Shown here: one piece after another, positions 1-50,231 of the stretch
Layout of the letters: every line of letters begins with the position of its first letter
Position numbering within the stretch: position 1 is the first letter of the stretch
Assembly: GCA_014874185.1 (NCBI GenBank)
Contig: JACWAF010000021.1
Coordinates: 1 to 50,231, forward strand
Direction: 5' to 3'
Source of the DNA: Nitrospirota bacterium
GTDB lineage: Bacteria; Nitrospirota; Thermodesulfovibrionia; Thermodesulfovibrionales; JdFR-88
Length of the DNA stretch: 50,231 nt
Made by a program: the position numbers and the translations under genes
Notes under the pieces: generated by a model
What the model saw: the letters and a program-made list of their open reading frames with translations, nothing else
What the model was told of the DNA's origin: nothing
Databases searched by the model: none

Positions 1-236
1 CGGACGGACAGGTCCCTCAGCACTGCGCTCCAGGACTCCTTGCTCTCGCGATATCCGCTTTCGCAGGCCAGAATGACTTTCTTGCCATTGGTGAGCGCGC
101 CGATTATTACCAGAAGCGCAGCCTTGTCCTTCTCAAGCCCGGCCTTCACGTAAATCCCGTCCGCCCATTGATACCAGCCATTTTTGGCACCTCTAAACCG
201 CCGCCAACGCGTATAGAAGGTTTCCATGTTTTTCAT
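1..236 (-). pseudogene. IS256/Mutator-family transposase fragment
   Basis: Reading leftward from an ATG at 236, about 78 codons stay open to the window edge. They encode WADGIYVKAGLEKDKAALL, then IGALTNGKKV, then a GYRESKESW motif. These match the central catalytic region of IS256-type (Mutator) DDE transposases, where the conserved pattern is DGIY followed by GYRES.SW. A stop codon lies in frame just upstream of the ATG, so the usual N-terminal 150 or so residues are absent and the copy starts mid-domain. The rest continues outside the window. It is probably a truncated, inactive insertion-sequence remnant lying next to the 3' end of the tRNA-Sec. Confidence 0.75.
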
Positions 237-260
237 TTGAACCGTATTACATCAAAAATT

Positions 261-282
261 TTTGGGGACAGTTTGGGGACAG
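261..282. repeat. Perfect tandem 11-bp repeat
   Basis: TTTGGGGACAG occurs twice back to back between the IS256 fragment and the tRNA-Sec gene. It may be part of an insertion-sequence end or an insertion scar. Only the repeat itself is certain. Confidence 0.6.
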
Positions 283-406
283 TCTTTTTTGAATTCTTTC
301 GGCCAGATAAGCCATTGATAATAAATAAAAAAATAAGTGTTAACCCTCGCAAACCCTTGAAAATACTACATCTTGACTGTAAGTATTTGATTTTTAAACA
401 CAAATT

Positions 407-504
407 TGGCGGGAGCGTGTGGGAATCGAACCCACCCTGCCAGCTTTTGGCCAGCAACACCGGATTTGAAGTCCGGGAGGGACACCAGAACCCTATACAC
501 TCCC
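407..504 (-). tRNA. selC: tRNA-Sec (anticodon TCA)
   Basis: On the minus strand the molecule begins GGGAGTGT and ends ACGCTCCC-G-CCA, giving an 8-bp acceptor stem with an encoded CCA (407-409). The anticodon arm reads CCGGACTTCAAATCCGG, placing TCA in the loop. The T arm is GTGGG-TTCGATT-CCCAC. A long variable arm (GCTGGC-CAAAA-GCTGGC, paired with G-U wobbles) makes the gene about 95 nt without CCA. The long acceptor stem, large variable arm and UCA anticodon are diagnostic of bacterial tRNA-Sec. The organism therefore probably decodes UGA as selenocysteine, but no selA, selB, selD or selenoprotein was recognised in the window. Confidence 0.93.
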
Positions 505-653
505 ATCGACTTTACCCATTGATTTTACGGATTTTTCAGGACTTCCACAAGAAGCCCCTCTCTCCTTCCTCCTCAACTGTCACCAAAATGTCACCGGCCG
601 CCCGCTGATACACCCGCACTTTTGGAAAGTTGAAACTTGTGAGGGTTACCTCT

Positions 654-805
654 AAGATCGCCTTCCGCAAGAAGCTCTATCGTTCCCTTGAGGAGATCCA
701 GGCTGACCTCGACGAGTCATGATTTGGTACAACACCGAGCGGACGAACCAGGGCCGCTACTGCCAGGGCAGGACCCCCATTGACAAGAACCCATCTATAA
801 ATTGA
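654..805 (+). pseudogene. IS481-type transposase C-terminal fragment, frameshifted
   Basis: From 654 one frame reads KIAFRKKLYRSLEEIQADLD. From 719 another frame continues MIWYNTERTNQGRYCQGRTP and stops at 803-805. Joined, they reproduce the end of the rve integrase domain of IS481-family transposases (SLEELQADLD...YNNERPH.G....GRTP). The frame change near 716-719 and the missing N-terminus show a dead remnant. It adds to the insertion-sequence debris around the tRNA-Sec gene. Confidence 0.75.
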
Positions 806-1163
806 ATTGACAATCTTTACATTTTCTACTACATTGAAGGGTAAGTAGAACACGCAAGCTTTTCTATCTCAGCTATTTATTAACCCGGCAATTGAATAGT
901 GTAAGTTAGGCCGCATATCTGATCCTCGGGTGCTTGAAGTATTTTTAATCCGTTCAGGCAAAAAATTTCTGCAGCTTACGCGTGTGCTCTACAAAGTTTT
1001 ACTGCTTGCCTGCGCATCTGATATTGCGCATCCCCGCATATTATCCACTATTGTTTAGGTTAATAAATTGTAATAATCCCCCATCCAAGGATCAGAGCTT
1101 GGCGGAGAGGATATTCGTATCAGAAACTATAGAACTTTTTCATTAAAAAGGGGGAATAGGAGA
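806..1163 (+). other. AT-rich intergenic region with possible promoter
   Basis: No credible gene is seen here. TTGACA (807-812) followed after 17 bp by TACATT (830-835) is a plausible sigma-70 promoter, although it lies about 330 bp upstream of the next gene. A purine-rich stretch (ggggaataggag) directly before 1164 can serve as ribosome binding site for the TTG start of the secreted hydrolase. Confidence 0.35.
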
Positions 1164-3935
1164 TTGAAAATCCATTATTATCGTCTAAGTCTCCCGATTT
1201 TGCTCTTTCTTATTTTTTTCTTCATAAATCTTTCATATGGGTTTGACTGCTCCAGTCCGGTTCGTATCATGCCCCTTGGGGATTCGATAACCGAGGGGAC
1301 GTATGGAAATCAGGATACCAGAACGGAATCATATATTACCGGTTATCGCCAACCCTTGTTTCTTGCTCTTCAGAGCAGTAATTATAATGTTGATTTTGTG
1401 GGGAGTCTTATTTCAGGAGAGCTTGCTACGCCTCTATTCGATGCGGACCACGAAGGACATCCCGGCTATTTCGATGAGCAGATAGCAAGCGGGATATACG
1501 ATTGGCTTACAGCCAATCCGGCGGACATTGTGCTGCTGCATATTGGCACTAATGACCTGTATGTTTATTCCGGAGACACATCCACCACCGATGTGGAAAA
1601 CATATTAAACGAGATCTTCCGATTCAATAAGAACATAACCGTTGTGCTGGCTTTAATAATTAACCAGTCTCCGCCTTCCTCCGCTGTCACCCAGTTCAAC
1701 ATAAATCTCGCGGCCATGGCGGGAAAAAGGATCGCTGCCGGCGATAAAATCGTTTTAGTGGATATGGAACATGCCCTCGATTACACCACGGACATGACCG
1801 AAAACCTTCATCCAAACGACTCGGGTTATGATAAGATGGCGAGGGTCTGGTTTAATGCGTTGACCCCTCTTCTGCCAGTATGCCCTTCTTCATCCCAGTC
1901 TCCTCAAATTCAGGGGAATGGCACACTGAGAGTAAATCCGGCAAATCCCCGCTACTTCACGGATAATACCGGAAAAGCCATCTATCTTACGGGTTCACAC
2001 ACCTGGAACAACCTGCAGGACCAGTGGACAACGGACCCTCCTCCGGCATTCGATTTCACCGGCTATCTGGATTTTCTGCAGAAATACAATCACAACTTCA
2101 TAAGAGGATGGCATTGGGAGCTTACCAAGGACACGTATGACGGGGTGACATATGATTATACCCAGCCATTCCCATGGCCGCGCACCGGCCCCGGGCTGGC
2201 GCTGGATGGTAAACCAAAATTCGATCTTAGCCAGTTCAATCAGGACTATTTCGACAGGATCCGTGCCAGGGCCATTGCGGCGGGGCAGAGGGGTATCTAT
2301 TTATCTATAATGTTTTTTGATGGCTTTGGGATTCAATACAGCTCAGCCCCATGGCGCTGGAATGGGCATCCATTTAATAAATATAACAACATAAACGGAA
2401 TCAACGGAGATCCCAATAATAACGGGATAGGTACCGAGACTCAGACACTTCAGATTCCTGCAATAACAGCGCTGCAAGATGCGTATGTGAAAAAGGTGAT
2501 CGACACGGTTAACGACCTCGACAATGTTCTTTATGAGATATCAAATGAGAGCGGCACCTTCTCAACGGATTGGCAATACCACATGATCAACCTTATAAAA
2601 AATTACGAAAGCCAATTGCCGAAGCAGCATCCTGTTGGAATGACCTCGGAGTATTCTGGCGGCCTTGATTCAACCCTCCTTAGCAGCCCTGCTGATTGGA
2701 TTTCACCTGGCCAGTATGTTTCAACTTACCAGAAGAATCCGCCAGCTGCGGATGGGAACAAAGTAATCCTCCTCGATACAGATCATCTGGGCGGGCACTA
2801 TGGTGATGGGAATTGGGTTTGGAAGAGTTTTACCCGCGGATACAATCCCATATACATGGACTCTTACGGATATCCAGGGGGTTCGTTGCCTGACGAATCG
2901 GCTCGATTGAATATGGGATATACGCTTCAATATGCAAACAAAATGAATCTTGAGCTGATGGCGCCAAGAGGTGACCTCTGTTCTACATCTTATTGTCTTG
3001 CAAATCCAGGCACAGAATATCTGGTTTACCAGCCTTCCTCTTTAACCCCCTTTTCAGTTAACCTTCCATCCGGTCTTTATAATTACGAATGGTTCGATCC
3101 ATCTTCTGGGATGGTAAACTCGACTGGATCAGTCACATCCTCTGGCGGGAATATTATTTTTTCAGCCCCCTTTACAGGATATGCCGTGCTTTATCTATCT
3201 GTAAAAAATCAGGTCCCCACGGTAGCAACGCCAACAATCACCCCAAATGGAGGGCAGTTCAGCAGCCCTGTAACGGTTACTTTACAGACATCCACAACAG
3301 GGGCCGCGATCACCTATACGCTGGACGGGACTGATCCGACCCAAGGTTCAACCACATACACCGGGCCATTTACTCTTAGCTCAAGCGCCACCGTGAAGGC
3401 CAAAGCGTTCCTGACCGGATATGCAGGCAGCGGGACGGCCACTGCCAGCTTCTCGATTATACAAAGCACTGCCTATCCGATCCCGGGCCGCATCGAGGCG
3501 GAGGATTATAAACCGGGCGGCGAAGGGGTGGGATACCACGATACCACTCCGGGCAATTCAGGAGGGGCATACAGAAATGATAACGTGGATATCGAGCCCA
3601 CGACCGATGTGGGAGGTGGCTATGATGTGGGCTGGATTGCCACCGGGGAGTGGCTGGCCTTCGATGTGAATATAGCACAGGCCGGTCTCTATGACATTAC
3701 GGCCCGTGTGGCCTCGGCGGTAAGCGGCACAAAAAGCCTTCACATCACCATAGACGGGCAGAATGTGACCGGTTCAATGAGCTTCACCACATCCTCCGGT
3801 TGGCAGTCCTGGACCAATGTGACCAAACAGGGGGTGAACCTTCCGGCCGGAATTCATGAATTACGTATTTATATGGATGCGAACAGCTTTAATGTGAATT
3901 ATATCAATATAGTACCGAGTTCTCGGTCATCTTAG
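1164..3935 (+). CDS. Secreted multidomain esterase/glycoside hydrolase with CBM6
   Basis: This is a 923-residue exported protein. A hydrophobic signal peptide covers residues 1-27. An SGNH/GDSL hydrolase domain (about 33-240) shows GDSITEG, GTND and a C-terminal HPND catalytic block. From about 251 a TIM-barrel glycoside-hydrolase-like region (DUF4038/apiosidase type) contains YEISNESG near 457 and LLDTDHLGG, and ends with a beta domain. Residues 684-765 resemble the chitobiase/HexA C-terminal domain, and 771-920 are a CBM6-type carbohydrate-binding module (RIEAEDY, then GEWLAFDV). The start is TTG at 1164, chosen for the signal peptide and ribosome site. It likely deacylates and cleaves plant or microbial polysaccharide outside the cell; the substrate is unknown. 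It stands alone beside IS debris and looks acquired. Confidence 0.8.
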   Translation: MKIHYYRLSLPILLFLIFFFINLSYGFDCSSPVRIMPLGDSITEGTYGNQDTRTESYITGYRQPLFLALQSSNYNVDFVGSLISGELATPLFDADHEGHPGYFDEQIASGIYDWLTANPADIVLLHIGTNDLYVYSGDTSTTDVENILNEIFRFNKNITVVLALIINQSPPSSAVTQFNINLAAMAGKRIAAGDKIVLVDMEHALDYTTDMTENLHPNDSGYDKMARVWFNALTPLLPVCPSSSQSPQIQGNGTLRVNPANPRYFTDNTGKAIYLTGSHTWNNLQDQWTTDPPPAFDFTGYLDFLQKYNHNFIRGWHWELTKDTYDGVTYDYTQPFPWPRTGPGLALDGKPKFDLSQFNQDYFDRIRARAIAAGQRGIYLSIMFFDGFGIQYSSAPWRWNGHPFNKYNNINGINGDPNNNGIGTETQTLQIPAITALQDAYVKKVIDTVNDLDNVLYEISNESGTFSTDWQYHMINLIKNYESQLPKQHPVGMTSEYSGGLDSTLLSSPADWISPGQYVSTYQKNPPAADGNKVILLDTDHLGGHYGDGNWVWKSFTRGYNPIYMDSYGYPGGSLPDESARLNMGYTLQYANKMNLELMAPRGDLCSTSYCLANPGTEYLVYQPSSLTPFSVNLPSGLYNYEWFDPSSGMVNSTGSVTSSGGNIIFSAPFTGYAVLYLSVKNQVPTVATPTITPNGGQFSSPVTVTLQTSTTGAAITYTLDGTDPTQGSTTYTGPFTLSSSATVKAKAFLTGYAGSGTATASFSIIQSTAYPIPGRIEAEDYKPGGEGVGYHDTTPGNSGGAYRNDNVDIEPTTDVGGGYDVGWIATGEWLAFDVNIAQAGLYDITARVASAVSGTKSLHITIDGQNVTGSMSFTTSSGWQSWTNVTKQGVNLPAGIHELRIYMDANSFNVNYINIVPSSRSS

Positions 3936-4309
3936 CTGATCCCGGTTGGCCAAGTCTATTTTGAGCTTTGAAAGTTCGAGGGAGAGATCGACCCACTTTT
4001 CGATAAGAGATTTGAACTTCTTATGGTTTTTGATCTGCAGTCTTAGAGCGGTAACGTTGTTCAGCGTGTTCAGCTAAGAAAAGGCGATGAAAAGGACTAA
4101 GCCCATTGTAAATAAAAGGGAAATTGGAATTACTGAAAATGGCATGTAATATTCGAGGCTCTTTTTATGTGTTCGTCAGGATATCGATGTGAACTGCGAC
4201 AACTTAGCAATCCTGCCTGGCCCGATGAGTTTTAGAAACTGTTTCGCCATCCGGTCTGTAGCAAGGGGTTTGCTTGTTTGGGTCTCGCGATTTATGCTAG
4301 TTTAAAATC
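3936..4309. other. Intergenic region before the ttr-like island
   Basis: No intact gene is seen. On the minus strand, about 48 codons are open between stops at roughly 3931 and 4080, with no ATG. They encode a lysine/leucine-rich helical peptide (LNTLNNVTALRLQI, then KKFKSLIEKWVDLSLELSKL), probably a remnant of a small unknown protein. The left copy of a 70-bp direct repeat (4105-4175) lies here. Confidence 0.4.
4105..4175 (+). repeat. Left copy of diverged 70-bp direct repeat flanking the island
   Basis: The copy starts ATTGTAAATAAA and ends CTTTTTATGTGTTCG. A second copy at 18703-18773 has the same orientation, the same ends and roughly 70 percent identity by eye. The pair brackets the whole ttr-like island. 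Confidence 0.6.
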
Positions 4310-4526
4310 ATGACGGGGAAAATAGCGTCCCTCAATATTAGCGAGCGGAAGGGCGTCAGGAAAAGACCGGTAGAGCCAGATCGGAAAGGAATGTCATGCG
4401 CGATGCGCCATCTACCATCAGGCCGGAGACTGCATAATGCCAAAGGAGGGGATATTCGTCAGGGTGTTGAGTGGCGGCGTCATTAAAAGAGGAGATCGAA
4501 TATTGGCGGGACCATTGGATGCGTAA
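4310..4526 (+). pseudogene. Decayed MOSC-domain protein (internal deletion, frame change)
   Basis: From ATG 4310 the sequence reads MTGKIASLNISERKGVRKRP, the usual N-terminus of small MOSC-domain proteins linked to molybdenum-cofactor genes. From 4389, in a different frame, it reads ECHARCAIYHQAGDCIMPKE, then GIFVRVLSGGVIKRGDRI, ending at the stop 4524-4526; this is the usual MOSC C-terminus. The central 70 or so residues are missing, so this is a genuine deletion and not a sequencing slip. The 3' end overlaps the start of the PhnD-like gene. An intact homologue would bind or transfer sulfurated molybdenum cofactor; this copy should be inactive. Confidence 0.8.
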
Positions 4527-6282
4527 TCAGTTGAAAAGGCACTTGAGGTGTGATTATCTAATCGGGAAATACAAACGAATCGCTCTCTTAATTATCCTCC
4601 TCGTTTCTTCTTTTCTTTCCGGCAAAAATTCATCCATAGCTGAGGGAGCAGTCTCGGGAAAAGCAGTTCAGAAGCTTCCTCTTAAGATCGGCATCGCATC
4701 TATGATAACCCCGATTGGCACGGTCAGATATTATCAGGATATTGTGGATTACATAGGCAAAAAGCTCGGGATGCCTGTCCAGATGGTTTATCGCGCGAAT
4801 TATGCCGATATGGACCGTCTCCTTGAAAAAGGCAAGGTGGATGTAGCCTTTATTTGTTCCGGTCCGTATGTCAATGACCACAAGAAATTCGGTGTTGAAC
4901 TTCTTGCGGCGCCGAGCGTTAATGGCAAGCCGGCGTATAACTCTTATATAATTGTCAACAAAAACAGCCCTATAAAATCCTTCGCGGACCTGAAGGGGAA
5001 GACCTTTGCATTCACCGATCCGCTGTCAAATTCGGGCAGGCTTTATATCGACTACAAACTCTCAAGGATGCATTACACCCCCGAGTCATTTTTTAAAAGG
5101 TATATCTATAGTTACAGTCACAATAAGTCAATTGAGATGGTGGCAAAAAAGCAGATTGATGGAGCCTCTGTCGACAGTCTTGTTTATGACTATATGCTCA
5201 AAAAGCATTCTCCATATGCGAGTCTTACGAGGGTTATTGAGAAATCCCCATCCTTTGGGGCACCCCCGGTAGTCATTAACAGGACTGTGGGCCGTGGCCT
5301 TAGGAAAAGGATAAAAAATATCCTTCTGAATATGAATAAAGATCCCAAAGGCAAGACCATTTTAGCTGCCATGATGATCGACAGGTGTTGTGTGGTGCAT
5401 GACAGGGATTACGACTCCATTCGCATGGAGGAGCGATGGGTTAATACCGGGGCAGGGGTTTCAAGAAGGAAGGGAATAATATATTTCGGTGTCTTACCAA
5501 GAGACAATCCGAGGATCGAATATGAGAAATATCAACCCCTCCTTGATTACCTTTCGGATGTAACGCACTACAGGTTTGAACTCGTCCTGAGAAGATCATA
5601 TGAAGACACGGTTACCGATATAGGGAATGGGACGATTGATATTGCCTTCCTTGGTTCCCTCACATATCTCGAGGCCCATAAAAAGTATGGCGCCGTCTGT
5701 ATCCTGCGGCCTAACGTAGCCTATAGTGGCGGAGCATATTACAGAAGCGTGATAATAGCCAGAAAAGACGGCCCAGTCCACAGTATCTCCGGCCTGAAAG
5801 GGAGATCATTTGCCTTTGGCCCCATGCAGTCCACTTCGGGCAATATGATTCCTCGTTATCTGCTTGCGAATTCGGGAATACATCTTGACGATCTAAGAGC
5901 CTATACCAATTTTAATTATGACGAATCCATCGTAAAAGCGGTGCTTAGCGGACAATACGATGCCGGGGCCGTCAAGGATTCAACTGCCCTGAAATTCTAT
6001 CGCCTCGGTCTTAAAATAATCGGAGAATCCGGTCCGATACCTACAGGTCCCCTGGTTATCGGACCGAAAGTCCCGCCTGCTGTTACGGAGGCTGTAAAAA
6101 AGGCCCTATGCAGTTTGAAGCCGAATACCGGGAAACACGGGAAAGTCCTGAAGAAACCGGATACGGTCTTCCGGTATGGCTTTGTAAAGACCAGGGATAG
6201 CGATTATGCAGGCATACGCAGGCAAATAAACGCCATACCTAAAACCTGCGGAATGGGATGCCATCCGAATGTAAGACTATGA
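4519..6282 (+). CDS. Tandem PhnD-like periplasmic binding protein (sensor component)
   Basis: The product has about 587 residues from ATG 4519; an in-frame GTG at 4471 would add 16. A hydrophobic export segment (IALLIILLVSSFLSG) follows a basic N-terminus. Two PhnD-type substrate-binding domains follow one another. The first contains LPLKIGIASM, VDVAFICSGPYV and FADLKGKTFAF; the second contains IIYFGVLPRD, IDIAFLGSLTYLEA and ISGLKGRSFAF. Related domains form the sensor region of TtrS-type tetrathionate sensors. Here the binding part is a separate protein whose stop codon overlaps the kinase start (ATGA). The C-terminus carries CGMGCH, a CX3CH pattern that could bind haem c. It probably presents the respiratory substrate signal to the kinase; the ligand is inferred from genomic context. 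Confidence 0.75.
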   Translation: MRNQLKRHLRCDYLIGKYKRIALLIILLVSSFLSGKNSSIAEGAVSGKAVQKLPLKIGIASMITPIGTVRYYQDIVDYIGKKLGMPVQMVYRANYADMDRLLEKGKVDVAFICSGPYVNDHKKFGVELLAAPSVNGKPAYNSYIIVNKNSPIKSFADLKGKTFAFTDPLSNSGRLYIDYKLSRMHYTPESFFKRYIYSYSHNKSIEMVAKKQIDGASVDSLVYDYMLKKHSPYASLTRVIEKSPSFGAPPVVINRTVGRGLRKRIKNILLNMNKDPKGKTILAAMMIDRCCVVHDRDYDSIRMEERWVNTGAGVSRRKGIIYFGVLPRDNPRIEYEKYQPLLDYLSDVTHYRFELVLRRSYEDTVTDIGNGTIDIAFLGSLTYLEAHKKYGAVCILRPNVAYSGGAYYRSVIIARKDGPVHSISGLKGRSFAFGPMQSTSGNMIPRYLLANSGIHLDDLRAYTNFNYDESIVKAVLSGQYDAGAVKDSTALKFYRLGLKIIGESGPIPTGPLVIGPKVPPAVTEAVKKALCSLKPNTGKHGKVLKKPDTVFRYGFVKTRDSDYAGIRRQINAIPKTCGMGCHPNVRL

Positions 6283-7751
6283 GCAAAATATCAGCATCCT
6301 TTTCCCGCATGGGTATGCAGTATAAGTTCTTCATTATTACGGCCTGCGCGATCATCGCGCTCATGAGTATCGTGGGGTATCTCTCCGTCGAAAGGGAAAA
6401 GGACATACTTTACACAGAGGCCGAAAATCAGGGACGTCTGCTTGGGGAAACGCTTGCCATCCCGATCATCAACGACCTCATCTATGAAAGGCTCGGACTT
6501 GTGGAGGAAGGAGGCCTTCTCGATGACTATATATTGCAGATGTTCAAGAGAAAGGACCTGTCGCTTCTTTATATAGCGGTCCTGGACGAGGACGGCAAGG
6601 TAATATCCCATAACGATATCAGTCAATACGGGAAGGTGTACACCGACCCGTTGACGCATAAGGCCCTTGCTGCAGACAGCACAATTATTCAGCATTTCGC
6701 GGCCCATGGCCACGACGCCCTTGATTTCGGAGTGCCGCTTTCCATCGGCAGGAAAAGATGGGGCACCCTAAAGTTCGGAATATCCCTTGAAAAGGAGGAA
6801 CATGAAATACTTGCCACCCTGAAAAAGATTGTTATCCTGACCGCGGTCTTTCTCCTGATAGGTTTTGCAATTATCGTGCTTTTGAGCCGCAGGTTTATAA
6901 GCCCCATCATTCATCTCGCCAATACCATGGAAAAAATGCGGGGCGATTATCTCGATCTGAAGGTCGATGTAAGGGGGCACGATGAACTTGCCATTCTGGG
7001 AGAGAGATTCAACGGTATGATCGCGAGGATCAAACAGGCGAATGAAGAACTGAGGGAGACCCACGAAAAGATGGGCCGGTCGGAAAAGCTTGCCTCGATA
7101 GGCATTCTAGCCTCCGGCGTGGCCCACGAGATAAACAATCCCCTTGGCGGTGTGTTCAATTTTCTCCAAATGCTTAAGCAAAACTGTGGCAATCCCGAAC
7201 TCCGGGAGAAGTACCTTGACCTTATAAAGGAAGGCTTGGACCGCATAGAAAATACGGTGAGCAAGCTTTTGTGGATGTCGCGAAAAGGGGAGCGCGCGCC
7301 AGTCGATGTAAACATCAGGAACGCCGTTGACAGCGGCTATTCATTTCTCGAATACAAGATGAAGAAAGGCGGAATCGCCTTCAGGAACGAGGTGCCTGTT
7401 GACTTGCGCTTCGCGGTCGACGTGCATGATTTCCAGCAACTGCTCATTAATCTATTCATCAATTCGGTTGACGCCATGAAGGGCGGAGGGATCCTGGAGG
7501 TAAAGGGCTGGCGGGAGGATTCCCGGGTGAATATCGAGGTCATCGACAACGGCTGCGGCATAAAGGCCGAGCATATCGGCAAGATATTCGATCCCTTTTT
7601 TACAACAAAACCTGCGGGAGAGGGGACCGGACTGGGACTTTGGTTGACGTATGAAATAATCAGGAACTACAATGGCGATATAGCCGTTGAAAGCGAGCCG
7701 GGAAAAGGGAGCAGGTTTATCTTGAAATTCCCGGAAGAGGATGCCGCATGA
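6279..7751 (+). CDS. Membrane sensor histidine kinase (HAMP-HisKA-HATPase)
   Basis: The kinase has 490 residues. ATG 6279 overlaps the upstream stop (ATGA), which fixes the start. A transmembrane helix at about 15-35 and another at about 185-208 frame a periplasmic Cache-like sensor region. A HAMP linker follows, then HisKA with the phosphoacceptor in SGVAHEINNPLGG, and HATPase_c with N box (NLFINSVDAM), DNGCGI and TGLGL boxes. It is translationally coupled to the binding protein and to the response regulator (ATGA at 7748). It is therefore expected to receive the signal from the PhnD-like protein and phosphorylate the NtrC-type regulator. Confidence 0.9.
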   Translation: MSKISASFSRMGMQYKFFIITACAIIALMSIVGYLSVEREKDILYTEAENQGRLLGETLAIPIINDLIYERLGLVEEGGLLDDYILQMFKRKDLSLLYIAVLDEDGKVISHNDISQYGKVYTDPLTHKALAADSTIIQHFAAHGHDALDFGVPLSIGRKRWGTLKFGISLEKEEHEILATLKKIVILTAVFLLIGFAIIVLLSRRFISPIIHLANTMEKMRGDYLDLKVDVRGHDELAILGERFNGMIARIKQANEELRETHEKMGRSEKLASIGILASGVAHEINNPLGGVFNFLQMLKQNCGNPELREKYLDLIKEGLDRIENTVSKLLWMSRKGERAPVDVNIRNAVDSGYSFLEYKMKKGGIAFRNEVPVDLRFAVDVHDFQQLLINLFINSVDAMKGGGILEVKGWREDSRVNIEVIDNGCGIKAEHIGKIFDPFFTTKPAGEGTGLGLWLTYEIIRNYNGDIAVESEPGKGSRFILKFPEEDAA

Positions 7752-9085
7752 AAGAGACAGTCCTGATTATAGAAGATGACAAGCTCATGCGAATCAGCCT
7801 TGAAGACGCATTGAAAAGGGCTGGATATGACGTCATGGCCTTTGAAACAGGGACTGCAGCAATGAATGTCCTTAAACAGAACTGCTGTGATGTTGCCGTA
7901 ACCGATTTCAGGCTGCCCGATATGGACGGTTTCGACATCGTGAGGGAAATAACGGGCCTAAAAGATGTCCCCGTGATCGTAATGACGGCCTATGGAACGA
8001 TAAAGGACGCCGTTGAAGCGATGAGGCTGGGGGCGTTTGACTATATCACAAAGCCGTTCTCACTTGATGAGTTCTTCCTGCTCGTTGAGAGAGCGCTGGA
8101 GATAAAGAAACTGAAGGAAGAGAACATCAGGCTCAGGAAGGACCTCGGCCGGTGCTACCGTGCGCCGAATATCATCGGCGAAGGCCCTGGGATGAAAAAG
8201 ATATTTTCTCTTATCGAAAAGGTCTCGGCATCGGATTCAACGGTATTGATCCTCGGAGAAAGCGGCACGGGCAAGGAGCTTGTGGCTACTACCATACATT
8301 ACCAGAGCAAAAGAAAAGAAAAACCCCTTATCAAGGTCAACTGCGCCGCGCTGCCGGAAGGCCTCATTGAAAGCGAACTGTTCGGGCATGAAAAGGGTGC
8401 GTTTACCGGGGCTTTAAAAAGAAAACCCGGGAGGTTCGAACTTGCCAGCGGCGGGACCATCTTCCTTGACGAGATCGGCGATTTACCGCTTTCCACCCAG
8501 GCCAAAATATTGAGGGTGCTGCAGGAGAAGACATTTGAGAGGGTCGGCGGGACCTCAACTTTGGCGGTGGATGTGAGGATCATCGCGGCAACAAACAAAA
8601 ATCTTGAAGAAGGGGTAAAAGCCGGCCGTTTCAGGGAGGACCTGTATTACAGGCTTAACGTCATACCGATAAGCCTTCCGCCGCTCCGCGAGCGAAGGGA
8701 GGACATCCCGAATCTCATAGAATTCTTTGTGGGCAAGTACAGGAGCTTGCTTTCCAAGGATGTCAGATTCTCGCAAGAGTCCGTCGATATGCTGCTGGCC
8801 TATGATTACCTCGGCAATGTCCGTGAGCTTGAAAATATTATTGAACGGTGTGTCACCCTTGCAGAGGCCGGGGTCATCGTAAAGGATGAACTGCCGGCGT
8901 CGGTAGCGGGTGGACAGCAAGCCGTCAGGAGCATACTGCTTTCCGATGTTGCCGCTGCCGCCGAGAAGAGCCACATCCTGAGAGTGCTGAATATAACGCA
9001 AGGCAGCAAAATGAGGGCCGCTGAAATGCTAGGCATAAGCAGAAAGACCCTATGGGAAAAGATCAATGCTTATAAGATTGGATAA
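7748..9085 (+). CDS. Sigma-54-dependent NtrC-family response regulator
   Basis: A 445-residue protein with the standard three domains. The receiver has the phosphorylation aspartate in VTDFRLPDMDG. The AAA+ domain has Walker A GESGTGKE, the sigma-54 contact loop GAFTGA and FLDEIGDLP. The C-terminus is a Fis-type helix-turn-helix (AAEMLGISRKTLWEKI). It overlaps the kinase by 4 bp. The next operon has a sigma-54 promoter with two upstream dyads, so this regulator very likely activates the ttr-like genes. Salmonella TtrR, by contrast, is a LuxR/FixJ-type regulator, so the control logic here differs. Confidence 0.93.
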   Translation: MKETVLIIEDDKLMRISLEDALKRAGYDVMAFETGTAAMNVLKQNCCDVAVTDFRLPDMDGFDIVREITGLKDVPVIVMTAYGTIKDAVEAMRLGAFDYITKPFSLDEFFLLVERALEIKKLKEENIRLRKDLGRCYRAPNIIGEGPGMKKIFSLIEKVSASDSTVLILGESGTGKELVATTIHYQSKRKEKPLIKVNCAALPEGLIESELFGHEKGAFTGALKRKPGRFELASGGTIFLDEIGDLPLSTQAKILRVLQEKTFERVGGTSTLAVDVRIIAATNKNLEEGVKAGRFREDLYYRLNVIPISLPPLRERREDIPNLIEFFVGKYRSLLSKDVRFSQESVDMLLAYDYLGNVRELENIIERCVTLAEAGVIVKDELPASVAGGQQAVRSILLSDVAAAAEKSHILRVLNITQGSKMRAAEMLGISRKTLWEKINAYKIG

Positions 9086-9088
9086 GAG

Positions 9089-9106
9089 CGTTACTTAATC
9101 GTAACG
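9089..9106 (+). promoter_or_regulatory. Upstream activator dyad 1
   Basis: A perfect inverted repeat CGTTAC-N6-GTAACG lies just after the regulator gene and about 145 bp upstream of the sigma-54 promoter, a normal distance for an NtrC-type enhancer site. A weaker copy lies at 9179-9196 with the same spacing. Confidence 0.6.
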
Positions 9107-9178
9107 GAAGTATGGAATTTTTAAAAAAAGATATATTATTTTGAAATCAATAAGTTATAGTTAATTCTCTCCCTGTTT

Positions 9179-9196
9179 CGTTTCCTTTTTGTAACA
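9179..9196 (+). promoter_or_regulatory. Upstream activator dyad 2 (degenerate)
   Basis: CGTTTC-N6-GTAACA matches dyad 1 at ten of twelve arm positions, with identical spacing. It lies about 40 bp before the -24 element. Two like sites in one enhancer region fit binding of an oligomeric sigma-54 activator. Confidence 0.5.
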
Positions 9197-9236
9197 TTCT
9201 TTTAATAATTCTCCCGAAAATTCAATGTAATACAAA

Positions 9237-9252
9237 TGGCATGAAAATTGCT
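9237..9252 (+). promoter_or_regulatory. Sigma-54 (-24/-12) promoter of the ttr-like operon
   Basis: TGGCAT-N5-TTGCT matches the sigma-54 consensus TGGCAC-N5-TTGCW at the key GG and GC positions with correct spacing. Transcription would begin near 9264, leaving a leader of about 190 nt before the ferredoxin gene. The NtrC-type regulator immediately upstream supports the assignment. Confidence 0.75.
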
Positions 9253-9296
9253 TTTCTTTATATATGCGTTTGTCTCAATTCATTCAAGCCAGAATA

Positions 9297-9396
9297 GCCT
9301 TGCATAAAGGCGAAGGGCACAGTGCCGATGACCGGGCGGCTCTATCCGAAGATGGCGGCCTTGCAGCATAAGTACAGCCATGGTTGAGCGGCTCTA
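9297..9396 (+). promoter_or_regulatory. Repetitive, structured 5' leader of the ttr-like operon
   Basis: Two similar modules follow one another: 9297-9344 and 9358-9396. Both open with GCCTTGCA followed closely by CATAA or ATAAA, and close with GCGGCTCTA. The first contains small hairpins (GCCTT-gcata-AAGGC and GGCA-cag-TGCC). No known riboswitch consensus (cobalamin, TPP, GEMM) was recognised. It could be a tandem RNA element or a protein-binding leader. Confidence 0.4.
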
Positions 9397-9451
9397 AGCA
9401 AGTGAGCGGCAATTGTATTTCGAAAAGGGTGATTTCAAAAGGGAGGTAAGG

Positions 9452-10576
9452 ATGGACGGTTATTCAAAAAAGGTGAAAGAATCCATGCCTGTTGAGGACA
9501 AGAGGAGGGGGTTTTTAAAAGCGGTCACTCTGGCTGCAGGAGGCTTTCTGGCAATAGGCACAATCTTTGGCAAGGCTTACCGCGCACTTGCCGAAGACAA
9601 GACCATTATCAAGGAGAGAGAAAGCGGAAGTGGCGGTTACAGTACTCCTGCCACAGACACCGGGCAAATCACCGGCCCCATCAAGGACCACAGATGGATG
9701 GGCTGGATGAACCCTTCGTTTGATGTAAATGACGACTGGAATGACTGGCGCAAAATCGAGAATCCCGAAAACTTGCCAATCTGGCATGACAGCTTTCACC
9801 AGATCAAAGGAAGCCGCCCCAAACACAAATGGGCAATGGTCATGGACCTCAGAAGGTGTGTCGGCTGCCAGGCATGTGTTGTTGCGTGCAAAAGCGAAAA
9901 CAAAGTCCCTCTGGGTGTTTTCAGGACCGTTGTCCAAGTACAGGAGTCGGGGCATATGGAGAAAGACGATGCTGGGATTGTGATCACGGAAAACGGAAAC
10001 TACGCGCCAAATGTAAAAAAATCCATGCTTCCCTTGATGTGCAACCATTGCGAAATTCCCGCCTGCGTCGCTGCCTGCCCCGTGAAGGCGACTTTTAAGC
10101 GCCAGGATGGCGTTGTGCTCATAGATTACCAAAAATGTATCGGCTGCGGAACCTGCATCCAGGCCTGCCCTTATGGCATGCGTTTTTTCAACCCTGTCCA
10201 AAAAACCGCGGACAAATGTACCCTATGCGTACATCGGATTAATGCAGGTCTGGCCCCGGCATGCGTCACCTCATGTGTGGGCAGGGCAAGGATATTTGGC
10301 GATTTGCTGGATCCGAAGAGCGAAGTATCCAGACTTGTTGCGGCCAATCCCGCATCCAGACTAAAGATCAGAGAAGGGACCAACCCGCAAGTATATTATA
10401 TAGACCTGAACGGGAACTTGGCCGAACCGTCAAATTCCGGGGATGTAAAAGTAATGTATACCTACGCAATGGGTTTTAATACTGCTTCTTATGAAAAACT
10501 CGGCGGGAAAGCGCTCCTGCCAGTCGTTGAAGAACAGGAAAATCCCTATAAAGCAAAAGCGGGGAGGAATGAATAA
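9452..10576 (+). CDS. Tat-exported four-cluster [4Fe-4S] ferredoxin subunit (TtrB/PsrB-like)
   Basis: A 374-residue protein from ATG 9452, which follows a strong GGGAGG site at 9441; an upstream in-frame start at 9413 is less likely. A twin-arginine signal (KRRGFLKAV plus a hydrophobic stretch) sends it to the periplasm. Four cysteine groups are visible: CVGCQACVVAC, CNHCEIPACVAAC, CIGCGTCIQAC and CTLCVHR with AGLAPACVTSC, as in DmsB/PsrB/TtrB electron-transfer subunits. Its stop overlaps the start of the membrane subunit (TAATG). It should pass electrons from the quinol-oxidising anchor to the catalytic subunit. Confidence 0.9.
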   Translation: MDGYSKKVKESMPVEDKRRGFLKAVTLAAGGFLAIGTIFGKAYRALAEDKTIIKERESGSGGYSTPATDTGQITGPIKDHRWMGWMNPSFDVNDDWNDWRKIENPENLPIWHDSFHQIKGSRPKHKWAMVMDLRRCVGCQACVVACKSENKVPLGVFRTVVQVQESGHMEKDDAGIVITENGNYAPNVKKSMLPLMCNHCEIPACVAACPVKATFKRQDGVVLIDYQKCIGCGTCIQACPYGMRFFNPVQKTADKCTLCVHRINAGLAPACVTSCVGRARIFGDLLDPKSEVSRLVAANPASRLKIREGTNPQVYYIDLNGNLAEPSNSGDVKVMYTYAMGFNTASYEKLGGKALLPVVEEQENPYKAKAGRNE

Positions 10577-11742
10577 TGCTAAGTGGTGAATTTTTAGAGA
10601 CGCCGGCATGGGGATTGCCCATTGTCATTTATCCTTTTTTGTCCGGTCTGGTGGCCGGTTCCTTTATAATAGCGTCTTTGTCACATGCGTTCCACATGAA
10701 AAAATTTGAGCCGCTTGCAAAATTGGCGGCAATCGTAAGCTTTGCCATGCTGCTGACCGCCGCCCTGGCTCCGCTTTTTGACGCGCTTCAGCCCTCAAGG
10801 GCCATATGGGAACTTTATGTGAGGGACCATTTCCCGTATTCCCCGCTGGGGGTTTTCATTGTTGTCTGGAGCGCCTATGTGGCGCTGATGCTCTTCGAGC
10901 TGTTTTATGTCTTCAGGACCTCGAATGTGGAAAGGTCCCGGCAGGTCGGTTTCAGGGGCCGTGTCGCCAAATTCTTCACCTTTGGCAAAACGGATCTGTC
11001 CGAGGAGGCCATAAAAAGAGATAAAAAGGCGCTTACGGTGATTTCTTCAATTGGCATAGCGCTCGCCTTTATATTTCATGGCTACGTAGGTTTTCTTTTC
11101 GGGGCCATCAAGGCAAGACCGCTGTGGTCTAATCCCCTGATACCACCGGTATTTATCGTCTCCGCGATCGTTTCGGGCATTGCCCTTGTAATGCTGCTGT
11201 ATATATTGGGATTCACCTTTTACTCAAGGAAAAATACCGTAAATCCGGGCACTCTGTCGGAGCTTTCAAAATATCTCCTGATAGCTATTGTCGCCGATCT
11301 GTTTTTTAATTTTATCGAATGGCTTTATACGGTGAGGGCGTATGCGCCAGGGGACGTATATGAAGGCTGGAAGATGGTATTTGGCAGTGGCGGGCCGCTC
11401 AGGGCAAATTATATATATCAGTTGCTGTTCGGGCTTTTATTGCCGGCGGTGTTACTGTTATCGGGCAGGGTAAGACAATCAAAAGGCTGGGGTGTTTTGA
11501 TCTCCATCCTGGTTTTAACCGGAGTATACGAGATGAGATACGATGCCGTCATCGGCCCTCAATTACAATCCAAAATCCCCGCACAGGGGCTCTTGGTTTT
11601 CCATCCGTCATGGGCGGGATACAACGGGATACTTACGGGCGCGGGTCTGTTTGGAATAGCAGTGGTGCTTATATTCGTCCTTGGGTACCTCTTCGGTTGG
11701 GAAGATGATCAAGCAGAACCAAACATAATAAACGAGAATTAG
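10576..11742 (+). CDS. NrfD/TtrC-type integral membrane quinol dehydrogenase subunit
   Basis: A 388-residue, very hydrophobic protein with about eight to nine transmembrane helices, opening with FLETPAWGLPIVIYPFLSGL, typical of NrfD/PsrC/TtrC anchors. These subunits exchange electrons with membrane quinol and dock the ferredoxin subunit. It starts inside the stop of the ferredoxin gene and is followed after 8 bp by the catalytic subunit, so the three make one complex. Confidence 0.88.
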   Translation: MLSGEFLETPAWGLPIVIYPFLSGLVAGSFIIASLSHAFHMKKFEPLAKLAAIVSFAMLLTAALAPLFDALQPSRAIWELYVRDHFPYSPLGVFIVVWSAYVALMLFELFYVFRTSNVERSRQVGFRGRVAKFFTFGKTDLSEEAIKRDKKALTVISSIGIALAFIFHGYVGFLFGAIKARPLWSNPLIPPVFIVSAIVSGIALVMLLYILGFTFYSRKNTVNPGTLSELSKYLLIAIVADLFFNFIEWLYTVRAYAPGDVYEGWKMVFGSGGPLRANYIYQLLFGLLLPAVLLLSGRVRQSKGWGVLISILVLTGVYEMRYDAVIGPQLQSKIPAQGLLVFHPSWAGYNGILTGAGLFGIAVVLIFVLGYLFGWEDDQAEPNIINEN

Positions 11743-11750
11743 GGGGGATT

Positions 11751-14700
11751 ATGGGAAACGTGGACAGAAGGGGTTTTTTAAAATATTGCACTTTCGGCGC
11801 AGGGGTGATCGTAGCGGGCGCAGGATTAAGCCAGCAGGATCTGCCCAGATTTTTCTCCTATGACGGGAAATATGTCTACCCAGGCAGGGTGGAAAATTGG
11901 CCCGGGGTGGACGTCAAATTTTCCGTCTGCAAGCAATGCCATAGCGACTGCGGACTGATAGCAAGGGTGTTTAACGGCACAATAGTGAAACTTGATGGGA
12001 ATCCATATGATATACATACCACTCAGCCGCCTTTAAAATACGAAACTCCCTCCAGAGATGCAATGGTCTATGTGGGGGGCACTTTCAACACCTCAAAACC
12101 TTATACGGACGGCGCCCATTCCCTTTGCCCCAGAGGGCAAGCCGGAATACAGTCCGCATATGACCCTTACAGGGTCTATGTGCCCCTTAAACGGAAAGGT
12201 CCAAGAGGCTCCGGGAAATTTCAGGTCATATCCTACGAGCAGCTTCTTGACGAGGTTGTAAACGGCGGGTATCTCTTCAAGGATATGCCAGGCGAGGAAA
12301 CAAGATTCGTTGAAGGGTTCAAGCAGCTATGGAACAACGGCCAAAACAGGTTTGTCCCGGCAAATCCGGACTATCCTGATTTTGGGCCAAAAACAAATCA
12401 ATTTGTTGCCACCTGGGGCAGGGCGGAAGGCGGTCAAAATAATCTGATAGGCAGATTTGCAAACGCTCTCGGTTCGGTCAACGCGATTCCGCACGTGTCA
12501 GTCTGCGAGCTTTCACACCACGTGGCGACGATCGCCACTTACGACGGCAGCGCAATGCTTAAACCGGATTTGCCAAACTCCGAACTTGTCCTGATCTTCG
12601 GGGCGAATTACTATGAAGCAAACTTTCCCATGCAGACTCTGGCAAGGAGATCTGTCGAGGCGACTGCAAGCGGTAAATGCAGGATGGTATTTATCGACCC
12701 CAGAGGCGGGAATCAAATAGCCCATGCGGACTACATACCAATAAAGCCCGATGGAGACGGCGCCTTCGCCATGGGCATGCTCAGATGGATCATAGAGAAC
12801 AAAAGATACGATGAAAACTATCTGGAAAACCCGAACAACGACGTTGCCGGGAAAAACGGCGAGCCGAGCTTTTCCAATGCCGCATATCTGGTAATAGCGG
12901 ATGAATCAAACAAGGATTACGCCACATTTTTAAAAGCCGGTGACCAGGCCTGTGTCGTTGACAAGGCATCCGGGAAATACATGCCTGCTCCGTCGTCCAA
13001 AAAGGCGGAGTTGTGGCCCACGGGCTTTTTATCGCTCGGTCCCGTCAAGGTCAAGGGGGTCTCCTGTCTGACAAGCATGCAGATGCTCTGGAAGGAACTC
13101 TCCTCTCATTCGATGGAAGAGTATGAAAAGGAGGCGGGCATCTCTAAAAAGGTCATGACGGACCTTGCAAAAGAGTTCACCTCTCACGGCAAGAAAGCGG
13201 TTGCAGACCTGTACAGAGGCCCAGTCAAACATACAAACGGTTACTACAATGCCAGGGCAATACTTATGCTGAATGTGCTCATAGGCAATGTGGACTGGCA
13301 GGGCGGATATATCGCCGGCGGCGGCGCGGCCAATGCCATGGGCGGAAAAGGTTATCCTTACGACTTGACGAAGTGGCCGAAATCTGTCGCCCCGTCAGGT
13401 GTCAAGATATCAAGGGAAGGGAGTTTTTATGAGAAGACCTCCGAGTACCAGAAAAAGCAGGCATCTGGGACATCTCCGTTTCCCGCCAAGCGCCCATGGT
13501 TCCCTTTCGGATTCGGCGTATGGCAGGAAGAATGGGCCGGCATGTACTTCCAGTACCCGTATCCTGCAAAAATTTTCTTCATGACCATGGGTAATCCCGC
13601 ATGGTCTAACCCCGGGCATGCGGGCGCGAATGACGAGTCTCTAGGATGGATCAGGATGATAAAAGACTTCAAGAAGGTGCCCTTATACATAAATTCGGAC
13701 ATCGTAATCTCCGAGAGCGCCAAATATGCGGACTATATAGTTCCCGATGCCACCTACCTCGAAGGCTGGGGAATGCTCGGAGGGTTGCCCACCTATCCTA
13801 CATCGAGCATAGGCGCGCGGCAGCCGGTAATTGAGCCCATGACCGCGAAAACCAAAGAAGGCAAGCCTGTTTGCATGGAAAATTTCCTGATCGATGTGGC
13901 AAGAAGACTGGGCTTGCCCGGCTTCGGCAAGAATGCCTTTTCGGAGGGCGGCGACCTGAATGAAAGAGAAGATTACTACCTGAAAATGCTGGCGAACATA
14001 GCGTATGACAGCAAAAGTTTGCTGAAGAATGAAAACGGGACGTATGTTAAGCAGGGGCCTGTTCCTGACGCCAATGCCGATGAGATGTCAACGGTGAAGG
14101 AATATATGAAAAGATATCCGCGGGCCCTCAGGCCGGAGGAGTGGAAAAAGGCCGCATATGTGATGGCGAGGGGCGGCAGGTTTGAAGATCAGGATGTGGC
14201 TTATATGCCGTGGGGGGAGCCCCAGTGGGTGACCCACAGATGGGGAGCGAAGAAAACGGCCGTCCAGATGTATAACGAGAAAATTGCCAATGCCCATAAT
14301 GCGATAACCGGGGAAAGGTTTAACGGGACGACCATGCTTGAACCAATCAGGGATATGAGGGGAAACCTTGTTTACAAGAAATATTCAAGAAGTGAATATC
14401 CCTTGATGCTTTCCACATACAAGGTGCCGTTCCATTCCAAGTCGAGAACAATAAACGATCCTTGGCTTCTGGAGCTTCTGCCTGGCAATTTTATCGAAAT
14501 AAGCGAAGTTGATGCAAAAAAGCTCAATGTGAGCGATGGCGACCGTGTAAAAATCAGTTCTCCGACCTACCAAAAAGGAATGGTTGCCCGGGCAAGGATA
14601 AGATTGACCCTGCGGCCCGGCGTGATAACCTTCTCCCAGGCGTTTGGGAGATGGTTAGCCGGCAGCGGCACCTGGTATATAAACGGCAACAAGTATGAAG

Positions 14701-14855
14701 GCGATCCGGCCAGGAACAGCGGGACACATTTGAACGCGCTAATGCTGGTTGACGAATCCATTGCCGCAAATGACGGTTGGACCGTCTCGTTAACGGACCC
14801 CGTAGGCGGCTCCATGAATTACTATGATACTCCCGTGAAGATAGAGAAATTATAG
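11751..14855 (+). CDS. ttrA-like: Tetrathionate-reductase-like molybdopterin catalytic subunit (TtrA family)
   Basis: A 1034-residue Tat substrate (DRRGFLKY). The N-terminal [4Fe-4S] motif is complete: C60 and C63 (CKQC), C67, and C126 in LCPRG. C252 in SVCELSHH is the likely Mo-ligating cysteine of a bis-MGD enzyme. The length and insertions fit the TtrA group (about 1020 residues), which also includes SrdA-type selenate reductases, and differ from shorter PsrA/PhsA enzymes. Gene order B-C-A is followed by a TorD-like chaperone. Tetrathionate is the best guess because the regulator genes include PhnD-type sensing as in TtrS, but selenate or another oxyanion cannot be excluded. Confidence 0.8.
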   Translation: MGNVDRRGFLKYCTFGAGVIVAGAGLSQQDLPRFFSYDGKYVYPGRVENWPGVDVKFSVCKQCHSDCGLIARVFNGTIVKLDGNPYDIHTTQPPLKYETPSRDAMVYVGGTFNTSKPYTDGAHSLCPRGQAGIQSAYDPYRVYVPLKRKGPRGSGKFQVISYEQLLDEVVNGGYLFKDMPGEETRFVEGFKQLWNNGQNRFVPANPDYPDFGPKTNQFVATWGRAEGGQNNLIGRFANALGSVNAIPHVSVCELSHHVATIATYDGSAMLKPDLPNSELVLIFGANYYEANFPMQTLARRSVEATASGKCRMVFIDPRGGNQIAHADYIPIKPDGDGAFAMGMLRWIIENKRYDENYLENPNNDVAGKNGEPSFSNAAYLVIADESNKDYATFLKAGDQACVVDKASGKYMPAPSSKKAELWPTGFLSLGPVKVKGVSCLTSMQMLWKELSSHSMEEYEKEAGISKKVMTDLAKEFTSHGKKAVADLYRGPVKHTNGYYNARAILMLNVLIGNVDWQGGYIAGGGAANAMGGKGYPYDLTKWPKSVAPSGVKISREGSFYEKTSEYQKKQASGTSPFPAKRPWFPFGFGVWQEEWAGMYFQYPYPAKIFFMTMGNPAWSNPGHAGANDESLGWIRMIKDFKKVPLYINSDIVISESAKYADYIVPDATYLEGWGMLGGLPTYPTSSIGARQPVIEPMTAKTKEGKPVCMENFLIDVARRLGLPGFGKNAFSEGGDLNEREDYYLKMLANIAYDSKSLLKNENGTYVKQGPVPDANADEMSTVKEYMKRYPRALRPEEWKKAAYVMARGGRFEDQDVAYMPWGEPQWVTHRWGAKKTAVQMYNEKIANAHNAITGERFNGTTMLEPIRDMRGNLVYKKYSRSEYPLMLSTYKVPFHSKSRTINDPWLLELLPGNFIEISEVDAKKLNVSDGDRVKISSPTYQKGMVARARIRLTLRPGVITFSQAFGRWLAGSGTWYINGNKYEGDPARNSGTHLNALMLVDESIAANDGWTVSLTDPVGGSMNYYDTPVKIEKL

Positions 14856-14857
14856 AT

Positions 14858-15550
14858 ATGGCCATGGACATTCCGGCATTTAACGAATTGAGCTTTAATA
14901 GAAAGCTCATATATGATGTGCTGTCCGAATTGTTTTCAAAAAGACCGGACGAAATCTTTTTAAAGAAATTAAACACAAAAGGTCTGTTTGCCTTTTTGGG
15001 AGAGTCCTGCCAATGTGAAGAAATAACCGGTAAAATCGAGACCGCCGTTAAAAAACTCCTGATGGACAAAGCGCATATAAAAAAGCTTTGCGAGGAGTTT
15101 GAAAACGTTTTTCTAATTCCGGTTGCAGATGCCTATATTCCTCCCGTCGCCTCCGCCTTCATGGGACCGGACATGAAAAAGGCTTTGTCCGGCGGCCTTC
15201 CAGAAGAATTAACGGCCATATATGGCGCATACGGCGCAAAATTCTGTAATGATAAAGAGGACATCTTTGTTTTTCATCCGGACCACGTTGCAAGCTTGTT
15301 TAACTTCATGTCTTTCCTCATAGAAAAAGAGGAATATTGCCGGGAAGCTGTTGATCTTTTTTATGGCATTATTTACGCGGAAAAGGCGTTTTTTGAACGG
15401 TTTATTCAAAGCTGGATCAACGGCTACTTGAACGAAATGCACTCAAAGGTATCTTCAGATTTCTATAAACAGATTGCTAATTTTACCCAAAATTACATAT
15501 CGAACGAAAACCGGCTTTTTGGTGTTTGGGGGCTTGTGCCTGAATTGTAA
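14858..15550 (+). CDS. TorD/DmsD-like molybdoenzyme maturation chaperone
   Basis: A 230-residue, mostly helical protein that begins 2 bp after the catalytic gene. It has the TorD-family layout: FEN(V)FLIPVADAYIPPVAS, where family members have an F.GP....PP.ES motif, and FHPDHVASLFNFMSFLIEKE, where the family has PDH...EL.F. Such chaperones bind the Tat signal of their partner and hold it until cofactor insertion. Position makes the upstream catalytic subunit the expected client. Divergence from the second TorD-like gene (18965-19564) fits separate clients. Confidence 0.8.
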   Translation: MAMDIPAFNELSFNRKLIYDVLSELFSKRPDEIFLKKLNTKGLFAFLGESCQCEEITGKIETAVKKLLMDKAHIKKLCEEFENVFLIPVADAYIPPVASAFMGPDMKKALSGGLPEELTAIYGAYGAKFCNDKEDIFVFHPDHVASLFNFMSFLIEKEEYCREAVDLFYGIIYAEKAFFERFIQSWINGYLNEMHSKVSSDFYKQIANFTQNYISNENRLFGVWGLVPEL

Positions 15551-15598
15551 GAATTGCAGATACCCGGCATGTCCCCGGAATCCCGGAGGAAAGCTGAA

Positions 15599-16219
15599 AT
15601 GAGGACGTTGAATATATCTGATTTTGACACGATTCTTCAGGAATCCGTCAGGGTCCACGGGCATCTCTGCCCTGGGCAGGTGCTTGGCGTGCGGATGGCC
15701 ATTTGCGGGCTTGGAGGGATCGGAATAGATGACCCGAAGGGGAAGGACAGGAAGAAGCTCCTTGTCATAGTCGAGGTGGACAGGTGCGCCACGGATGCGC
15801 TCCAGTCGGTGACCGGCTGCAGCCTGGGCAAGCGCTCGATGAAGTTCGTGGATTATGGCAAGATGGCCGCCACATTCATGGACCTTGAGACAGGTAGAGC
15901 TGTCAGGGTAGTGGCGAAGGAAGAAGCCAGGGCGCAGGCGCGGGATTATTTCCCGGAGATCGGGAACCAGTACGTCTGCCAGATCGAAGCCTACAAGATA
16001 ATGCCGGATGAAGAACTCTTCTATTCTGAGCCGGTGGCCGTGAAAATTCCTGAGGACGAGATGCCTGGCGCCAGGCCAGGGCGCGCCCGCTGTGCGCGTT
16101 GCGGAGAATGGTTTTATCTAAGGAGCGGCCACTGCACACATCTTTGCAGGTCCTGCAGGAAAGGTTCGTATTACACCAGAGTCTCTTCTTTAGGAGAAGC
16201 GTTATGCGAAAAACCATAA
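15599..16219 (+). CDS. FmdE-family protein with C-terminal zinc ribbon
   Basis: The protein has 206 residues from ATG 15599, chosen for the GGAGG site at 15585-15589 and by comparison with the paralogue at 48362. It carries the FmdE signature VHGHLCPGQVLGVRMA and CATDALQSVTGCSLGKRSMK, then a four-cysteine ribbon (CARC...CRSC). FmdE was named from molybdenum formylmethanofuran dehydrogenase operons; its biochemical role is poorly defined. No methanofuran enzyme is present, so the context (molybdoenzyme, MoeA-like, MoaA) suggests a role in cofactor or metal handling. The paralogue continues into a ModE DNA-binding domain. Here the reading frame stops, and the next bases hold a remnant of that domain. 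Confidence 0.82.
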   Translation: MRTLNISDFDTILQESVRVHGHLCPGQVLGVRMAICGLGGIGIDDPKGKDRKKLLVIVEVDRCATDALQSVTGCSLGKRSMKFVDYGKMAATFMDLETGRAVRVVAKEEARAQARDYFPEIGNQYVCQIEAYKIMPDEELFYSEPVAVKIPEDEMPGARPGRARCARCGEWFYLRSGHCTHLCRSCRKGSYYTRVSSLGEALCEKP

Positions 16220-16349
16220 GGGAATCGGGATACGGCCCGATCTCTGGATAGAAGTGGAAGCGGAGCGGTCTTTCTACATGTATTCCCATTACAGTCCTCT
16301 GGTAATGAGAAAGGCTTTAAGAGTGCAGGGTGAAAACCATGTGCGATAA
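16200..16349 (+). pseudogene. Frameshifted remnant of a ModE-type DNA-binding domain
   Basis: In the frame of 16224 the sequence reads NHKGIGIRPDLWIEVEAERS, then SHYSPLVMRKALRVQG, and stops at 16347-16349. The FmdE-ModE paralogue reads SHNGLEVKSKLWLELEGQPF, then KALLLKAIDQCG, at the equivalent place. Shared positions include H-x-G, the LW pair, E-x-E and the K-A pair. The FmdE frame (ending 16219) and this frame differ, so at least one indel separated them. The recognition helices are already lost. This indicates that the ancestral island gene was an FmdE-ModE fusion. Confidence 0.7.
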
Positions 16350-17433
16350 TCAAGGCTTTGATACTGAAAGCGGGGACAGGACAGGCTGGACGACAATTCC
16401 GGTAACAGAGGCTGTGGGAACGGTCCTCGCCCATGACATAACAGAGATACGGTCCGGAGAATTCAAGGGCCGGGCTTTCAGGAAAGGGCATATCATCAGG
16501 GAAGGAGATGTCATCCATCTGCAGATGCTTGGAAAAGAAAGCATCTTTGTCCTTGGCATAGCCGATGACGAGATGCACGAGGACGATGCCGCACATGTCC
16601 TCGCGACGGCGCTCATGGGAGAAGGGGTGAATATGCAGGGCGAGCCCAGAGAGGGCAAGATAAACCTTGTCGCCGCGCGTGACGGACTTTTAAAGGTGAA
16701 CAAAGAGGCGCTCCTTGCCTTCAATATGACCGGAGATGTGATGTGCGCGGCCTTGCACGATAACACCCTGGTGAAGAAGGGCCGGGTGGTTGCTGGAACG
16801 AGGGCCATCCCGCTCGTAATCAAAAGGGGAAAAGTGTCCGATGCGGTCGCGGCGGCGTTGGAAGGCGCGCCGGTAATAAAAGTGAAGGAACTGAAAAAAC
16901 CCCGCGCCGGCGTGGTGATAACCGGAAACGAGGTTTATTATGGAAGGATAAAAGACGCCTTCGCTCCGGTGATAAGGAAGAAGGTCGAGGAATTCGCAGG
17001 CGAAATCGTCGGCCTTTATTACGCGCCGGATGACAAGGCTGTGATCCTTGACAGGCTTGAACAGCTCCTTGCGGCGGGGGCCGACCTCCTCATAACCACG
17101 GGGGGAATGTCGGTTGACCCGGACGACATGACGAGGTTCGCCATCCGGGAACTAGGGGACGTGCAAGTAACATACGGTTCTCCGGTGCTGCCAGGCGCCA
17201 TGTTCCTTGTAGCATACCTCACCAGGGGTCAGAACGGTTCGTTGCGGGAGATACCCGTGCTGGGCATCCCCGCATGCGGAATGTATCACGGGGTCACTGT
17301 GTTCGATATCGTGCTGCCACGTGTGTTGGCCGGGGAAAAGATCGGCAGGCGTGAGCTTGCAGAGCTTGGGCATGGAGGTCTCTGCCTTCATTGCAAGGAA
17401 TGCAGATATCCCGTTTGCCCTTTCGGGAAGTGA
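16339..17433 (+). CDS. MoeA-like molybdopterin-binding protein with cysteine-rich tail
   Basis: A 364-residue protein; ATG 16339 was chosen because the paralogue at 49325 also starts ATGTGCGAT (a GTG at 16330 is the alternative). The MoCF/MogA-MoeA fold is shown by GVVITGNEVYYG, LLITTGGMSVDPDD and VTYGSPVLPGAMFLVAY, near the molybdopterin-binding loops. The N-terminal part resembles MoeA domains only loosely. The C-terminus ends in CLHCKECRYPVCPFGK, a likely metal-binding cluster not seen in ordinary MoeA. One base separates it from moaA. Probable role: molybdenum insertion or delivery to the adjacent molybdoenzyme. Confidence 0.8.
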   Translation: MCDNQGFDTESGDRTGWTTIPVTEAVGTVLAHDITEIRSGEFKGRAFRKGHIIREGDVIHLQMLGKESIFVLGIADDEMHEDDAAHVLATALMGEGVNMQGEPREGKINLVAARDGLLKVNKEALLAFNMTGDVMCAALHDNTLVKKGRVVAGTRAIPLVIKRGKVSDAVAAALEGAPVIKVKELKKPRAGVVITGNEVYYGRIKDAFAPVIRKKVEEFAGEIVGLYYAPDDKAVILDRLEQLLAAGADLLITTGGMSVDPDDMTRFAIRELGDVQVTYGSPVLPGAMFLVAYLTRGQNGSLREIPVLGIPACGMYHGVTVFDIVLPRVLAGEKIGRRELAELGHGGLCLHCKECRYPVCPFGK

Positions 17434-17434
17434 C

Positions 17435-18388
17435 ATGGCGCTCAGTGATGCTTTCGGCAGGAGAATTGATTATCTTAGAGTTGCGGTTACTGACCGCTGC
17501 AACCTCAGATGCATCTACTGCATGCCCAAGGGGGTTCCCTCGTGTGCCGCCCCCGGCACCCCGATCGAAAAAGAGACTCTTGAATGCCTCCTCAGGGTTG
17601 CCGTTAAGCAAGGACTCAGGAAAGTAAGGTTTACGGGAGGCGAGCCTCTCCTCAGAGGAGACATCCCCGAACTGGTCCATTCCGCCAAATCCCTCGGAGT
17701 GGCGGACGTGAGCCTCACTACGAACGGCCTGTTTCTAAAGGACAGGTCGCGTGAACTCAAGGAGGCCGGGCTTGACAGGGTTAATATCAGTCTTGACTCA
17801 CTCCGCCCAGAAAGGTATGCCCGGCTCACCGGCGGCGGATCGGTCGAGCATGTATTTGGTGCGATAACAAGTGCTGAAGCAGAGGGGTTGTCTCCAGTAA
17901 AGATAAACGTGGTGCCCATTCGAGGGATAAATGATGACGAGATAGTAGAATTCGCCGCTCTCACTCACATGAAACCTTTCCATGTTAGATTTATAGAACT
18001 TATGCCAGTCGGCGAAGAAGGATGGGGTACCGAGCGGCGCATCAGCTCTTCCCAGGTGATGAAAATCATCTCAGCCAGTTTAGGGAGGCTGGAGCCCGTG
18101 GGAGCGGAAGGCACGTCGAGGAACTTCAGACTTGATGGTTCGAAGGGGTTTCTTGGGTTCATAAGCCCGATGAGCAACCATTTTTGCGGCACTTGCAACA
18201 GGCTTAGGCTGACTACGAGACGGACCCTCAGGCCGTGTCTGTTTTCAAATGAAGAATTCAGCATAGCTGGGGTGGACTCGGACGATGATATGGAGGCGGT
18301 TTTGAGGCGGGTTGCCCAATCGAAGCCGATCGGGAAGGGATGCAGGCCTTCGATCCCCCTTGAGGCCATGTCTCAGGTGGGCGGCTGA
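17435..18388 (+). CDS. moaA: GTP 3',8-cyclase MoaA (radical SAM)
   Basis: A 317-residue enzyme from ATG 17435, one base after the MoeA-like gene. The radical-SAM motif CNLRCIYCMPKG, the GGEPLLR motif, and the C-terminal cluster CGTCNRLRLT with a later cysteine in LRPCLFS are all present. It converts GTP to 3',8-cyclo-GTP, the first step of molybdopterin synthesis. The usual C-terminal GG appears as VGG. Its partner MoaC is not in the window. Its place at the end of the ttr-like operon suggests that extra cofactor synthesis is induced with the enzyme. Confidence 0.95.
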   Translation: MALSDAFGRRIDYLRVAVTDRCNLRCIYCMPKGVPSCAAPGTPIEKETLECLLRVAVKQGLRKVRFTGGEPLLRGDIPELVHSAKSLGVADVSLTTNGLFLKDRSRELKEAGLDRVNISLDSLRPERYARLTGGGSVEHVFGAITSAEAEGLSPVKINVVPIRGINDDEIVEFAALTHMKPFHVRFIELMPVGEEGWGTERRISSSQVMKIISASLGRLEPVGAEGTSRNFRLDGSKGFLGFISPMSNHFCGTCNRLRLTTRRTLRPCLFSNEEFSIAGVDSDDDMEAVLRRVAQSKPIGKGCRPSIPLEAMSQVGG

Positions 18389-18678
18389 AGCCGCTTTGCC
18401 TTGGCTTCGCTAATCAGGCCAAAAAGGTATTCCTGAAGTCCGTGGCCGCCTTTTCGGAATGAGCATGCCTCCGGCTTGCCCCCTACCGAGGCCGCTCGCC
18501 GTAACGGATGATGTCTGCCATGGCGAGGATTTTTTCTGCCCCCACTCTTTACCTTGCCCCCGTCCGCAATAAACACCACGACATCCGGCTTCGCCAGGGA
18601 GAGGGAACTGTTTCCCTCGATGGCTATCCCTTCGAAATTCGAGAGCCTGGAGACCGCTTCTGTAAGGAGCCTTTTCAA
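18373..18678 (-). pseudogene. Truncated, frameshifted MobB-like NTPase remnant
   Basis: The minus-strand frame from 18678 reads LLTEAVSRLSNFEGIAIEGN, then SSLSLAKPDVVVFIADGGKV. This pattern (VEGNS..-.KPD.V.FI) is typical of the C-terminal half of MobB-related P-loop proteins. A frame change near 18540 is needed to continue as AEKILAMADIIRYGE. The P-loop half is absent, and homology ends close to the flanking repeat (18703). It overlaps the end of moaA tail to tail. Family assignment rests on short motifs, so it is tentative. Confidence 0.5.
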
Positions 18679-18702
18679 GATGATGGAAAAACGGAATAAT
18701 TC

Positions 18703-18773
18703 ATTGTAAATAAAGAGAGAATTGCAGTTTTTGGAACTGGTGTATAAAAATCGAATCCCTTTTTATGTGTTCG
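18703..18773 (+). repeat. Right copy of diverged 70-bp direct repeat flanking the island
   Basis: Begins ATTGTAAATAAA and ends CTTTTTATGTGTTCG like the copy at 4105-4175, in the same orientation. Nothing else is recognised between here and 18964. Confidence 0.6.
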
Positions 18774-18964
18774 GGTATTCTCGAACGATGCTCCTGAAAT
18801 TAGTATTCTAGCCTAATCGGCTATTTCAGAAGAATTGACACAGTTCAGCTAACAGACCCGCAGACATCAATCCTAGTGGACAGAGGTGTCCGTGCGTCCT
18901 TGCGGATTCATGCAGGAGGGCCTCAAAATCAGATATGCTACAAACTTCAGCCATCGTCTTCACT

Positions 18965-19564
18965 TCATGATCTCCCGATAAAATCTATTATATTCCTCGT
19001 AGCCTTAGCCAGCGACTTGTAAAACAAAGTCTCTGAGGCATTTTCCATATCTTTTGTAAAGCTCGGCACCCATTTAAAGAGGTGCTCGCTAAAGAATCTC
19101 TCGATAATCTTAACGTCATAATCCTTTTTCTCCGCTTCCGAATATGTCCTTTGAAGCAATACGGCAAGAAAGTTCAGTTCTGCTCCTATGTGATCCGGCA
19201 GCACGTCGGCAGTATTGATCGTCAGACCAGTTTCTCCATATATTTGCCGGACCTGATCGACCGCCTCCTGCATCAAGAGTCTCTTGGAAGAGGTGTATAC
19301 TGATTCCCAGGGCGGACATGGCAATTTATACGGACCTATGAAAAGTCGGGTGTATTCCCATAAAAGCTCTTCAAGTTCCTTTACCGAAGCTACATCTATC
19401 TCGCCTATCGCCTTTTTCAAATCGGCAAGGAAGATCGACGAGTCCTCCGCAAGTGCTCCCTTCCAATTTTCAATAGCTTCTCTGGCAGGTTTGCACAGAT
19501 ACATGCTGCTCAATAAACCAATCGCATCAGAAGGCCTGGCAATTTTCACAGTCATCATAACCAT
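18965..19564 (-). CDS. TorD/DmsD-like chaperone of the second molybdoenzyme
   Basis: A 199-residue helical protein; an internal ATG at residue 4 is an equally good start because no clear ribosome site precedes either. Family motifs are YTRLFIGPYKLPCPPWESVY and LPDHIGAELNFLAVLL. It is the last gene of a minus-strand operon that encodes its presumed client (20193-22523). It is expected to bind the client's Tat signal and assist cofactor loading in the cytoplasm. Confidence 0.85.
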   Translation of the reverse strand: MVMMTVKIARPSDAIGLLSSMYLCKPAREAIENWKGALAEDSSIFLADLKKAIGEIDVASVKELEELLWEYTRLFIGPYKLPCPPWESVYTSSKRLLMQEAVDQVRQIYGETGLTINTADVLPDHIGAELNFLAVLLQRTYSEAEKKDYDVKIIERFFSEHLFKWVPSFTKDMENASETLFYKSLAKATRNIIDFIGRS

Positions 19565-19602
19565 GCTTGGGATGGGCAGGAGGCCCGCCCACCCCGTATC
19601 CT

Positions 19603-20178
19603 TTATTTGTTCTCGGAAAATCTCACCGACGGTATTGTTAATTTCGGGTCGGCGAAATCCGGCAGCCTGTCTTTAATGGGCCTCCTGAAAATCTCATCGG
19701 GCGTTTTTTGAGCTTCAATATCCGACAGCTTGCCGCTCCATAGGGCATATCCCATGCATGTCCTTACACATGCGGGTGGCAGCCCTGCTTTGAGTCTGTG
19801 GATACAGAGGGTGCATTTGTCCATCTTCTGTTTCTTCTCGTCAAAAGTGGGAGCGCCGTACGGGCAGGCTGCGGCGCAGCGTTTACAGCCTATGCATTTC
19901 TCCTGGTCGATCAGCACGACACCGAACTCAGGCTCTTTTGATATCGCTTCGACAGGGCATGCCTTCAGGCATGCCGGTTCTTCGCAGTGATTACAGGCTG
20001 CTGAAATATATCGCACCTTGACATTCGGATATTTCCCTTCTTCCTTGATTATTACCCTCCTGCGCCTTACTCCCACAGGGATGTCGAACTCCTGCTTGCA
20101 TCCAGCTTCGCATGCCCTGCACCCGATGCAATTATTCTCGTTGTAATACCATCCTATCTGATTTGGATTCTTAGCCAT
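19603..20178 (-). CDS. Four-cluster [4Fe-4S] ferredoxin subunit (DmsB/NrfC-like)
   Basis: A 191-residue protein with four ferredoxin-type cysteine groups: CIGCRACEAGC, CNHCEEPACLKAC, CIGCKRCAAAC, and CTLCIHR with AGLPPACVRTC. It has no signal peptide, so it is probably carried through Tat by the catalytic subunit, as in related DmsA/PsrA systems. It lies 14 bp downstream of that subunit. There is no NrfD-type membrane gene here; a small cytochrome c lies at the front of the operon instead, suggesting a soluble periplasmic complex. Confidence 0.9.
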   Translation of the reverse strand: MAKNPNQIGWYYNENNCIGCRACEAGCKQEFDIPVGVRRRRVIIKEEGKYPNVKVRYISAACNHCEEPACLKACPVEAISKEPEFGVVLIDQEKCIGCKRCAAACPYGAPTFDEKKQKMDKCTLCIHRLKAGLPPACVRTCMGYALWSGKLSDIEAQKTPDEIFRRPIKDRLPDFADPKLTIPSVRFSENK

Positions 20179-20192
20179 GTATGTTCACCTCC

Positions 20193-22523
20193 CTATGCCT
20201 TTGTCACTTTGACGCCGATTTCCTTGTGAACAGCCATTCCCGAAGCCTTCTCGGATACCCCGGCCAGGAATTGTCCATCGGCCGTGCCTGCGGGAGACCA
20301 CCTGTTGATCTTGTTCAAAGCGCCCCTTGCTATCTTGCCCATTGCCCAGTGCCCATAACCATGCTGGAGAGCGACCACTTCCGGATGGATGCGCTCCGTT
20401 ACCTGGACCGTTCCCTTTGCCTTTGCATAAGGTGATTCGATCCAGACGGCATCGCCGTCTTTCAGCCCAAGCCTGGCCGCCGTGGCTGAATTCATCAGCA
20501 GGGGGTTGTCCGGCTTCATCTCCATCAGCCAGTCGTTGTTGAAGGTCCTCGAGTGGGTGTGTTCCGCCTGTTTGTAGTTAACGAGGTAAAGCGGGAATTC
20601 AGATGTGGGCCTATATACAGGCTCTACATAGTCGGGTAAAGGATTCAGGCCCTTTTTCTCCATCTGCTCCGAGTAAAACTCTAATTTTTTGGAAGGAGTT
20701 GCAAAGCCGTTCTTCTTGTATTTTTCATAATTCGTTTCCCCTCCGATAAATACGCCGCCGGGAAGCGCAAGCATCTCTTCCAATGTCTTTCCAATGGGTC
20801 CATTCTTGAGCTGGTCGGACATGTATTCCGGATAGGTGTCGGGCAGTGTCTTTCCGTCCTTGTCCTTGAGGCCCATTTTTTTTGCCAGGGCAAGGATAAA
20901 CTCCTGCTCGGTCATGCCGTTTATTACCGATTTCACCGCAGGCTGCCGTATTGCCGTTGCGGGAAAGGTGACCCAGTTCACGTTTATTTCCCACCGTTCA
21001 AGATAGTGGCTCCCGGGTATCACGACATCGGCAAGTTCCGCCGTTTCGCTCATCATGGTATCGAGGACTGCGATATATTCGAGCTTCTTGAGCGCCTCGA
21101 TATTCTTTTTTGTATTTGGGACAGACATTACAAAGTTTTGGAACATGAACACCCCGCCCCTGAGCTGGTATGGCTTGCCCGATGTCATGGCGTCCCTCGT
21201 CTCGGTATATATGCCGGAGGCATGGGCAAAGGGATACTTTGTCCCCAGACCGTCGATCCTCGGAGCCTTTGGCTTGTCGACATTGAAGGCACTGCGCTTG
21301 CCGCCCATAGCCTGCCTGCTCATCATGGTGCCCGGCTTGTCGTACTGGCCTAGCAGGGCGGGAAGCATCGCTATCGCCCTTCCTCCGTCAGTGGCGTTAG
21401 TATGGTGTCCCGGCCCGCTCCACGTATCAATCACAACAGGTTTGGTCGAGGCAAGCTCCTTCGCTATTCTCCTTGTGGTTTTCGCCGGCACCGAGGTGAT
21501 CTTCTCAGCCCACCCAGGCGTCTTGTCTTTTACAAGCTCAGCGTATTTGTCAAACCCCACGGTGTAATTCTTTATGAATTCCTCATCATGCCACTTGTTC
21601 TTCACGATCTCATGGCCCAGTGCAAGCGCAAAGGCGCCGTCCGTACCCGGCCTGATCGGTATCCATTCATCCGCCTTTGCGGCGGTCTGATTATAGAAGG
21701 GGTCGACATAGACCATCTTTGCGCCCTTTGCCCTGCCCAAATTCCAGATACCAGGAAGGTGCGCCCATTTTGTTGCCGCGAGAAGGTTCCACCCAAATAC
21801 AAGGGCGTATTTCGTATTCCCGAAGTCCGGCAGCGGCCTGTCATCTCCCATAACCAGCTTGAACGACGCCTTCCTCGCCACATCGCATGTATTCGAATGC
21901 ATCGAGAAATTCGGCGAGCCGTAAAGGAGGTTGAAATCCGACTGCATATCGGTAAATGAAGAGTCTTCTGTGCACCAGAAAAGGGCCTCGGGACCGTGTT
22001 TCTCCCGCATGCGCAACAGGTTGTTTGCCACATCGTCAAGGGCCTCGTCCCAAGAAATGGCCTTCCATTTTCCTGAGCCCCTTTCGCCTACTCGTTTCAT
22101 CGGCTTTTTCAGCCTGTCGGGGTCGTAGAGAGCCCTTGTCCCAGAGTTGCCTTTTGCGCACATCCTACCGCCCAGTGGCTTGTATTTCTTATAATCCGTC
22201 GAGATATTCATAACGCCGATCGGGTTGTATTCACTGGGCTCGATCTTTACGACCCTGCCGTCGACAACGTGGACCTTTATGCCTGTCGTCCCCCCGCACA
22301 TCTGGCAGGTCGTATAAACCCATTTGCCCTTTCCGGCCATCTTTTCCTCTGCGCTGGCCTCTCTGAAAAGGCCGAGCTTGTCGTCCCAGAGGAGGCCGCT
22401 CGCAACAGCCGCCCCGGCAAGGGCTGAAGTCCATTTCAGGAATGAACGTCTCGTGAACTGCTTTCCGGTAACGTCTTCAAACAGATTCTTTACTTCTTCG
22501 GTTATTTTTCCTTTTTCGCTCAT
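20193..22523 (-). CDS. Periplasmic molybdopterin oxidoreductase, PsrA/PhsA-type size
   Basis: A 776-residue Tat substrate (TRRSFLKW, residues 24-31). Bis-MGD signatures include GGRMCAKGNSG, the DVVIPGSHYLERWE region and a C-terminal molydopterin dinucleotide-binding domain. C213 (SNTCDVAR) is the likely Mo ligand. The N-terminal cluster motif is unusual: C73 and C76 (CQMC) and C122 are present, but the expected third cysteine, residue 80, is threonine (CQMCGGTTGIKV). The length fits polysulfide or thiosulfate reductases. The substrate is not predictable; arsenate-reductase-like or other sulfur-compound activity is also possible. Partners are the ferredoxin downstream and the cytochrome c upstream. 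Confidence 0.82.
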   Translation of the reverse strand: MSEKGKITEEVKNLFEDVTGKQFTRRSFLKWTSALAGAAVASGLLWDDKLGLFREASAEEKMAGKGKWVYTTCQMCGGTTGIKVHVVDGRVVKIEPSEYNPIGVMNISTDYKKYKPLGGRMCAKGNSGTRALYDPDRLKKPMKRVGERGSGKWKAISWDEALDDVANNLLRMREKHGPEALFWCTEDSSFTDMQSDFNLLYGSPNFSMHSNTCDVARKASFKLVMGDDRPLPDFGNTKYALVFGWNLLAATKWAHLPGIWNLGRAKGAKMVYVDPFYNQTAAKADEWIPIRPGTDGAFALALGHEIVKNKWHDEEFIKNYTVGFDKYAELVKDKTPGWAEKITSVPAKTTRRIAKELASTKPVVIDTWSGPGHHTNATDGGRAIAMLPALLGQYDKPGTMMSRQAMGGKRSAFNVDKPKAPRIDGLGTKYPFAHASGIYTETRDAMTSGKPYQLRGGVFMFQNFVMSVPNTKKNIEALKKLEYIAVLDTMMSETAELADVVIPGSHYLERWEINVNWVTFPATAIRQPAVKSVINGMTEQEFILALAKKMGLKDKDGKTLPDTYPEYMSDQLKNGPIGKTLEEMLALPGGVFIGGETNYEKYKKNGFATPSKKLEFYSEQMEKKGLNPLPDYVEPVYRPTSEFPLYLVNYKQAEHTHSRTFNNDWLMEMKPDNPLLMNSATAARLGLKDGDAVWIESPYAKAKGTVQVTERIHPEVVALQHGYGHWAMGKIARGALNKINRWSPAGTADGQFLAGVSEKASGMAVHKEIGVKVTKA

Positions 22524-22535
22524 TCTCTTCCTCCT

Positions 22536-22889
22536 TTACTGCGCATACAAGACATTTGCACCCTTCACGCCGCCGCTGTGGCAGCCTGCGCAAATCTGCG
22601 GGTCAACCTGTTTTCTCAATGCAGCCGCGGATCCCTCCCTCAGGTCAACGGCCTGATGGCAGTCTGCACACTTCTTCGGCGTCGATAGTTTCGATTCGAG
22701 ATGCACCATGTGGAACATCTTGAATTTCTTATTGAGCGAAACCTCTTTCCTGATCCTGGCATGGCATGCAAGGCATTCCTTGTTGCTCAGCTTTCCTGCA
22801 TTCTTATGCAGATCAACAAGATTCTTCTCCGCCGCCATTAGTGTTGAGGCGAAAAAAAGACATAAGCAGCAGATAAAAATACTTTTCAT
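22536..22889 (-). CDS. Small three-haem periplasmic cytochrome c
   Basis: A 117-residue protein from ATG 22889; the upstream in-frame start at 23036 would run through tatA and is rejected. A signal peptide (MKSIFICCLCLFFASTLMAA) precedes three CXXCH sites: CLACH, CADCH and CAGCH, with extra histidines for axial ligation. The start overlaps the tatA stop (ATGA), and the next gene is the molybdoenzyme. It probably links that enzyme to a periplasmic electron pool in place of an NrfD-type anchor. Confidence 0.85.
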   Translation of the reverse strand: MKSIFICCLCLFFASTLMAAEKNLVDLHKNAGKLSNKECLACHARIRKEVSLNKKFKMFHMVHLESKLSTPKKCADCHQAVDLREGSAAALRKQVDPQICAGCHSGGVKGANVLYAQ

Positions 22890-23011
22890 ATTCCTCCTCC
22901 TTTGAAGCCCGAGATGGCTTCTCCAAGACTTTTCCCGAGTTGGGGAAGCCTTGAGGCGCCAAACAGCACGATTGCTATCACAAGGATAATCGCAAGTTCG
23001 CCTATTCCCAT
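22886..23011 (-). CDS. tatA: Very short TatA/E-type translocase subunit
   Basis: A 41-residue protein: a transmembrane helix (GIGELAIILVIAIVLFGASR), then LPQLGKSLGEAISGFKGGG. The FG hinge after the helix, and the E within the helix start, are the TatA hallmarks. Typical TatA proteins have 60-90 residues; the acidic/basic C-terminal tail is absent here. AAAGGA precedes the ATG by about 10 bases. It is the first gene of an operon whose main product is a Tat substrate, so it may boost or specialise export of that enzyme. Confidence 0.85.
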   Translation of the reverse strand: MGIGELAIILVIAIVLFGASRLPQLGKSLGEAISGFKGGGI

Positions 23012-23054
23012 TCCGAAAATTCCTTTCCCTTTCCAAGCACTCGTATTTATTGAA

Positions 23055-23082
23055 ATTCTATCAACTTGGGTGCAGCAATCAA
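23055..23082 (-). promoter_or_regulatory. Possible sigma-70 promoter of the tatA-molybdoenzyme operon
   Basis: On the minus strand TTGATT and TAGAAT are separated by 16 bp, about 44 bp upstream of the tatA start. The match is moderate; no sigma-54 site was found here. Confidence 0.4.
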
Positions 23083-23465
23083 TCCCTAATCAAGAAATGC
23101 CAAATTAATCTGCTTGCAAATTCCTTGCCCAAAACTGAAATATGTAATTTAAAAAGAAATTCAGTTTTCCGAGGTGTTACTTAAATGAAACAGGGCAGAA
23201 CTTTATCTTGAATATAAGCATTTGTGTTAATCGGCGTGCAATAATGACCCGCTATGGGATGTAATGGCATCCAAAATTGACCCACCCCAGGGTTAACCGA
23301 TATCTGGTTTATAAATCAAATGGAAGACTTGAATAAGGAGACTCGCGACGTAAATTATTCCACCCAAGCTTTTCTGAGCAGTTTTGATGAAAAAACCCGG
23401 CCACCTCTGAAGAAAAGAATGGATACAAGTCGATGAAATCGGAAGGAAGGAAAAGGCGGGAAATA
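23083..23465. other. Intergenic region with possible IS debris
   Basis: No convincing gene is seen. A 38-codon frame (ATG 23320 to stop 23436) encodes MEDLNKETRDVNYSTQAF and a basic tail, but it has no ribosome binding site. Sequence around 23270-23295 (GACCCACCCCAGG and neighbours) resembles ends seen near IS21-type elements; this is a weak impression only. Confidence 0.3.
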
Positions 23466-23918
23466 TCAGATATTCAAAACCTCCTCCACCATCACGACTA
23501 TCCCTATCACAAGCACTGCCAGGTTCAGAGCCATACTTACCGCGTGAAGCTTTCTGAACCTCTTTCTGAGGGGAGAATCAGGATCGGCCTCGAAAGAGGC
23601 AACCCCTTTCTTCACCTTCTGGATCTCGGGGTAGAGCAGGAACCTGTGAGAAAGGTTCAGGAGGAGGGCCAAAATGAGAAAAGAAAGCGGGGCCGCCCCG
23701 CCGGGGCGGCCCATAAGGGAGAAAAGGAGGAGAGCAAGAATAGAGACGCCGAGCTTGTATCCGAAATATCCGGGGAAGAGTTTGCCCACTATCTCCCCGG
23801 CCCTGTCCCTTCCGTAAGACCTGAAGATCGCGGGCGTCACCAGAAAGGTGAATATCGCCATGCCCCCTACCCAGAGGGCAAGCACAAATTGATATATGAC
23901 CGCAAGCGCCCCGTTCAT
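23466..23918 (-). CDS. DUF4149-type four-helix membrane protein
   Basis: A 150-residue protein with four predicted transmembrane helices, the first VIYQFVLALWVGGMAIFTFL. A G-G-M and T-P-A-I-F pattern (FLVTPAIFRSYGRDRAGEIV) is typical of DUF4149/TMEM205-like proteins, and conserved histidine in KLHAVSMALNL is also seen. No function is established. It follows the rubrerythrin gene after a hairpin repeat and may be the last gene of the stress operon or independently transcribed. Confidence 0.7.
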   Translation of the reverse strand: MNGALAVIYQFVLALWVGGMAIFTFLVTPAIFRSYGRDRAGEIVGKLFPGYFGYKLGVSILALLLFSLMGRPGGAAPLSFLILALLLNLSHRFLLYPEIQKVKKGVASFEADPDSPLRKRFRKLHAVSMALNLAVLVIGIVVMVEEVLNI

Positions 23919-23933
23919 TTTTCACCCTCCCCT

Positions 23934-24060
23934 CATCCCCTCCCTTTAAGAGAGGGGATGATAAATCCTTAATGAATTTTAGCCGGAAAATCTCCCCTCG
24001 CCCCTCTTTAAAAAGAGGGGTAAACCCCTCCCTTTGGAAAAGGGAGGTTGGGAGGGATTT
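23934..24060. repeat. CCCCTCTTT-type hairpin repeats
   Basis: A small palindrome CATCCCCTC...GAGGGGATG (23934-23960) is followed by a larger unit (23983-24060) with CCCCTCTTT/AAAGAGGGG and CCTCCCTTT/AAAGGGAGG stems. The larger unit shares CCGGAAAATCTCCCCTCG with the repeats at 33941-34060 and 36938-37056. It probably also terminates transcription. Confidence 0.75.
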
Positions 24061-24061
24061 A

Positions 24062-24565
24062 TCAACCGATCTTCCTGAATGCCTTCCTCTTGGCCTTGCA
24101 GACCGGGCACTCGTCCATCTCCTCCTCTGCCGTATAGCCGCAGACCTCGCAGACGTAATAGTCCGCCTCGCGGTTTGCGCCCAACTCTTCAAGGGCCTTC
24201 CTATACAGCCCCGCGTGGCCCTTTTCCGTGTCGTTTGCGTAATTGAAGCTGCGGAGGGCGGTCTTGTTGTCCTCCGTTTCGGCGTCGGCTATCATCGCCG
24301 GGTACATTTTCTGGAATTCGTAAATCTCGCCCTCGATGGCCTCCAGAAGGTTCTCCCTTGTGCTCTTTACCGCTTTCAGGGCCTTAAGGTGATTGTGGGC
24401 GTGGATGGCCTCGGCCTCCGCCGCCGCGCGGAATAGCTTTGCCACCTGCTTGTAGCCCTCCGCATCCGCTTTCAGGGCAAAAACCGTGTATTTCCTGTAC
24501 GCCTGGGACTCCCCCGCGAACGCCTCGCGAAGGTCTTTCTCTGCCTTAGTCATCTCCTGTAACAT
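24062..24565 (-). CDS. Rubrerythrin
   Basis: A 167-residue protein. The N-terminal ferritin-like four-helix domain carries the di-iron ligands (EAFAGESQAYRKY, EAEAIHAHNH, EGEIYEFQKMYP, ANDTEKGHAGLY). The C-terminal rubredoxin-like domain has CEVCGY and CPVCKAK. Such enzymes reduce hydrogen peroxide in anaerobes. The start ATG 24565 follows a GGGAGG site and shares a base with the SOD stop codon (TAATG), implying coupled translation. Confidence 0.95.
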   Translation of the reverse strand: MLQEMTKAEKDLREAFAGESQAYRKYTVFALKADAEGYKQVAKLFRAAAEAEAIHAHNHLKALKAVKSTRENLLEAIEGEIYEFQKMYPAMIADAETEDNKTALRSFNYANDTEKGHAGLYRKALEELGANREADYYVCEVCGYTAEEEMDECPVCKAKRKAFRKIG

Positions 24566-25143
24566 TATTTAAGCCTCCCTTCAGCTTGCCGCCAGTCTAT
24601 GTTTTTAAAGAATGACTCGATGTAATCGGCCCGTTTGAGGCCATAGTCCAGCATATAGGCGTGCTCGAAGACGTCCATCACCAGGATGGGATTGCACCCC
24701 GCCGGATGTCCGCCGTCGTGCTCGTTTATCCAGAAGTTCATAAGCCCGCCGCCCTGCGGGTCCTGATAGAGGACCACCCAGCCTATCCCCCTCATCGCCC
24801 CGGTGGCGCGGAAGTCCTTCTCCCAGGCGGGAAGGCTTCCGAACTCTTCGATAATGCGCCTGGCAAGGGGGCCGCTTGCGTCCATCTTCCCGTCCCCGCC
24901 AAGGTTCTCGAAGTAGTACTCGTGCAGCCTCATGCCGTCCCATTCCCAGCCAAGCCGCCTCTTCAATTCCGAATACTCCGGCGTGCCGGTCCTGCCCGCC
25001 TTCGCCATCTCTGCCAGACTATCGAGGAGCTTGCCGGTGTTCGCCACATAGCCCTGATAGAGGGTGAAGTGGTTTTTAAGGAGCGCCTCGCTCATGCCCT
25101 CCATCCCGATAAGCCGCGTGTAGTCCTTTGCCGTATAGGCCAT
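24565..25143 (-). CDS. sodB: Fe/Mn superoxide dismutase
   Basis: A 192-residue enzyme from ATG 25143, which follows AGGAGG by 8 bases; the longer frame to 25302 is rejected. Metal ligands are visible: His in LLKNHFTLYQGYV, His in MRLHEYYFENLGG, and Asp plus His in MDVFEHAYMLDY. It converts superoxide to peroxide and oxygen. The next gene is rubrerythrin, which can remove the peroxide produced. The metal (iron or manganese) cannot be decided from sequence by eye. Confidence 0.93.
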   Translation of the reverse strand: MAYTAKDYTRLIGMEGMSEALLKNHFTLYQGYVANTGKLLDSLAEMAKAGRTGTPEYSELKRRLGWEWDGMRLHEYYFENLGGDGKMDASGPLARRIIEEFGSLPAWEKDFRATGAMRGIGWVVLYQDPQGGGLMNFWINEHDGGHPAGCNPILVMDVFEHAYMLDYGLKRADYIESFFKNIDWRQAEGRLK

Positions 25144-25157
25144 GCCTTGAGCCTCCT

Positions 25158-25337
25158 TTAGTGAATGGTCTTTTCTTTTTCGAATATCCTGAACCCGCAA
25201 GAGCAGCAGACGGTCTCGTCCTCGTCCGTCCAGATCTCCACGTCGTACCCGCACCTGGGGCATGTGACCGAGACCGGCACGGGCGCGTTCTTCACAGTGC
25301 AATGGCTTGCCTTGTAAGTCGGGGAGCTATCGTTCAT
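25158..25337 (-). CDS. Small zinc-ribbon protein (59 residues)
   Basis: Starts at ATG 25337 after a GGAAGG site and overlaps the previous gene by 11 bp. Two CXXC knuckles, TCPRCGYDVEIWTDED and VCCSCGFRIF, form a likely zinc ribbon or rubredoxin-like metal site. It lies between the PerR-type regulator and SOD. The function is unknown; metal binding and co-expression with the peroxide/superoxide genes are all that can be said. Confidence 0.65.
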   Translation of the reverse strand: MNDSSPTYKASHCTVKNAPVPVSVTCPRCGYDVEIWTDEDETVCCSCGFRIFEKEKTIH

Positions 25338-25761
25338 TTGCCTTCCTCCATCCTTCGTTTGCCAGGCGTTCCATGCGGCCCACGGCCCATCTCCTGAACT
25401 CCTGTACGTATTTCTGCCGGTCTGTGCGGCAGAGCGCCATAAGCCCTTCACGCTCCCGGACGGAGTCTTCCACGTCGCCCGGGTAGATGCCCTTCCACGT
25501 GCAATAGCCCTCGTCAAAGAGGAACTCCGGGGTCAGCCTAACGGCCGGAAGCTTGTTCGCGGCGAACCCGGCGATCTCCATGTCGTAGTCTATGACCCAG
25601 CCGTTATCGGCCAGCATCGTCTCCGCGTCAAGGGCGATCTCGCCGGAGCAGTTGGGGCAGTAGAGGCCCTTCACAATCTCCACGGGCATCAGTTCGTCTT
25701 TCAGGTTGAAACTTGCCGCGGCCCGCCCGCAACTGCAGATGATCTTATGGTCGACGCACAT
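25327..25761 (-). CDS. Conserved hypothetical Cys-rich protein of the stress operon
   Basis: A 144-residue protein from ATG 25761, with a GGAGG site 8 bases upstream. The N-terminal region has CSCGRAAASFNL and LYCPNCSGEI, probably one zinc-binding unit. The C-terminal half is helical and charged (EREGLMALCRTDRQKYVQEF). I do not recognise the family. It sits directly after the Fur-family regulator and shares its operon with SOD and rubrerythrin. Confidence 0.6.
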   Translation of the reverse strand: MCVDHKIICSCGRAAASFNLKDELMPVEIVKGLYCPNCSGEIALDAETMLADNGWVIDYDMEIAGFAANKLPAVRLTPEFLFDEGYCTWKGIYPGDVEDSVREREGLMALCRTDRQKYVQEFRRWAVGRMERLANEGWRKANER

Positions 25762-25766
25762 ATCGG

Positions 25767-26192
25767 CTACCTCCTTGCCCCGCTTCGGCGGGGCTTCTTG
25801 CACTCCGGGCAGAGCCCGTAAAACTCTATGTGATTGCCGGTTATCTCGTAGCCCATCCTTAAACCTTCCGGAACACTGAGGTCGTACTTAAATTCGATAT
25901 CGGCCACCCGCTTGCAGCTTGTGCAGATCAGGTGGTGGTGCGGCCTCGTGTCCGGGTCATAACGCTTCTTGGACGGGTCTATGGTCAGCTCCAGCAGGCA
26001 GCCCCTGTCTCGCAATGAGGCCAGGGTGTTATAGACCGTGGCCACGGAGATGGCCGGGAAGCGCTTTGAAACCGCCGCGTACACCTCCTCCGCCGAGGGG
26101 TGGCTGGTGTTGCCCTCCAGATAGTCCAGTATCGCCATCCTCTGCGGGGTGAGCTTAAGCCCGATCTCTTTGCATATCCTCGCCGCTTTCAT
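25767..26192 (-). CDS. perR: Fur-family transcriptional regulator (PerR-like)
   Basis: A 141-residue protein. The N-terminal winged helix has LKLTPQRMAILDYLE and AISVATVYNTLASLRDRG (recognition helix). The dimerisation domain has RPHHHLICTSCKRVAD and a second CPEC, giving the structural zinc site, plus a HIEFYGLC metal site. Leading a SOD/rubrerythrin operon favours PerR-like peroxide sensing over iron uptake control. It probably regulates itself through the operator-like dyad in its promoter. Confidence 0.88.
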   Translation of the reverse strand: MKAARICKEIGLKLTPQRMAILDYLEGNTSHPSAEEVYAAVSKRFPAISVATVYNTLASLRDRGCLLELTIDPSKKRYDPDTRPHHHLICTSCKRVADIEFKYDLSVPEGLRMGYEITGNHIEFYGLCPECKKPRRSGARR

Positions 26193-26201
26193 CTTGGAAT
26201 C

Positions 26202-26230
26202 ATTCTAAATTGATAATGGATATTTGTCAA
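26202..26230 (-). promoter_or_regulatory. Promoter and likely operator of the perR-sod-rbr operon
   Basis: On the minus strand TTGACA and TAGAAT are separated by 17 bp, a near-ideal sigma-70 promoter. An imperfect dyad TTGATAA-N7-TTGTCAA (26210-26230, plus strand) overlaps the -35 and spacer, where a Fur/PerR repressor would bind. Confidence 0.65.
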
Positions 26231-26282
26231 GAATTATTTTAAATGAATTTGGGGGAGTAAAAAACCCGGCCTCAATTTAGGT

Positions 26283-26288
26283 TATAAT
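26283..26288 (+). promoter_or_regulatory. -10 element placed for a leaderless transcript
   Basis: TATAAT ends 5 bases before the ATG at 26294, so transcription would start at or beside the start codon. No Shine-Dalgarno sequence precedes that ATG. Confidence 0.5.
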
Positions 26289-26293
26289 TTCCG

Positions 26294-27403
26294 ATGCATG
26301 AAATCATTGAAGTCTCCTCCAGGAAAGACCTCGCCGGCTTTATTGAATTCCCGCTCGCGCTCTACAGGGGCGACCCGTTCTACGCCCCCATGCCCGTCTT
26401 CGAGCAGAAGAAGATATTCTCGCCCAAAAACCCCTTCTACCATGATGCCGATGTAAAGCTCTTTCTTTTAAAAGAGAACGGAAAGATAAAGGGGCGCATT
26501 GCTTCCATAGTGAACAGGAGGCATCTTGCCGCGCACGCGGACGGGGCGGGGTTCTTCGGCTTTTATGAATCGGTGGACGGCCCGGATATTGCCCGTGCGC
26601 TCCTTGACAGGGTTGCCGTGGAGCTTGGAAAAGCGGGCCTGAAACTGATGCGCGGGCCGATGAACTTCTCCACCAACGAGGAGTGCGGGTTTCTAGTAGA
26701 GGGGTTCGATACGCCCCCCATGCTCATGATGCCCCACAACCCGCCCTATTACGCGGAGTTGATGGAGGCGTGCGGGATGAGGAAATCGAAAGACCTTTTC
26801 GCGTTCATCCACCAGATACAGGAGAGGCTTCCCGAGAAGGTCCTGAGGGTGGCGCAGATTGCCGAAAGAAAAGGCATAACCGTGCGGCCTATAAATATGA
26901 AGAGGCTCCGCGCCGAGCTTCAGGCGTTCAAGGACATATACAACTCCGCATGGAAGGACAACTGGGGCTTCATCCCCATCACGGACGAAGAGCTGGACGA
27001 TATGGCAAAAAGGCTCAAGGACATCCTTGTGCCGGAGCTGGCCCTCATAGCCGAAAAAGACGGCGCCCCGGTGGGGTTCTTCGGGCTGATACCGGATTTC
27101 AACCAGGTGCTTAGAAGGATGAAGGGCAGGATGGGGCCTGTTGAGATCGTAAAGGCCCTGTATTATTCCCGCAAGGTTGACGGCCTGAGGATGATGCTCT
27201 TTGGCATCAAGGAGGACTGGAGGCTGAAAGGAGTCGACGCACTCCTCATAAGAGAGGCCTTCGCCTACCTCGACCGGGTAAAAAAATATAAGCAGGCGGA
27301 GTTCTCCTGGATACTGGAGGACAATCTGCCGGTGATAAGGCTTACGGAGCTGATGGGGAGCAGGCTTTACAAGAAGATGCGCATATACGAGAAGGAAATT
27401 TAG
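26294..27403 (+). CDS. GNAT-fold acyltransferase-like protein (YghO-like)
   Basis: A 369-residue conserved protein. It opens with IIEVSSRKDLAGFIEFPLAL and LYRGDPFYAPMPVFEQKK, a pattern of a widespread family annotated as GNAT-like (similar to E. coli YghO). The centre has a characteristic RGPMNFSTNEECGFLVEGFD. A GNAT-like region is near residues 180-365 (ELALIAEKDGAPVGFFGLIP). No substrate is known. It seems to be a monocistronic, possibly leaderless gene, convergent with the ketoacyl synthase one base apart. Confidence 0.7.
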   Translation: MHEIIEVSSRKDLAGFIEFPLALYRGDPFYAPMPVFEQKKIFSPKNPFYHDADVKLFLLKENGKIKGRIASIVNRRHLAAHADGAGFFGFYESVDGPDIARALLDRVAVELGKAGLKLMRGPMNFSTNEECGFLVEGFDTPPMLMMPHNPPYYAELMEACGMRKSKDLFAFIHQIQERLPEKVLRVAQIAERKGITVRPINMKRLRAELQAFKDIYNSAWKDNWGFIPITDEELDDMAKRLKDILVPELALIAEKDGAPVGFFGLIPDFNQVLRRMKGRMGPVEIVKALYYSRKVDGLRMMLFGIKEDWRLKGVDALLIREAFAYLDRVKKYKQAEFSWILEDNLPVIRLTELMGSRLYKKMRIYEKEI

Positions 27404-27404
27404 T

Positions 27405-28586
27405 TCATTCCAGTTTCTTTAAAACCAGGCTTATATTGAACCCGCCAAAGCCGAAGGAATTCACCAGGGCGGCATTGAATTGCCCGGTCTTTCCCTTTTT
27501 AAACAGGCTGAGGCCCGAGTCGTTCTCATTCAGGTGGGGATAAGGCGGTATCATCCCCTCTTCCATGCACATAAGCGCAACCGCCGCCTCGAACGGCCCC
27601 GATGCGGAGAGCATATGCCCCGTGAGCGATTTGACCGCTATTACCGGGACCTCCGCGCCCTCCCCAAAAACGGCCTTTATGGCCTGCGCCTCCGTCCGGT
27701 CTCCTGTTAGGGTGGAAGAGGCATGAGCTGAGACGATACCTGTTTCATCCCGCGTCAGTTTTGCGCTGTTCAGGGCCATCCTCATCGCGCTGACCTCGCC
27801 CTCAAAGGACGGCCTTGCCTCGCAGGCGGAAAAGAGCGCGTTGCCAAACCCCGCCACTTCGCCGTAGATCCTGGCCCCTCGCTTCCTGGCCGCCTCAAAC
27901 TCCTCAAGGACCAGGACGCAAGCCCCCTCCGAGAGCACGAAGCCGTCCCTTTCGGCGTCGAAGGGCCTGCTTGCCTCAGGGGAATCGCCTTTGGTCAGCG
28001 CGCCCATCCTGCCATATCCCTCTACGCATGTTCGCGCTAACGGGGCCTCCGCGCCGCCGCAGAGGGCGAATTCCCCGAAGCCCTCCTTTATAAGCCTGAA
28101 GCCTTCGGCCACGGCCATCAGTCCGGAGGCGCAAGCGTTTGAAATTCCCATCCCATACCCTTTTATCCCGAATTTTCCGGCGACGAACGAAGCGGCCGCC
28201 CCGGCCATGGAAGCGGGCATGGAATACGGTGAGATTTTCCTTGAGAGGACGGCCTTTTCAAGCGTTGTCACTCCGCCCCTGCTTGTGCCTATTACAACAG
28301 CCCCTCCTCTCCAGGGGGAGAGCCCGGCATCTGCCAGGGCCATGCCGGCCGCGGCCGCGGCATATTGCGCGAAAGGGTCCTGCCGGAGCGTCTCTTTTTT
28401 TGAGAGGAACACCAGCGGATCGAAATTCTCAATCTCTCCGGCCATTTTCCATTCAAGGCCGGAAGCGTCAGGCCGGGTCAGTTGCGAGACCCCGCTTTCA
28501 CCCCGCTTTGCCCGCCCCCAGGCGGAGAAGAATTCGTTGGCCAAAGGGGTCACCGCCCCTATGCCGGTCACTGCTGTCCTTCTCAT
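27405..28586 (-). CDS. Beta-ketoacyl-ACP synthase (FabF/KAS II-type)
   Basis: A 393-residue condensing enzyme from ATG 28586 (MRRTAVTGIGAVTPL); longer starts lack family support. The catalytic cysteine lies in ISNACASGLMAV, one histidine in SAHASSTLTGDR and the lysine plus second histidine in VKSLTGHMLSASG. The usual AHGTST is AHASST. It condenses acyl groups with malonyl-ACP. No acyl carrier protein or other fab gene is adjacent, so it may be an accessory synthase. Confidence 0.88.
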   Translation of the reverse strand: MRRTAVTGIGAVTPLANEFFSAWGRAKRGESGVSQLTRPDASGLEWKMAGEIENFDPLVFLSKKETLRQDPFAQYAAAAAGMALADAGLSPWRGGAVVIGTSRGGVTTLEKAVLSRKISPYSMPASMAGAAASFVAGKFGIKGYGMGISNACASGLMAVAEGFRLIKEGFGEFALCGGAEAPLARTCVEGYGRMGALTKGDSPEASRPFDAERDGFVLSEGACVLVLEEFEAARKRGARIYGEVAGFGNALFSACEARPSFEGEVSAMRMALNSAKLTRDETGIVSAHASSTLTGDRTEAQAIKAVFGEGAEVPVIAVKSLTGHMLSASGPFEAAVALMCMEEGMIPPYPHLNENDSGLSLFKKGKTGQFNAALVNSFGFGGFNISLVLKKLE

Positions 28587-28688
28587 CGTAAACCATTCTA
28601 ACACAACGGGTTTACCAATCAGATTCAAAAAATCCCTTTATAAGGCGGCGCCGCGAGTATATAATTTTTCCAGAAAGGAGGAGCGGAT

Positions 28689-28985
28689 ATGCTCTCAATG
28701 AATATAAGGCAGATTGCCGAAGCCGTTAAAGACAGAAAAAATGCCGACCGGGAATTTCTGAGGTTCGCCATAATAGCCGAACTGGACGCGGTGAACCTAT
28801 ATGAGCAGATCGCGCAGCTTACCCAGAACCAGGACCTGAAAAAAGTCATGCTGGACGTCGCCAAAGAGGAAAAGACCCATGTAGGCGAGTTCCAGGCCAT
28901 GCTCCTTGGTATGGACGAGGAGCAGACGCAGGAGCTGGAGCACGGCCAGTCCGAAGTGGAAGAGCTGACCAGCAAACCGGTTTAA
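28689..28985 (+). CDS. Small ferritin-like di-iron protein (encapsulin-cargo type)
   Basis: A 98-residue protein from ATG 28689, 7 bases after AGGAGG. A two-helix half-ferritin domain reads FAIIAELDAVNLYEQIAQLT and AKEEKTHVGEFQAML, giving E...E and EXXH iron ligands. A Glu-rich C-terminus follows (EEQTQELEHGQSEVEEL). Such half-ferritins dimerise to build the di-iron site and resemble the encapsulated-ferritin domain found fused to or beside encapsulin shells. No encapsulin is in the window and no clear cargo-targeting tail is seen. Confidence 0.8.
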   Translation: MLSMNIRQIAEAVKDRKNADREFLRFAIIAELDAVNLYEQIAQLTQNQDLKKVMLDVAKEEKTHVGEFQAMLLGMDEEQTQELEHGQSEVEELTSKPV

Positions 28986-29056
28986 TTTTTTTCTTGGAGC
29001 ATGGAGGGTTTGCCCTTATACAAGAAAAAGACGCCTGAATTGATCTTTTGGGGGTC

Positions 29057-29078
29057 GTGGGGGGGCGCAGCCCCCCAC
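29057..29078 (+). terminator. Strong GC hairpin between ferritin-like gene and smc
   Basis: GTGGGGGG-gcgcag-CCCCCCAC forms an 8-bp stem. No T-run follows directly, so it may be a weak terminator or one of the dispersed hairpins seen elsewhere (33799-33816). Confidence 0.5.
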
Positions 29079-29218
29079 ACATCCAAGGGGCGGCGGGCGG
29101 GATTAGATAAAAAAAGTTTTTAAGACTTTTCCTCTTTAATTTCAACCACTTTTACCCGCCTTGTTTTTCCCTCCGCCCCGAAGTTATACTATCCAGACCT
29201 TTCCAGTTGGGGGACCGG

Positions 29219-32200
29219 ATGCGCGTAGAGAAGATAGAGCTCACAGGGTTCAAATCCTTCGCCGAAAAGACCGTCTTTGAGCTGCACAGGGGCATAACCT
29301 GCATCGTTGGCCCCAACGGGTGCGGCAAGAGCAACGTGGTGGATTCCTTCAAGTGGGTCCTTGGGGAGCAGAGCGCCAAAAGTCTTCGCGGAGACAAGAT
29401 GATGGAGGTCGTCTTCGACGGCTCGCAGGCAAAAAAGCCCCGCGGCATGGCAGAGGTCTGCATGCATGTTTCGGGCCTCAACGGCGAAAAGCCCGATGCC
29501 GTCGTAAGCCGCCGTCTTTACCGCTCGGGCGAGAGCGAATACTCTATAAACCGCAATTCCTGCCGCCTGAAGGACGTCAAGGACCTCTTCCTGGATACCG
29601 GGCTGGAACTGAAGAGCTATTCCATATTCGAGCAGGACAACATCTCGCGGATTATAAACTCAAAGCCCGAAGAGCGCCGCTTCCTGATAGAGGAAGTTGC
29701 GGGAGTGGTCAAATACAAGGTGCGCCGGGCGGAGGCGGAGAACAGGCTTGTCTCCTCGCGCCAGAACCTCCAGAGGCTGAACGACATAATAGGCGAGGTG
29801 AAAAGGCAGATAAACAGCCTGGACAGGCAGGCCAAGAAGGCCGAGCGCTATAAAAAGCTCCTTGAAGAGCTGCGCATCCTGGAACTGAAACAGGCCAGGA
29901 AATTGTTTCTGGACCTGAGCCGTGAGGCTTCCGGGGCCGAGGAGTCCGTCCTGGCCCTCAAGGAGCGGAACGCCGCGGAGAGGGCCGGCCTCTCGGAGCT
30001 TGAAAACGACTATTCTCAAAGAAGGCTGGTCATGGCCGAAAGGGAGAAGGCCGTTTCCGTCCTTCAGGAAGAACTGCAGGCCCTTGAGCGCGAGATAGCG
30101 GGCAGGGAGCGCGAGCTGGCCGTGCTGGATACCGAGAAAGAGGGCCTGAAAGAGAACCTCATACGCCTGGAATACGATCAAAAAGAACTCGAAACGAAGA
30201 TCGCGGACTCCGACCGGAAGACAGCGGAAATTGAAACGGAAAAGGGCAGCCTCTCCGGCACTATCGCCAGGCTTGAGGACTCGCTCTCTGAAAAAGGCAG
30301 CGGTCTGAGCGGAATAAAGGGAGAGATGGAAGAGCTTGAAAGCCGGCTTGAGGAGGCCAGAAAGAACCTCTTCCGCAGCACGGGGGAGCTTGGCACCCTG
30401 ACTGGCGAGGTGTCCAAAGGCGAGCTTACGCTTCAGGGGCTTAAAAGAAAAGGCGAATCGCTCTCGGCGGAGATGAAGAATGAGGAAAACGAGCTTCTTG
30501 AAAAGGAAGAAAGGCTGCGCTCACTTCAGGCCGCAGCGATAGAGAAGAGAAACGAGTCCCTGTTCATAAAAGACGAAAAAGAAGCGCTTTCCGCCGAGCT
30601 TGTTTCCATAAAGGCCAAAGCGGACTCCGCCCGCACAAAAATAAACGAAGCCAGGGAGGCCCTTGCCTCGCTTGGCTCCAGGGCCGATTCCATAAGGGAG
30701 CTTTTATTGGACCCGGCCACCAGGGAAGTATTGCTTTCCGGCGCGGGCAGGATCGATGGGACCAGCCTCTCAGACGTTATAGAGACCGCCCCCGAGTACG
30801 AGAAGGCCGTGGAGGCCGCACTCAAGGAACTGGCATCCGCTTTCATCGTGGATGACGAAGAAGCCGCGCTCAAAAGCCTTGAGGCCATTAAGAACAAGCC
30901 CATCGGGCGGACGGCCTTCATACCGGGGGACATCGCTTGCGAGGTTTCAGAAAAGCCGCTCCCGGCGGGCGCGATCGGCCGGGCATCCGACCTGGTAAAG
31001 GCCGGCGCGCAGTACGACCGGCTTGTAAGGGCCCTCCTCTCGGATGTAATCATAGTGAAAGACCTGAACGGAAGCGCCTCGGCAAACGGGTTTACTCTTG
31101 TAAGTCTTTCCGGAGAAGTACGGGACCGCAAAGGGGCTTATACGGGCGGGCAGAACAGGGGCCTGCTGGAGAAAAAGAGGGAACTGCGCGGGCTGGAAAA
31201 AGAGATAAAGGCCGTCCGGGCGCAGCTTGAGGCAAGCGAGAAGGAACTGGAGCGGCAGACGGCGCAGATTGCCGAAAAGGAACAGGGCATGAAAAATGCC
31301 GAACTGCGCATGCACGAACTGGAAAAGGAATCCTCCCTTATTGGCCAGAGCGTAAAAAACACATCGGACGAGATAGAGAGGATAAGGAAGAAGTCGGCCT
31401 ACCTGCGGCTTGAGGAAGAGGAGCTGAAAAGGGAATTCGTCCGGGTTGAGGCGGCATTGAAAGAAAAGATGGACGAAAAGAGCGCCGCCCTGCTGAAAAA
31501 GTCCCATGTGGAAGAGAGGATCAATCAAGTCCAGGCGGAGCTTGCAGCCAAAAAGGAGGTCTTCGAAAGGGAAAGGTCCGGGCTTGTGGAGGCCAGGATG
31601 GAGCTTGGCTCACTGAAGCAGGCCCTCGAAAACCTGAACAGGGAGGCGGTCTCCGTCCGGCAGGCAAAAGAAGAGGCCATAAGAAAACTGGCCAGGGCCG
31701 AAGAGGACGCGAAAAAGGGCGTCTTGTCCATAAAAGAGAAAGAAATACGGGCCGAAGAGACCACCTCCCTTTTAAGGGAGGTGGTCAAAAAGGCGGAGGC
31801 GGTAAAGGAGAACACGGCCGGAAAAAGAAGGGAGCTGGCCGAGCTTTCAGAGGCGCTAGCCGGGACGGAAGACCGGATCAAGTCCCTGAGAGGGCAGATA
31901 GACACGCTGGGGCGCGGGATAGCCGAAGGGGAGATAAGGCTTACCGAGTGCAGTGTCCGCCTCCAGAACCTTGCGGAAAACGTGCAGACCACCTACTCCG
32001 TGGAGATCGCGAATTACGAAGCCGAAGGGCCCCTGGAAGGGGAGCCCGAACGGATTGCCGAACTCAAAGGGAAGCTTGCCGATCTTGGCCCGGTGAGCCT
32101 CGGCACGATAGAGGAATACGAGGAGCTGAAAACCAGGCACGAGTTCCTCCTTACCCAGAAGGAGGATCTGGAGAAGTCCGTTGCCGAACTGGAAGAGGCG

Positions 32201-32695
32201 ATAAAGAAGATAAACTATACCACAAGGAAGATGCTCCGGGACGCCTATGACGGCCTGAACCAAAAATTCGGGGAGATATTTGTCGAGTTCTTCGGGGGCG
32301 GCAGGGCCGAACTCCGCCTTACGGACGAGAGCAACATCCTTGAGACGGGAATAGAGATTGTGGCGCAGCCGCCTGGCAAGAAGCTCCAGAATATTCATCT
32401 GCTCTCCGGCGGGGAGAAATCCTTGACCGCGCTCTCGCTTCTGTTCTCCAGTTTCCTTATAAAGCCAACCCCACTCTGCGTCCTGGACGAGGCGGACGCG
32501 GCGCTTGATGAATACAATACTCAGAAATTCGCCCAGATGCTCCGCTCCCTCGCCGGCGCCACGCAGTTCATAGTCATAACCCACAACCGGATAACCATGG
32601 AGGCGGCGGATTATATTTACGGCATAACCATGCAGGAGCCGGGCGTCTCAAAGGCCATCTCCATGCGTTTCACGCCGGACGAAGCCGCGGCATAG
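29219..32695 (+). CDS. smc: Chromosome segregation ATPase SMC
   Basis: A 1158-residue protein from ATG 29219, after GGGGGA. Head motifs: Walker A GPNGCGKSNVVDSFKWVLGE, ABC signature LSGGEKSLTALSLLF and Walker B PLCVLDEADAALDE. Two long coiled coils surround a hinge near residues 500-660 (GAIGRASDLV, GFTLVSLSGEV). The domain order is complete. It compacts and segregates chromosomes with ScpAB, which are not here. A -10-like TATACT lies about 30 bases upstream of the start. Confidence 0.97.
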   Translation: MRVEKIELTGFKSFAEKTVFELHRGITCIVGPNGCGKSNVVDSFKWVLGEQSAKSLRGDKMMEVVFDGSQAKKPRGMAEVCMHVSGLNGEKPDAVVSRRLYRSGESEYSINRNSCRLKDVKDLFLDTGLELKSYSIFEQDNISRIINSKPEERRFLIEEVAGVVKYKVRRAEAENRLVSSRQNLQRLNDIIGEVKRQINSLDRQAKKAERYKKLLEELRILELKQARKLFLDLSREASGAEESVLALKERNAAERAGLSELENDYSQRRLVMAEREKAVSVLQEELQALEREIAGRERELAVLDTEKEGLKENLIRLEYDQKELETKIADSDRKTAEIETEKGSLSGTIARLEDSLSEKGSGLSGIKGEMEELESRLEEARKNLFRSTGELGTLTGEVSKGELTLQGLKRKGESLSAEMKNEENELLEKEERLRSLQAAAIEKRNESLFIKDEKEALSAELVSIKAKADSARTKINEAREALASLGSRADSIRELLLDPATREVLLSGAGRIDGTSLSDVIETAPEYEKAVEAALKELASAFIVDDEEAALKSLEAIKNKPIGRTAFIPGDIACEVSEKPLPAGAIGRASDLVKAGAQYDRLVRALLSDVIIVKDLNGSASANGFTLVSLSGEVRDRKGAYTGGQNRGLLEKKRELRGLEKEIKAVRAQLEASEKELERQTAQIAEKEQGMKNAELRMHELEKESSLIGQSVKNTSDEIERIRKKSAYLRLEEEELKREFVRVEAALKEKMDEKSAALLKKSHVEERINQVQAELAAKKEVFERERSGLVEARMELGSLKQALENLNREAVSVRQAKEEAIRKLARAEEDAKKGVLSIKEKEIRAEETTSLLREVVKKAEAVKENTAGKRRELAELSEALAGTEDRIKSLRGQIDTLGRGIAEGEIRLTECSVRLQNLAENVQTTYSVEIANYEAEGPLEGEPERIAELKGKLADLGPVSLGTIEEYEELKTRHEFLLTQKEDLEKSVAELEEAIKKINYTTRKMLRDAYDGLNQKFGEIFVEFFGGGRAELRLTDESNILETGIEIVAQPPGKKLQNIHLLSGGEKSLTALSLLFSSFLIKPTPLCVLDEADAALDEYNTQKFAQMLRSLAGATQFIVITHNRITMEAADYIYGITMQEPGVSKAISMRFTPDEAAA

Positions 32696-33745
32696 ATGAG
32701 CATCCGCCAGCAGACCGAGGAGATAGAGCGAAAGACCTTGCACCCCAGGGCGTGCCTCAGCGCCAAAACCAGGGGCAGAGAGCGCACAGAAAAAGAGGGC
32801 GAGATAAGGACCGCCTTCCAGCGCGACCGCGACCGGGTGATACACTCGAAGGCCTTCCGCCGCCTGAAGCACAAGACACAGGTCTTTCTGGCCCCCAAAG
32901 GGGACCACTACCGCACGCGCCTCACCCATGTCCTTGAGGTAAGCCAGATAGCCCGCACCATAGCCAGGGCGCTCAGATTGAACGAGGACCTGACCGAGGC
33001 CGTCGCCCTTGCGCACGACCTGGGGCATACGCCATTCGGCCACGCCGGAGAGGCGGTCCTGAGGGAGATCCACCCCGGAGGGTTCGAGCACTACGAGCAG
33101 AGCCTCAGGGTGGTGGATTTCCTGGAAAACGACGGAAGGGGCCTGAACCTCACCTTCGAGGTAAGGGACGGCATCATCAAGCACAGCAAAGGCAAAGGCA
33201 ATATACTGCCGAAGACCGAGGACGAGATGGCCGCAACACTCGAAGGCCAGGTGGTGAGGGTCTCCGATACGATAGCCTATCTGAACCACGACCTTGACGA
33301 TGCCCTCAGGGCGCAGGTCTTCAGAAAATCGGATATCCCGGCCGATGTCCTCAAAACGCTCGGAGACAATTATTCCTCCAGGATAGACTGCATGGTAAAA
33401 GACATGATCTATCAGACCATGAAAAAAGGAGTGGGCCCAGAAGGACTCCTGCACATGAGCGACGAAGTGCTTGCCGCCATGTACAGGCTGAGGGACTTCC
33501 TCTACGAGAGGGTCTACGAGAGCAGCGTGACGAAAGCGGAGTTCGTCAAGGCCAAGAAGATACTCTCGGACCTTTATGTTTACTATATGGACCACATAGA
33601 CGAGGTATTCAAGGACATCCCGGTGGAGAAGAAAAAGCCCAACCCGCACAGGGTGGTATGCGATTTCATCGCCGGGATGACGGACAGTTTCGCCCTGATG
33701 AGCTATGAAAAGCTCTTCCTCCCCGCGCAGTGGATGGTGTACTGA
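32696..33745 (+). CDS. dgt: dGTP triphosphohydrolase-like HD protein
   Basis: A 349-residue protein directly abutting smc. HD-domain motifs are [16 protein letters not shown], then [16 protein letters not shown], with the metal-binding aspartate in [16 protein letters not shown]. The N-terminal [11 protein letters not shown] and [20 protein letters not shown] are standard for bacterial dGTPase-like proteins. It hydrolyses dNTPs to nucleosides and triphosphate and is likely co-transcribed with smc. Confidence 0.93.
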
Positions 33746-33798
33746 AACCGCCCTCCGGGCCTGGTGCCTTCATCTGGCGGTCATTTTTTCATGAGGGC

Positions 33799-33816
33799 AT
33801 GGGGGCTTGCCCCCAT
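33799..33816 (+). terminator. Hairpin after dgt
   Basis: ATGGGGG-cttg-CCCCCAT, 50 bp after the dgt stop. It may end the smc-dgt transcript, although there is no clear T-run. Confidence 0.45.
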
Positions 33817-33825
33817 ACAGTAGAC

Positions 33826-33924
33826 GTAGGTTGGGTAGAGTGAAACGAAACCCAACAAATCCGATAAATCTTATATCTACTTAAAATTGGAAGCGTTGGG
33901 TTTCGCTTTGCTCAACCACAACCT
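33826..33924. repeat. MITE-like inverted repeat (GTTGGGTTTCGC type)
   Basis: The left arm has GTAGGTTGGGTAGAGTGAAA and then CGAAACCCAAC; the right arm has GTTGGGTTTCGC, TTTGCTCAACC and ACAACC. The arms are complementary over about 25 bp with a 35-bp centre. The GGTTGGGT...ACGAAACCCAAC pattern is a common dispersed element in bacterial genomes and encodes nothing. Confidence 0.7.
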
Positions 33925-33940
33925 GCACATTATTAAGGGT

Positions 33941-34060
33941 CTCATAATTTGGACAGACATTTTGACCGGAAAATCTCCCCTCGCCCCTCTTTTCCAAAGA
34001 GGGGTAATTCCTCCCTTTGGCAAAGGCCCTTTGACAAACGGTAGGTCAGGAGGGATTTTA
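33941..34060 (+). repeat. 120-bp hairpin repeat, left inverted copy beside ruvCAB
   Basis: Contains ACAGACATTTTGACCGGAAA, paired CCCCTCTTT/AAAGAGGGG, CCTCCCTTTGGC and TTTGACAAACGGTAGGT. An opposite-strand copy lies at 36938-37056 with close to 90 percent identity by eye. The rest of 34061-34343 holds a REP-like palindrome (34109-34133, GATGCCGAATCAGGTTCGGCATGAC reduced to a 9-bp stem) and small hairpins, with no gene. Confidence 0.8.
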
Positions 34061-34343
34061 TAAATCAATGTTGTCATTATATTGAGACCATTAATATCTA
34101 TAAAGACAGATGCCGAATCAGGTTCGGCATGACGAATAAAAAATGGAATCGGCCCCTATGTTTCTTTTTCTAATTCTCACTTTAAAAAGGCTTTAATTCT
34201 CGCGGACTCGGAGCTGTAATCTTTTTTCGTGGGTATGGGCCCAAGGAGGCGACAGCCTCCGTATTTAAATTCAGCTTCCATTCAGATAAGGACCAAGGTG
34301 CCTTGCCCGCCGTTCTGATATTCGGGCGGGAATAGATAAAACA

Positions 34344-34775
34344 TCAGACCGTCTCTATGTACTCGAATACCTCTTTCTTCAACCCCTCTGCCGTCTCCGG
34401 CATTTTGGACGCCAGATTATACAGCTTCTCCATATTAAGCTCGGTCACATAGGCCCGGTTAAAATACTCCTTGAACGCCAGAAGCCGGGTGAGCGAGTTG
34501 TAAAGCTCGTGCGGAAGTATGCCAAGCTCGAACCCCTTTTTCAGAAGCTCGCTGTGTTTGTCGGCGCCTTCCTTGAGGGTCAGGGCCTCAAAAAGGAGCA
34601 GCTTTTCCACAACCCGTTCCATCCCTGTATAAGAGCTTACAATGAGGGCGGCCAGGGCGGCCGTGTCCCTCAGGGCGGGGTTCTCCTTCGAGCCCAGAGC
34701 CCTTATTTCGCCCACGAACTTCTCTATGATCTCGAAATCGGCCCGGCAATACCCGGCAAGCTCTTCTTTTGTCAT
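34344..34775 (-). CDS. HepT/HEPN-like small helical protein coupled to ruvB
   Basis: A 143-residue helical protein whose start overlaps the ruvB stop by 4 bp (ATGA). The pattern [20 protein letters not shown], then [13 protein letters not shown] and [20 protein letters not shown], follows HepT-like HEPN proteins (YTGIER..., HxELL..., FRHVFRHAY...). The RNase motif RX4-6H is not kept: the equivalent segment is FKEYFNRAY. It may be a non-catalytic HEPN protein or a distant relative. No MNT-type nucleotidyltransferase partner is adjacent. Assignment is by motif only. Confidence 0.5.
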
Positions 34776-35794
34776 TGGAACAGTCCCGGCCTTTGAGGCG
34801 TTTTCATGCCGAAATGCGAATAGGCCCCTTTCGTTGCCTGTCTTCCGCGCGGGGTGCGCTCCATGAATCCCTCCTGTATCAGAAACGGCTCATAGACCTC
34901 TTCCAGCGTGTCCTTGTCCTCGCGCAGTGTGGCCGCCAGGGTCTCTATCCCCACCGGCCCGCCGTCGAACTTCTCTATTATCGAGAGCAGGAGTTTCCTG
35001 TCCATGTCGTCAAGCCCCTTTTCGTCCACATCCAGGGCGTTGAGCCCGATTTTAGCGCTCTCTTTGTCAATTATACCGCTTCCTTTTACCTCAGCGTAGT
35101 CCCTGACCCGCTTCAAGAGGCGGTTTGCGATGCGGGGCGTGCCGCGGGAGCGCGAGGCTATCTCGAAGGCCCCTTCCTTGGTGACCTCTATCGCCAGTAT
35201 GCCAGCCGAACGGAGGACTATCTTTTCAAGCTCGGCCGGGCCGTAGAACTCAAGCCTGCTTATTATCCCGAACCTGTCCCTGAGCGGCGAGGTCAGAAGC
35301 CCCGTCCTTGTCGTGGCCCCAACCAGGGTGAACCGCGGCAGGTTCAGCTTCAGTGAGCGCGCGCTTGGCCCCTGCCCTATTATGATGTCCAGCTGAAAAT
35401 CCTCCATCGCCGGGTAGAGCACCTCTTCCACCACGCGGGGCAGCCGGTGTATCTCGTCCACGAAGAGGACGTCGTTCTCCTGGAGATTGGTAAGGATCGC
35501 GGCCAGGTCCCCCTGCCTTTCCAGCACGGGGCCGGAAGTGCTTTTTATACTCACCCCAAGCTCGGCCGCTATGATGTTGGCAAGGGTGGTCTTGCCCAGC
35601 CCCGGAGGGCCTGAGAACAGCACATGGTCCAGGGCCTCGGACCTGTTTTTTGCCGCCTGGATGAAGACCCGCAGGTTGTCTTTCAGCTTCTCCTGCCCCA
35701 CGAACTCGCCAAAATTCCTGGGCCGGAGGGTATAGTCCAGCAGGTCTTCGGGCTTTGGCAGCGGGGTAAGCGGGCTGTCAGGGTTCTTTGGCAT
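34772..35794 (-). CDS. ruvB: Holliday junction branch migration helicase RuvB
   Basis: A 340-residue AAA+ motor. It has Walker [21 protein letters not shown], Walker [11 protein letters not shown], sensor [20 protein letters not shown] and a C-terminal winged helix ([20 protein letters not shown]). It starts one base after ruvA ends and pumps DNA through RuvA-bound Holliday junctions. Confidence 0.97.
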
Positions 35795-36364
35795 CTAAAT
35801 CTCCGTAAGCTCCTTCAGCGCGTCCTTGAGGAGGTTTTCTATGTCATTATAGCCCTTTTTCGAGGCCACCTCCAAAGCGAGACGGGCCTCCTGCTTTTTA
35901 TAACCCAGGTTCACCAGGGCAGAGAGCGCGTCCTCGAAGACCGCGTCCACGGGCTCTCCCAGAGAGGGGAGTTTCTGCTTCAATTCCAGGATTATCCGCC
36001 CGGCGGTCTTCTTGCCGATGCCCGGTATCTTTGAAAGGGCCTCCACGTTCTCGCCCTCCACGGCCTTCGCGAAGGCCTCCGCGCTCACGCTGGAGAGGAT
36101 GCCAAGGGCCAGCTTGGGGCCCACCCCGTTCACCGAAAGGAGTGTGGTGAATATCTGCTTCTCGTCCTCCCGCATGAAGCCGAAGAGCTTTATCGCGTCC
36201 TCTTTCACGTGCGTGTATATGTGAATGAACGCCTCCTGCCCCTCATGGGGCAGGGCGGCATAAGAGGAGATGGGCATCAGGACTTCATAGCCCACCCCCT
36301 GCACGTCCAGCAGGGCCACTCCCGGCCGCTTCACGGCGACTCTTCCCTTTAAAAAACCTATCAT
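35795..36364 (-). CDS. ruvA: Holliday junction DNA-binding protein RuvA
   Basis: A 189-residue protein. The N-terminal OB domain (MIGFLKGRVAVKRPGVALLD), two helix-hairpin-helix motifs (LLSVNGVGPKLALGILSS and LSKIPGIGKKTAGRIILELK) and the C-terminal RuvB-contact domain are present. The ruvC stop overlaps its start (ATGA). It recognises the four-way junction for RuvB. Confidence 0.96.
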   Translation of the reverse strand: MIGFLKGRVAVKRPGVALLDVQGVGYEVLMPISSYAALPHEGQEAFIHIYTHVKEDAIKLFGFMREDEKQIFTTLLSVNGVGPKLALGILSSVSAEAFAKAVEGENVEALSKIPGIGKKTAGRIILELKQKLPSLGEPVDAVFEDALSALVNLGYKKQEARLALEVASKKGYNDIENLLKDALKELTEI

Positions 36365-36915
36365 GCCCGCCTCACTCTTTTTGCGGCCTGCGCAGTCAAT
36401 TGCCTGTTAACCAATTGCCTGATCATGGCCCCCTGCGTATGGCACAAAGCCAGGGCCAGGGCGTCCGCGCTGTCCGTGGATGGTGAGAAAGAAAGTCCAA
36501 GTATCCTTTTTATCATCTCCTGGACCTGCGATTTCTCGGCCTTGCCGTAGCCGGTAACGGCCTTTTTGACCTCAAGGGCGCTGTACTCGTAGACCGGCAC
36601 ATCCTGATTGGCAAGCGAAACCAGGGCTATCCCTCTCGCGTGTCCCAGGCTAAGGGCGGCCTGAAGCCCCTTGGCAAAGAATATCTTCTCTACCACCCCG
36701 GCCCCCGGGTTGAACTCTTTTATCACTTCCGAGAGCCCGGCGTACAGTTCCTTAAGCCTTATCTCAAGCCCCTTCGATTTGGGGAGGTCCAGCCTCCCCG
36801 AGGCCACATACCGGCACCCTGCACCATCGGCCTCGATCACCCCGTAGCCGCAGAAGATGCTGCCCGGGTCGATGCCCAATACGATATTGTTAGCGCTTTT
36901 TATTAACTGCTTCAT
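36361..36915 (-). CDS. ruvC: Holliday junction resolvase RuvC
   Basis: A 184-residue endonuclease with the catalytic acidic residues in LGIDPGS, GVVEKIFFAKG and STDSADALALALCH. First gene of the ruvCAB operon on the minus strand; the order ruvC-ruvA-ruvB is common. It cleaves Holliday junctions symmetrically. Confidence 0.96.
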   Translation of the reverse strand: MKQLIKSANNIVLGIDPGSIFCGYGVIEADGAGCRYVASGRLDLPKSKGLEIRLKELYAGLSEVIKEFNPGAGVVEKIFFAKGLQAALSLGHARGIALVSLANQDVPVYEYSALEVKKAVTGYGKAEKSQVQEMIKRILGLSFSPSTDSADALALALCHTQGAMIRQLVNRQLTAQAAKRVRRA

Positions 36916-36937
36916 AATGGGATGATTTAATTATTAG

Positions 36938-37056
36938 AAAATCCCTCCTAAACCTACCGTTTGTCAAAGGGCATTTGCCAAAGGGAGGAATTACCCCTCT
37001 TTGGCAAAGAGGGGAGAGGGGAGATTTTCCGGTCAAATGTCTGTTCAATTATGAAA
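36938..37056 (-). repeat. 120-bp hairpin repeat, right inverted copy beside ruvCAB
   Basis: This is the reverse complement of the unit at 33941-34060. It shares AAATCCCTCCT, ACCTACCGTTTGTCAAAGGG, CCAAAGGGAGGAATTACCCC and GATTTTCCGGTCAAATGTCT. It sits between ruvC and the end of gmhA and so also separates two operons. Confidence 0.8.
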
Positions 37057-37071
37057 CCATTAACATTGTTA

Positions 37072-37659
37072 TTAACGTTTTTTTCGGGGAGCATGAAAGA
37101 GTATCTCCTCGACCATCTGGCAGATGACGTGCCCCAGTGTGATGTGGACTTCCTGAATCCTTGGGGTCTCGGAAGAGGGCACGACGAAGGCGATATCGGC
37201 CTTGGAGGCGAGCTTGGCCCCTTTCTGGCCGGTGAAGGCGATGACCTTCAGTTTCTTCCTCTTCGCGGTCTCCACTGCCTTAAGGATATTAGCTGACGCC
37301 CCGCTGGTGGAGATTGCGATTGCGATGTCCCCCTCAGAGGCCAGGGCCTTCAGCTGCTTTGCGTATATGTCCTGGAAGCCGTAATCGTTGGAGATGGCCG
37401 TGAGGGCGGCCATGTCGGTATTTAAGGCTATTGCGGGCAGGGGCGGGCGCTCCATGCTGAAGCGGTTCACAAACTCGGCCGCGATATGGCTGGCGTCCGT
37501 CGCGCTGCCGCCGTTTCCGAAGAGGAGGAGCTTTCCGCCCTGGCTGAAGGCCTCGGCAATCTGGCGGGCCGCCTCCTCTATGGCCGCCGCGTTTTCTTTG
37601 GCGAACCGTTCCTTCAGGGCCGCGCTCTCCCGGAAGGCCGCTATGATCTTCTCTTTCAT
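37072..37659 (-). CDS. gmhA: Sedoheptulose-7-phosphate isomerase (phosphoheptose isomerase)
   Basis: A 195-residue SIS-domain protein. LLLFGNGGSATDASHIAAEF, IAISTSGASANILKAVETAK and HITLGHVICQMVEEILF match GmhA. It makes D-glycero-D-manno-heptose 7-phosphate for ADP-heptose and lipopolysaccharide core, which implies an outer membrane. No other heptose gene is adjacent. Confidence 0.93.
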   Translation of the reverse strand: MKEKIIAAFRESAALKERFAKENAAAIEEAARQIAEAFSQGGKLLLFGNGGSATDASHIAAEFVNRFSMERPPLPAIALNTDMAALTAISNDYGFQDIYAKQLKALASEGDIAIAISTSGASANILKAVETAKRKKLKVIAFTGQKGAKLASKADIAFVVPSSETPRIQEVHITLGHVICQMVEEILFHAPRKKR

Positions 37660-37814
37660 CGTTCAGATATGAGAACATATCGCCCGCCGTCCTGTAAAGT
37701 CTCCGCCCGGCACGATAGTTGCAAAATGCTTTAGATGCTGGCTGCGTGCTGCGCCCATGCCCGCGAAGTGTTGATATTGGCTGATTTGGAGGCTTCACCC
37801 CGTGAAAAATTCTG

Positions 37815-37844
37815 TTGACAAAGGAGTTTTCTTCCTGTTAGTTT
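37815..37844 (+). promoter_or_regulatory. Probable promoter of the HU gene
   Basis: TTGACA (37815-37820) is followed by TAGTTT at 18 bp. The -35 is perfect, the -10 weak. A strong AAAGGAGGG ribosome site (37872-37880) follows before the start codon. Confidence 0.5.
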
Positions 37845-37886
37845 ATCAGCACTTTGTAATTTAACCTGAAGAAAGGAGGGTAGTTG

Positions 37887-38159
37887 ATGACCAAGACTGA
37901 ACTCATCGAGAAGATGTCTTCGCAATCCGGCTTGACAAAGGCCGATGCCAACCGCGCACTGGATGCCATGCTGGACAGCGTAAAGGCGGCCCTTAAAAAA
38001 AACCAGAAGGTTACGCTCGTCGGCTTCGGGACTTTTTACGTGAACAAGAGGAAAGCCAGGAAAGGACGCAACCCGCGGACCGGGCAGGAGATCAAGATCC
38101 CGGCTTCCAAGGTGCCCAAATTCACCGCTGGAAAGATGCTTAAAGACGCTATAAAATAA
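37887..38159 (+). CDS. hup: HU-family DNA-binding protein
   Basis: A 90-residue protein from ATG 37887 (the TTG at 37884 is out-competed by ribosome-site spacing). MTKTELIEKMSSQSGLTKAD, the GFGTFYVNKRKARKGRNPRT arm and FTAGKMLKDAIK are standard HU/IHF features. It bends and packs DNA as a dimer. A hairpin terminator follows. Confidence 0.95.
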   Translation: MTKTELIEKMSSQSGLTKADANRALDAMLDSVKAALKKNQKVTLVGFGTFYVNKRKARKGRNPRTGQEIKIPASKVPKFTAGKMLKDAIK

Positions 38160-38185
38160 AAGATATAAAATAATTCCGGTCATCT

Positions 38186-38219
38186 CAAAAGGGGGGTAAT
38201 GAGCTTACCCCTTTTTTAT
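38186..38219 (+). terminator. Rho-independent terminator after HU
   Basis: AAAAGGGGGGTAA-tgagc-TTACCCC followed by TTTTTT, 30 bp after the HU stop. Confidence 0.85.
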
Positions 38220-38309
38220 TCCTCATCGGTGCTGCCTGATAAAATAGAGGCGGAGAATTCAATCAGTATGCATGAAGAAAATTCCTTTAAATGAAATCAT
38301 TTAATAAAC

Positions 38310-38437
38310 CCCATCCCTTTTTATAAAAGAGGGGGACAACCCACCCCTGCAGCCCTCCCAGGAGGGGACTTTAAGACCCCCTCCAAAGAGAGGACTTGTA
38401 AATCCCCCTTTCCTAAAGGGGGACAGAGGGGGATTAC
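38310..38437. repeat. Cluster of CCCCTCC/GGAGGGG hairpins
   Basis: Successive short stems occur here, such as AATCCCCCTTT-cct-AAAGGGGG and the matching GGGGGATT. They resemble the units at 23934-24060 in composition. They sit between the HU terminator and the thiamine-binding gene. Confidence 0.6.
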
Positions 38438-38477
38438 CAAATGATTTTTAGAATCCAACCAGAGGAGGTCTCGGAAA

Positions 38478-38783
38478 ATGCTGGTCGAGTTCAGTATCTT
38501 CCCGCTTGGCGAGGGCGCGTCTGTGGGAGACAAAATAGCCGGGGTCCTGAAAATAATCGACGAGAGCGGACTGCCCTACAAGTTTGGCCCGATGGGCACG
38601 ACCATAGAGGGCGACTGGAACTCCGTGATGAAGGTCATCCGCAAGTGCCACCAGGGCGTGATGAAAAATTCCGAAAGGGTTGTCCTGCACATAAGCATAG
38701 ACGACCGCAAGGGACGTAAGGGGATGCTGGAAGAGAAGGTGAAAACGGTAGAGAAAAAGTTGGGGAAAAGGCTTAGAAAGTAA
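38478..38783 (+). CDS. MTH1187/YqgV-type thiamine-binding protein
   Basis: A 101-residue protein, 9 bases after AGAGGAGG. The ferredoxin-like fold family is recognised from MLVEFSIFPLGEGASVGDKI, then PYKFGPMGTTIEGDW and RVVLHISIDDRKG. Members of this group bind thiamine or related ligands; a precise role is not defined. A strong hairpin ends the transcript before rtcA, which is convergent. Confidence 0.85.
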   Translation: MLVEFSIFPLGEGASVGDKIAGVLKIIDESGLPYKFGPMGTTIEGDWNSVMKVIRKCHQGVMKNSERVVLHISIDDRKGRKGMLEEKVKTVEKKLGKRLRK

Positions 38784-38795
38784 AAGTTCTTTTTG

Positions 38796-38823
38796 GTTAC
38801 TTTTTCTTACAAGAAAAAGTAAC
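38796..38823. terminator. Bidirectional terminator between convergent genes
   Basis: Perfect palindrome GTTACTTTTTCTT-ac-AAGAAAAAGTAAC. T-rich on both strands, so it can terminate the thiamine-binding gene and rtcA alike. Confidence 0.8.
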
Positions 38824-38832
38824 GAAATGCTT

Positions 38833-39861
38833 TTATCCTTTTATATTTCCAATCTCCACCGTTCCGGGGGCGCCCTTTTCTCCCTTGACCTCGTACTCGA
38901 AGGGGACAAACATCTGCGCTATCCCCAGATTGGTAAGCAGGTGCCCGGTTATCTCCGATGTCGTAAAGCTGCTCTTGGAGCGCGAGAGGGCGAGATAGAG
39001 CGCCAGTTGGTCGGCCATATAAGGGTCCAGGGCGGCCCCGGTGGCATCATGGACAAGAAAATCCATGGCGGCCTCCTCGCCTACAAGCTCCGCCCTTTTC
39101 CCCCTCTCGCCAAGGCTTGAGAACCCGGCCAGGGCATGCTCGTAACGGGCAAGCAGAAAGACGTAAGTCCCGGTTCCGGGCGAGGGGACACTTTTGGCGG
39201 CTATCTCCGGGCTGAACTTTTCAAGGCGCTTTATAATGGCTTCTTTCTGTCTTTCAGCTATCGAAAGCGGCAGGTTGGCCACTGCCGATACCCCGGTGAG
39301 CGAAAGAAGATTTCCCCTTCGGGAAAAACCGCCCCCTTTTATCTGTTTTGCGCCATTTATACAGTACCGGACCTCGCCGCCCCCCTTAGGATAGAAGCCA
39401 TAGCGCTCTATCGATGCCTCCGCATTTATGCCAAATCTGTTCAGAGTGGGAAGAAAGACCTCTTTTATGAAATCGAACGGCGGGGCAAGCGGGTTATGAG
39501 TGCCCCCCTTTATGGTTACAACGGACCGCCCCTCAGCCAGGCAGAGCGGAGGCAGCACGGTCTGGAAGAGGAGGGTGGTGGAGCCCGCTGTGCCTATATC
39601 AAACCCGTACTCGCCCGCTTTAACCGGCCCGGGCTCAAAGAGAAGCTCCAGCGAGTTCTGCCGGTCTCCCCCGACCTTCGCTCCGGATACCTGGGCCGCC
39701 GCACGCACGGCCGCCAGGTGCTGTGGCTGGAGGCCGGGCTTTTTTCTGTTTTTTCTTATGTTATGCAGACTTAAAGGCTTCCCGGTCACGCACGAAAGGG
39801 CCAGGGCCGTCCTCAGTATCTGCCCCCCGCCTTCCCCCAGGCTCCCGTCTATCACAATCAT
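38833..39861 (-). CDS. rtcA: RNA 3'-terminal phosphate cyclase
   Basis: A 342-residue enzyme, the normal family length. IDGSLGEGGGQILRTALALS, RKNRKKPGLQPQHL, and the adenylated histidine in TSEITGHLLTNLG are present. It converts RNA 3'-phosphate ends to 2',3'-cyclic phosphates using ATP. The usual partner RtcB and regulator RtcR are not seen in the window. Confidence 0.95.
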   Translation of the reverse strand: MIVIDGSLGEGGGQILRTALALSCVTGKPLSLHNIRKNRKKPGLQPQHLAAVRAAAQVSGAKVGGDRQNSLELLFEPGPVKAGEYGFDIGTAGSTTLLFQTVLPPLCLAEGRSVVTIKGGTHNPLAPPFDFIKEVFLPTLNRFGINAEASIERYGFYPKGGGEVRYCINGAKQIKGGGFSRRGNLLSLTGVSAVANLPLSIAERQKEAIIKRLEKFSPEIAAKSVPSPGTGTYVFLLARYEHALAGFSSLGERGKRAELVGEEAAMDFLVHDATGAALDPYMADQLALYLALSRSKSSFTTSEITGHLLTNLGIAQMFVPFEYEVKGEKGAPGTVEIGNIKG

Positions 39862-39995
39862 TTAATACATGCTATCATCTATTCTGTGCTGCGGGGCACG
39901 GAAAGAATTTTTTGGGATGTATTGCATTTCCATTCATAAGTCTCTAAAGTTGTAAATTGAGTTTATATGTTAACTCACTAACCAGGAGGAAGGGA

Positions 39996-40934
39996 ATGCG
40001 AAGGCTGTTGGCATTATTAATGGCATGCGCTTCGGTCCTCCTCGCCCAAACCGCTGTCCGCGCTTCCGACTGTCTGGTCTGCCACGGCGCTATGCAGGGG
40101 AAGATATCGTTGGCAAAGGGCGAGACTATCGAGGTCCATGTGGACTCGGCGGGCTTTACGAATTCCGTACACGGCAAGAATGATTGCACCACCTGCCACC
40201 TGACCTTCTCCCCGGGCGCGCACCTCTCGCCGAAGGATAAGAAAGTCCCGGCGGAACTGGCATCACTGGTCCCGTTTACATCCCTGAAGGCCAAGGGTGA
40301 CCCCGTTGCCCTGGCGGCCTGCGTGAATTGCCATCAGACGGAATACAAGGAATTCCAGGCAAGCGTGCACGGCAGGAACATCTTCGTGAAGAAGGAATCA
40401 GACGCCCCCCTCTGCCTGGACTGCCACGGGGACCCGCATTACATACTGGCGGCCTCCGACAAAAACTCGAAGGTGAACCATGCCAACCTCCTGGAGACCT
40501 GCGGCCGCTGCCATGAAAACGAGGAACTGGACAAGAAGTACGGCATGAGTCCCTACGTGATCGAAAAAGACAAGGAGAGCTTCCACGGGAAAAAATATAT
40601 CCTTGGGGACAAGCGCGTGCCCATCTGCAACGACTGTCACGGAAGCCACGGCATAACCAGGGTGGACGCCTCCGCCTCGCCCGTTACGGGCCTGAACAAG
40701 ATAAAGACCTGCGGCCGCTGCCATGCGGGGGCGGGCGCCAAGTTCGCCGCGGCCCCGGCACATAAATACATCGGGGCGGGAAACCCCATCCCCTTCTACG
40801 GGGAAAAGCTCCTTATCGTGCTCGTCTTCGGCGTATTCATATTCACCATCTCTCATGTGGTCCTGGAGAGCTGGTCCGAGATAAGGGATAACGTGCTACG
40901 AAAAGACAAGAAGAAAGGTCACGGCGATGAATAA
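39996..40934 (+). CDS. Membrane-anchored seven-haem cytochrome c
   Basis: A 312-residue protein from ATG 39996, after AGGAGG; the longer frame from 39957 is rejected. A signal peptide (LLALLMACASVLLAQTAVRA) precedes seven CXXCH sites: CLVCH, CTTCH, CVNCH, CLDCH, CGRCH, CNDCH and CGRCH. A C-terminal transmembrane helix (LLIVLVFGVFIFTISHVVLE) anchors it to the inner membrane facing the periplasm. It overlaps the cytochrome b gene by 8 bp. It probably carries electrons from the quinol-oxidising cytochrome b to periplasmic acceptors. Confidence 0.9.
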   Translation: MRRLLALLMACASVLLAQTAVRASDCLVCHGAMQGKISLAKGETIEVHVDSAGFTNSVHGKNDCTTCHLTFSPGAHLSPKDKKVPAELASLVPFTSLKAKGDPVALAACVNCHQTEYKEFQASVHGRNIFVKKESDAPLCLDCHGDPHYILAASDKNSKVNHANLLETCGRCHENEELDKKYGMSPYVIEKDKESFHGKKYILGDKRVPICNDCHGSHGITRVDASASPVTGLNKIKTCGRCHAGAGAKFAAAPAHKYIGAGNPIPFYGEKLLIVLVFGVFIFTISHVVLESWSEIRDNVLRKDKKKGHGDE

Positions 40935-41703
40935 GGACACGGAGGTTTCAGAGGGAATGGAAGTAAGCTCCAGAAGGGCCAGCGTGGACATGGAAGTGCC
41001 CGAAGAGATCGAAAGGTTCAATGTAACCTTCAGGATACAGCACGTGATAATGCTGGTGACGTTCCTCCTTCTGGCCTTCACGGGATGGGCCCTCAAGTAC
41101 CCGGAGCTGGACCAGTCCAAATGGTGGGTGCGCATCTGGGGCGGCCCGGAGACGGCCGGCAGGATCCACCGCGTGGCCGGCGTGACCATGCTCCTCGATT
41201 TCGTATGGCACGTCATCTATCTCTTTTACCGCTTCGCCACGGGGAAGTCGCAGATACTGAACCCGGTAACCACCCTCATCCCCCTTCCCAGGGACGTCGT
41301 GGACGTGGTGAAAAATTACCTGTACTTCTTCGGGCTCTCGAAGACAAAACCCAAATTCGGCAAGTTCAGCTACATACATAAATTCGACTACTGGGCCGTC
41401 TTCTGGGGCATGTTCATAATAGGCATATCCGGGTTCATCCTCGCGTTCCCGGTATTCTCATCACAGTTCTTTCCAGCATTCACGCTGAACTGGATTTGGC
41501 CGCTCCTGTTCGTACTCCACAGCGACGAGGCCCTCCTTGCCATAGTATTCATACTCTTCTGGCATTTCTTCAACGAGCACCTGAAATGGGGCAAATTCCC
41601 CATGAGCTGGACCTGGCTGACCGGCAGGATATCCGCCGAGGAGCTCAGGCATGAACACCCGCTGGAATACGAGCGCCTCTTCGGGAAAGGAGATGCGGAA
41701 TGA
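40927..41703 (+). CDS. Cytochrome b (FdnI/b561-type) quinol-oxidising subunit
   Basis: A 258-residue protein with four transmembrane helices. Haem-ligating histidines are plausible in FRIQHVIMLVTFLLLAFTGW, GRIHRVAGVTMLLDFVWHVI and LLFVLHSDEALLAIVFILFW, with another in the following HFFNEH. The N-terminal 35 residues are a charged cytoplasmic extension. It is enclosed by two multihaem cytochromes and overlaps both genes (8 and 4 bp), so the three form one quinol-cytochrome c module. Confidence 0.88.
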   Translation: MNKDTEVSEGMEVSSRRASVDMEVPEEIERFNVTFRIQHVIMLVTFLLLAFTGWALKYPELDQSKWWVRIWGGPETAGRIHRVAGVTMLLDFVWHVIYLFYRFATGKSQILNPVTTLIPLPRDVVDVVKNYLYFFGLSKTKPKFGKFSYIHKFDYWAVFWGMFIIGISGFILAFPVFSSQFFPAFTLNWIWPLLFVLHSDEALLAIVFILFWHFFNEHLKWGKFPMSWTWLTGRISAEELRHEHPLEYERLFGKGDAE

Positions 41704-42224
41704 AAAAAATCCTCCTCCCCCTTGCCGCGCTCTCGTTGAGCCTTCTCCTGGCCGGCTGCAACCCGGCGAAATCCGGCGAGGCCGGGATGAAGGAAGCCCG
41801 GACCGAAGAAAAGACCATAACCGTCGACGAGGCCCTGAAACAGCTACCCTGCTTCAACTGCCACAAAACGGCCGACTACAATAATAAATTCCCTCATCAA
41901 AAACACATGGCCCTTAACGTCCACTGCAACCAGTGCCACAACATAGAAGGGCATAGAAAACCCTTCATAGCCCTGGATGCCTGCGCCTCCTGCCATAACG
42001 TGCAGAGCTTCACCTACCCCGCCCAGGGCCTTACTGTCAGTTTCAACCACAGGGCCCATGCCGCGCGCTTCAACTGCTCACAGTGCCACCCGGCCCCCTT
42101 CAGGATGAAACAGGGCGCAACCGCAATAAATATGGCCATGATCAACAAGGGCCAAAGCTGCGGCGCCTGCCACAACGGCCAGACGGCCTTCAGCGCCCAG
42201 GACTGCGCCAGGTGCCATAAGTAA
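41700..42224 (+). CDS. Six-haem c-type cytochrome lipoprotein
   Basis: A 174-residue protein. A lipobox LLLAGC after a hydrophobic start marks a lipoprotein. Six CXXCH sites: CFNCH, CNQCH, CASCH, CSQCH, CGACH and CARCH. The spacing HQKHM...CNQCH and FNHRAHAARFNCSQCH resembles c7-type triheme repeats. It overlaps the cytochrome b gene (ATGA). Membrane tethering and the position suggest it accepts electrons from the heptahaem protein or passes them outward. Confidence 0.9.
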   Translation: MKKILLPLAALSLSLLLAGCNPAKSGEAGMKEARTEEKTITVDEALKQLPCFNCHKTADYNNKFPHQKHMALNVHCNQCHNIEGHRKPFIALDACASCHNVQSFTYPAQGLTVSFNHRAHAARFNCSQCHPAPFRMKQGATAINMAMINKGQSCGACHNGQTAFSAQDCARCHK

Positions 42225-42251
42225 ACAACACACAAACCGCAATCACAAAAA

Positions 42252-42286
42252 GGGGAGGCCTCCCGGCCTCCCCCCTCGTTTTATTT
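42252..42286 (+). terminator. Rho-independent terminator of the cytochrome operon
   Basis: GGGGAGGCC-tccc-GGCCTCCCC followed by CCTCGTTTTATTT, 28 bp after the last stop. A second perfect palindrome (42295-42320, CTTCTTTCTCTT-gc-AAGAGAAAGAAG) follows at once and may serve as a backup. Confidence 0.85.
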
Positions 42287-42415
42287 AAAGAACCCTTCTT
42301 TCTCTTGCAAGAGAAAGAAGCAAAGAGAACTCTTGAATTTTTCCGCTCTCTGAGCGGAAAAATAAGACAGATTTCTTTTCAGCAAGTTTTTTTGGATATC
42401 GAAAAAATTAAGAAA

Positions 42416-42438
42416 GATTCCGGACAAGCCGGAATGAC
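42416..42438. repeat. REP-like palindrome
   Basis: GATTCCGGACAAGCCGGAATGAC has a 7-bp stem and the GAT...ATGAC frame of dispersed REP-like units. Related copies lie at 34109-34133 and 42723-42750 (GATTCCCGC...GCGGGAATGA). Confidence 0.6.
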
Positions 42439-42466
42439 ATTCTCTATAAAAGAGGAATGCCTGGTT

Positions 42467-42621
42467 CCGTTTCAGGAGCGCAAACCCTGAGGAGCATTTT
42501 TAATTGAGCGAGCCAGCGGAAGACCCCGAAGGGGCCTGTTACCGTACAGGGCAATTACTGCCTCGGCGGAGCGGATAAATAGTTTCATTTCCTTGCGACG
42601 AATGTTTGCGCCCTGAAACGG
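42467..42621. mobile_element. 155-bp MITE-like element with 18-bp inverted ends
   Basis: The left end is CCGTTTCAGGAGCGCAAAC; the right end is GTTTGCGCCCTGAAACGG, its reverse complement with one unpaired base. The inside has further hairpins (CCCC-gaa-GGGG, CCTGT-taccgt-ACAGG). No open frame is credible. It could be a non-autonomous mobile element or a structured RNA; other copies would be needed to decide. The remaining 42622-42827 holds only a REP-like unit. Confidence 0.5.
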
Positions 42622-42827
42622 AGCTGGGGAGAAAGCGGCAGCAAAAACGTTTTTTAATCTGATCCGAATCGGGCCCATTGGGCCAAACAGGAGCCCCCAT
42701 ATAAGAAAAGACATCAGACCTGGATTCCCGCTTAAGGCCTGCGGGAATGATGACCAAAAAACCCGCTCAAACAAACAAATAAGATGTTCTATTCAAATTC
42801 TCCTCTTTCAGAGCTTTCCCCTTATCC

Positions 42828-42836
42828 TGCTATAAT
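42828..42836 (+). promoter_or_regulatory. Extended -10 promoter next to the start codon
   Basis: TGC-TATAAT ends 6 bases before ATG 42843. The extended -10 and the absence of a ribosome binding site suggest a leaderless transcript. Confidence 0.55.
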
Positions 42837-42842
42837 TTCCCT

Positions 42843-43994
42843 ATGCTTTTGCAGGCGGGCTTCAGGGCCGAAGACATAGAGCGCATCTACAGGCAGAAAT
42901 TCGTTGGAGGAAACCATGTGGAACTCCTCTGGAAAGGCCCGGAGACGTTCAGAAAGATCTTCGAGGCCGTGCGCGGCGCCCGTAAATTCATCTGCCTGGA
43001 GTTTTACATCTACCGCAACGACGAGACCGGCCGCGAACTGACTGAAATACTTAAAGTAAAGGCCCGCAAGGGCGTTAGAGTCTACCTCCTGTACGACCAT
43101 TTCGGCTCTTTGGGCACGCCAGGGAGTTTCTGGAAGGGCTTGAGGAAAACGGGGGTCAAGGTTGCCGCCTCCCATGTGTTCAAGCTGCTAAGCCCTGCCG
43201 GGTATGCCCACCGGGACCATAGGAAGCTCATCATAGTGGATGGGAAAATCGCCTTCACCGGCGGTCTGAACATCGCCAACGAGTACAGGGGCTTTCACCT
43301 TAGAAGGAAAAGGGGCTGGCGGGACACGGGCGTGCTGATAAAGGGGCCGGCCGCCGCCGCACTCACCGGGAGCTTCATAAAAGACTGGGTCCCCTGGGGG
43401 AAAGAGGAGATAGAGACCGGGATCGGGACCGGCCCCGAAGAAGGGCACCTGCCGGTCATGCCCATCTTCGCCGGAAGCGCCAGGGGCAGAAGAAGACTCC
43501 GGAGGCTGCTCTATTACAGCATCAATCACGCCAGAAGCAGCATCCTCCTTACCACCGCCTATTTTTGCCCATCCAGGCGGATGATAGAGACCCTGGAGGC
43601 CGCCACCATCCGCGGGGTAAAGATAAAACTCCTCGTGCCCGGCGTCAGTGATGTGCCCGCCGCCTATTACGCGGGCCGCGCGCAATATAAAAGGCTGTTG
43701 GAGGCAGGGGTGGAGATATATCACTACTCCGGCGAGGTGCTGCACGCCAAGAGCTATATCTTCGATGGAGAGTGGTCGATAGTGGGCTCGGCCAACCTGG
43801 ACTTCCAGTCCCTCAGATGGAATGATGAAGGGAATATCGGCATCCTGGACCCGTGCTTCGCACAGGAGCTTACTGACATATTCAGCCACGACCTCATGCG
43901 CTCTGAACAGGTCACCCTTCAGGGCTGGCGCAAACGCCCCTTCTGGGGCAAGGTAAAGGAGAAGTTCTTTTTATTGTTCAGGAGGAGGCTGTAA
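42843..43994 (+). CDS. Cardiolipin synthase/phospholipase D-family protein
   Basis: A 383-residue protein with two HKD motifs: HRDHRKLIIVDGKIAFTGG and HAKSYIFDGEWSIVGSANLD. The N-terminal membrane helices of full-length cardiolipin synthases are absent, as in ClsB-type enzymes. It would transfer phosphatidyl groups to make cardiolipin or related lipids. It is convergent with the activase gene, 2 bp apart. Confidence 0.88.
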   Translation: MLLQAGFRAEDIERIYRQKFVGGNHVELLWKGPETFRKIFEAVRGARKFICLEFYIYRNDETGRELTEILKVKARKGVRVYLLYDHFGSLGTPGSFWKGLRKTGVKVAASHVFKLLSPAGYAHRDHRKLIIVDGKIAFTGGLNIANEYRGFHLRRKRGWRDTGVLIKGPAAAALTGSFIKDWVPWGKEEIETGIGTGPEEGHLPVMPIFAGSARGRRRLRRLLYYSINHARSSILLTTAYFCPSRRMIETLEAATIRGVKIKLLVPGVSDVPAAYYAGRAQYKRLLEAGVEIYHYSGEVLHAKSYIFDGEWSIVGSANLDFQSLRWNDEGNIGILDPCFAQELTDIFSHDLMRSEQVTLQGWRKRPFWGKVKEKFFLLFRRRL

Positions 43995-43996
43995 AA

Positions 43997-46900
43997 TCAC
44001 CTGCATCTCGCCTTGGCCTGGTCCATGAATGCCTCAAGCTGGAGGGTGCTGGAGGGGGACTCCGTGCCGTCGTAAGGCATGCTTATCGAAGGTATCCCGT
44101 AATCCCGGCTGATGCCCCTCAGGAGGGCGGTCACTATGGTGCCCGGCATGCAGCCAAACGGCATTGCGTTTATGATGCCGGCCGCGCCCCGGGTTGCCAG
44201 GTCCACCGCCTTGCCCACGGAAAGGATGGTCTCGCCCTCGAAAGAGCTGTGGACATACGGGGCGGCAAGTTTTACTATGTTGAAGGTGGACGGCTCGTGC
44301 AGGCTCTTCAGCCAATGAAAATGTTTTGCGTATTTATGCTCTATCCTCGTCTGGATTACCCTTTTCAGGAGATTGTCAAAAAGGGCCGGACGGTCTTTTT
44401 TGAGCCATGATTTTCTGATGCCCATCAGGTTCACGTAATAGATCCATTCCTCCACCGGCGAAAGCCATGCCTCGCCCCCAAGGGCCTCTATTTTTTTAAT
44501 GAGGTCTTCATTGGAGAACTTGTTCGAGCGCACGAATATCTCCCCTATTATGCCGATGAGGGGCTTTCTCTCTTTCTTCCTGGGCAGGCCCCCGAAGGCC
44601 GCGCTCATGCGTCCCAGCACGCCTTCCAGCTTCCCGTTCATGCCGCGCATGGAATGATAGATCTCCAGCAGGTATTTTCCATGCAGCTTTTCGGCGGCCC
44701 CGGTCTCCTCCTCATACGGCCTTGTCTCGTGCAGACACTTGTTCAGGAGTTCTATCGCGATTATGCCCTTCCAGGAGGTCATGGCGAAGTCGTTACCCAC
44801 CATCCCCAGGTCACGGTAGAAGCTCACATCCTGGTTGGGGGCGAATATCGGGACATCGCCCAGGCCTATCTTTTCAAGCACCTGTTTGTGGATGACATTA
44901 TACTGGCCGAACCTGCACGGCCCCGTGCCGCCCGGCATGAAGAAGGCGGACTCTTCGGGCCTGAAACCTGGCGAGTAGACCTGCCGGAGCATGTCACCGG
45001 TGGTGACCAGAAAGGGATAGCACTCCTTCCCCGAGACGTATTTCACGCCAAGCTCCAGGCTCGTGGCATCCGTCTGGGGCATGACCTCCGCCTCCACCCC
45101 CGAATTCTCGAACCCCGCCTTTATGGCCAGGGCGTGGTCGGACATGCGGGAAAGATATATCTTTCTCTTCCGCACCTGTTTCGGGACCATCACGGCCGGG
45201 GCCTCGAATTTCCCCTTCTCCCGTTTGGGGGATTGCCTTCCGGTTACCCCCTCTATGGAATCCAGGAAGGCCTCGCAGCGGGTGATCGCCCCCGCGTCGG
45301 CGCTGTGCTCGTCTATCTCTATATGCAGGAATGGCTTGCCGGACCTCTCAAGCTCCTCGCGGAAATGCTTCAAAATGAAAGAGTCCGGCCCGCACTGGAA
45401 GTTCCCTATGAATATGGGGTAGAGGTGTGGGTTGGCGCAGATGAGCTTTGCGGCCTTCAATATGCGCTGGCCGCTGCGCCAGTACATCTCCGGGAATTCA
45501 CCGGCCATCTTTACCTCGTCCAGGGGAAGAAAGTCCATAGGGATGGAGGGCACGCCAAGTGTGGCGAGCTTCTCCGGTATCTCGAGGTTCACGCCCTTTT
45601 CGAAGGCGTTATAAGACCTGCCCACAATGACAATAGTGCGGCCCTTTATCGAGGCGAGCGCCTCTTTGGCAAGGTTGTTAACCGAGTTTTCGAATTCGCC
45701 CTGAGCCGCTTCGGCCCTTGCGAAAGCGCTCTTAAGAGTGCCGCCGGAGACCCCGAACGGCTTCAGGGCGGCCTTGAGGTTTTTTAACAGGTAATCCGTA
45801 CCCCTCGCCATGTCGACAGGGATGCTTATCAGTTGCACGCCCTCTATGGCAATTCTTGCCACATAGGGAAGCGTCTGGGTCTGCGGGCAGGCATGTCCCA
45901 CCCTGTACTCCGAGCCCGGCGGGTTCATGTTCTGGAACGAGGGCAGGAAAACGGCATCCACGCCCTTTTCTTTCAGATACTTCAAATGCCCGTGGGCCAC
46001 CTTGATAGGGAAGCACGCCTCCGAGAGCACGCTCTCCACCCCCAGAGCGGTTATTTCCCTGTTTGTCTTGGGGGAGACCTCCACGTCCAGCCCGCACTCC
46101 CAGAACAGGGTGGACCAGAACGGGAGCCTTTCATGGAAGAAAAATACGTAGGGTATGCCTATCATGGGCCTTCCGCCCTTTGGCGTGCGGGATTCGTGGG
46201 CCTTCCACAAAAGCTCTTCCCTTTTGGCGAAATAATCGGGGATATCCGTCGGCTTTCTTCTTATGTCGTACTTCTCGCAGCGCCCGCCATAATATAGATA
46301 GCCCTGCTCACCTTCAAGCTTCACGCGGTTTATCTCGCAGACGTTCGGGCAGCCTTTGCACTGGAAGGAGGAGAGCGAGTACTTGCGGCCGGAGAGGCCG
46401 AAGCCCTTGAAACTGCTCTTTGCCCCGCTGGATTCCATGTGTTTTCTCACTATCAGGGCCATGCCTATGGCGCCGGTCACGTCATGATGGGGCGGGACCA
46501 CGACCTCTTTTCCCAGGTATTTCTCGAACGCGCCCACCACGGCCTTGTTGAATGCCACCCCGCCCTGAAAAAGGACCTTCTCGCCTATGGGCTTTCCCGC
46601 CACCACGCGGTTTATGTAGTTCTGCACTATCGAGTAGGCAAGCCCGGCCAGGAGGTCGTCCTTGGCGGCCCCTTTGCCCAGGTTTGCCATGAGCGAGTTC
46701 TCCATGAAGACGGTGCACCTCTCGCCAAGCCGCAGGGGATTCGCGGATTCGAAGGCGCACCGGGCGAACTCGCCCTTTACGGATATGTTCAGTTTTTCAG
46801 CCTGTTCCTCAAGGAAAGAGCCGGTCCCGGCCGCGCAGGCCTTGTTCATCTCGAAATCCACGATCACGCCGTCCCGAATGGAGATGTACTTGGAGTCCTG

Positions 46901-48133
46901 CCCGCCTATCTCGAATATCGTGTCCACGTCGGGCACAATCCAGGCGGCCGCCGTCGCCTGGGCGGTTATCTCGTTTTTTACTATATCGGCACCGACGAAG
47001 TCGGCTATCATGTACCTGCCCGAGCCGGTAGTGCCCGCCCCGGCTATCTCCACCAGGCCGCCCACTTCGGCTTCTATCTCGCGCAGGCCCTGCAGGACGG
47101 CCTCTATCGGCCTTCCCGCCGTCATCAGGTATCTCTTTGCGACCACGTTGCCGTCCAGGTCCAGAAGGGCCAGGTTGGTGCTTATGGAACCAACGTCAAT
47201 GCCCAGGTAGACCTTCTTCTTCTCAGCGGGCCTTACGACCGGCGCTTCGGGTTCTATATGCCTTTCGCTGAACCGGTCTCCCTCGACAATAAGGGGTCTA
47301 TGCCCTCCCGCAAATATCTTCCCGGACTGGATGAACTCTTCCAGCCTCTTTATGTCTACCCTGTTTTCAGCCCCTTCATCCCTGGCCTTCAGGGCCGCGC
47401 CCCACGCTCCCATGTAGACGAAGTCTTCGGGTATGAAGAGACTGGAGAGACCCAGGACTTCCTTAAACGCCCTGGCCATGCCCTTGTTGGCTGCCACGCC
47501 GCCCTGAAAGGCAACCGGCTCTTTTATCTTCCTTCCGCGCATGATTGAGCCTTTGAAGTTCCTGGCCACGGCGAAGCAGAGCCCCGCCACTATGTCCTCC
47601 ACCGGCGTGGCTATCTGCTGAAGGTGTATCATGTCCGACTTGGCAAAAACGCTGCACCTGCCCGCTATGCGAGGGGGTTTCTCGGACTTGAGGGAAAGCT
47701 CTGAGAACTCCTCTATGGTGAGCCTCAGGCGCTCGGCCTGCTGGTCAAGAAAAGAGCCCGTCCCCGCAGCGCAGACCGAGTTCATCGAGAAATCCTCCAC
47801 CCGGTCTCCGTCGATCAATATAAGCTTCGAGTCCTCGCCCCCAAGCTCTATGATGCCCTTTATATCCGGATAGAGCTTCCGGACGGAATAGGCCTGGGCT
47901 ATTACTTCGTTCAGGGGTTCTATTTGCAGGATGGAAGCGGCAAGCCTTCCGGCCGAGCCCGTCACCCGGAGCGAGGTATCTTTAAAATCCAGAGTAGAGA
48001 TAAGCTCCAGCGCGGCCGCGAGCGGATGGCCCCTGTGCTTTATATACCCGGAGCCGACCTTCTTTCCGTCAGCGTCCAGAACGACCAGCTTGACGCTTAC
48101 TGAACCCCCGTCCAGTCCGGCATAGCATTTCAT
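43997..48133 (-). CDS. Double acyl-CoA dehydratase activase (BadF/BcrA-type, fused)
   Basis: A 1378-residue protein. Two ASKHA-type activase domains follow each other: residues 1-290 (YAGLDGGSVSVKLVVLDADG, GSAGRLAA, ELGGEDSKLI, CAAGTGSFLDQQAERL) and 309-570 (YLGIDVGSISTNLALLDLDG, GAGTTGSGRY, EIGGQDSKYI, CAAGTGSFLEEQAEKL). The CAAGTGSF cysteines would hold the shared [4Fe-4S] cluster. The C-terminal 750 residues match the DUF2229/CoA-enzyme-activase region (GIPYVFFFHERLPFWSTLFW, ESVLSEACFPIKVAHGHLKY). Such proteins drive electrons into 2-hydroxyacyl-CoA dehydratases or benzoyl-CoA reductases with ATP, but no partner reductase is near, so the true client is unknown. Confidence 0.88.
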   Translation of the reverse strand: MKCYAGLDGGSVSVKLVVLDADGKKVGSGYIKHRGHPLAAALELISTLDFKDTSLRVTGSAGRLAASILQIEPLNEVIAQAYSVRKLYPDIKGIIELGGEDSKLILIDGDRVEDFSMNSVCAAGTGSFLDQQAERLRLTIEEFSELSLKSEKPPRIAGRCSVFAKSDMIHLQQIATPVEDIVAGLCFAVARNFKGSIMRGRKIKEPVAFQGGVAANKGMARAFKEVLGLSSLFIPEDFVYMGAWGAALKARDEGAENRVDIKRLEEFIQSGKIFAGGHRPLIVEGDRFSERHIEPEAPVVRPAEKKKVYLGIDVGSISTNLALLDLDGNVVAKRYLMTAGRPIEAVLQGLREIEAEVGGLVEIAGAGTTGSGRYMIADFVGADIVKNEITAQATAAAWIVPDVDTIFEIGGQDSKYISIRDGVIVDFEMNKACAAGTGSFLEEQAEKLNISVKGEFARCAFESANPLRLGERCTVFMENSLMANLGKGAAKDDLLAGLAYSIVQNYINRVVAGKPIGEKVLFQGGVAFNKAVVGAFEKYLGKEVVVPPHHDVTGAIGMALIVRKHMESSGAKSSFKGFGLSGRKYSLSSFQCKGCPNVCEINRVKLEGEQGYLYYGGRCEKYDIRRKPTDIPDYFAKREELLWKAHESRTPKGGRPMIGIPYVFFFHERLPFWSTLFWECGLDVEVSPKTNREITALGVESVLSEACFPIKVAHGHLKYLKEKGVDAVFLPSFQNMNPPGSEYRVGHACPQTQTLPYVARIAIEGVQLISIPVDMARGTDYLLKNLKAALKPFGVSGGTLKSAFARAEAAQGEFENSVNNLAKEALASIKGRTIVIVGRSYNAFEKGVNLEIPEKLATLGVPSIPMDFLPLDEVKMAGEFPEMYWRSGQRILKAAKLICANPHLYPIFIGNFQCGPDSFILKHFREELERSGKPFLHIEIDEHSADAGAITRCEAFLDSIEGVTGRQSPKREKGKFEAPAVMVPKQVRKRKIYLSRMSDHALAIKAGFENSGVEAEVMPQTDATSLELGVKYVSGKECYPFLVTTGDMLRQVYSPGFRPEESAFFMPGGTGPCRFGQYNVIHKQVLEKIGLGDVPIFAPNQDVSFYRDLGMVGNDFAMTSWKGIIAIELLNKCLHETRPYEEETGAAEKLHGKYLLEIYHSMRGMNGKLEGVLGRMSAAFGGLPRKKERKPLIGIIGEIFVRSNKFSNEDLIKKIEALGGEAWLSPVEEWIYYVNLMGIRKSWLKKDRPALFDNLLKRVIQTRIEHKYAKHFHWLKSLHEPSTFNIVKLAAPYVHSSFEGETILSVGKAVDLATRGAAGIINAMPFGCMPGTIVTALLRGISRDYGIPSISMPYDGTESPSSTLQLEAFMDQAKARCR

Positions 48134-48193
48134 CGGAGAAACACCCTCCCCAATATAGAAAAATCACGAACATCCGCGCATTTTCGCGATAAA

Positions 48194-48217
48194 GGGCGGG
48201 AGAGTCCCGCCCTTCTT
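48194..48217 (+). terminator. GC hairpin between divergent genes
   Basis: GGGCGGGA-gag-TCCCGCCC followed by TTCTTTC. The shape is terminator-like on the plus strand although it lies between divergent genes; it might attenuate or insulate the FmdE-ModE gene. Confidence 0.5.
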
Positions 48218-48361
48218 TCATTACAATGAAAGGATACCAAAACCCGCCCCATTTCTCAATAAAAAGGAAAAGAACTCTTGCCTTTTTAGCCCATGGCCCG
48301 GGACAAAAAAGCTTTGATGGTTCGATTCTTTTGTGGCAATATATGGGTGGAACCTAAAATT

Positions 48362-49321
48362 ATGAAAAGCACTGACCGCATCGAATCCTTGCTGGAGGAA
48401 TCCGTAAAGACCCATGGGCATCTCTGCGCCGGACAGGTGCTGGGGGTCCGCATGTCCATGCTCGGCCTCAGGGAGATCGGCATCGAAGACCCGAAGGGCA
48501 GGGACAGAAAAAATCTTGTCGTCTACATCGAGATAGACAGGTGCGCAACGGACGCGATCCAGTCGGTCACCGGCTGCAGCCTCGGAAAGCGGACGATGAA
48601 ATTCATGGACTACGGGAAGATGGCCGCAACCTTCGTCAACCTGAAAACCGGAAAATCGGTAAGGGTGCTCGCGAAAGAGGACTCGAGGACAAAGGCAAGG
48701 GAATACTTCCCTGAGATGGAAAACAGGTATGAGGCGCAGCTTGAGGCCTACAGGATAATGCCCGATGACGAACTTTTCGATACGGCTTGCGTCGACATCA
48801 AAATAAACCGCGAGGACATGCCGGGCAGACCCCTTAACAGGATTAAATGCGACCTCTGCGGCGAGTATGTCCAGGACTGCCGTGAAGTGCGCAGGGGCGG
48901 AAGGGTCTTGTGCAGGCCGTGCGCGGTTGGCGGATACTACAATAACGCTTTTTTTTCGCCTGCCGTTATGCAAATTTCGCATAACGGACTGGAGGTCAAG
49001 TCGAAGCTCTGGCTTGAACTTGAAGGGCAGCCTTTCTTTGGCAGGGGGAAAGCGCTCCTCCTGAAGGCGATAGACCAGTGCGGCTCTATAAACCAGGCCG
49101 CAAAAGAGACAAACCTTTCCTACAGAAAGGCCTGGGGCTATATAAAGGCAATGGAAAAAAGGCTTGGGATCAGGGTTGTGGAATGTCATGCCGGGGGAAA
49201 AAACGGGGGCGGGGCAACGCTCACGCCCGAGGTAAAGGATTTCCTGGAAAAATACGATTTGGTCGAGAAGGACATTAGAGCGGCCGCAAACAGTAAATTC
49301 AGGGAAATTTTTGGAAGATGA
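48362..49321 (+). CDS. FmdE-ModE fusion: FmdE, zinc ribbon and molybdate-type DNA-binding domain
   Basis: A 319-residue protein from ATG 48362, which matches the start of the island paralogue; ATG 48293 is an alternative without a ribosome site. The FmdE part has VKTHGHLCAGQVLGVRMSML and CATDAIQSVTGCSLGKRTMK. A ribbon (CDLCGEYVQDC, CRPC) links to a ModE winged helix (KALLLKAIDQCGSINQAAKE, LSYRKAWGYIKAMEKRLGIR, VEC.AGGKNGGGATLT). ModE domains bind operators of molybdenum genes. FmdE replaces the usual Mop ligand domain, so FmdE may be the sensing part, perhaps for molybdenum, tungsten or the cofactor itself. The MoeA-like gene follows after 3 bp. Confidence 0.85.
   Translation: MKSTDRIESLLEESVKTHGHLCAGQVLGVRMSMLGLREIGIEDPKGRDRKNLVVYIEIDRCATDAIQSVTGCSLGKRTMKFMDYGKMAATFVNLKTGKSVRVLAKEDSRTKAREYFPEMENRYEAQLEAYRIMPDDELFDTACVDIKINREDMPGRPLNRIKCDLCGEYVQDCREVRRGGRVLCRPCAVGGYYNNAFFSPAVMQISHNGLEVKSKLWLELEGQPFFGRGKALLLKAIDQCGSINQAAKETNLSYRKAWGYIKAMEKRLGIRVVECHAGGKNGGGATLTPEVKDFLEKYDLVEKDIRAAANSKFREIFGR
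48963..48987. promoter_or_regulatory. Intragenic 9-bp dyad resembling a ModE box
   Basis: CCGTTATGC-N7-GCATAACGG lies inside the FmdE-ModE gene exactly between the zinc ribbon and the ModE domain. The outer CGTTAT...ATAACG resembles known ModE operators of the E. coli mod type. A decayed version is at 16199-16222 in the island copy. Confidence 0.45.
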
Positions 49322-49324
49322 GCC

Positions 49325-50231
49325 ATGTGCGATGAATATCTGAAAACAGAGAGAGAGAAGACAACGAGGACAGTCCCCGTCGCGGAGGCCGTGGGCAGGG
49401 TGCTGGCCCACGACATCACCGAGGTACGCCCCGGCTTCAAGGGCAGGGCCTTCAAAAAAGGCCATGTCGTAAGGGAAGAGGACGTCGAACGTCTTATGCT
49501 TTTAGGGAAGGAGAACCTGTACGTCCTCAGCCTTGGCGAGGACGATATGCACGAGGACGAGGCGGCATATGCCCTGGCCAGCGCCCTGATGGGCGAAGGC
49601 GTGGAGGCCGGGGGGGAGCCAAAAGAGGGAAAGATAAACTTCCTTGCCGCAAGGGACGGCCTTCTCAAGGTGGACAGGGCCGGGCTCCTGGAGTTCAACA
49701 TGCTGGGAGAGGTGATGTGCGCGACCCGCCACGGAAATACCCTGGTCAAAAAGGGGCAGACCGTCGGGGCTGTCCGCGCCATCCCGCTTGTTGTAAAAAG
49801 AGATGTAATAGAAAAGGCCGCCGTGATAGCCCGGAGGGGCGGCGGGCTTATCCGGATAAAAGAGACAAGGAGACCTTCGGCGGGGCTTTTGATAACGGGA
49901 AACGAGATATTTCATAAAAGGAAAAAGGATTCGTTCGGGCCCGTCATCCGGCGGAAGATGGAGGAGTGCGGGGGCAGGATAATTAAGACCCTGTACGCGC
50001 CCGATGACGAGGCCCTGATAGCGGCTGGGCTTAAGGAGCTGATCGAAGCCGGGGCGGACCTGCTGATCACGACTGGCGGCATGTCCGTGGACCCCGATGA
50101 CGTCACCCGGTTTGCGGTGGAAAGGCTTTGTGCAAGAGACATGACATACGGTTCCGCCGTGCTGCCAGGCTCCATGTTCCTGGTGGCCTACATCGACCCG
50201 CCATGGGCGGTCGGGCAGGGGAGGATACCCC
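49325..50231 (+). CDS. MoeA-like molybdopterin-binding protein, second copy (truncated by window end)
   Basis: About 302 codons are visible, running off the window. ATG 49325 opens MCDEYLKTEREKTTRTVPVA, parallel to the island copy at 16339. Matching stretches include HDITEVRPGFKGRAFKKGH, EGKINFLAARDGLLKVD, GLLITGNEIFHKRKKDSFGP and LLITTGGMSVDPDDVTRFAV. It is 3 bp after FmdE-ModE, the same pairing as in the island. The C-terminus, with or without the cysteine-rich tail, lies outside the window. Confidence 0.85.
   Translation, partial: MCDEYLKTEREKTTRTVPVAEAVGRVLAHDITEVRPGFKGRAFKKGHVVREEDVERLMLLGKENLYVLSLGEDDMHEDEAAYALASALMGEGVEAGGEPKEGKINFLAARDGLLKVDRAGLLEFNMLGEVMCATRHGNTLVKKGQTVGAVRAIPLVVKRDVIEKAAVIARRGGGLIRIKETRRPSAGLLITGNEIFHKRKKDSFGPVIRRKMEECGGRIIKTLYAPDDEALIAAGLKELIEAGADLLITTGGMSVDPDDVTRFAVERLCARDMTYGSAVLPGSMFLVAYIDPPWAVGQGRIP

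Follow-up and report, generated by a model that had tools for sequence, protein, structure and literature searches.

Control by sigma-54 is the published mode for aioXSR, and two tandem palindromes together with a -24/-12 element have been reported in all 12 aioXSR-bearing aioBA promoters (Li et al., PMC3834237). The regulator AioR has the consensus GTTN(10)AAC, described with a DNase footprint (Shi et al., PMC5335332), and the aioB promoters of NT-26 and pSinA each hold two GTT-N10-AAC sites and the element TGGCAC-N5-TTGC. In Melioribacter roseus, an ArrTSR system is described right upstream of ttr, and the ttrA and psr/phsA transcripts rise with arsenate, the rise being statistically clear only for psr/phsA (PMC5492636). 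As for the enzymes, TtrA, SrdA and the archaeal alternative arsenate reductase form one family in a review tree (PMC10100899); this family covers tetrathionate, selenate and arsenate, and the enzyme sequence alone does not tell which. The ttr-type complex of Desulfolithobacter is presented as specific to thiosulfate disproportionation, in a paper that also cites Muramatsu 2020 on a TtrA homologue and arsenate (PMC9751629). No earlier description of the operator reported below at ttr-like operons, or of a two-domain X, was found in the open-access literature searched.

The locus described here belongs to a stretch of 50,231 nucleotides (contig JACWAF010000021.1; hereafter the window) of a Nitrospirota genome of 2.43 Mb in 42 contigs with one RpoN gene. 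The initial annotation had placed two dyads and a sigma-54-type element behind an NtrC-type regulator, and all three are present, at 9089-9106, 9179-9196 and 9237-9252. It had missed that the regulator is the third gene of a module of the AioXSR/ArxXSR type, that the same site recurs before a second molybdoenzyme operon, and that related modules in other genomes stand upstream of ArrA-like operons. Taken as a whole, the locus is probably an XSR regulon of the AioXSR/ArxXSR kind, responsive to arsenic oxyanions and driven by sigma-54, with a TtrA-like enzyme that is a candidate arsenate reductase. Its features are the following.

4471-6282, + strand: X, binding protein with two PhnD-like domains (two Pfam Phosphonate-bd stretches; PDB matches; pocket YCYSSHD)
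6258-7751, + strand: S, sensor histidine kinase with sCache_3_2, HAMP, HisKA and HATPase_c (domain scan)
7748-9085, + strand: R, NtrC/AtoC-type response regulator, recognition helix LGISRKTLWEKI (domain scan, helix comparison)
9089-9106, no strand: dyad 1, CGTTAC-N6-GTAACG, CGTTACTTAATCGTAACG; centre about -166 from the predicted start
9179-9196, no strand: dyad 2, CGTTTC-N6-GTAACA, CGTTTCCTTTTTGTAACA; centre about -76, starting 90 bp after dyad 1
9237-9252, + strand: sigma-54 (-24/-12) promoter, TGGCAT-N5-TTGCT, TGGCATGAAAATTGCT; predicted start about 9263-9264, spacing conserved
9452-10576, + strand: B, TtrB-like 4Fe-4S subunit with an RRGFLK Tat-like signal seen by eye (domain and family-model scans)
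10576-11742, + strand: C, NrfD-like membrane subunit (domain scan)
11751-14855, + strand: A, molybdopterin catalytic subunit of the TtrA/SrdA/alternative-ArrA type (family models, tree, structure matches)
14858-15550, + strand: TorD-type chaperone (domain and family-model scans)
15554-16219, + strand: FmdE-family protein, another copy of which lies near many related operons (domain scan, neighbourhoods of relatives)
16330-17433, + strand: MoeA-like molybdopterin-binding protein (domain scan)
17321-18388, + strand: MoaA-like radical SAM protein (domain scan)
18965-23011, - strand: second target operon, with a PhsA/PsrA-like molybdoenzyme at 20193-22523
23115-23130, - strand: sigma-54-like element before the second operon, GGGCAAGGAATTTGCA (aligned with relatives)
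23175-23192, no strand: third dyad, TGTTTCATTTAAGTAACA as read on the - strand (pattern scan and alignment with relatives)

X, S and R are three overlapping genes upstream of the dyads, and the operon downstream runs from the iron-sulfur, NrfD and molybdopterin subunits (B, C and A) through the TorD-type chaperone to the FmdE, MoeA-like and MoaA-like genes. The -24/-12 element, the RpoN gene and R as enhancer-binding protein supply the parts expected of a sigma-54-dependent promoter. None of the 29 window proteins scanned was seen to be an ars gene product, and an Acr3 gene sits on another contig. Elsewhere in the window, a 923-aa protein (1164-3935) combines GDSL lipase, Fn3-associated/CHB_HEX_C_1 and CBM6 domains, and an RNA 3'-terminal phosphate cyclase gene is found at 38833-39861.

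Related loci were collected by scanning named genome contigs with an alignment of seven X proteins, which gave 207 stretches and 66 confirmed loci, mostly from Nitrospirota MAGs, with Syntrophus, other Deltaproteobacteria and a Desulfobulbaceae among the remainder; weaker X matches came from Alphaproteobacteria and others. The 66 include 21 more distant binding proteins matched by shorter segments (L122-L141, L143) and many contigs that end before an operon, and all are kept in the denominator. At least 11 of them are the same contigs as loci with G handles, so that the orthologue and survey counts overlap (L078=G060:C42, L079=G066:C325, L081=G064:C7, L083=G069:C50, L086=G044:C120, L092=G141:C209, L095=G048:C8, L103=G031:C50, L105=G004:C13, L108=G016:C14, L109=G137:C4).

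The dyads can be described by the pattern YGTTWC-N6-GWAACR, which was derived from the two sites themselves, so that counts made with it are partly circular and conservation is the stronger test. Allowing one mismatch, the window holds five matches, three of them exact, against a mean of 0.90 in shuffled sequence, where 0 of 100 shuffles reach five. Over the whole 2.43 Mb genome there are four exact places (one match per strand for the pattern read backwards), three in this window upstream of molybdoenzyme operons and the fourth inside a kinase-like gene. The geometry of the window dyads is GTT-N10-AAC, dyad 2 (GTTTC..GTAAC) included. Taken alone, the -24/-12 element is not beyond chance in the window, with 3 found and 3.04 expected at one mismatch.

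The initial annotation had proposed to look in relatives for conserved dyads upstream of ttr-like operons, and the scan bears it out. In all five same-family orthologues found, the stretch from regulator to operon holds two dyads and a -24/-12 element. The TtrA-like protein there is 69-88% identical to that of the window, and X-S-R adjoins the operon (in G065 the contig starts inside X); the deviations from the site patterns are one arm mismatch in G060 and one promoter mismatch in four of the five. Outside the family, dyads are also present where the TtrA-like enzyme is more distant (G004, G016, G044), and in G048 even though R lies about 6 kb from the operon; G016 has no strict -24/-12 match, TGGCAT-N5-TTGTA standing there. 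Across the orthologues compared, the six spacer bases vary and the dyad arms hardly do, which is the pattern expected of a binding site. A composite of dyad-N35-65-TGGYAY-N6-TGC occurs in 15 of 176 genomes of the order, and its reversed control in none of the 176. The genome of the window does not count among the 15, since its promoter-near dyad has GTTTC. In the survey, site pairs were defined as GTTAC-N6-GTAAC with at most one mismatch each, 80-135 bp apart, and counted over the window plus the 66 loci: tandem pairs occur in 34 of these 67, and 59 other arm arrangements of the same five letters give a mean of 0.03 and a maximum of 1.

The promoter element follows the pairs with a preferred direction and distance. 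A -24/-12 match (score of at least 8 of 10, within 75 bases downstream) accompanies 24 of 37 distinct pairs, against 0 upstream and 0 on the opposite strand, and it lies 40-43 bp past the second dyad in 16 of the 24 and 51-76 bp past it in the others; for L119, L138, L140, L141 and L143 the direction was set by hand for this scoring. With a looser score of 7 the two controls rise to 2/37 each and the downstream count is still 24. Among the 13 pairs missed by the mechanical scoring, nine carry (A/C/T)GG(C/T)A(C/T)-N5-TTG(A/T) at the usual distance. A -24/-12 match by itself is not rare, which is what a reading of the whole arrangement as chance inverted repeats beside a chance sigma-54-like match would draw on; the recurrence in 34 of 67 loci (at most 1 with permuted arms), in 15 of 176 genomes (0 of 176) and at 24 of 37 pairs (0 and 0) already refutes it, and we give it practically no weight. 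The dyads lie directly behind the R gene, and in one locus (L190) a single dyad stands behind R about 6 kb from the ArrA-like operon, as would suit autoregulation of R, or control of another nearby gene, with the ttr-like operon driven from elsewhere. Against this stand the dyad pairs of G048, G137, L118, L080 and L190, which sit at the molybdoenzyme operon, kilobases away from R, and the -24/-12 element, which faces the operon, mostly at a fixed distance; such a role for the dyads is therefore extremely unlikely. Control of the operon by R through these sites is the reading retained below. A chemoreceptor gene was seen divergent from the dyads of one XSR locus (L076, 3577-5897), which recalls the AioR control of mcp in Agrobacterium (PMC5335332).

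R consists of a receiver, a Sigma54_activat domain and a Fis-type HTH, with a GAFTGA motif read in the sequence, and is an NtrC/AtoC-type regulator with an AAA+ domain, as in AioXSR/ArxXSR. Its recognition helix carries the motif LWEK. All 27 of the compared rows in which an XSR regulator goes with sites of this kind have the motif (25 of these rows are distinct, and AioR and ArxR are among them), as against 0 of 16 other rows, three of these being cut before the position. In the window genome the motif is present in one of 18 NtrC-type regulators, all 18 tails having been read, and that one is the window's own R. XSR-like trios without dyads (L133-L136, L139) carry other helices; the recognition helix co-varies with the dyad. 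In a free tree R is not joined with AioR/ArxR with support, and a single clade of R and AioR/ArxR, a group chosen after the first tree, is not rejected (p-AU 0.512). The Bosea and Aureimonas plasmid regulators, which are among the most similar to R, do not belong to aio loci, have another helix and were used as outside rows.

Five genomes contain the composite site and no X at E <= 1e-100. The closest regulator hit has LWEK in all five, and none of the five lower-ranked regulator hits read there carries it. These genomes (G110, G111, G112, G124 and G125; L069-L073) belong to one genus; their two dyads lie about 33 bp from each other and are accompanied by a -24/-12 element, and the gene behind the dyads is a PF03601 (YeiH-type) gene in the one genome scanned of the five. 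As a counter-example of dyads without X, these sites were set aside: with LWEK in the best regulator hit, they seem to represent a regulon of their own that shares the site. The neighbours of R were inspected in two of the five.

As regards the sensor, domain 1 of X has its best match among solved structures (PDB) in ArrX (6x6b, E 1.5e-48), followed by AioX, and domain 2 in PtxB/HtxB. The seven pocket residues of AioX listed by Badilla et al. (PMC5908839) are all present in X, namely Tyr88, Cys106, Tyr131, Ser161, Ser163, His192 and Asp210 (YCYSSHD; numbering checked on NT-26 AioX); in the two PhnD proteins used for comparison, Cys106 is replaced by Gly and Asp210 by Ser or Ala. Across the 66 loci Cys106 is kept in 65, position 210 holds Asp in 31 and Glu in 34, and position 163 holds Ser in 34 and Thr in 32; according to the same study, the pocket alone does not fix selectivity (PMC5908839). 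The order X-S-R beside a molybdoenzyme operon, typical of AioXSR/ArxXSR, is found in the window and in the five same-family orthologues. Unlike AioX and ArxX, X has a second PhnD-like domain, which we count as a variant, since the passages on the known members do not state a single domain as defining. In six of the seven aligned orthologues a CGxGCHP motif closes X, beyond the PDB-matched stretch of domain 2; it is possibly a metal or redox site.

The enzyme behind the first operator is less easily named. The initial annotation had proposed a sigma-54-controlled reductase of the tetrathionate type: the enhancer-type dyads, the sigma-54 promoter and the ttr-like B-C-A operon hold, and the assignment as tetrathionate reductase does not, the catalytic subunit reaching 577.7 bits with the TtrA model (cut-off 1750) and B 229.3 bits with the TtrB model (cut-off 416). 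With the ArrA model the catalytic subunit scores 91.2 bits (cut-off 1600), and its matches to solved structures are nearly equal (ArrA 84.5 bits, thiosulfate reductase 81.6) and do not decide. The suggestion that control departs from the enteric model proved sound, as R is of the NtrC type, unlike TtrSR, and no TtrS over the cut-off was found in the window genome; on these two grounds plain enteric-type ttr control was rejected. In a tree of 35 rows the catalytic subunit falls in a set of 12 rows supported at 97/97, with no supported order within the set and with long-branch warnings; this set includes the arsenic-island enzyme of Citrobacter arsenatis, TtrSR-type TtrA proteins and two others. 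The order B-C-A is found in the window, G060 and G066; in the other three of the five same-family orthologues (G064, G065 and G069; L036, L038 and L039) no C gene lies between B and A, which are separated by only 50-205 bases. RRGFLK was seen by eye near the N termini of both A and B.

The nearest plasmid-borne relative of the catalytic subunit, at 38.2% identity, lies inside an arsenic island: on a conjugative IncFII plasmid of C. arsenatis, a TtrBCA-like operon (L146, 8031-13426) forms part of an ars resistance island, between arsD-A-B-C and a further arsC. No such dyads were found at this enzyme. Matches of like identity were observed on plasmids of other enterobacteria. The TtrA-like enzyme of the window is a candidate for an 'alternative arsenate reductase'.

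More can be learned from the enzymes that related operators precede. Within 3.5 kb, the nearest molybdoenzyme gene of the 34 paired-dyad loci is ArrA-like in 8, TtrA-like in 10 (5 of the window type and 5 of two other types), of the window's PhsA-like type in 4 and of an alphaproteobacterial type in 3, and none was found on the sequence examined in 9; one of these nine, L109, corresponds to the contig of G137, on which dyads (L075) are followed by an ArrA-like gene. Five ArrA-like proteins were scanned (L088, L096, L102 and L106 from the group of 8, plus the single-dyad locus L142 from outside the 34): they score 1043-1144 bits against the ArrA cut-off of 1600, with the next-best model at 280.2 bits at most, and that of L102 matches solved ArrA at E 2e-297. 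At the ArrA-like loci, identity to the window's proteins is 56-59% for X and 68-78% for R. In the one-contig genome G014 (L190), XSR is present together with an ArrA-like operon behind two dyads and TGGCATGAAAGTTGAA. At E <= 1e-200, ArrA was found in 21 of 176 genomes of the order, none of them over the cut-off and none in the window's family; it was not found in the window genome at that threshold. X occurs with ArrA or TtrA in 33 of the 176 genomes (47 with X, 50 with an enzyme; Fisher test, p 9e-13), a value that ignores relatedness and is indicative only; at the same thresholds 14 genomes have X without either enzyme. On a contig of Candidatus Pyrohabitans (L131), an X-like protein was seen near a G051-type molybdoenzyme, without dyads.

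The second operon (18965-23011) comprises a TatA-like short protein and a small cytochrome c with three CxxCH, both recognised by eye, the molybdoenzyme, an iron-sulfur subunit and a TorD-type chaperone. The best family model of the molybdoenzyme is PhsA, and its closest solved structure is a thiosulfate/polysulfide reductase. This operon carries one dyad only, the promoter-near one; in 23193-23320, where relatives have a second, upstream dyad, the sequence does not align and no dyad was found. The element GGGCAAGGAATTTGCA lines up in register with TGGCA-N6-TTG(C/A) in five relatives, TTGA being the form in two of them. The window's PhsA-like type is found directly behind XSR and dyads in L098, L099 and L113; in L080 it also follows dyads, which there lie 5 kb from R.

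In the mechanism that we propose, an arsenic oxyanion (arsenate or arsenite) would bind domain 1 of periplasmic X, which would signal to the kinase S, and S would phosphorylate R. R would then occupy both GTT-N10-AAC dyads, which are 90 bp apart, loop the DNA and, with its ATPase, open the RpoN polymerase at 9237-9252, thereby switching on the ttrBCA-like operon, whose TtrA-like enzyme would reduce arsenate; the same R would control the PhsA-like operon from the dyad at 23175-23192, and the PhsA-like enzyme might perhaps reduce arsenate too. The wiring, that is X-S-R, dyads, sigma-54 and two operons, has good support, better for the first operon than for the second, and it is very probable that R uses these sites and sigma-54 to control both. 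Arsenic oxyanions as signal and substrate are, in our judgement, a likely though less secure proposition. The arsenic reading draws on the pocket, on the operator and on the relatives with ArrA-like operons, and the likely signal is an arsenic oxyanion rather than tetrathionate; it is opposed by the kinship of the enzyme with TtrA and PhsA and by the expression of a ttr-type complex under thiosulfate disproportionation (PMC9751629). Also counted against it are the second PhnD-like domain of X, the variation at Asp210 and Ser163, the low ArrA score of the catalytic subunit, the lack of ArrA in the genome at E <= 1e-200 and of ars genes among the 29 window proteins scanned, the missing C gene in three of five orthologues, the induction in M. 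roseus that was statistically clear for psr/phsA only, the Citrobacter island enzyme without dyads, the TtrSR-type TtrA proteins in the enzyme's tree set, and the clade with AioR/ArxR, which is allowed and not supported.

The main rival keeps the same wiring and supposes that a sulfur oxyanion, tetrathionate or thiosulfate, is sensed and reduced, that the enzymes are true sulfur-compound reductases and that the branch of X has changed its ligand. It gains from the B-C-A gene order, from TtrA/TtrB and PhsA as best family models and from the solved structure closest to the second target, and further from a sulfur disproportionator among the Thermodesulfovibrionales (PMC12998232) and from Desulfolithobacter, where ttr-type proteins and a substrate-binding protein, whose kinship with XSR is only putative, are reported only under thiosulfate disproportionation (PMC9751629). 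X nevertheless keeps the Cys of the arsenic binders, which the PhnD proteins compared do not have, related X and R proteins precede ArrA-like operons, and AioX, ArxX and ArrX are reported to bind neither tetrathionate nor thiosulfate (PMC5908839), so that we rate a sulfur ligand as unlikely. A selenate reductase of the SrdBCA type under an XSR that senses selenate or selenite would agree with the family shared by TtrA, SrdA and the archaeal arsenate reductase (PMC10100899); as the same three binding proteins are described as showing no selenate binding (PMC5908839), it is very unlikely.

If arsenic is the signal, a wider proposal can be made, which we put forward only tentatively. A single sigma-54 regulator that senses arsenic and acts through fixed tandem operators would, across uncultured Nitrospirota and in some of the Thermodesulfobacteriota, command interchangeable respiratory enzymes, ArrA-, TtrA- or PhsA-like, of which the window has the last two. 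On this view the TtrA-like complex would truly reduce arsenate, and X, with its two domains, might balance arsenate against another oxyanion, for example phosphate. Were the complex an arsenate reductase, many genomes annotated as tetrathionate- or thiosulfate-reducing would be those of arsenate respirers. Where the sensor pocket is of the arsenic type and the operator can be read, the regulator offers an independent, genome-readable clue to the substrate, and it predicts arsenate respiration in lineages without ArrA; searches with the operator and the LWEK helix can locate the regulon in further genomes, and the substrate question becomes testable with purified X, R and short DNA.

Among the known systems, TtrSR-ttrBCA (the enteric model, with a copy in Azospirillum, L153) shares with the window the BCA order, relatives of TtrA, TtrB and TtrC and a PhnD-like sensing protein. 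In the Azospirillum copy, unlike the window, ttrBCA comes after genes for a PhnD-type protein of 604 aa and a regulator of 208 aa; on the Salmonella model, these would be a putative TtrS with a fused kinase and a putative TtrR of the LuxR/FixJ type, respectively. The ArrTSR-ttr locus of M. roseus also has a homologue of a phosphonate-binding protein, a kinase and a regulator next to ttr, with ttr and psr/phs both arsenate-responsive; there, psr/phs has a MerR-like neighbour, and the passages on this locus describe no operator or sigma-54 element (PMC5492636). By analogy, it provides a precedent for the pairing of XSR with ttr and for the response to arsenate. The X of the Chrysiogenes arsenatis ArrXSR is the closest solved structure to the window's X (the PDB entry names ArrX only, and the organism is taken from PMC5908839), whereas ArrR is CitB/FixJ-like, without an AAA+ domain (PMC5908839). 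On the Sulfuricella pSCD plasmid, whose XSR is ArxXSR by our own reading, and on the Azoarcus KH32C plasmid, the NtrC-type R, the pocket YCYS(S/T)HD, the GTTAC..GTAAC-type sites and a CISM operon are shared with the window, whereas XSR is divergent from the operon and X has a single domain; the enzyme is closest to the ArrA model in Sulfuricella (431 bits) and to the PhsA model in Azoarcus (342 bits). The Azoarcus XSR has GTTAC..GTAAC itself and adjoins acr3, arsA, arsD and arsC. Finally, AioXSR-aioBA of Rhizobium NT-26, Agrobacterium and Sinorhizobium M14 differs in its target, AioBA instead of TtrA-like and PhsA-like enzymes, in an X without the second PhnD-like domain, in its arms (GTTCG/CGAAC, against GTTAC/GTAAC in the window) and in the distance between sites (33 bp, against 90), and it has in common with the window the X-S-R order, a PhnD-like X with the same seven pocket residues, an NtrC/AtoC-type R with LWEK, two GTT-N10-AAC palindromes and a -24/-12 promoter before a molybdoenzyme operon.
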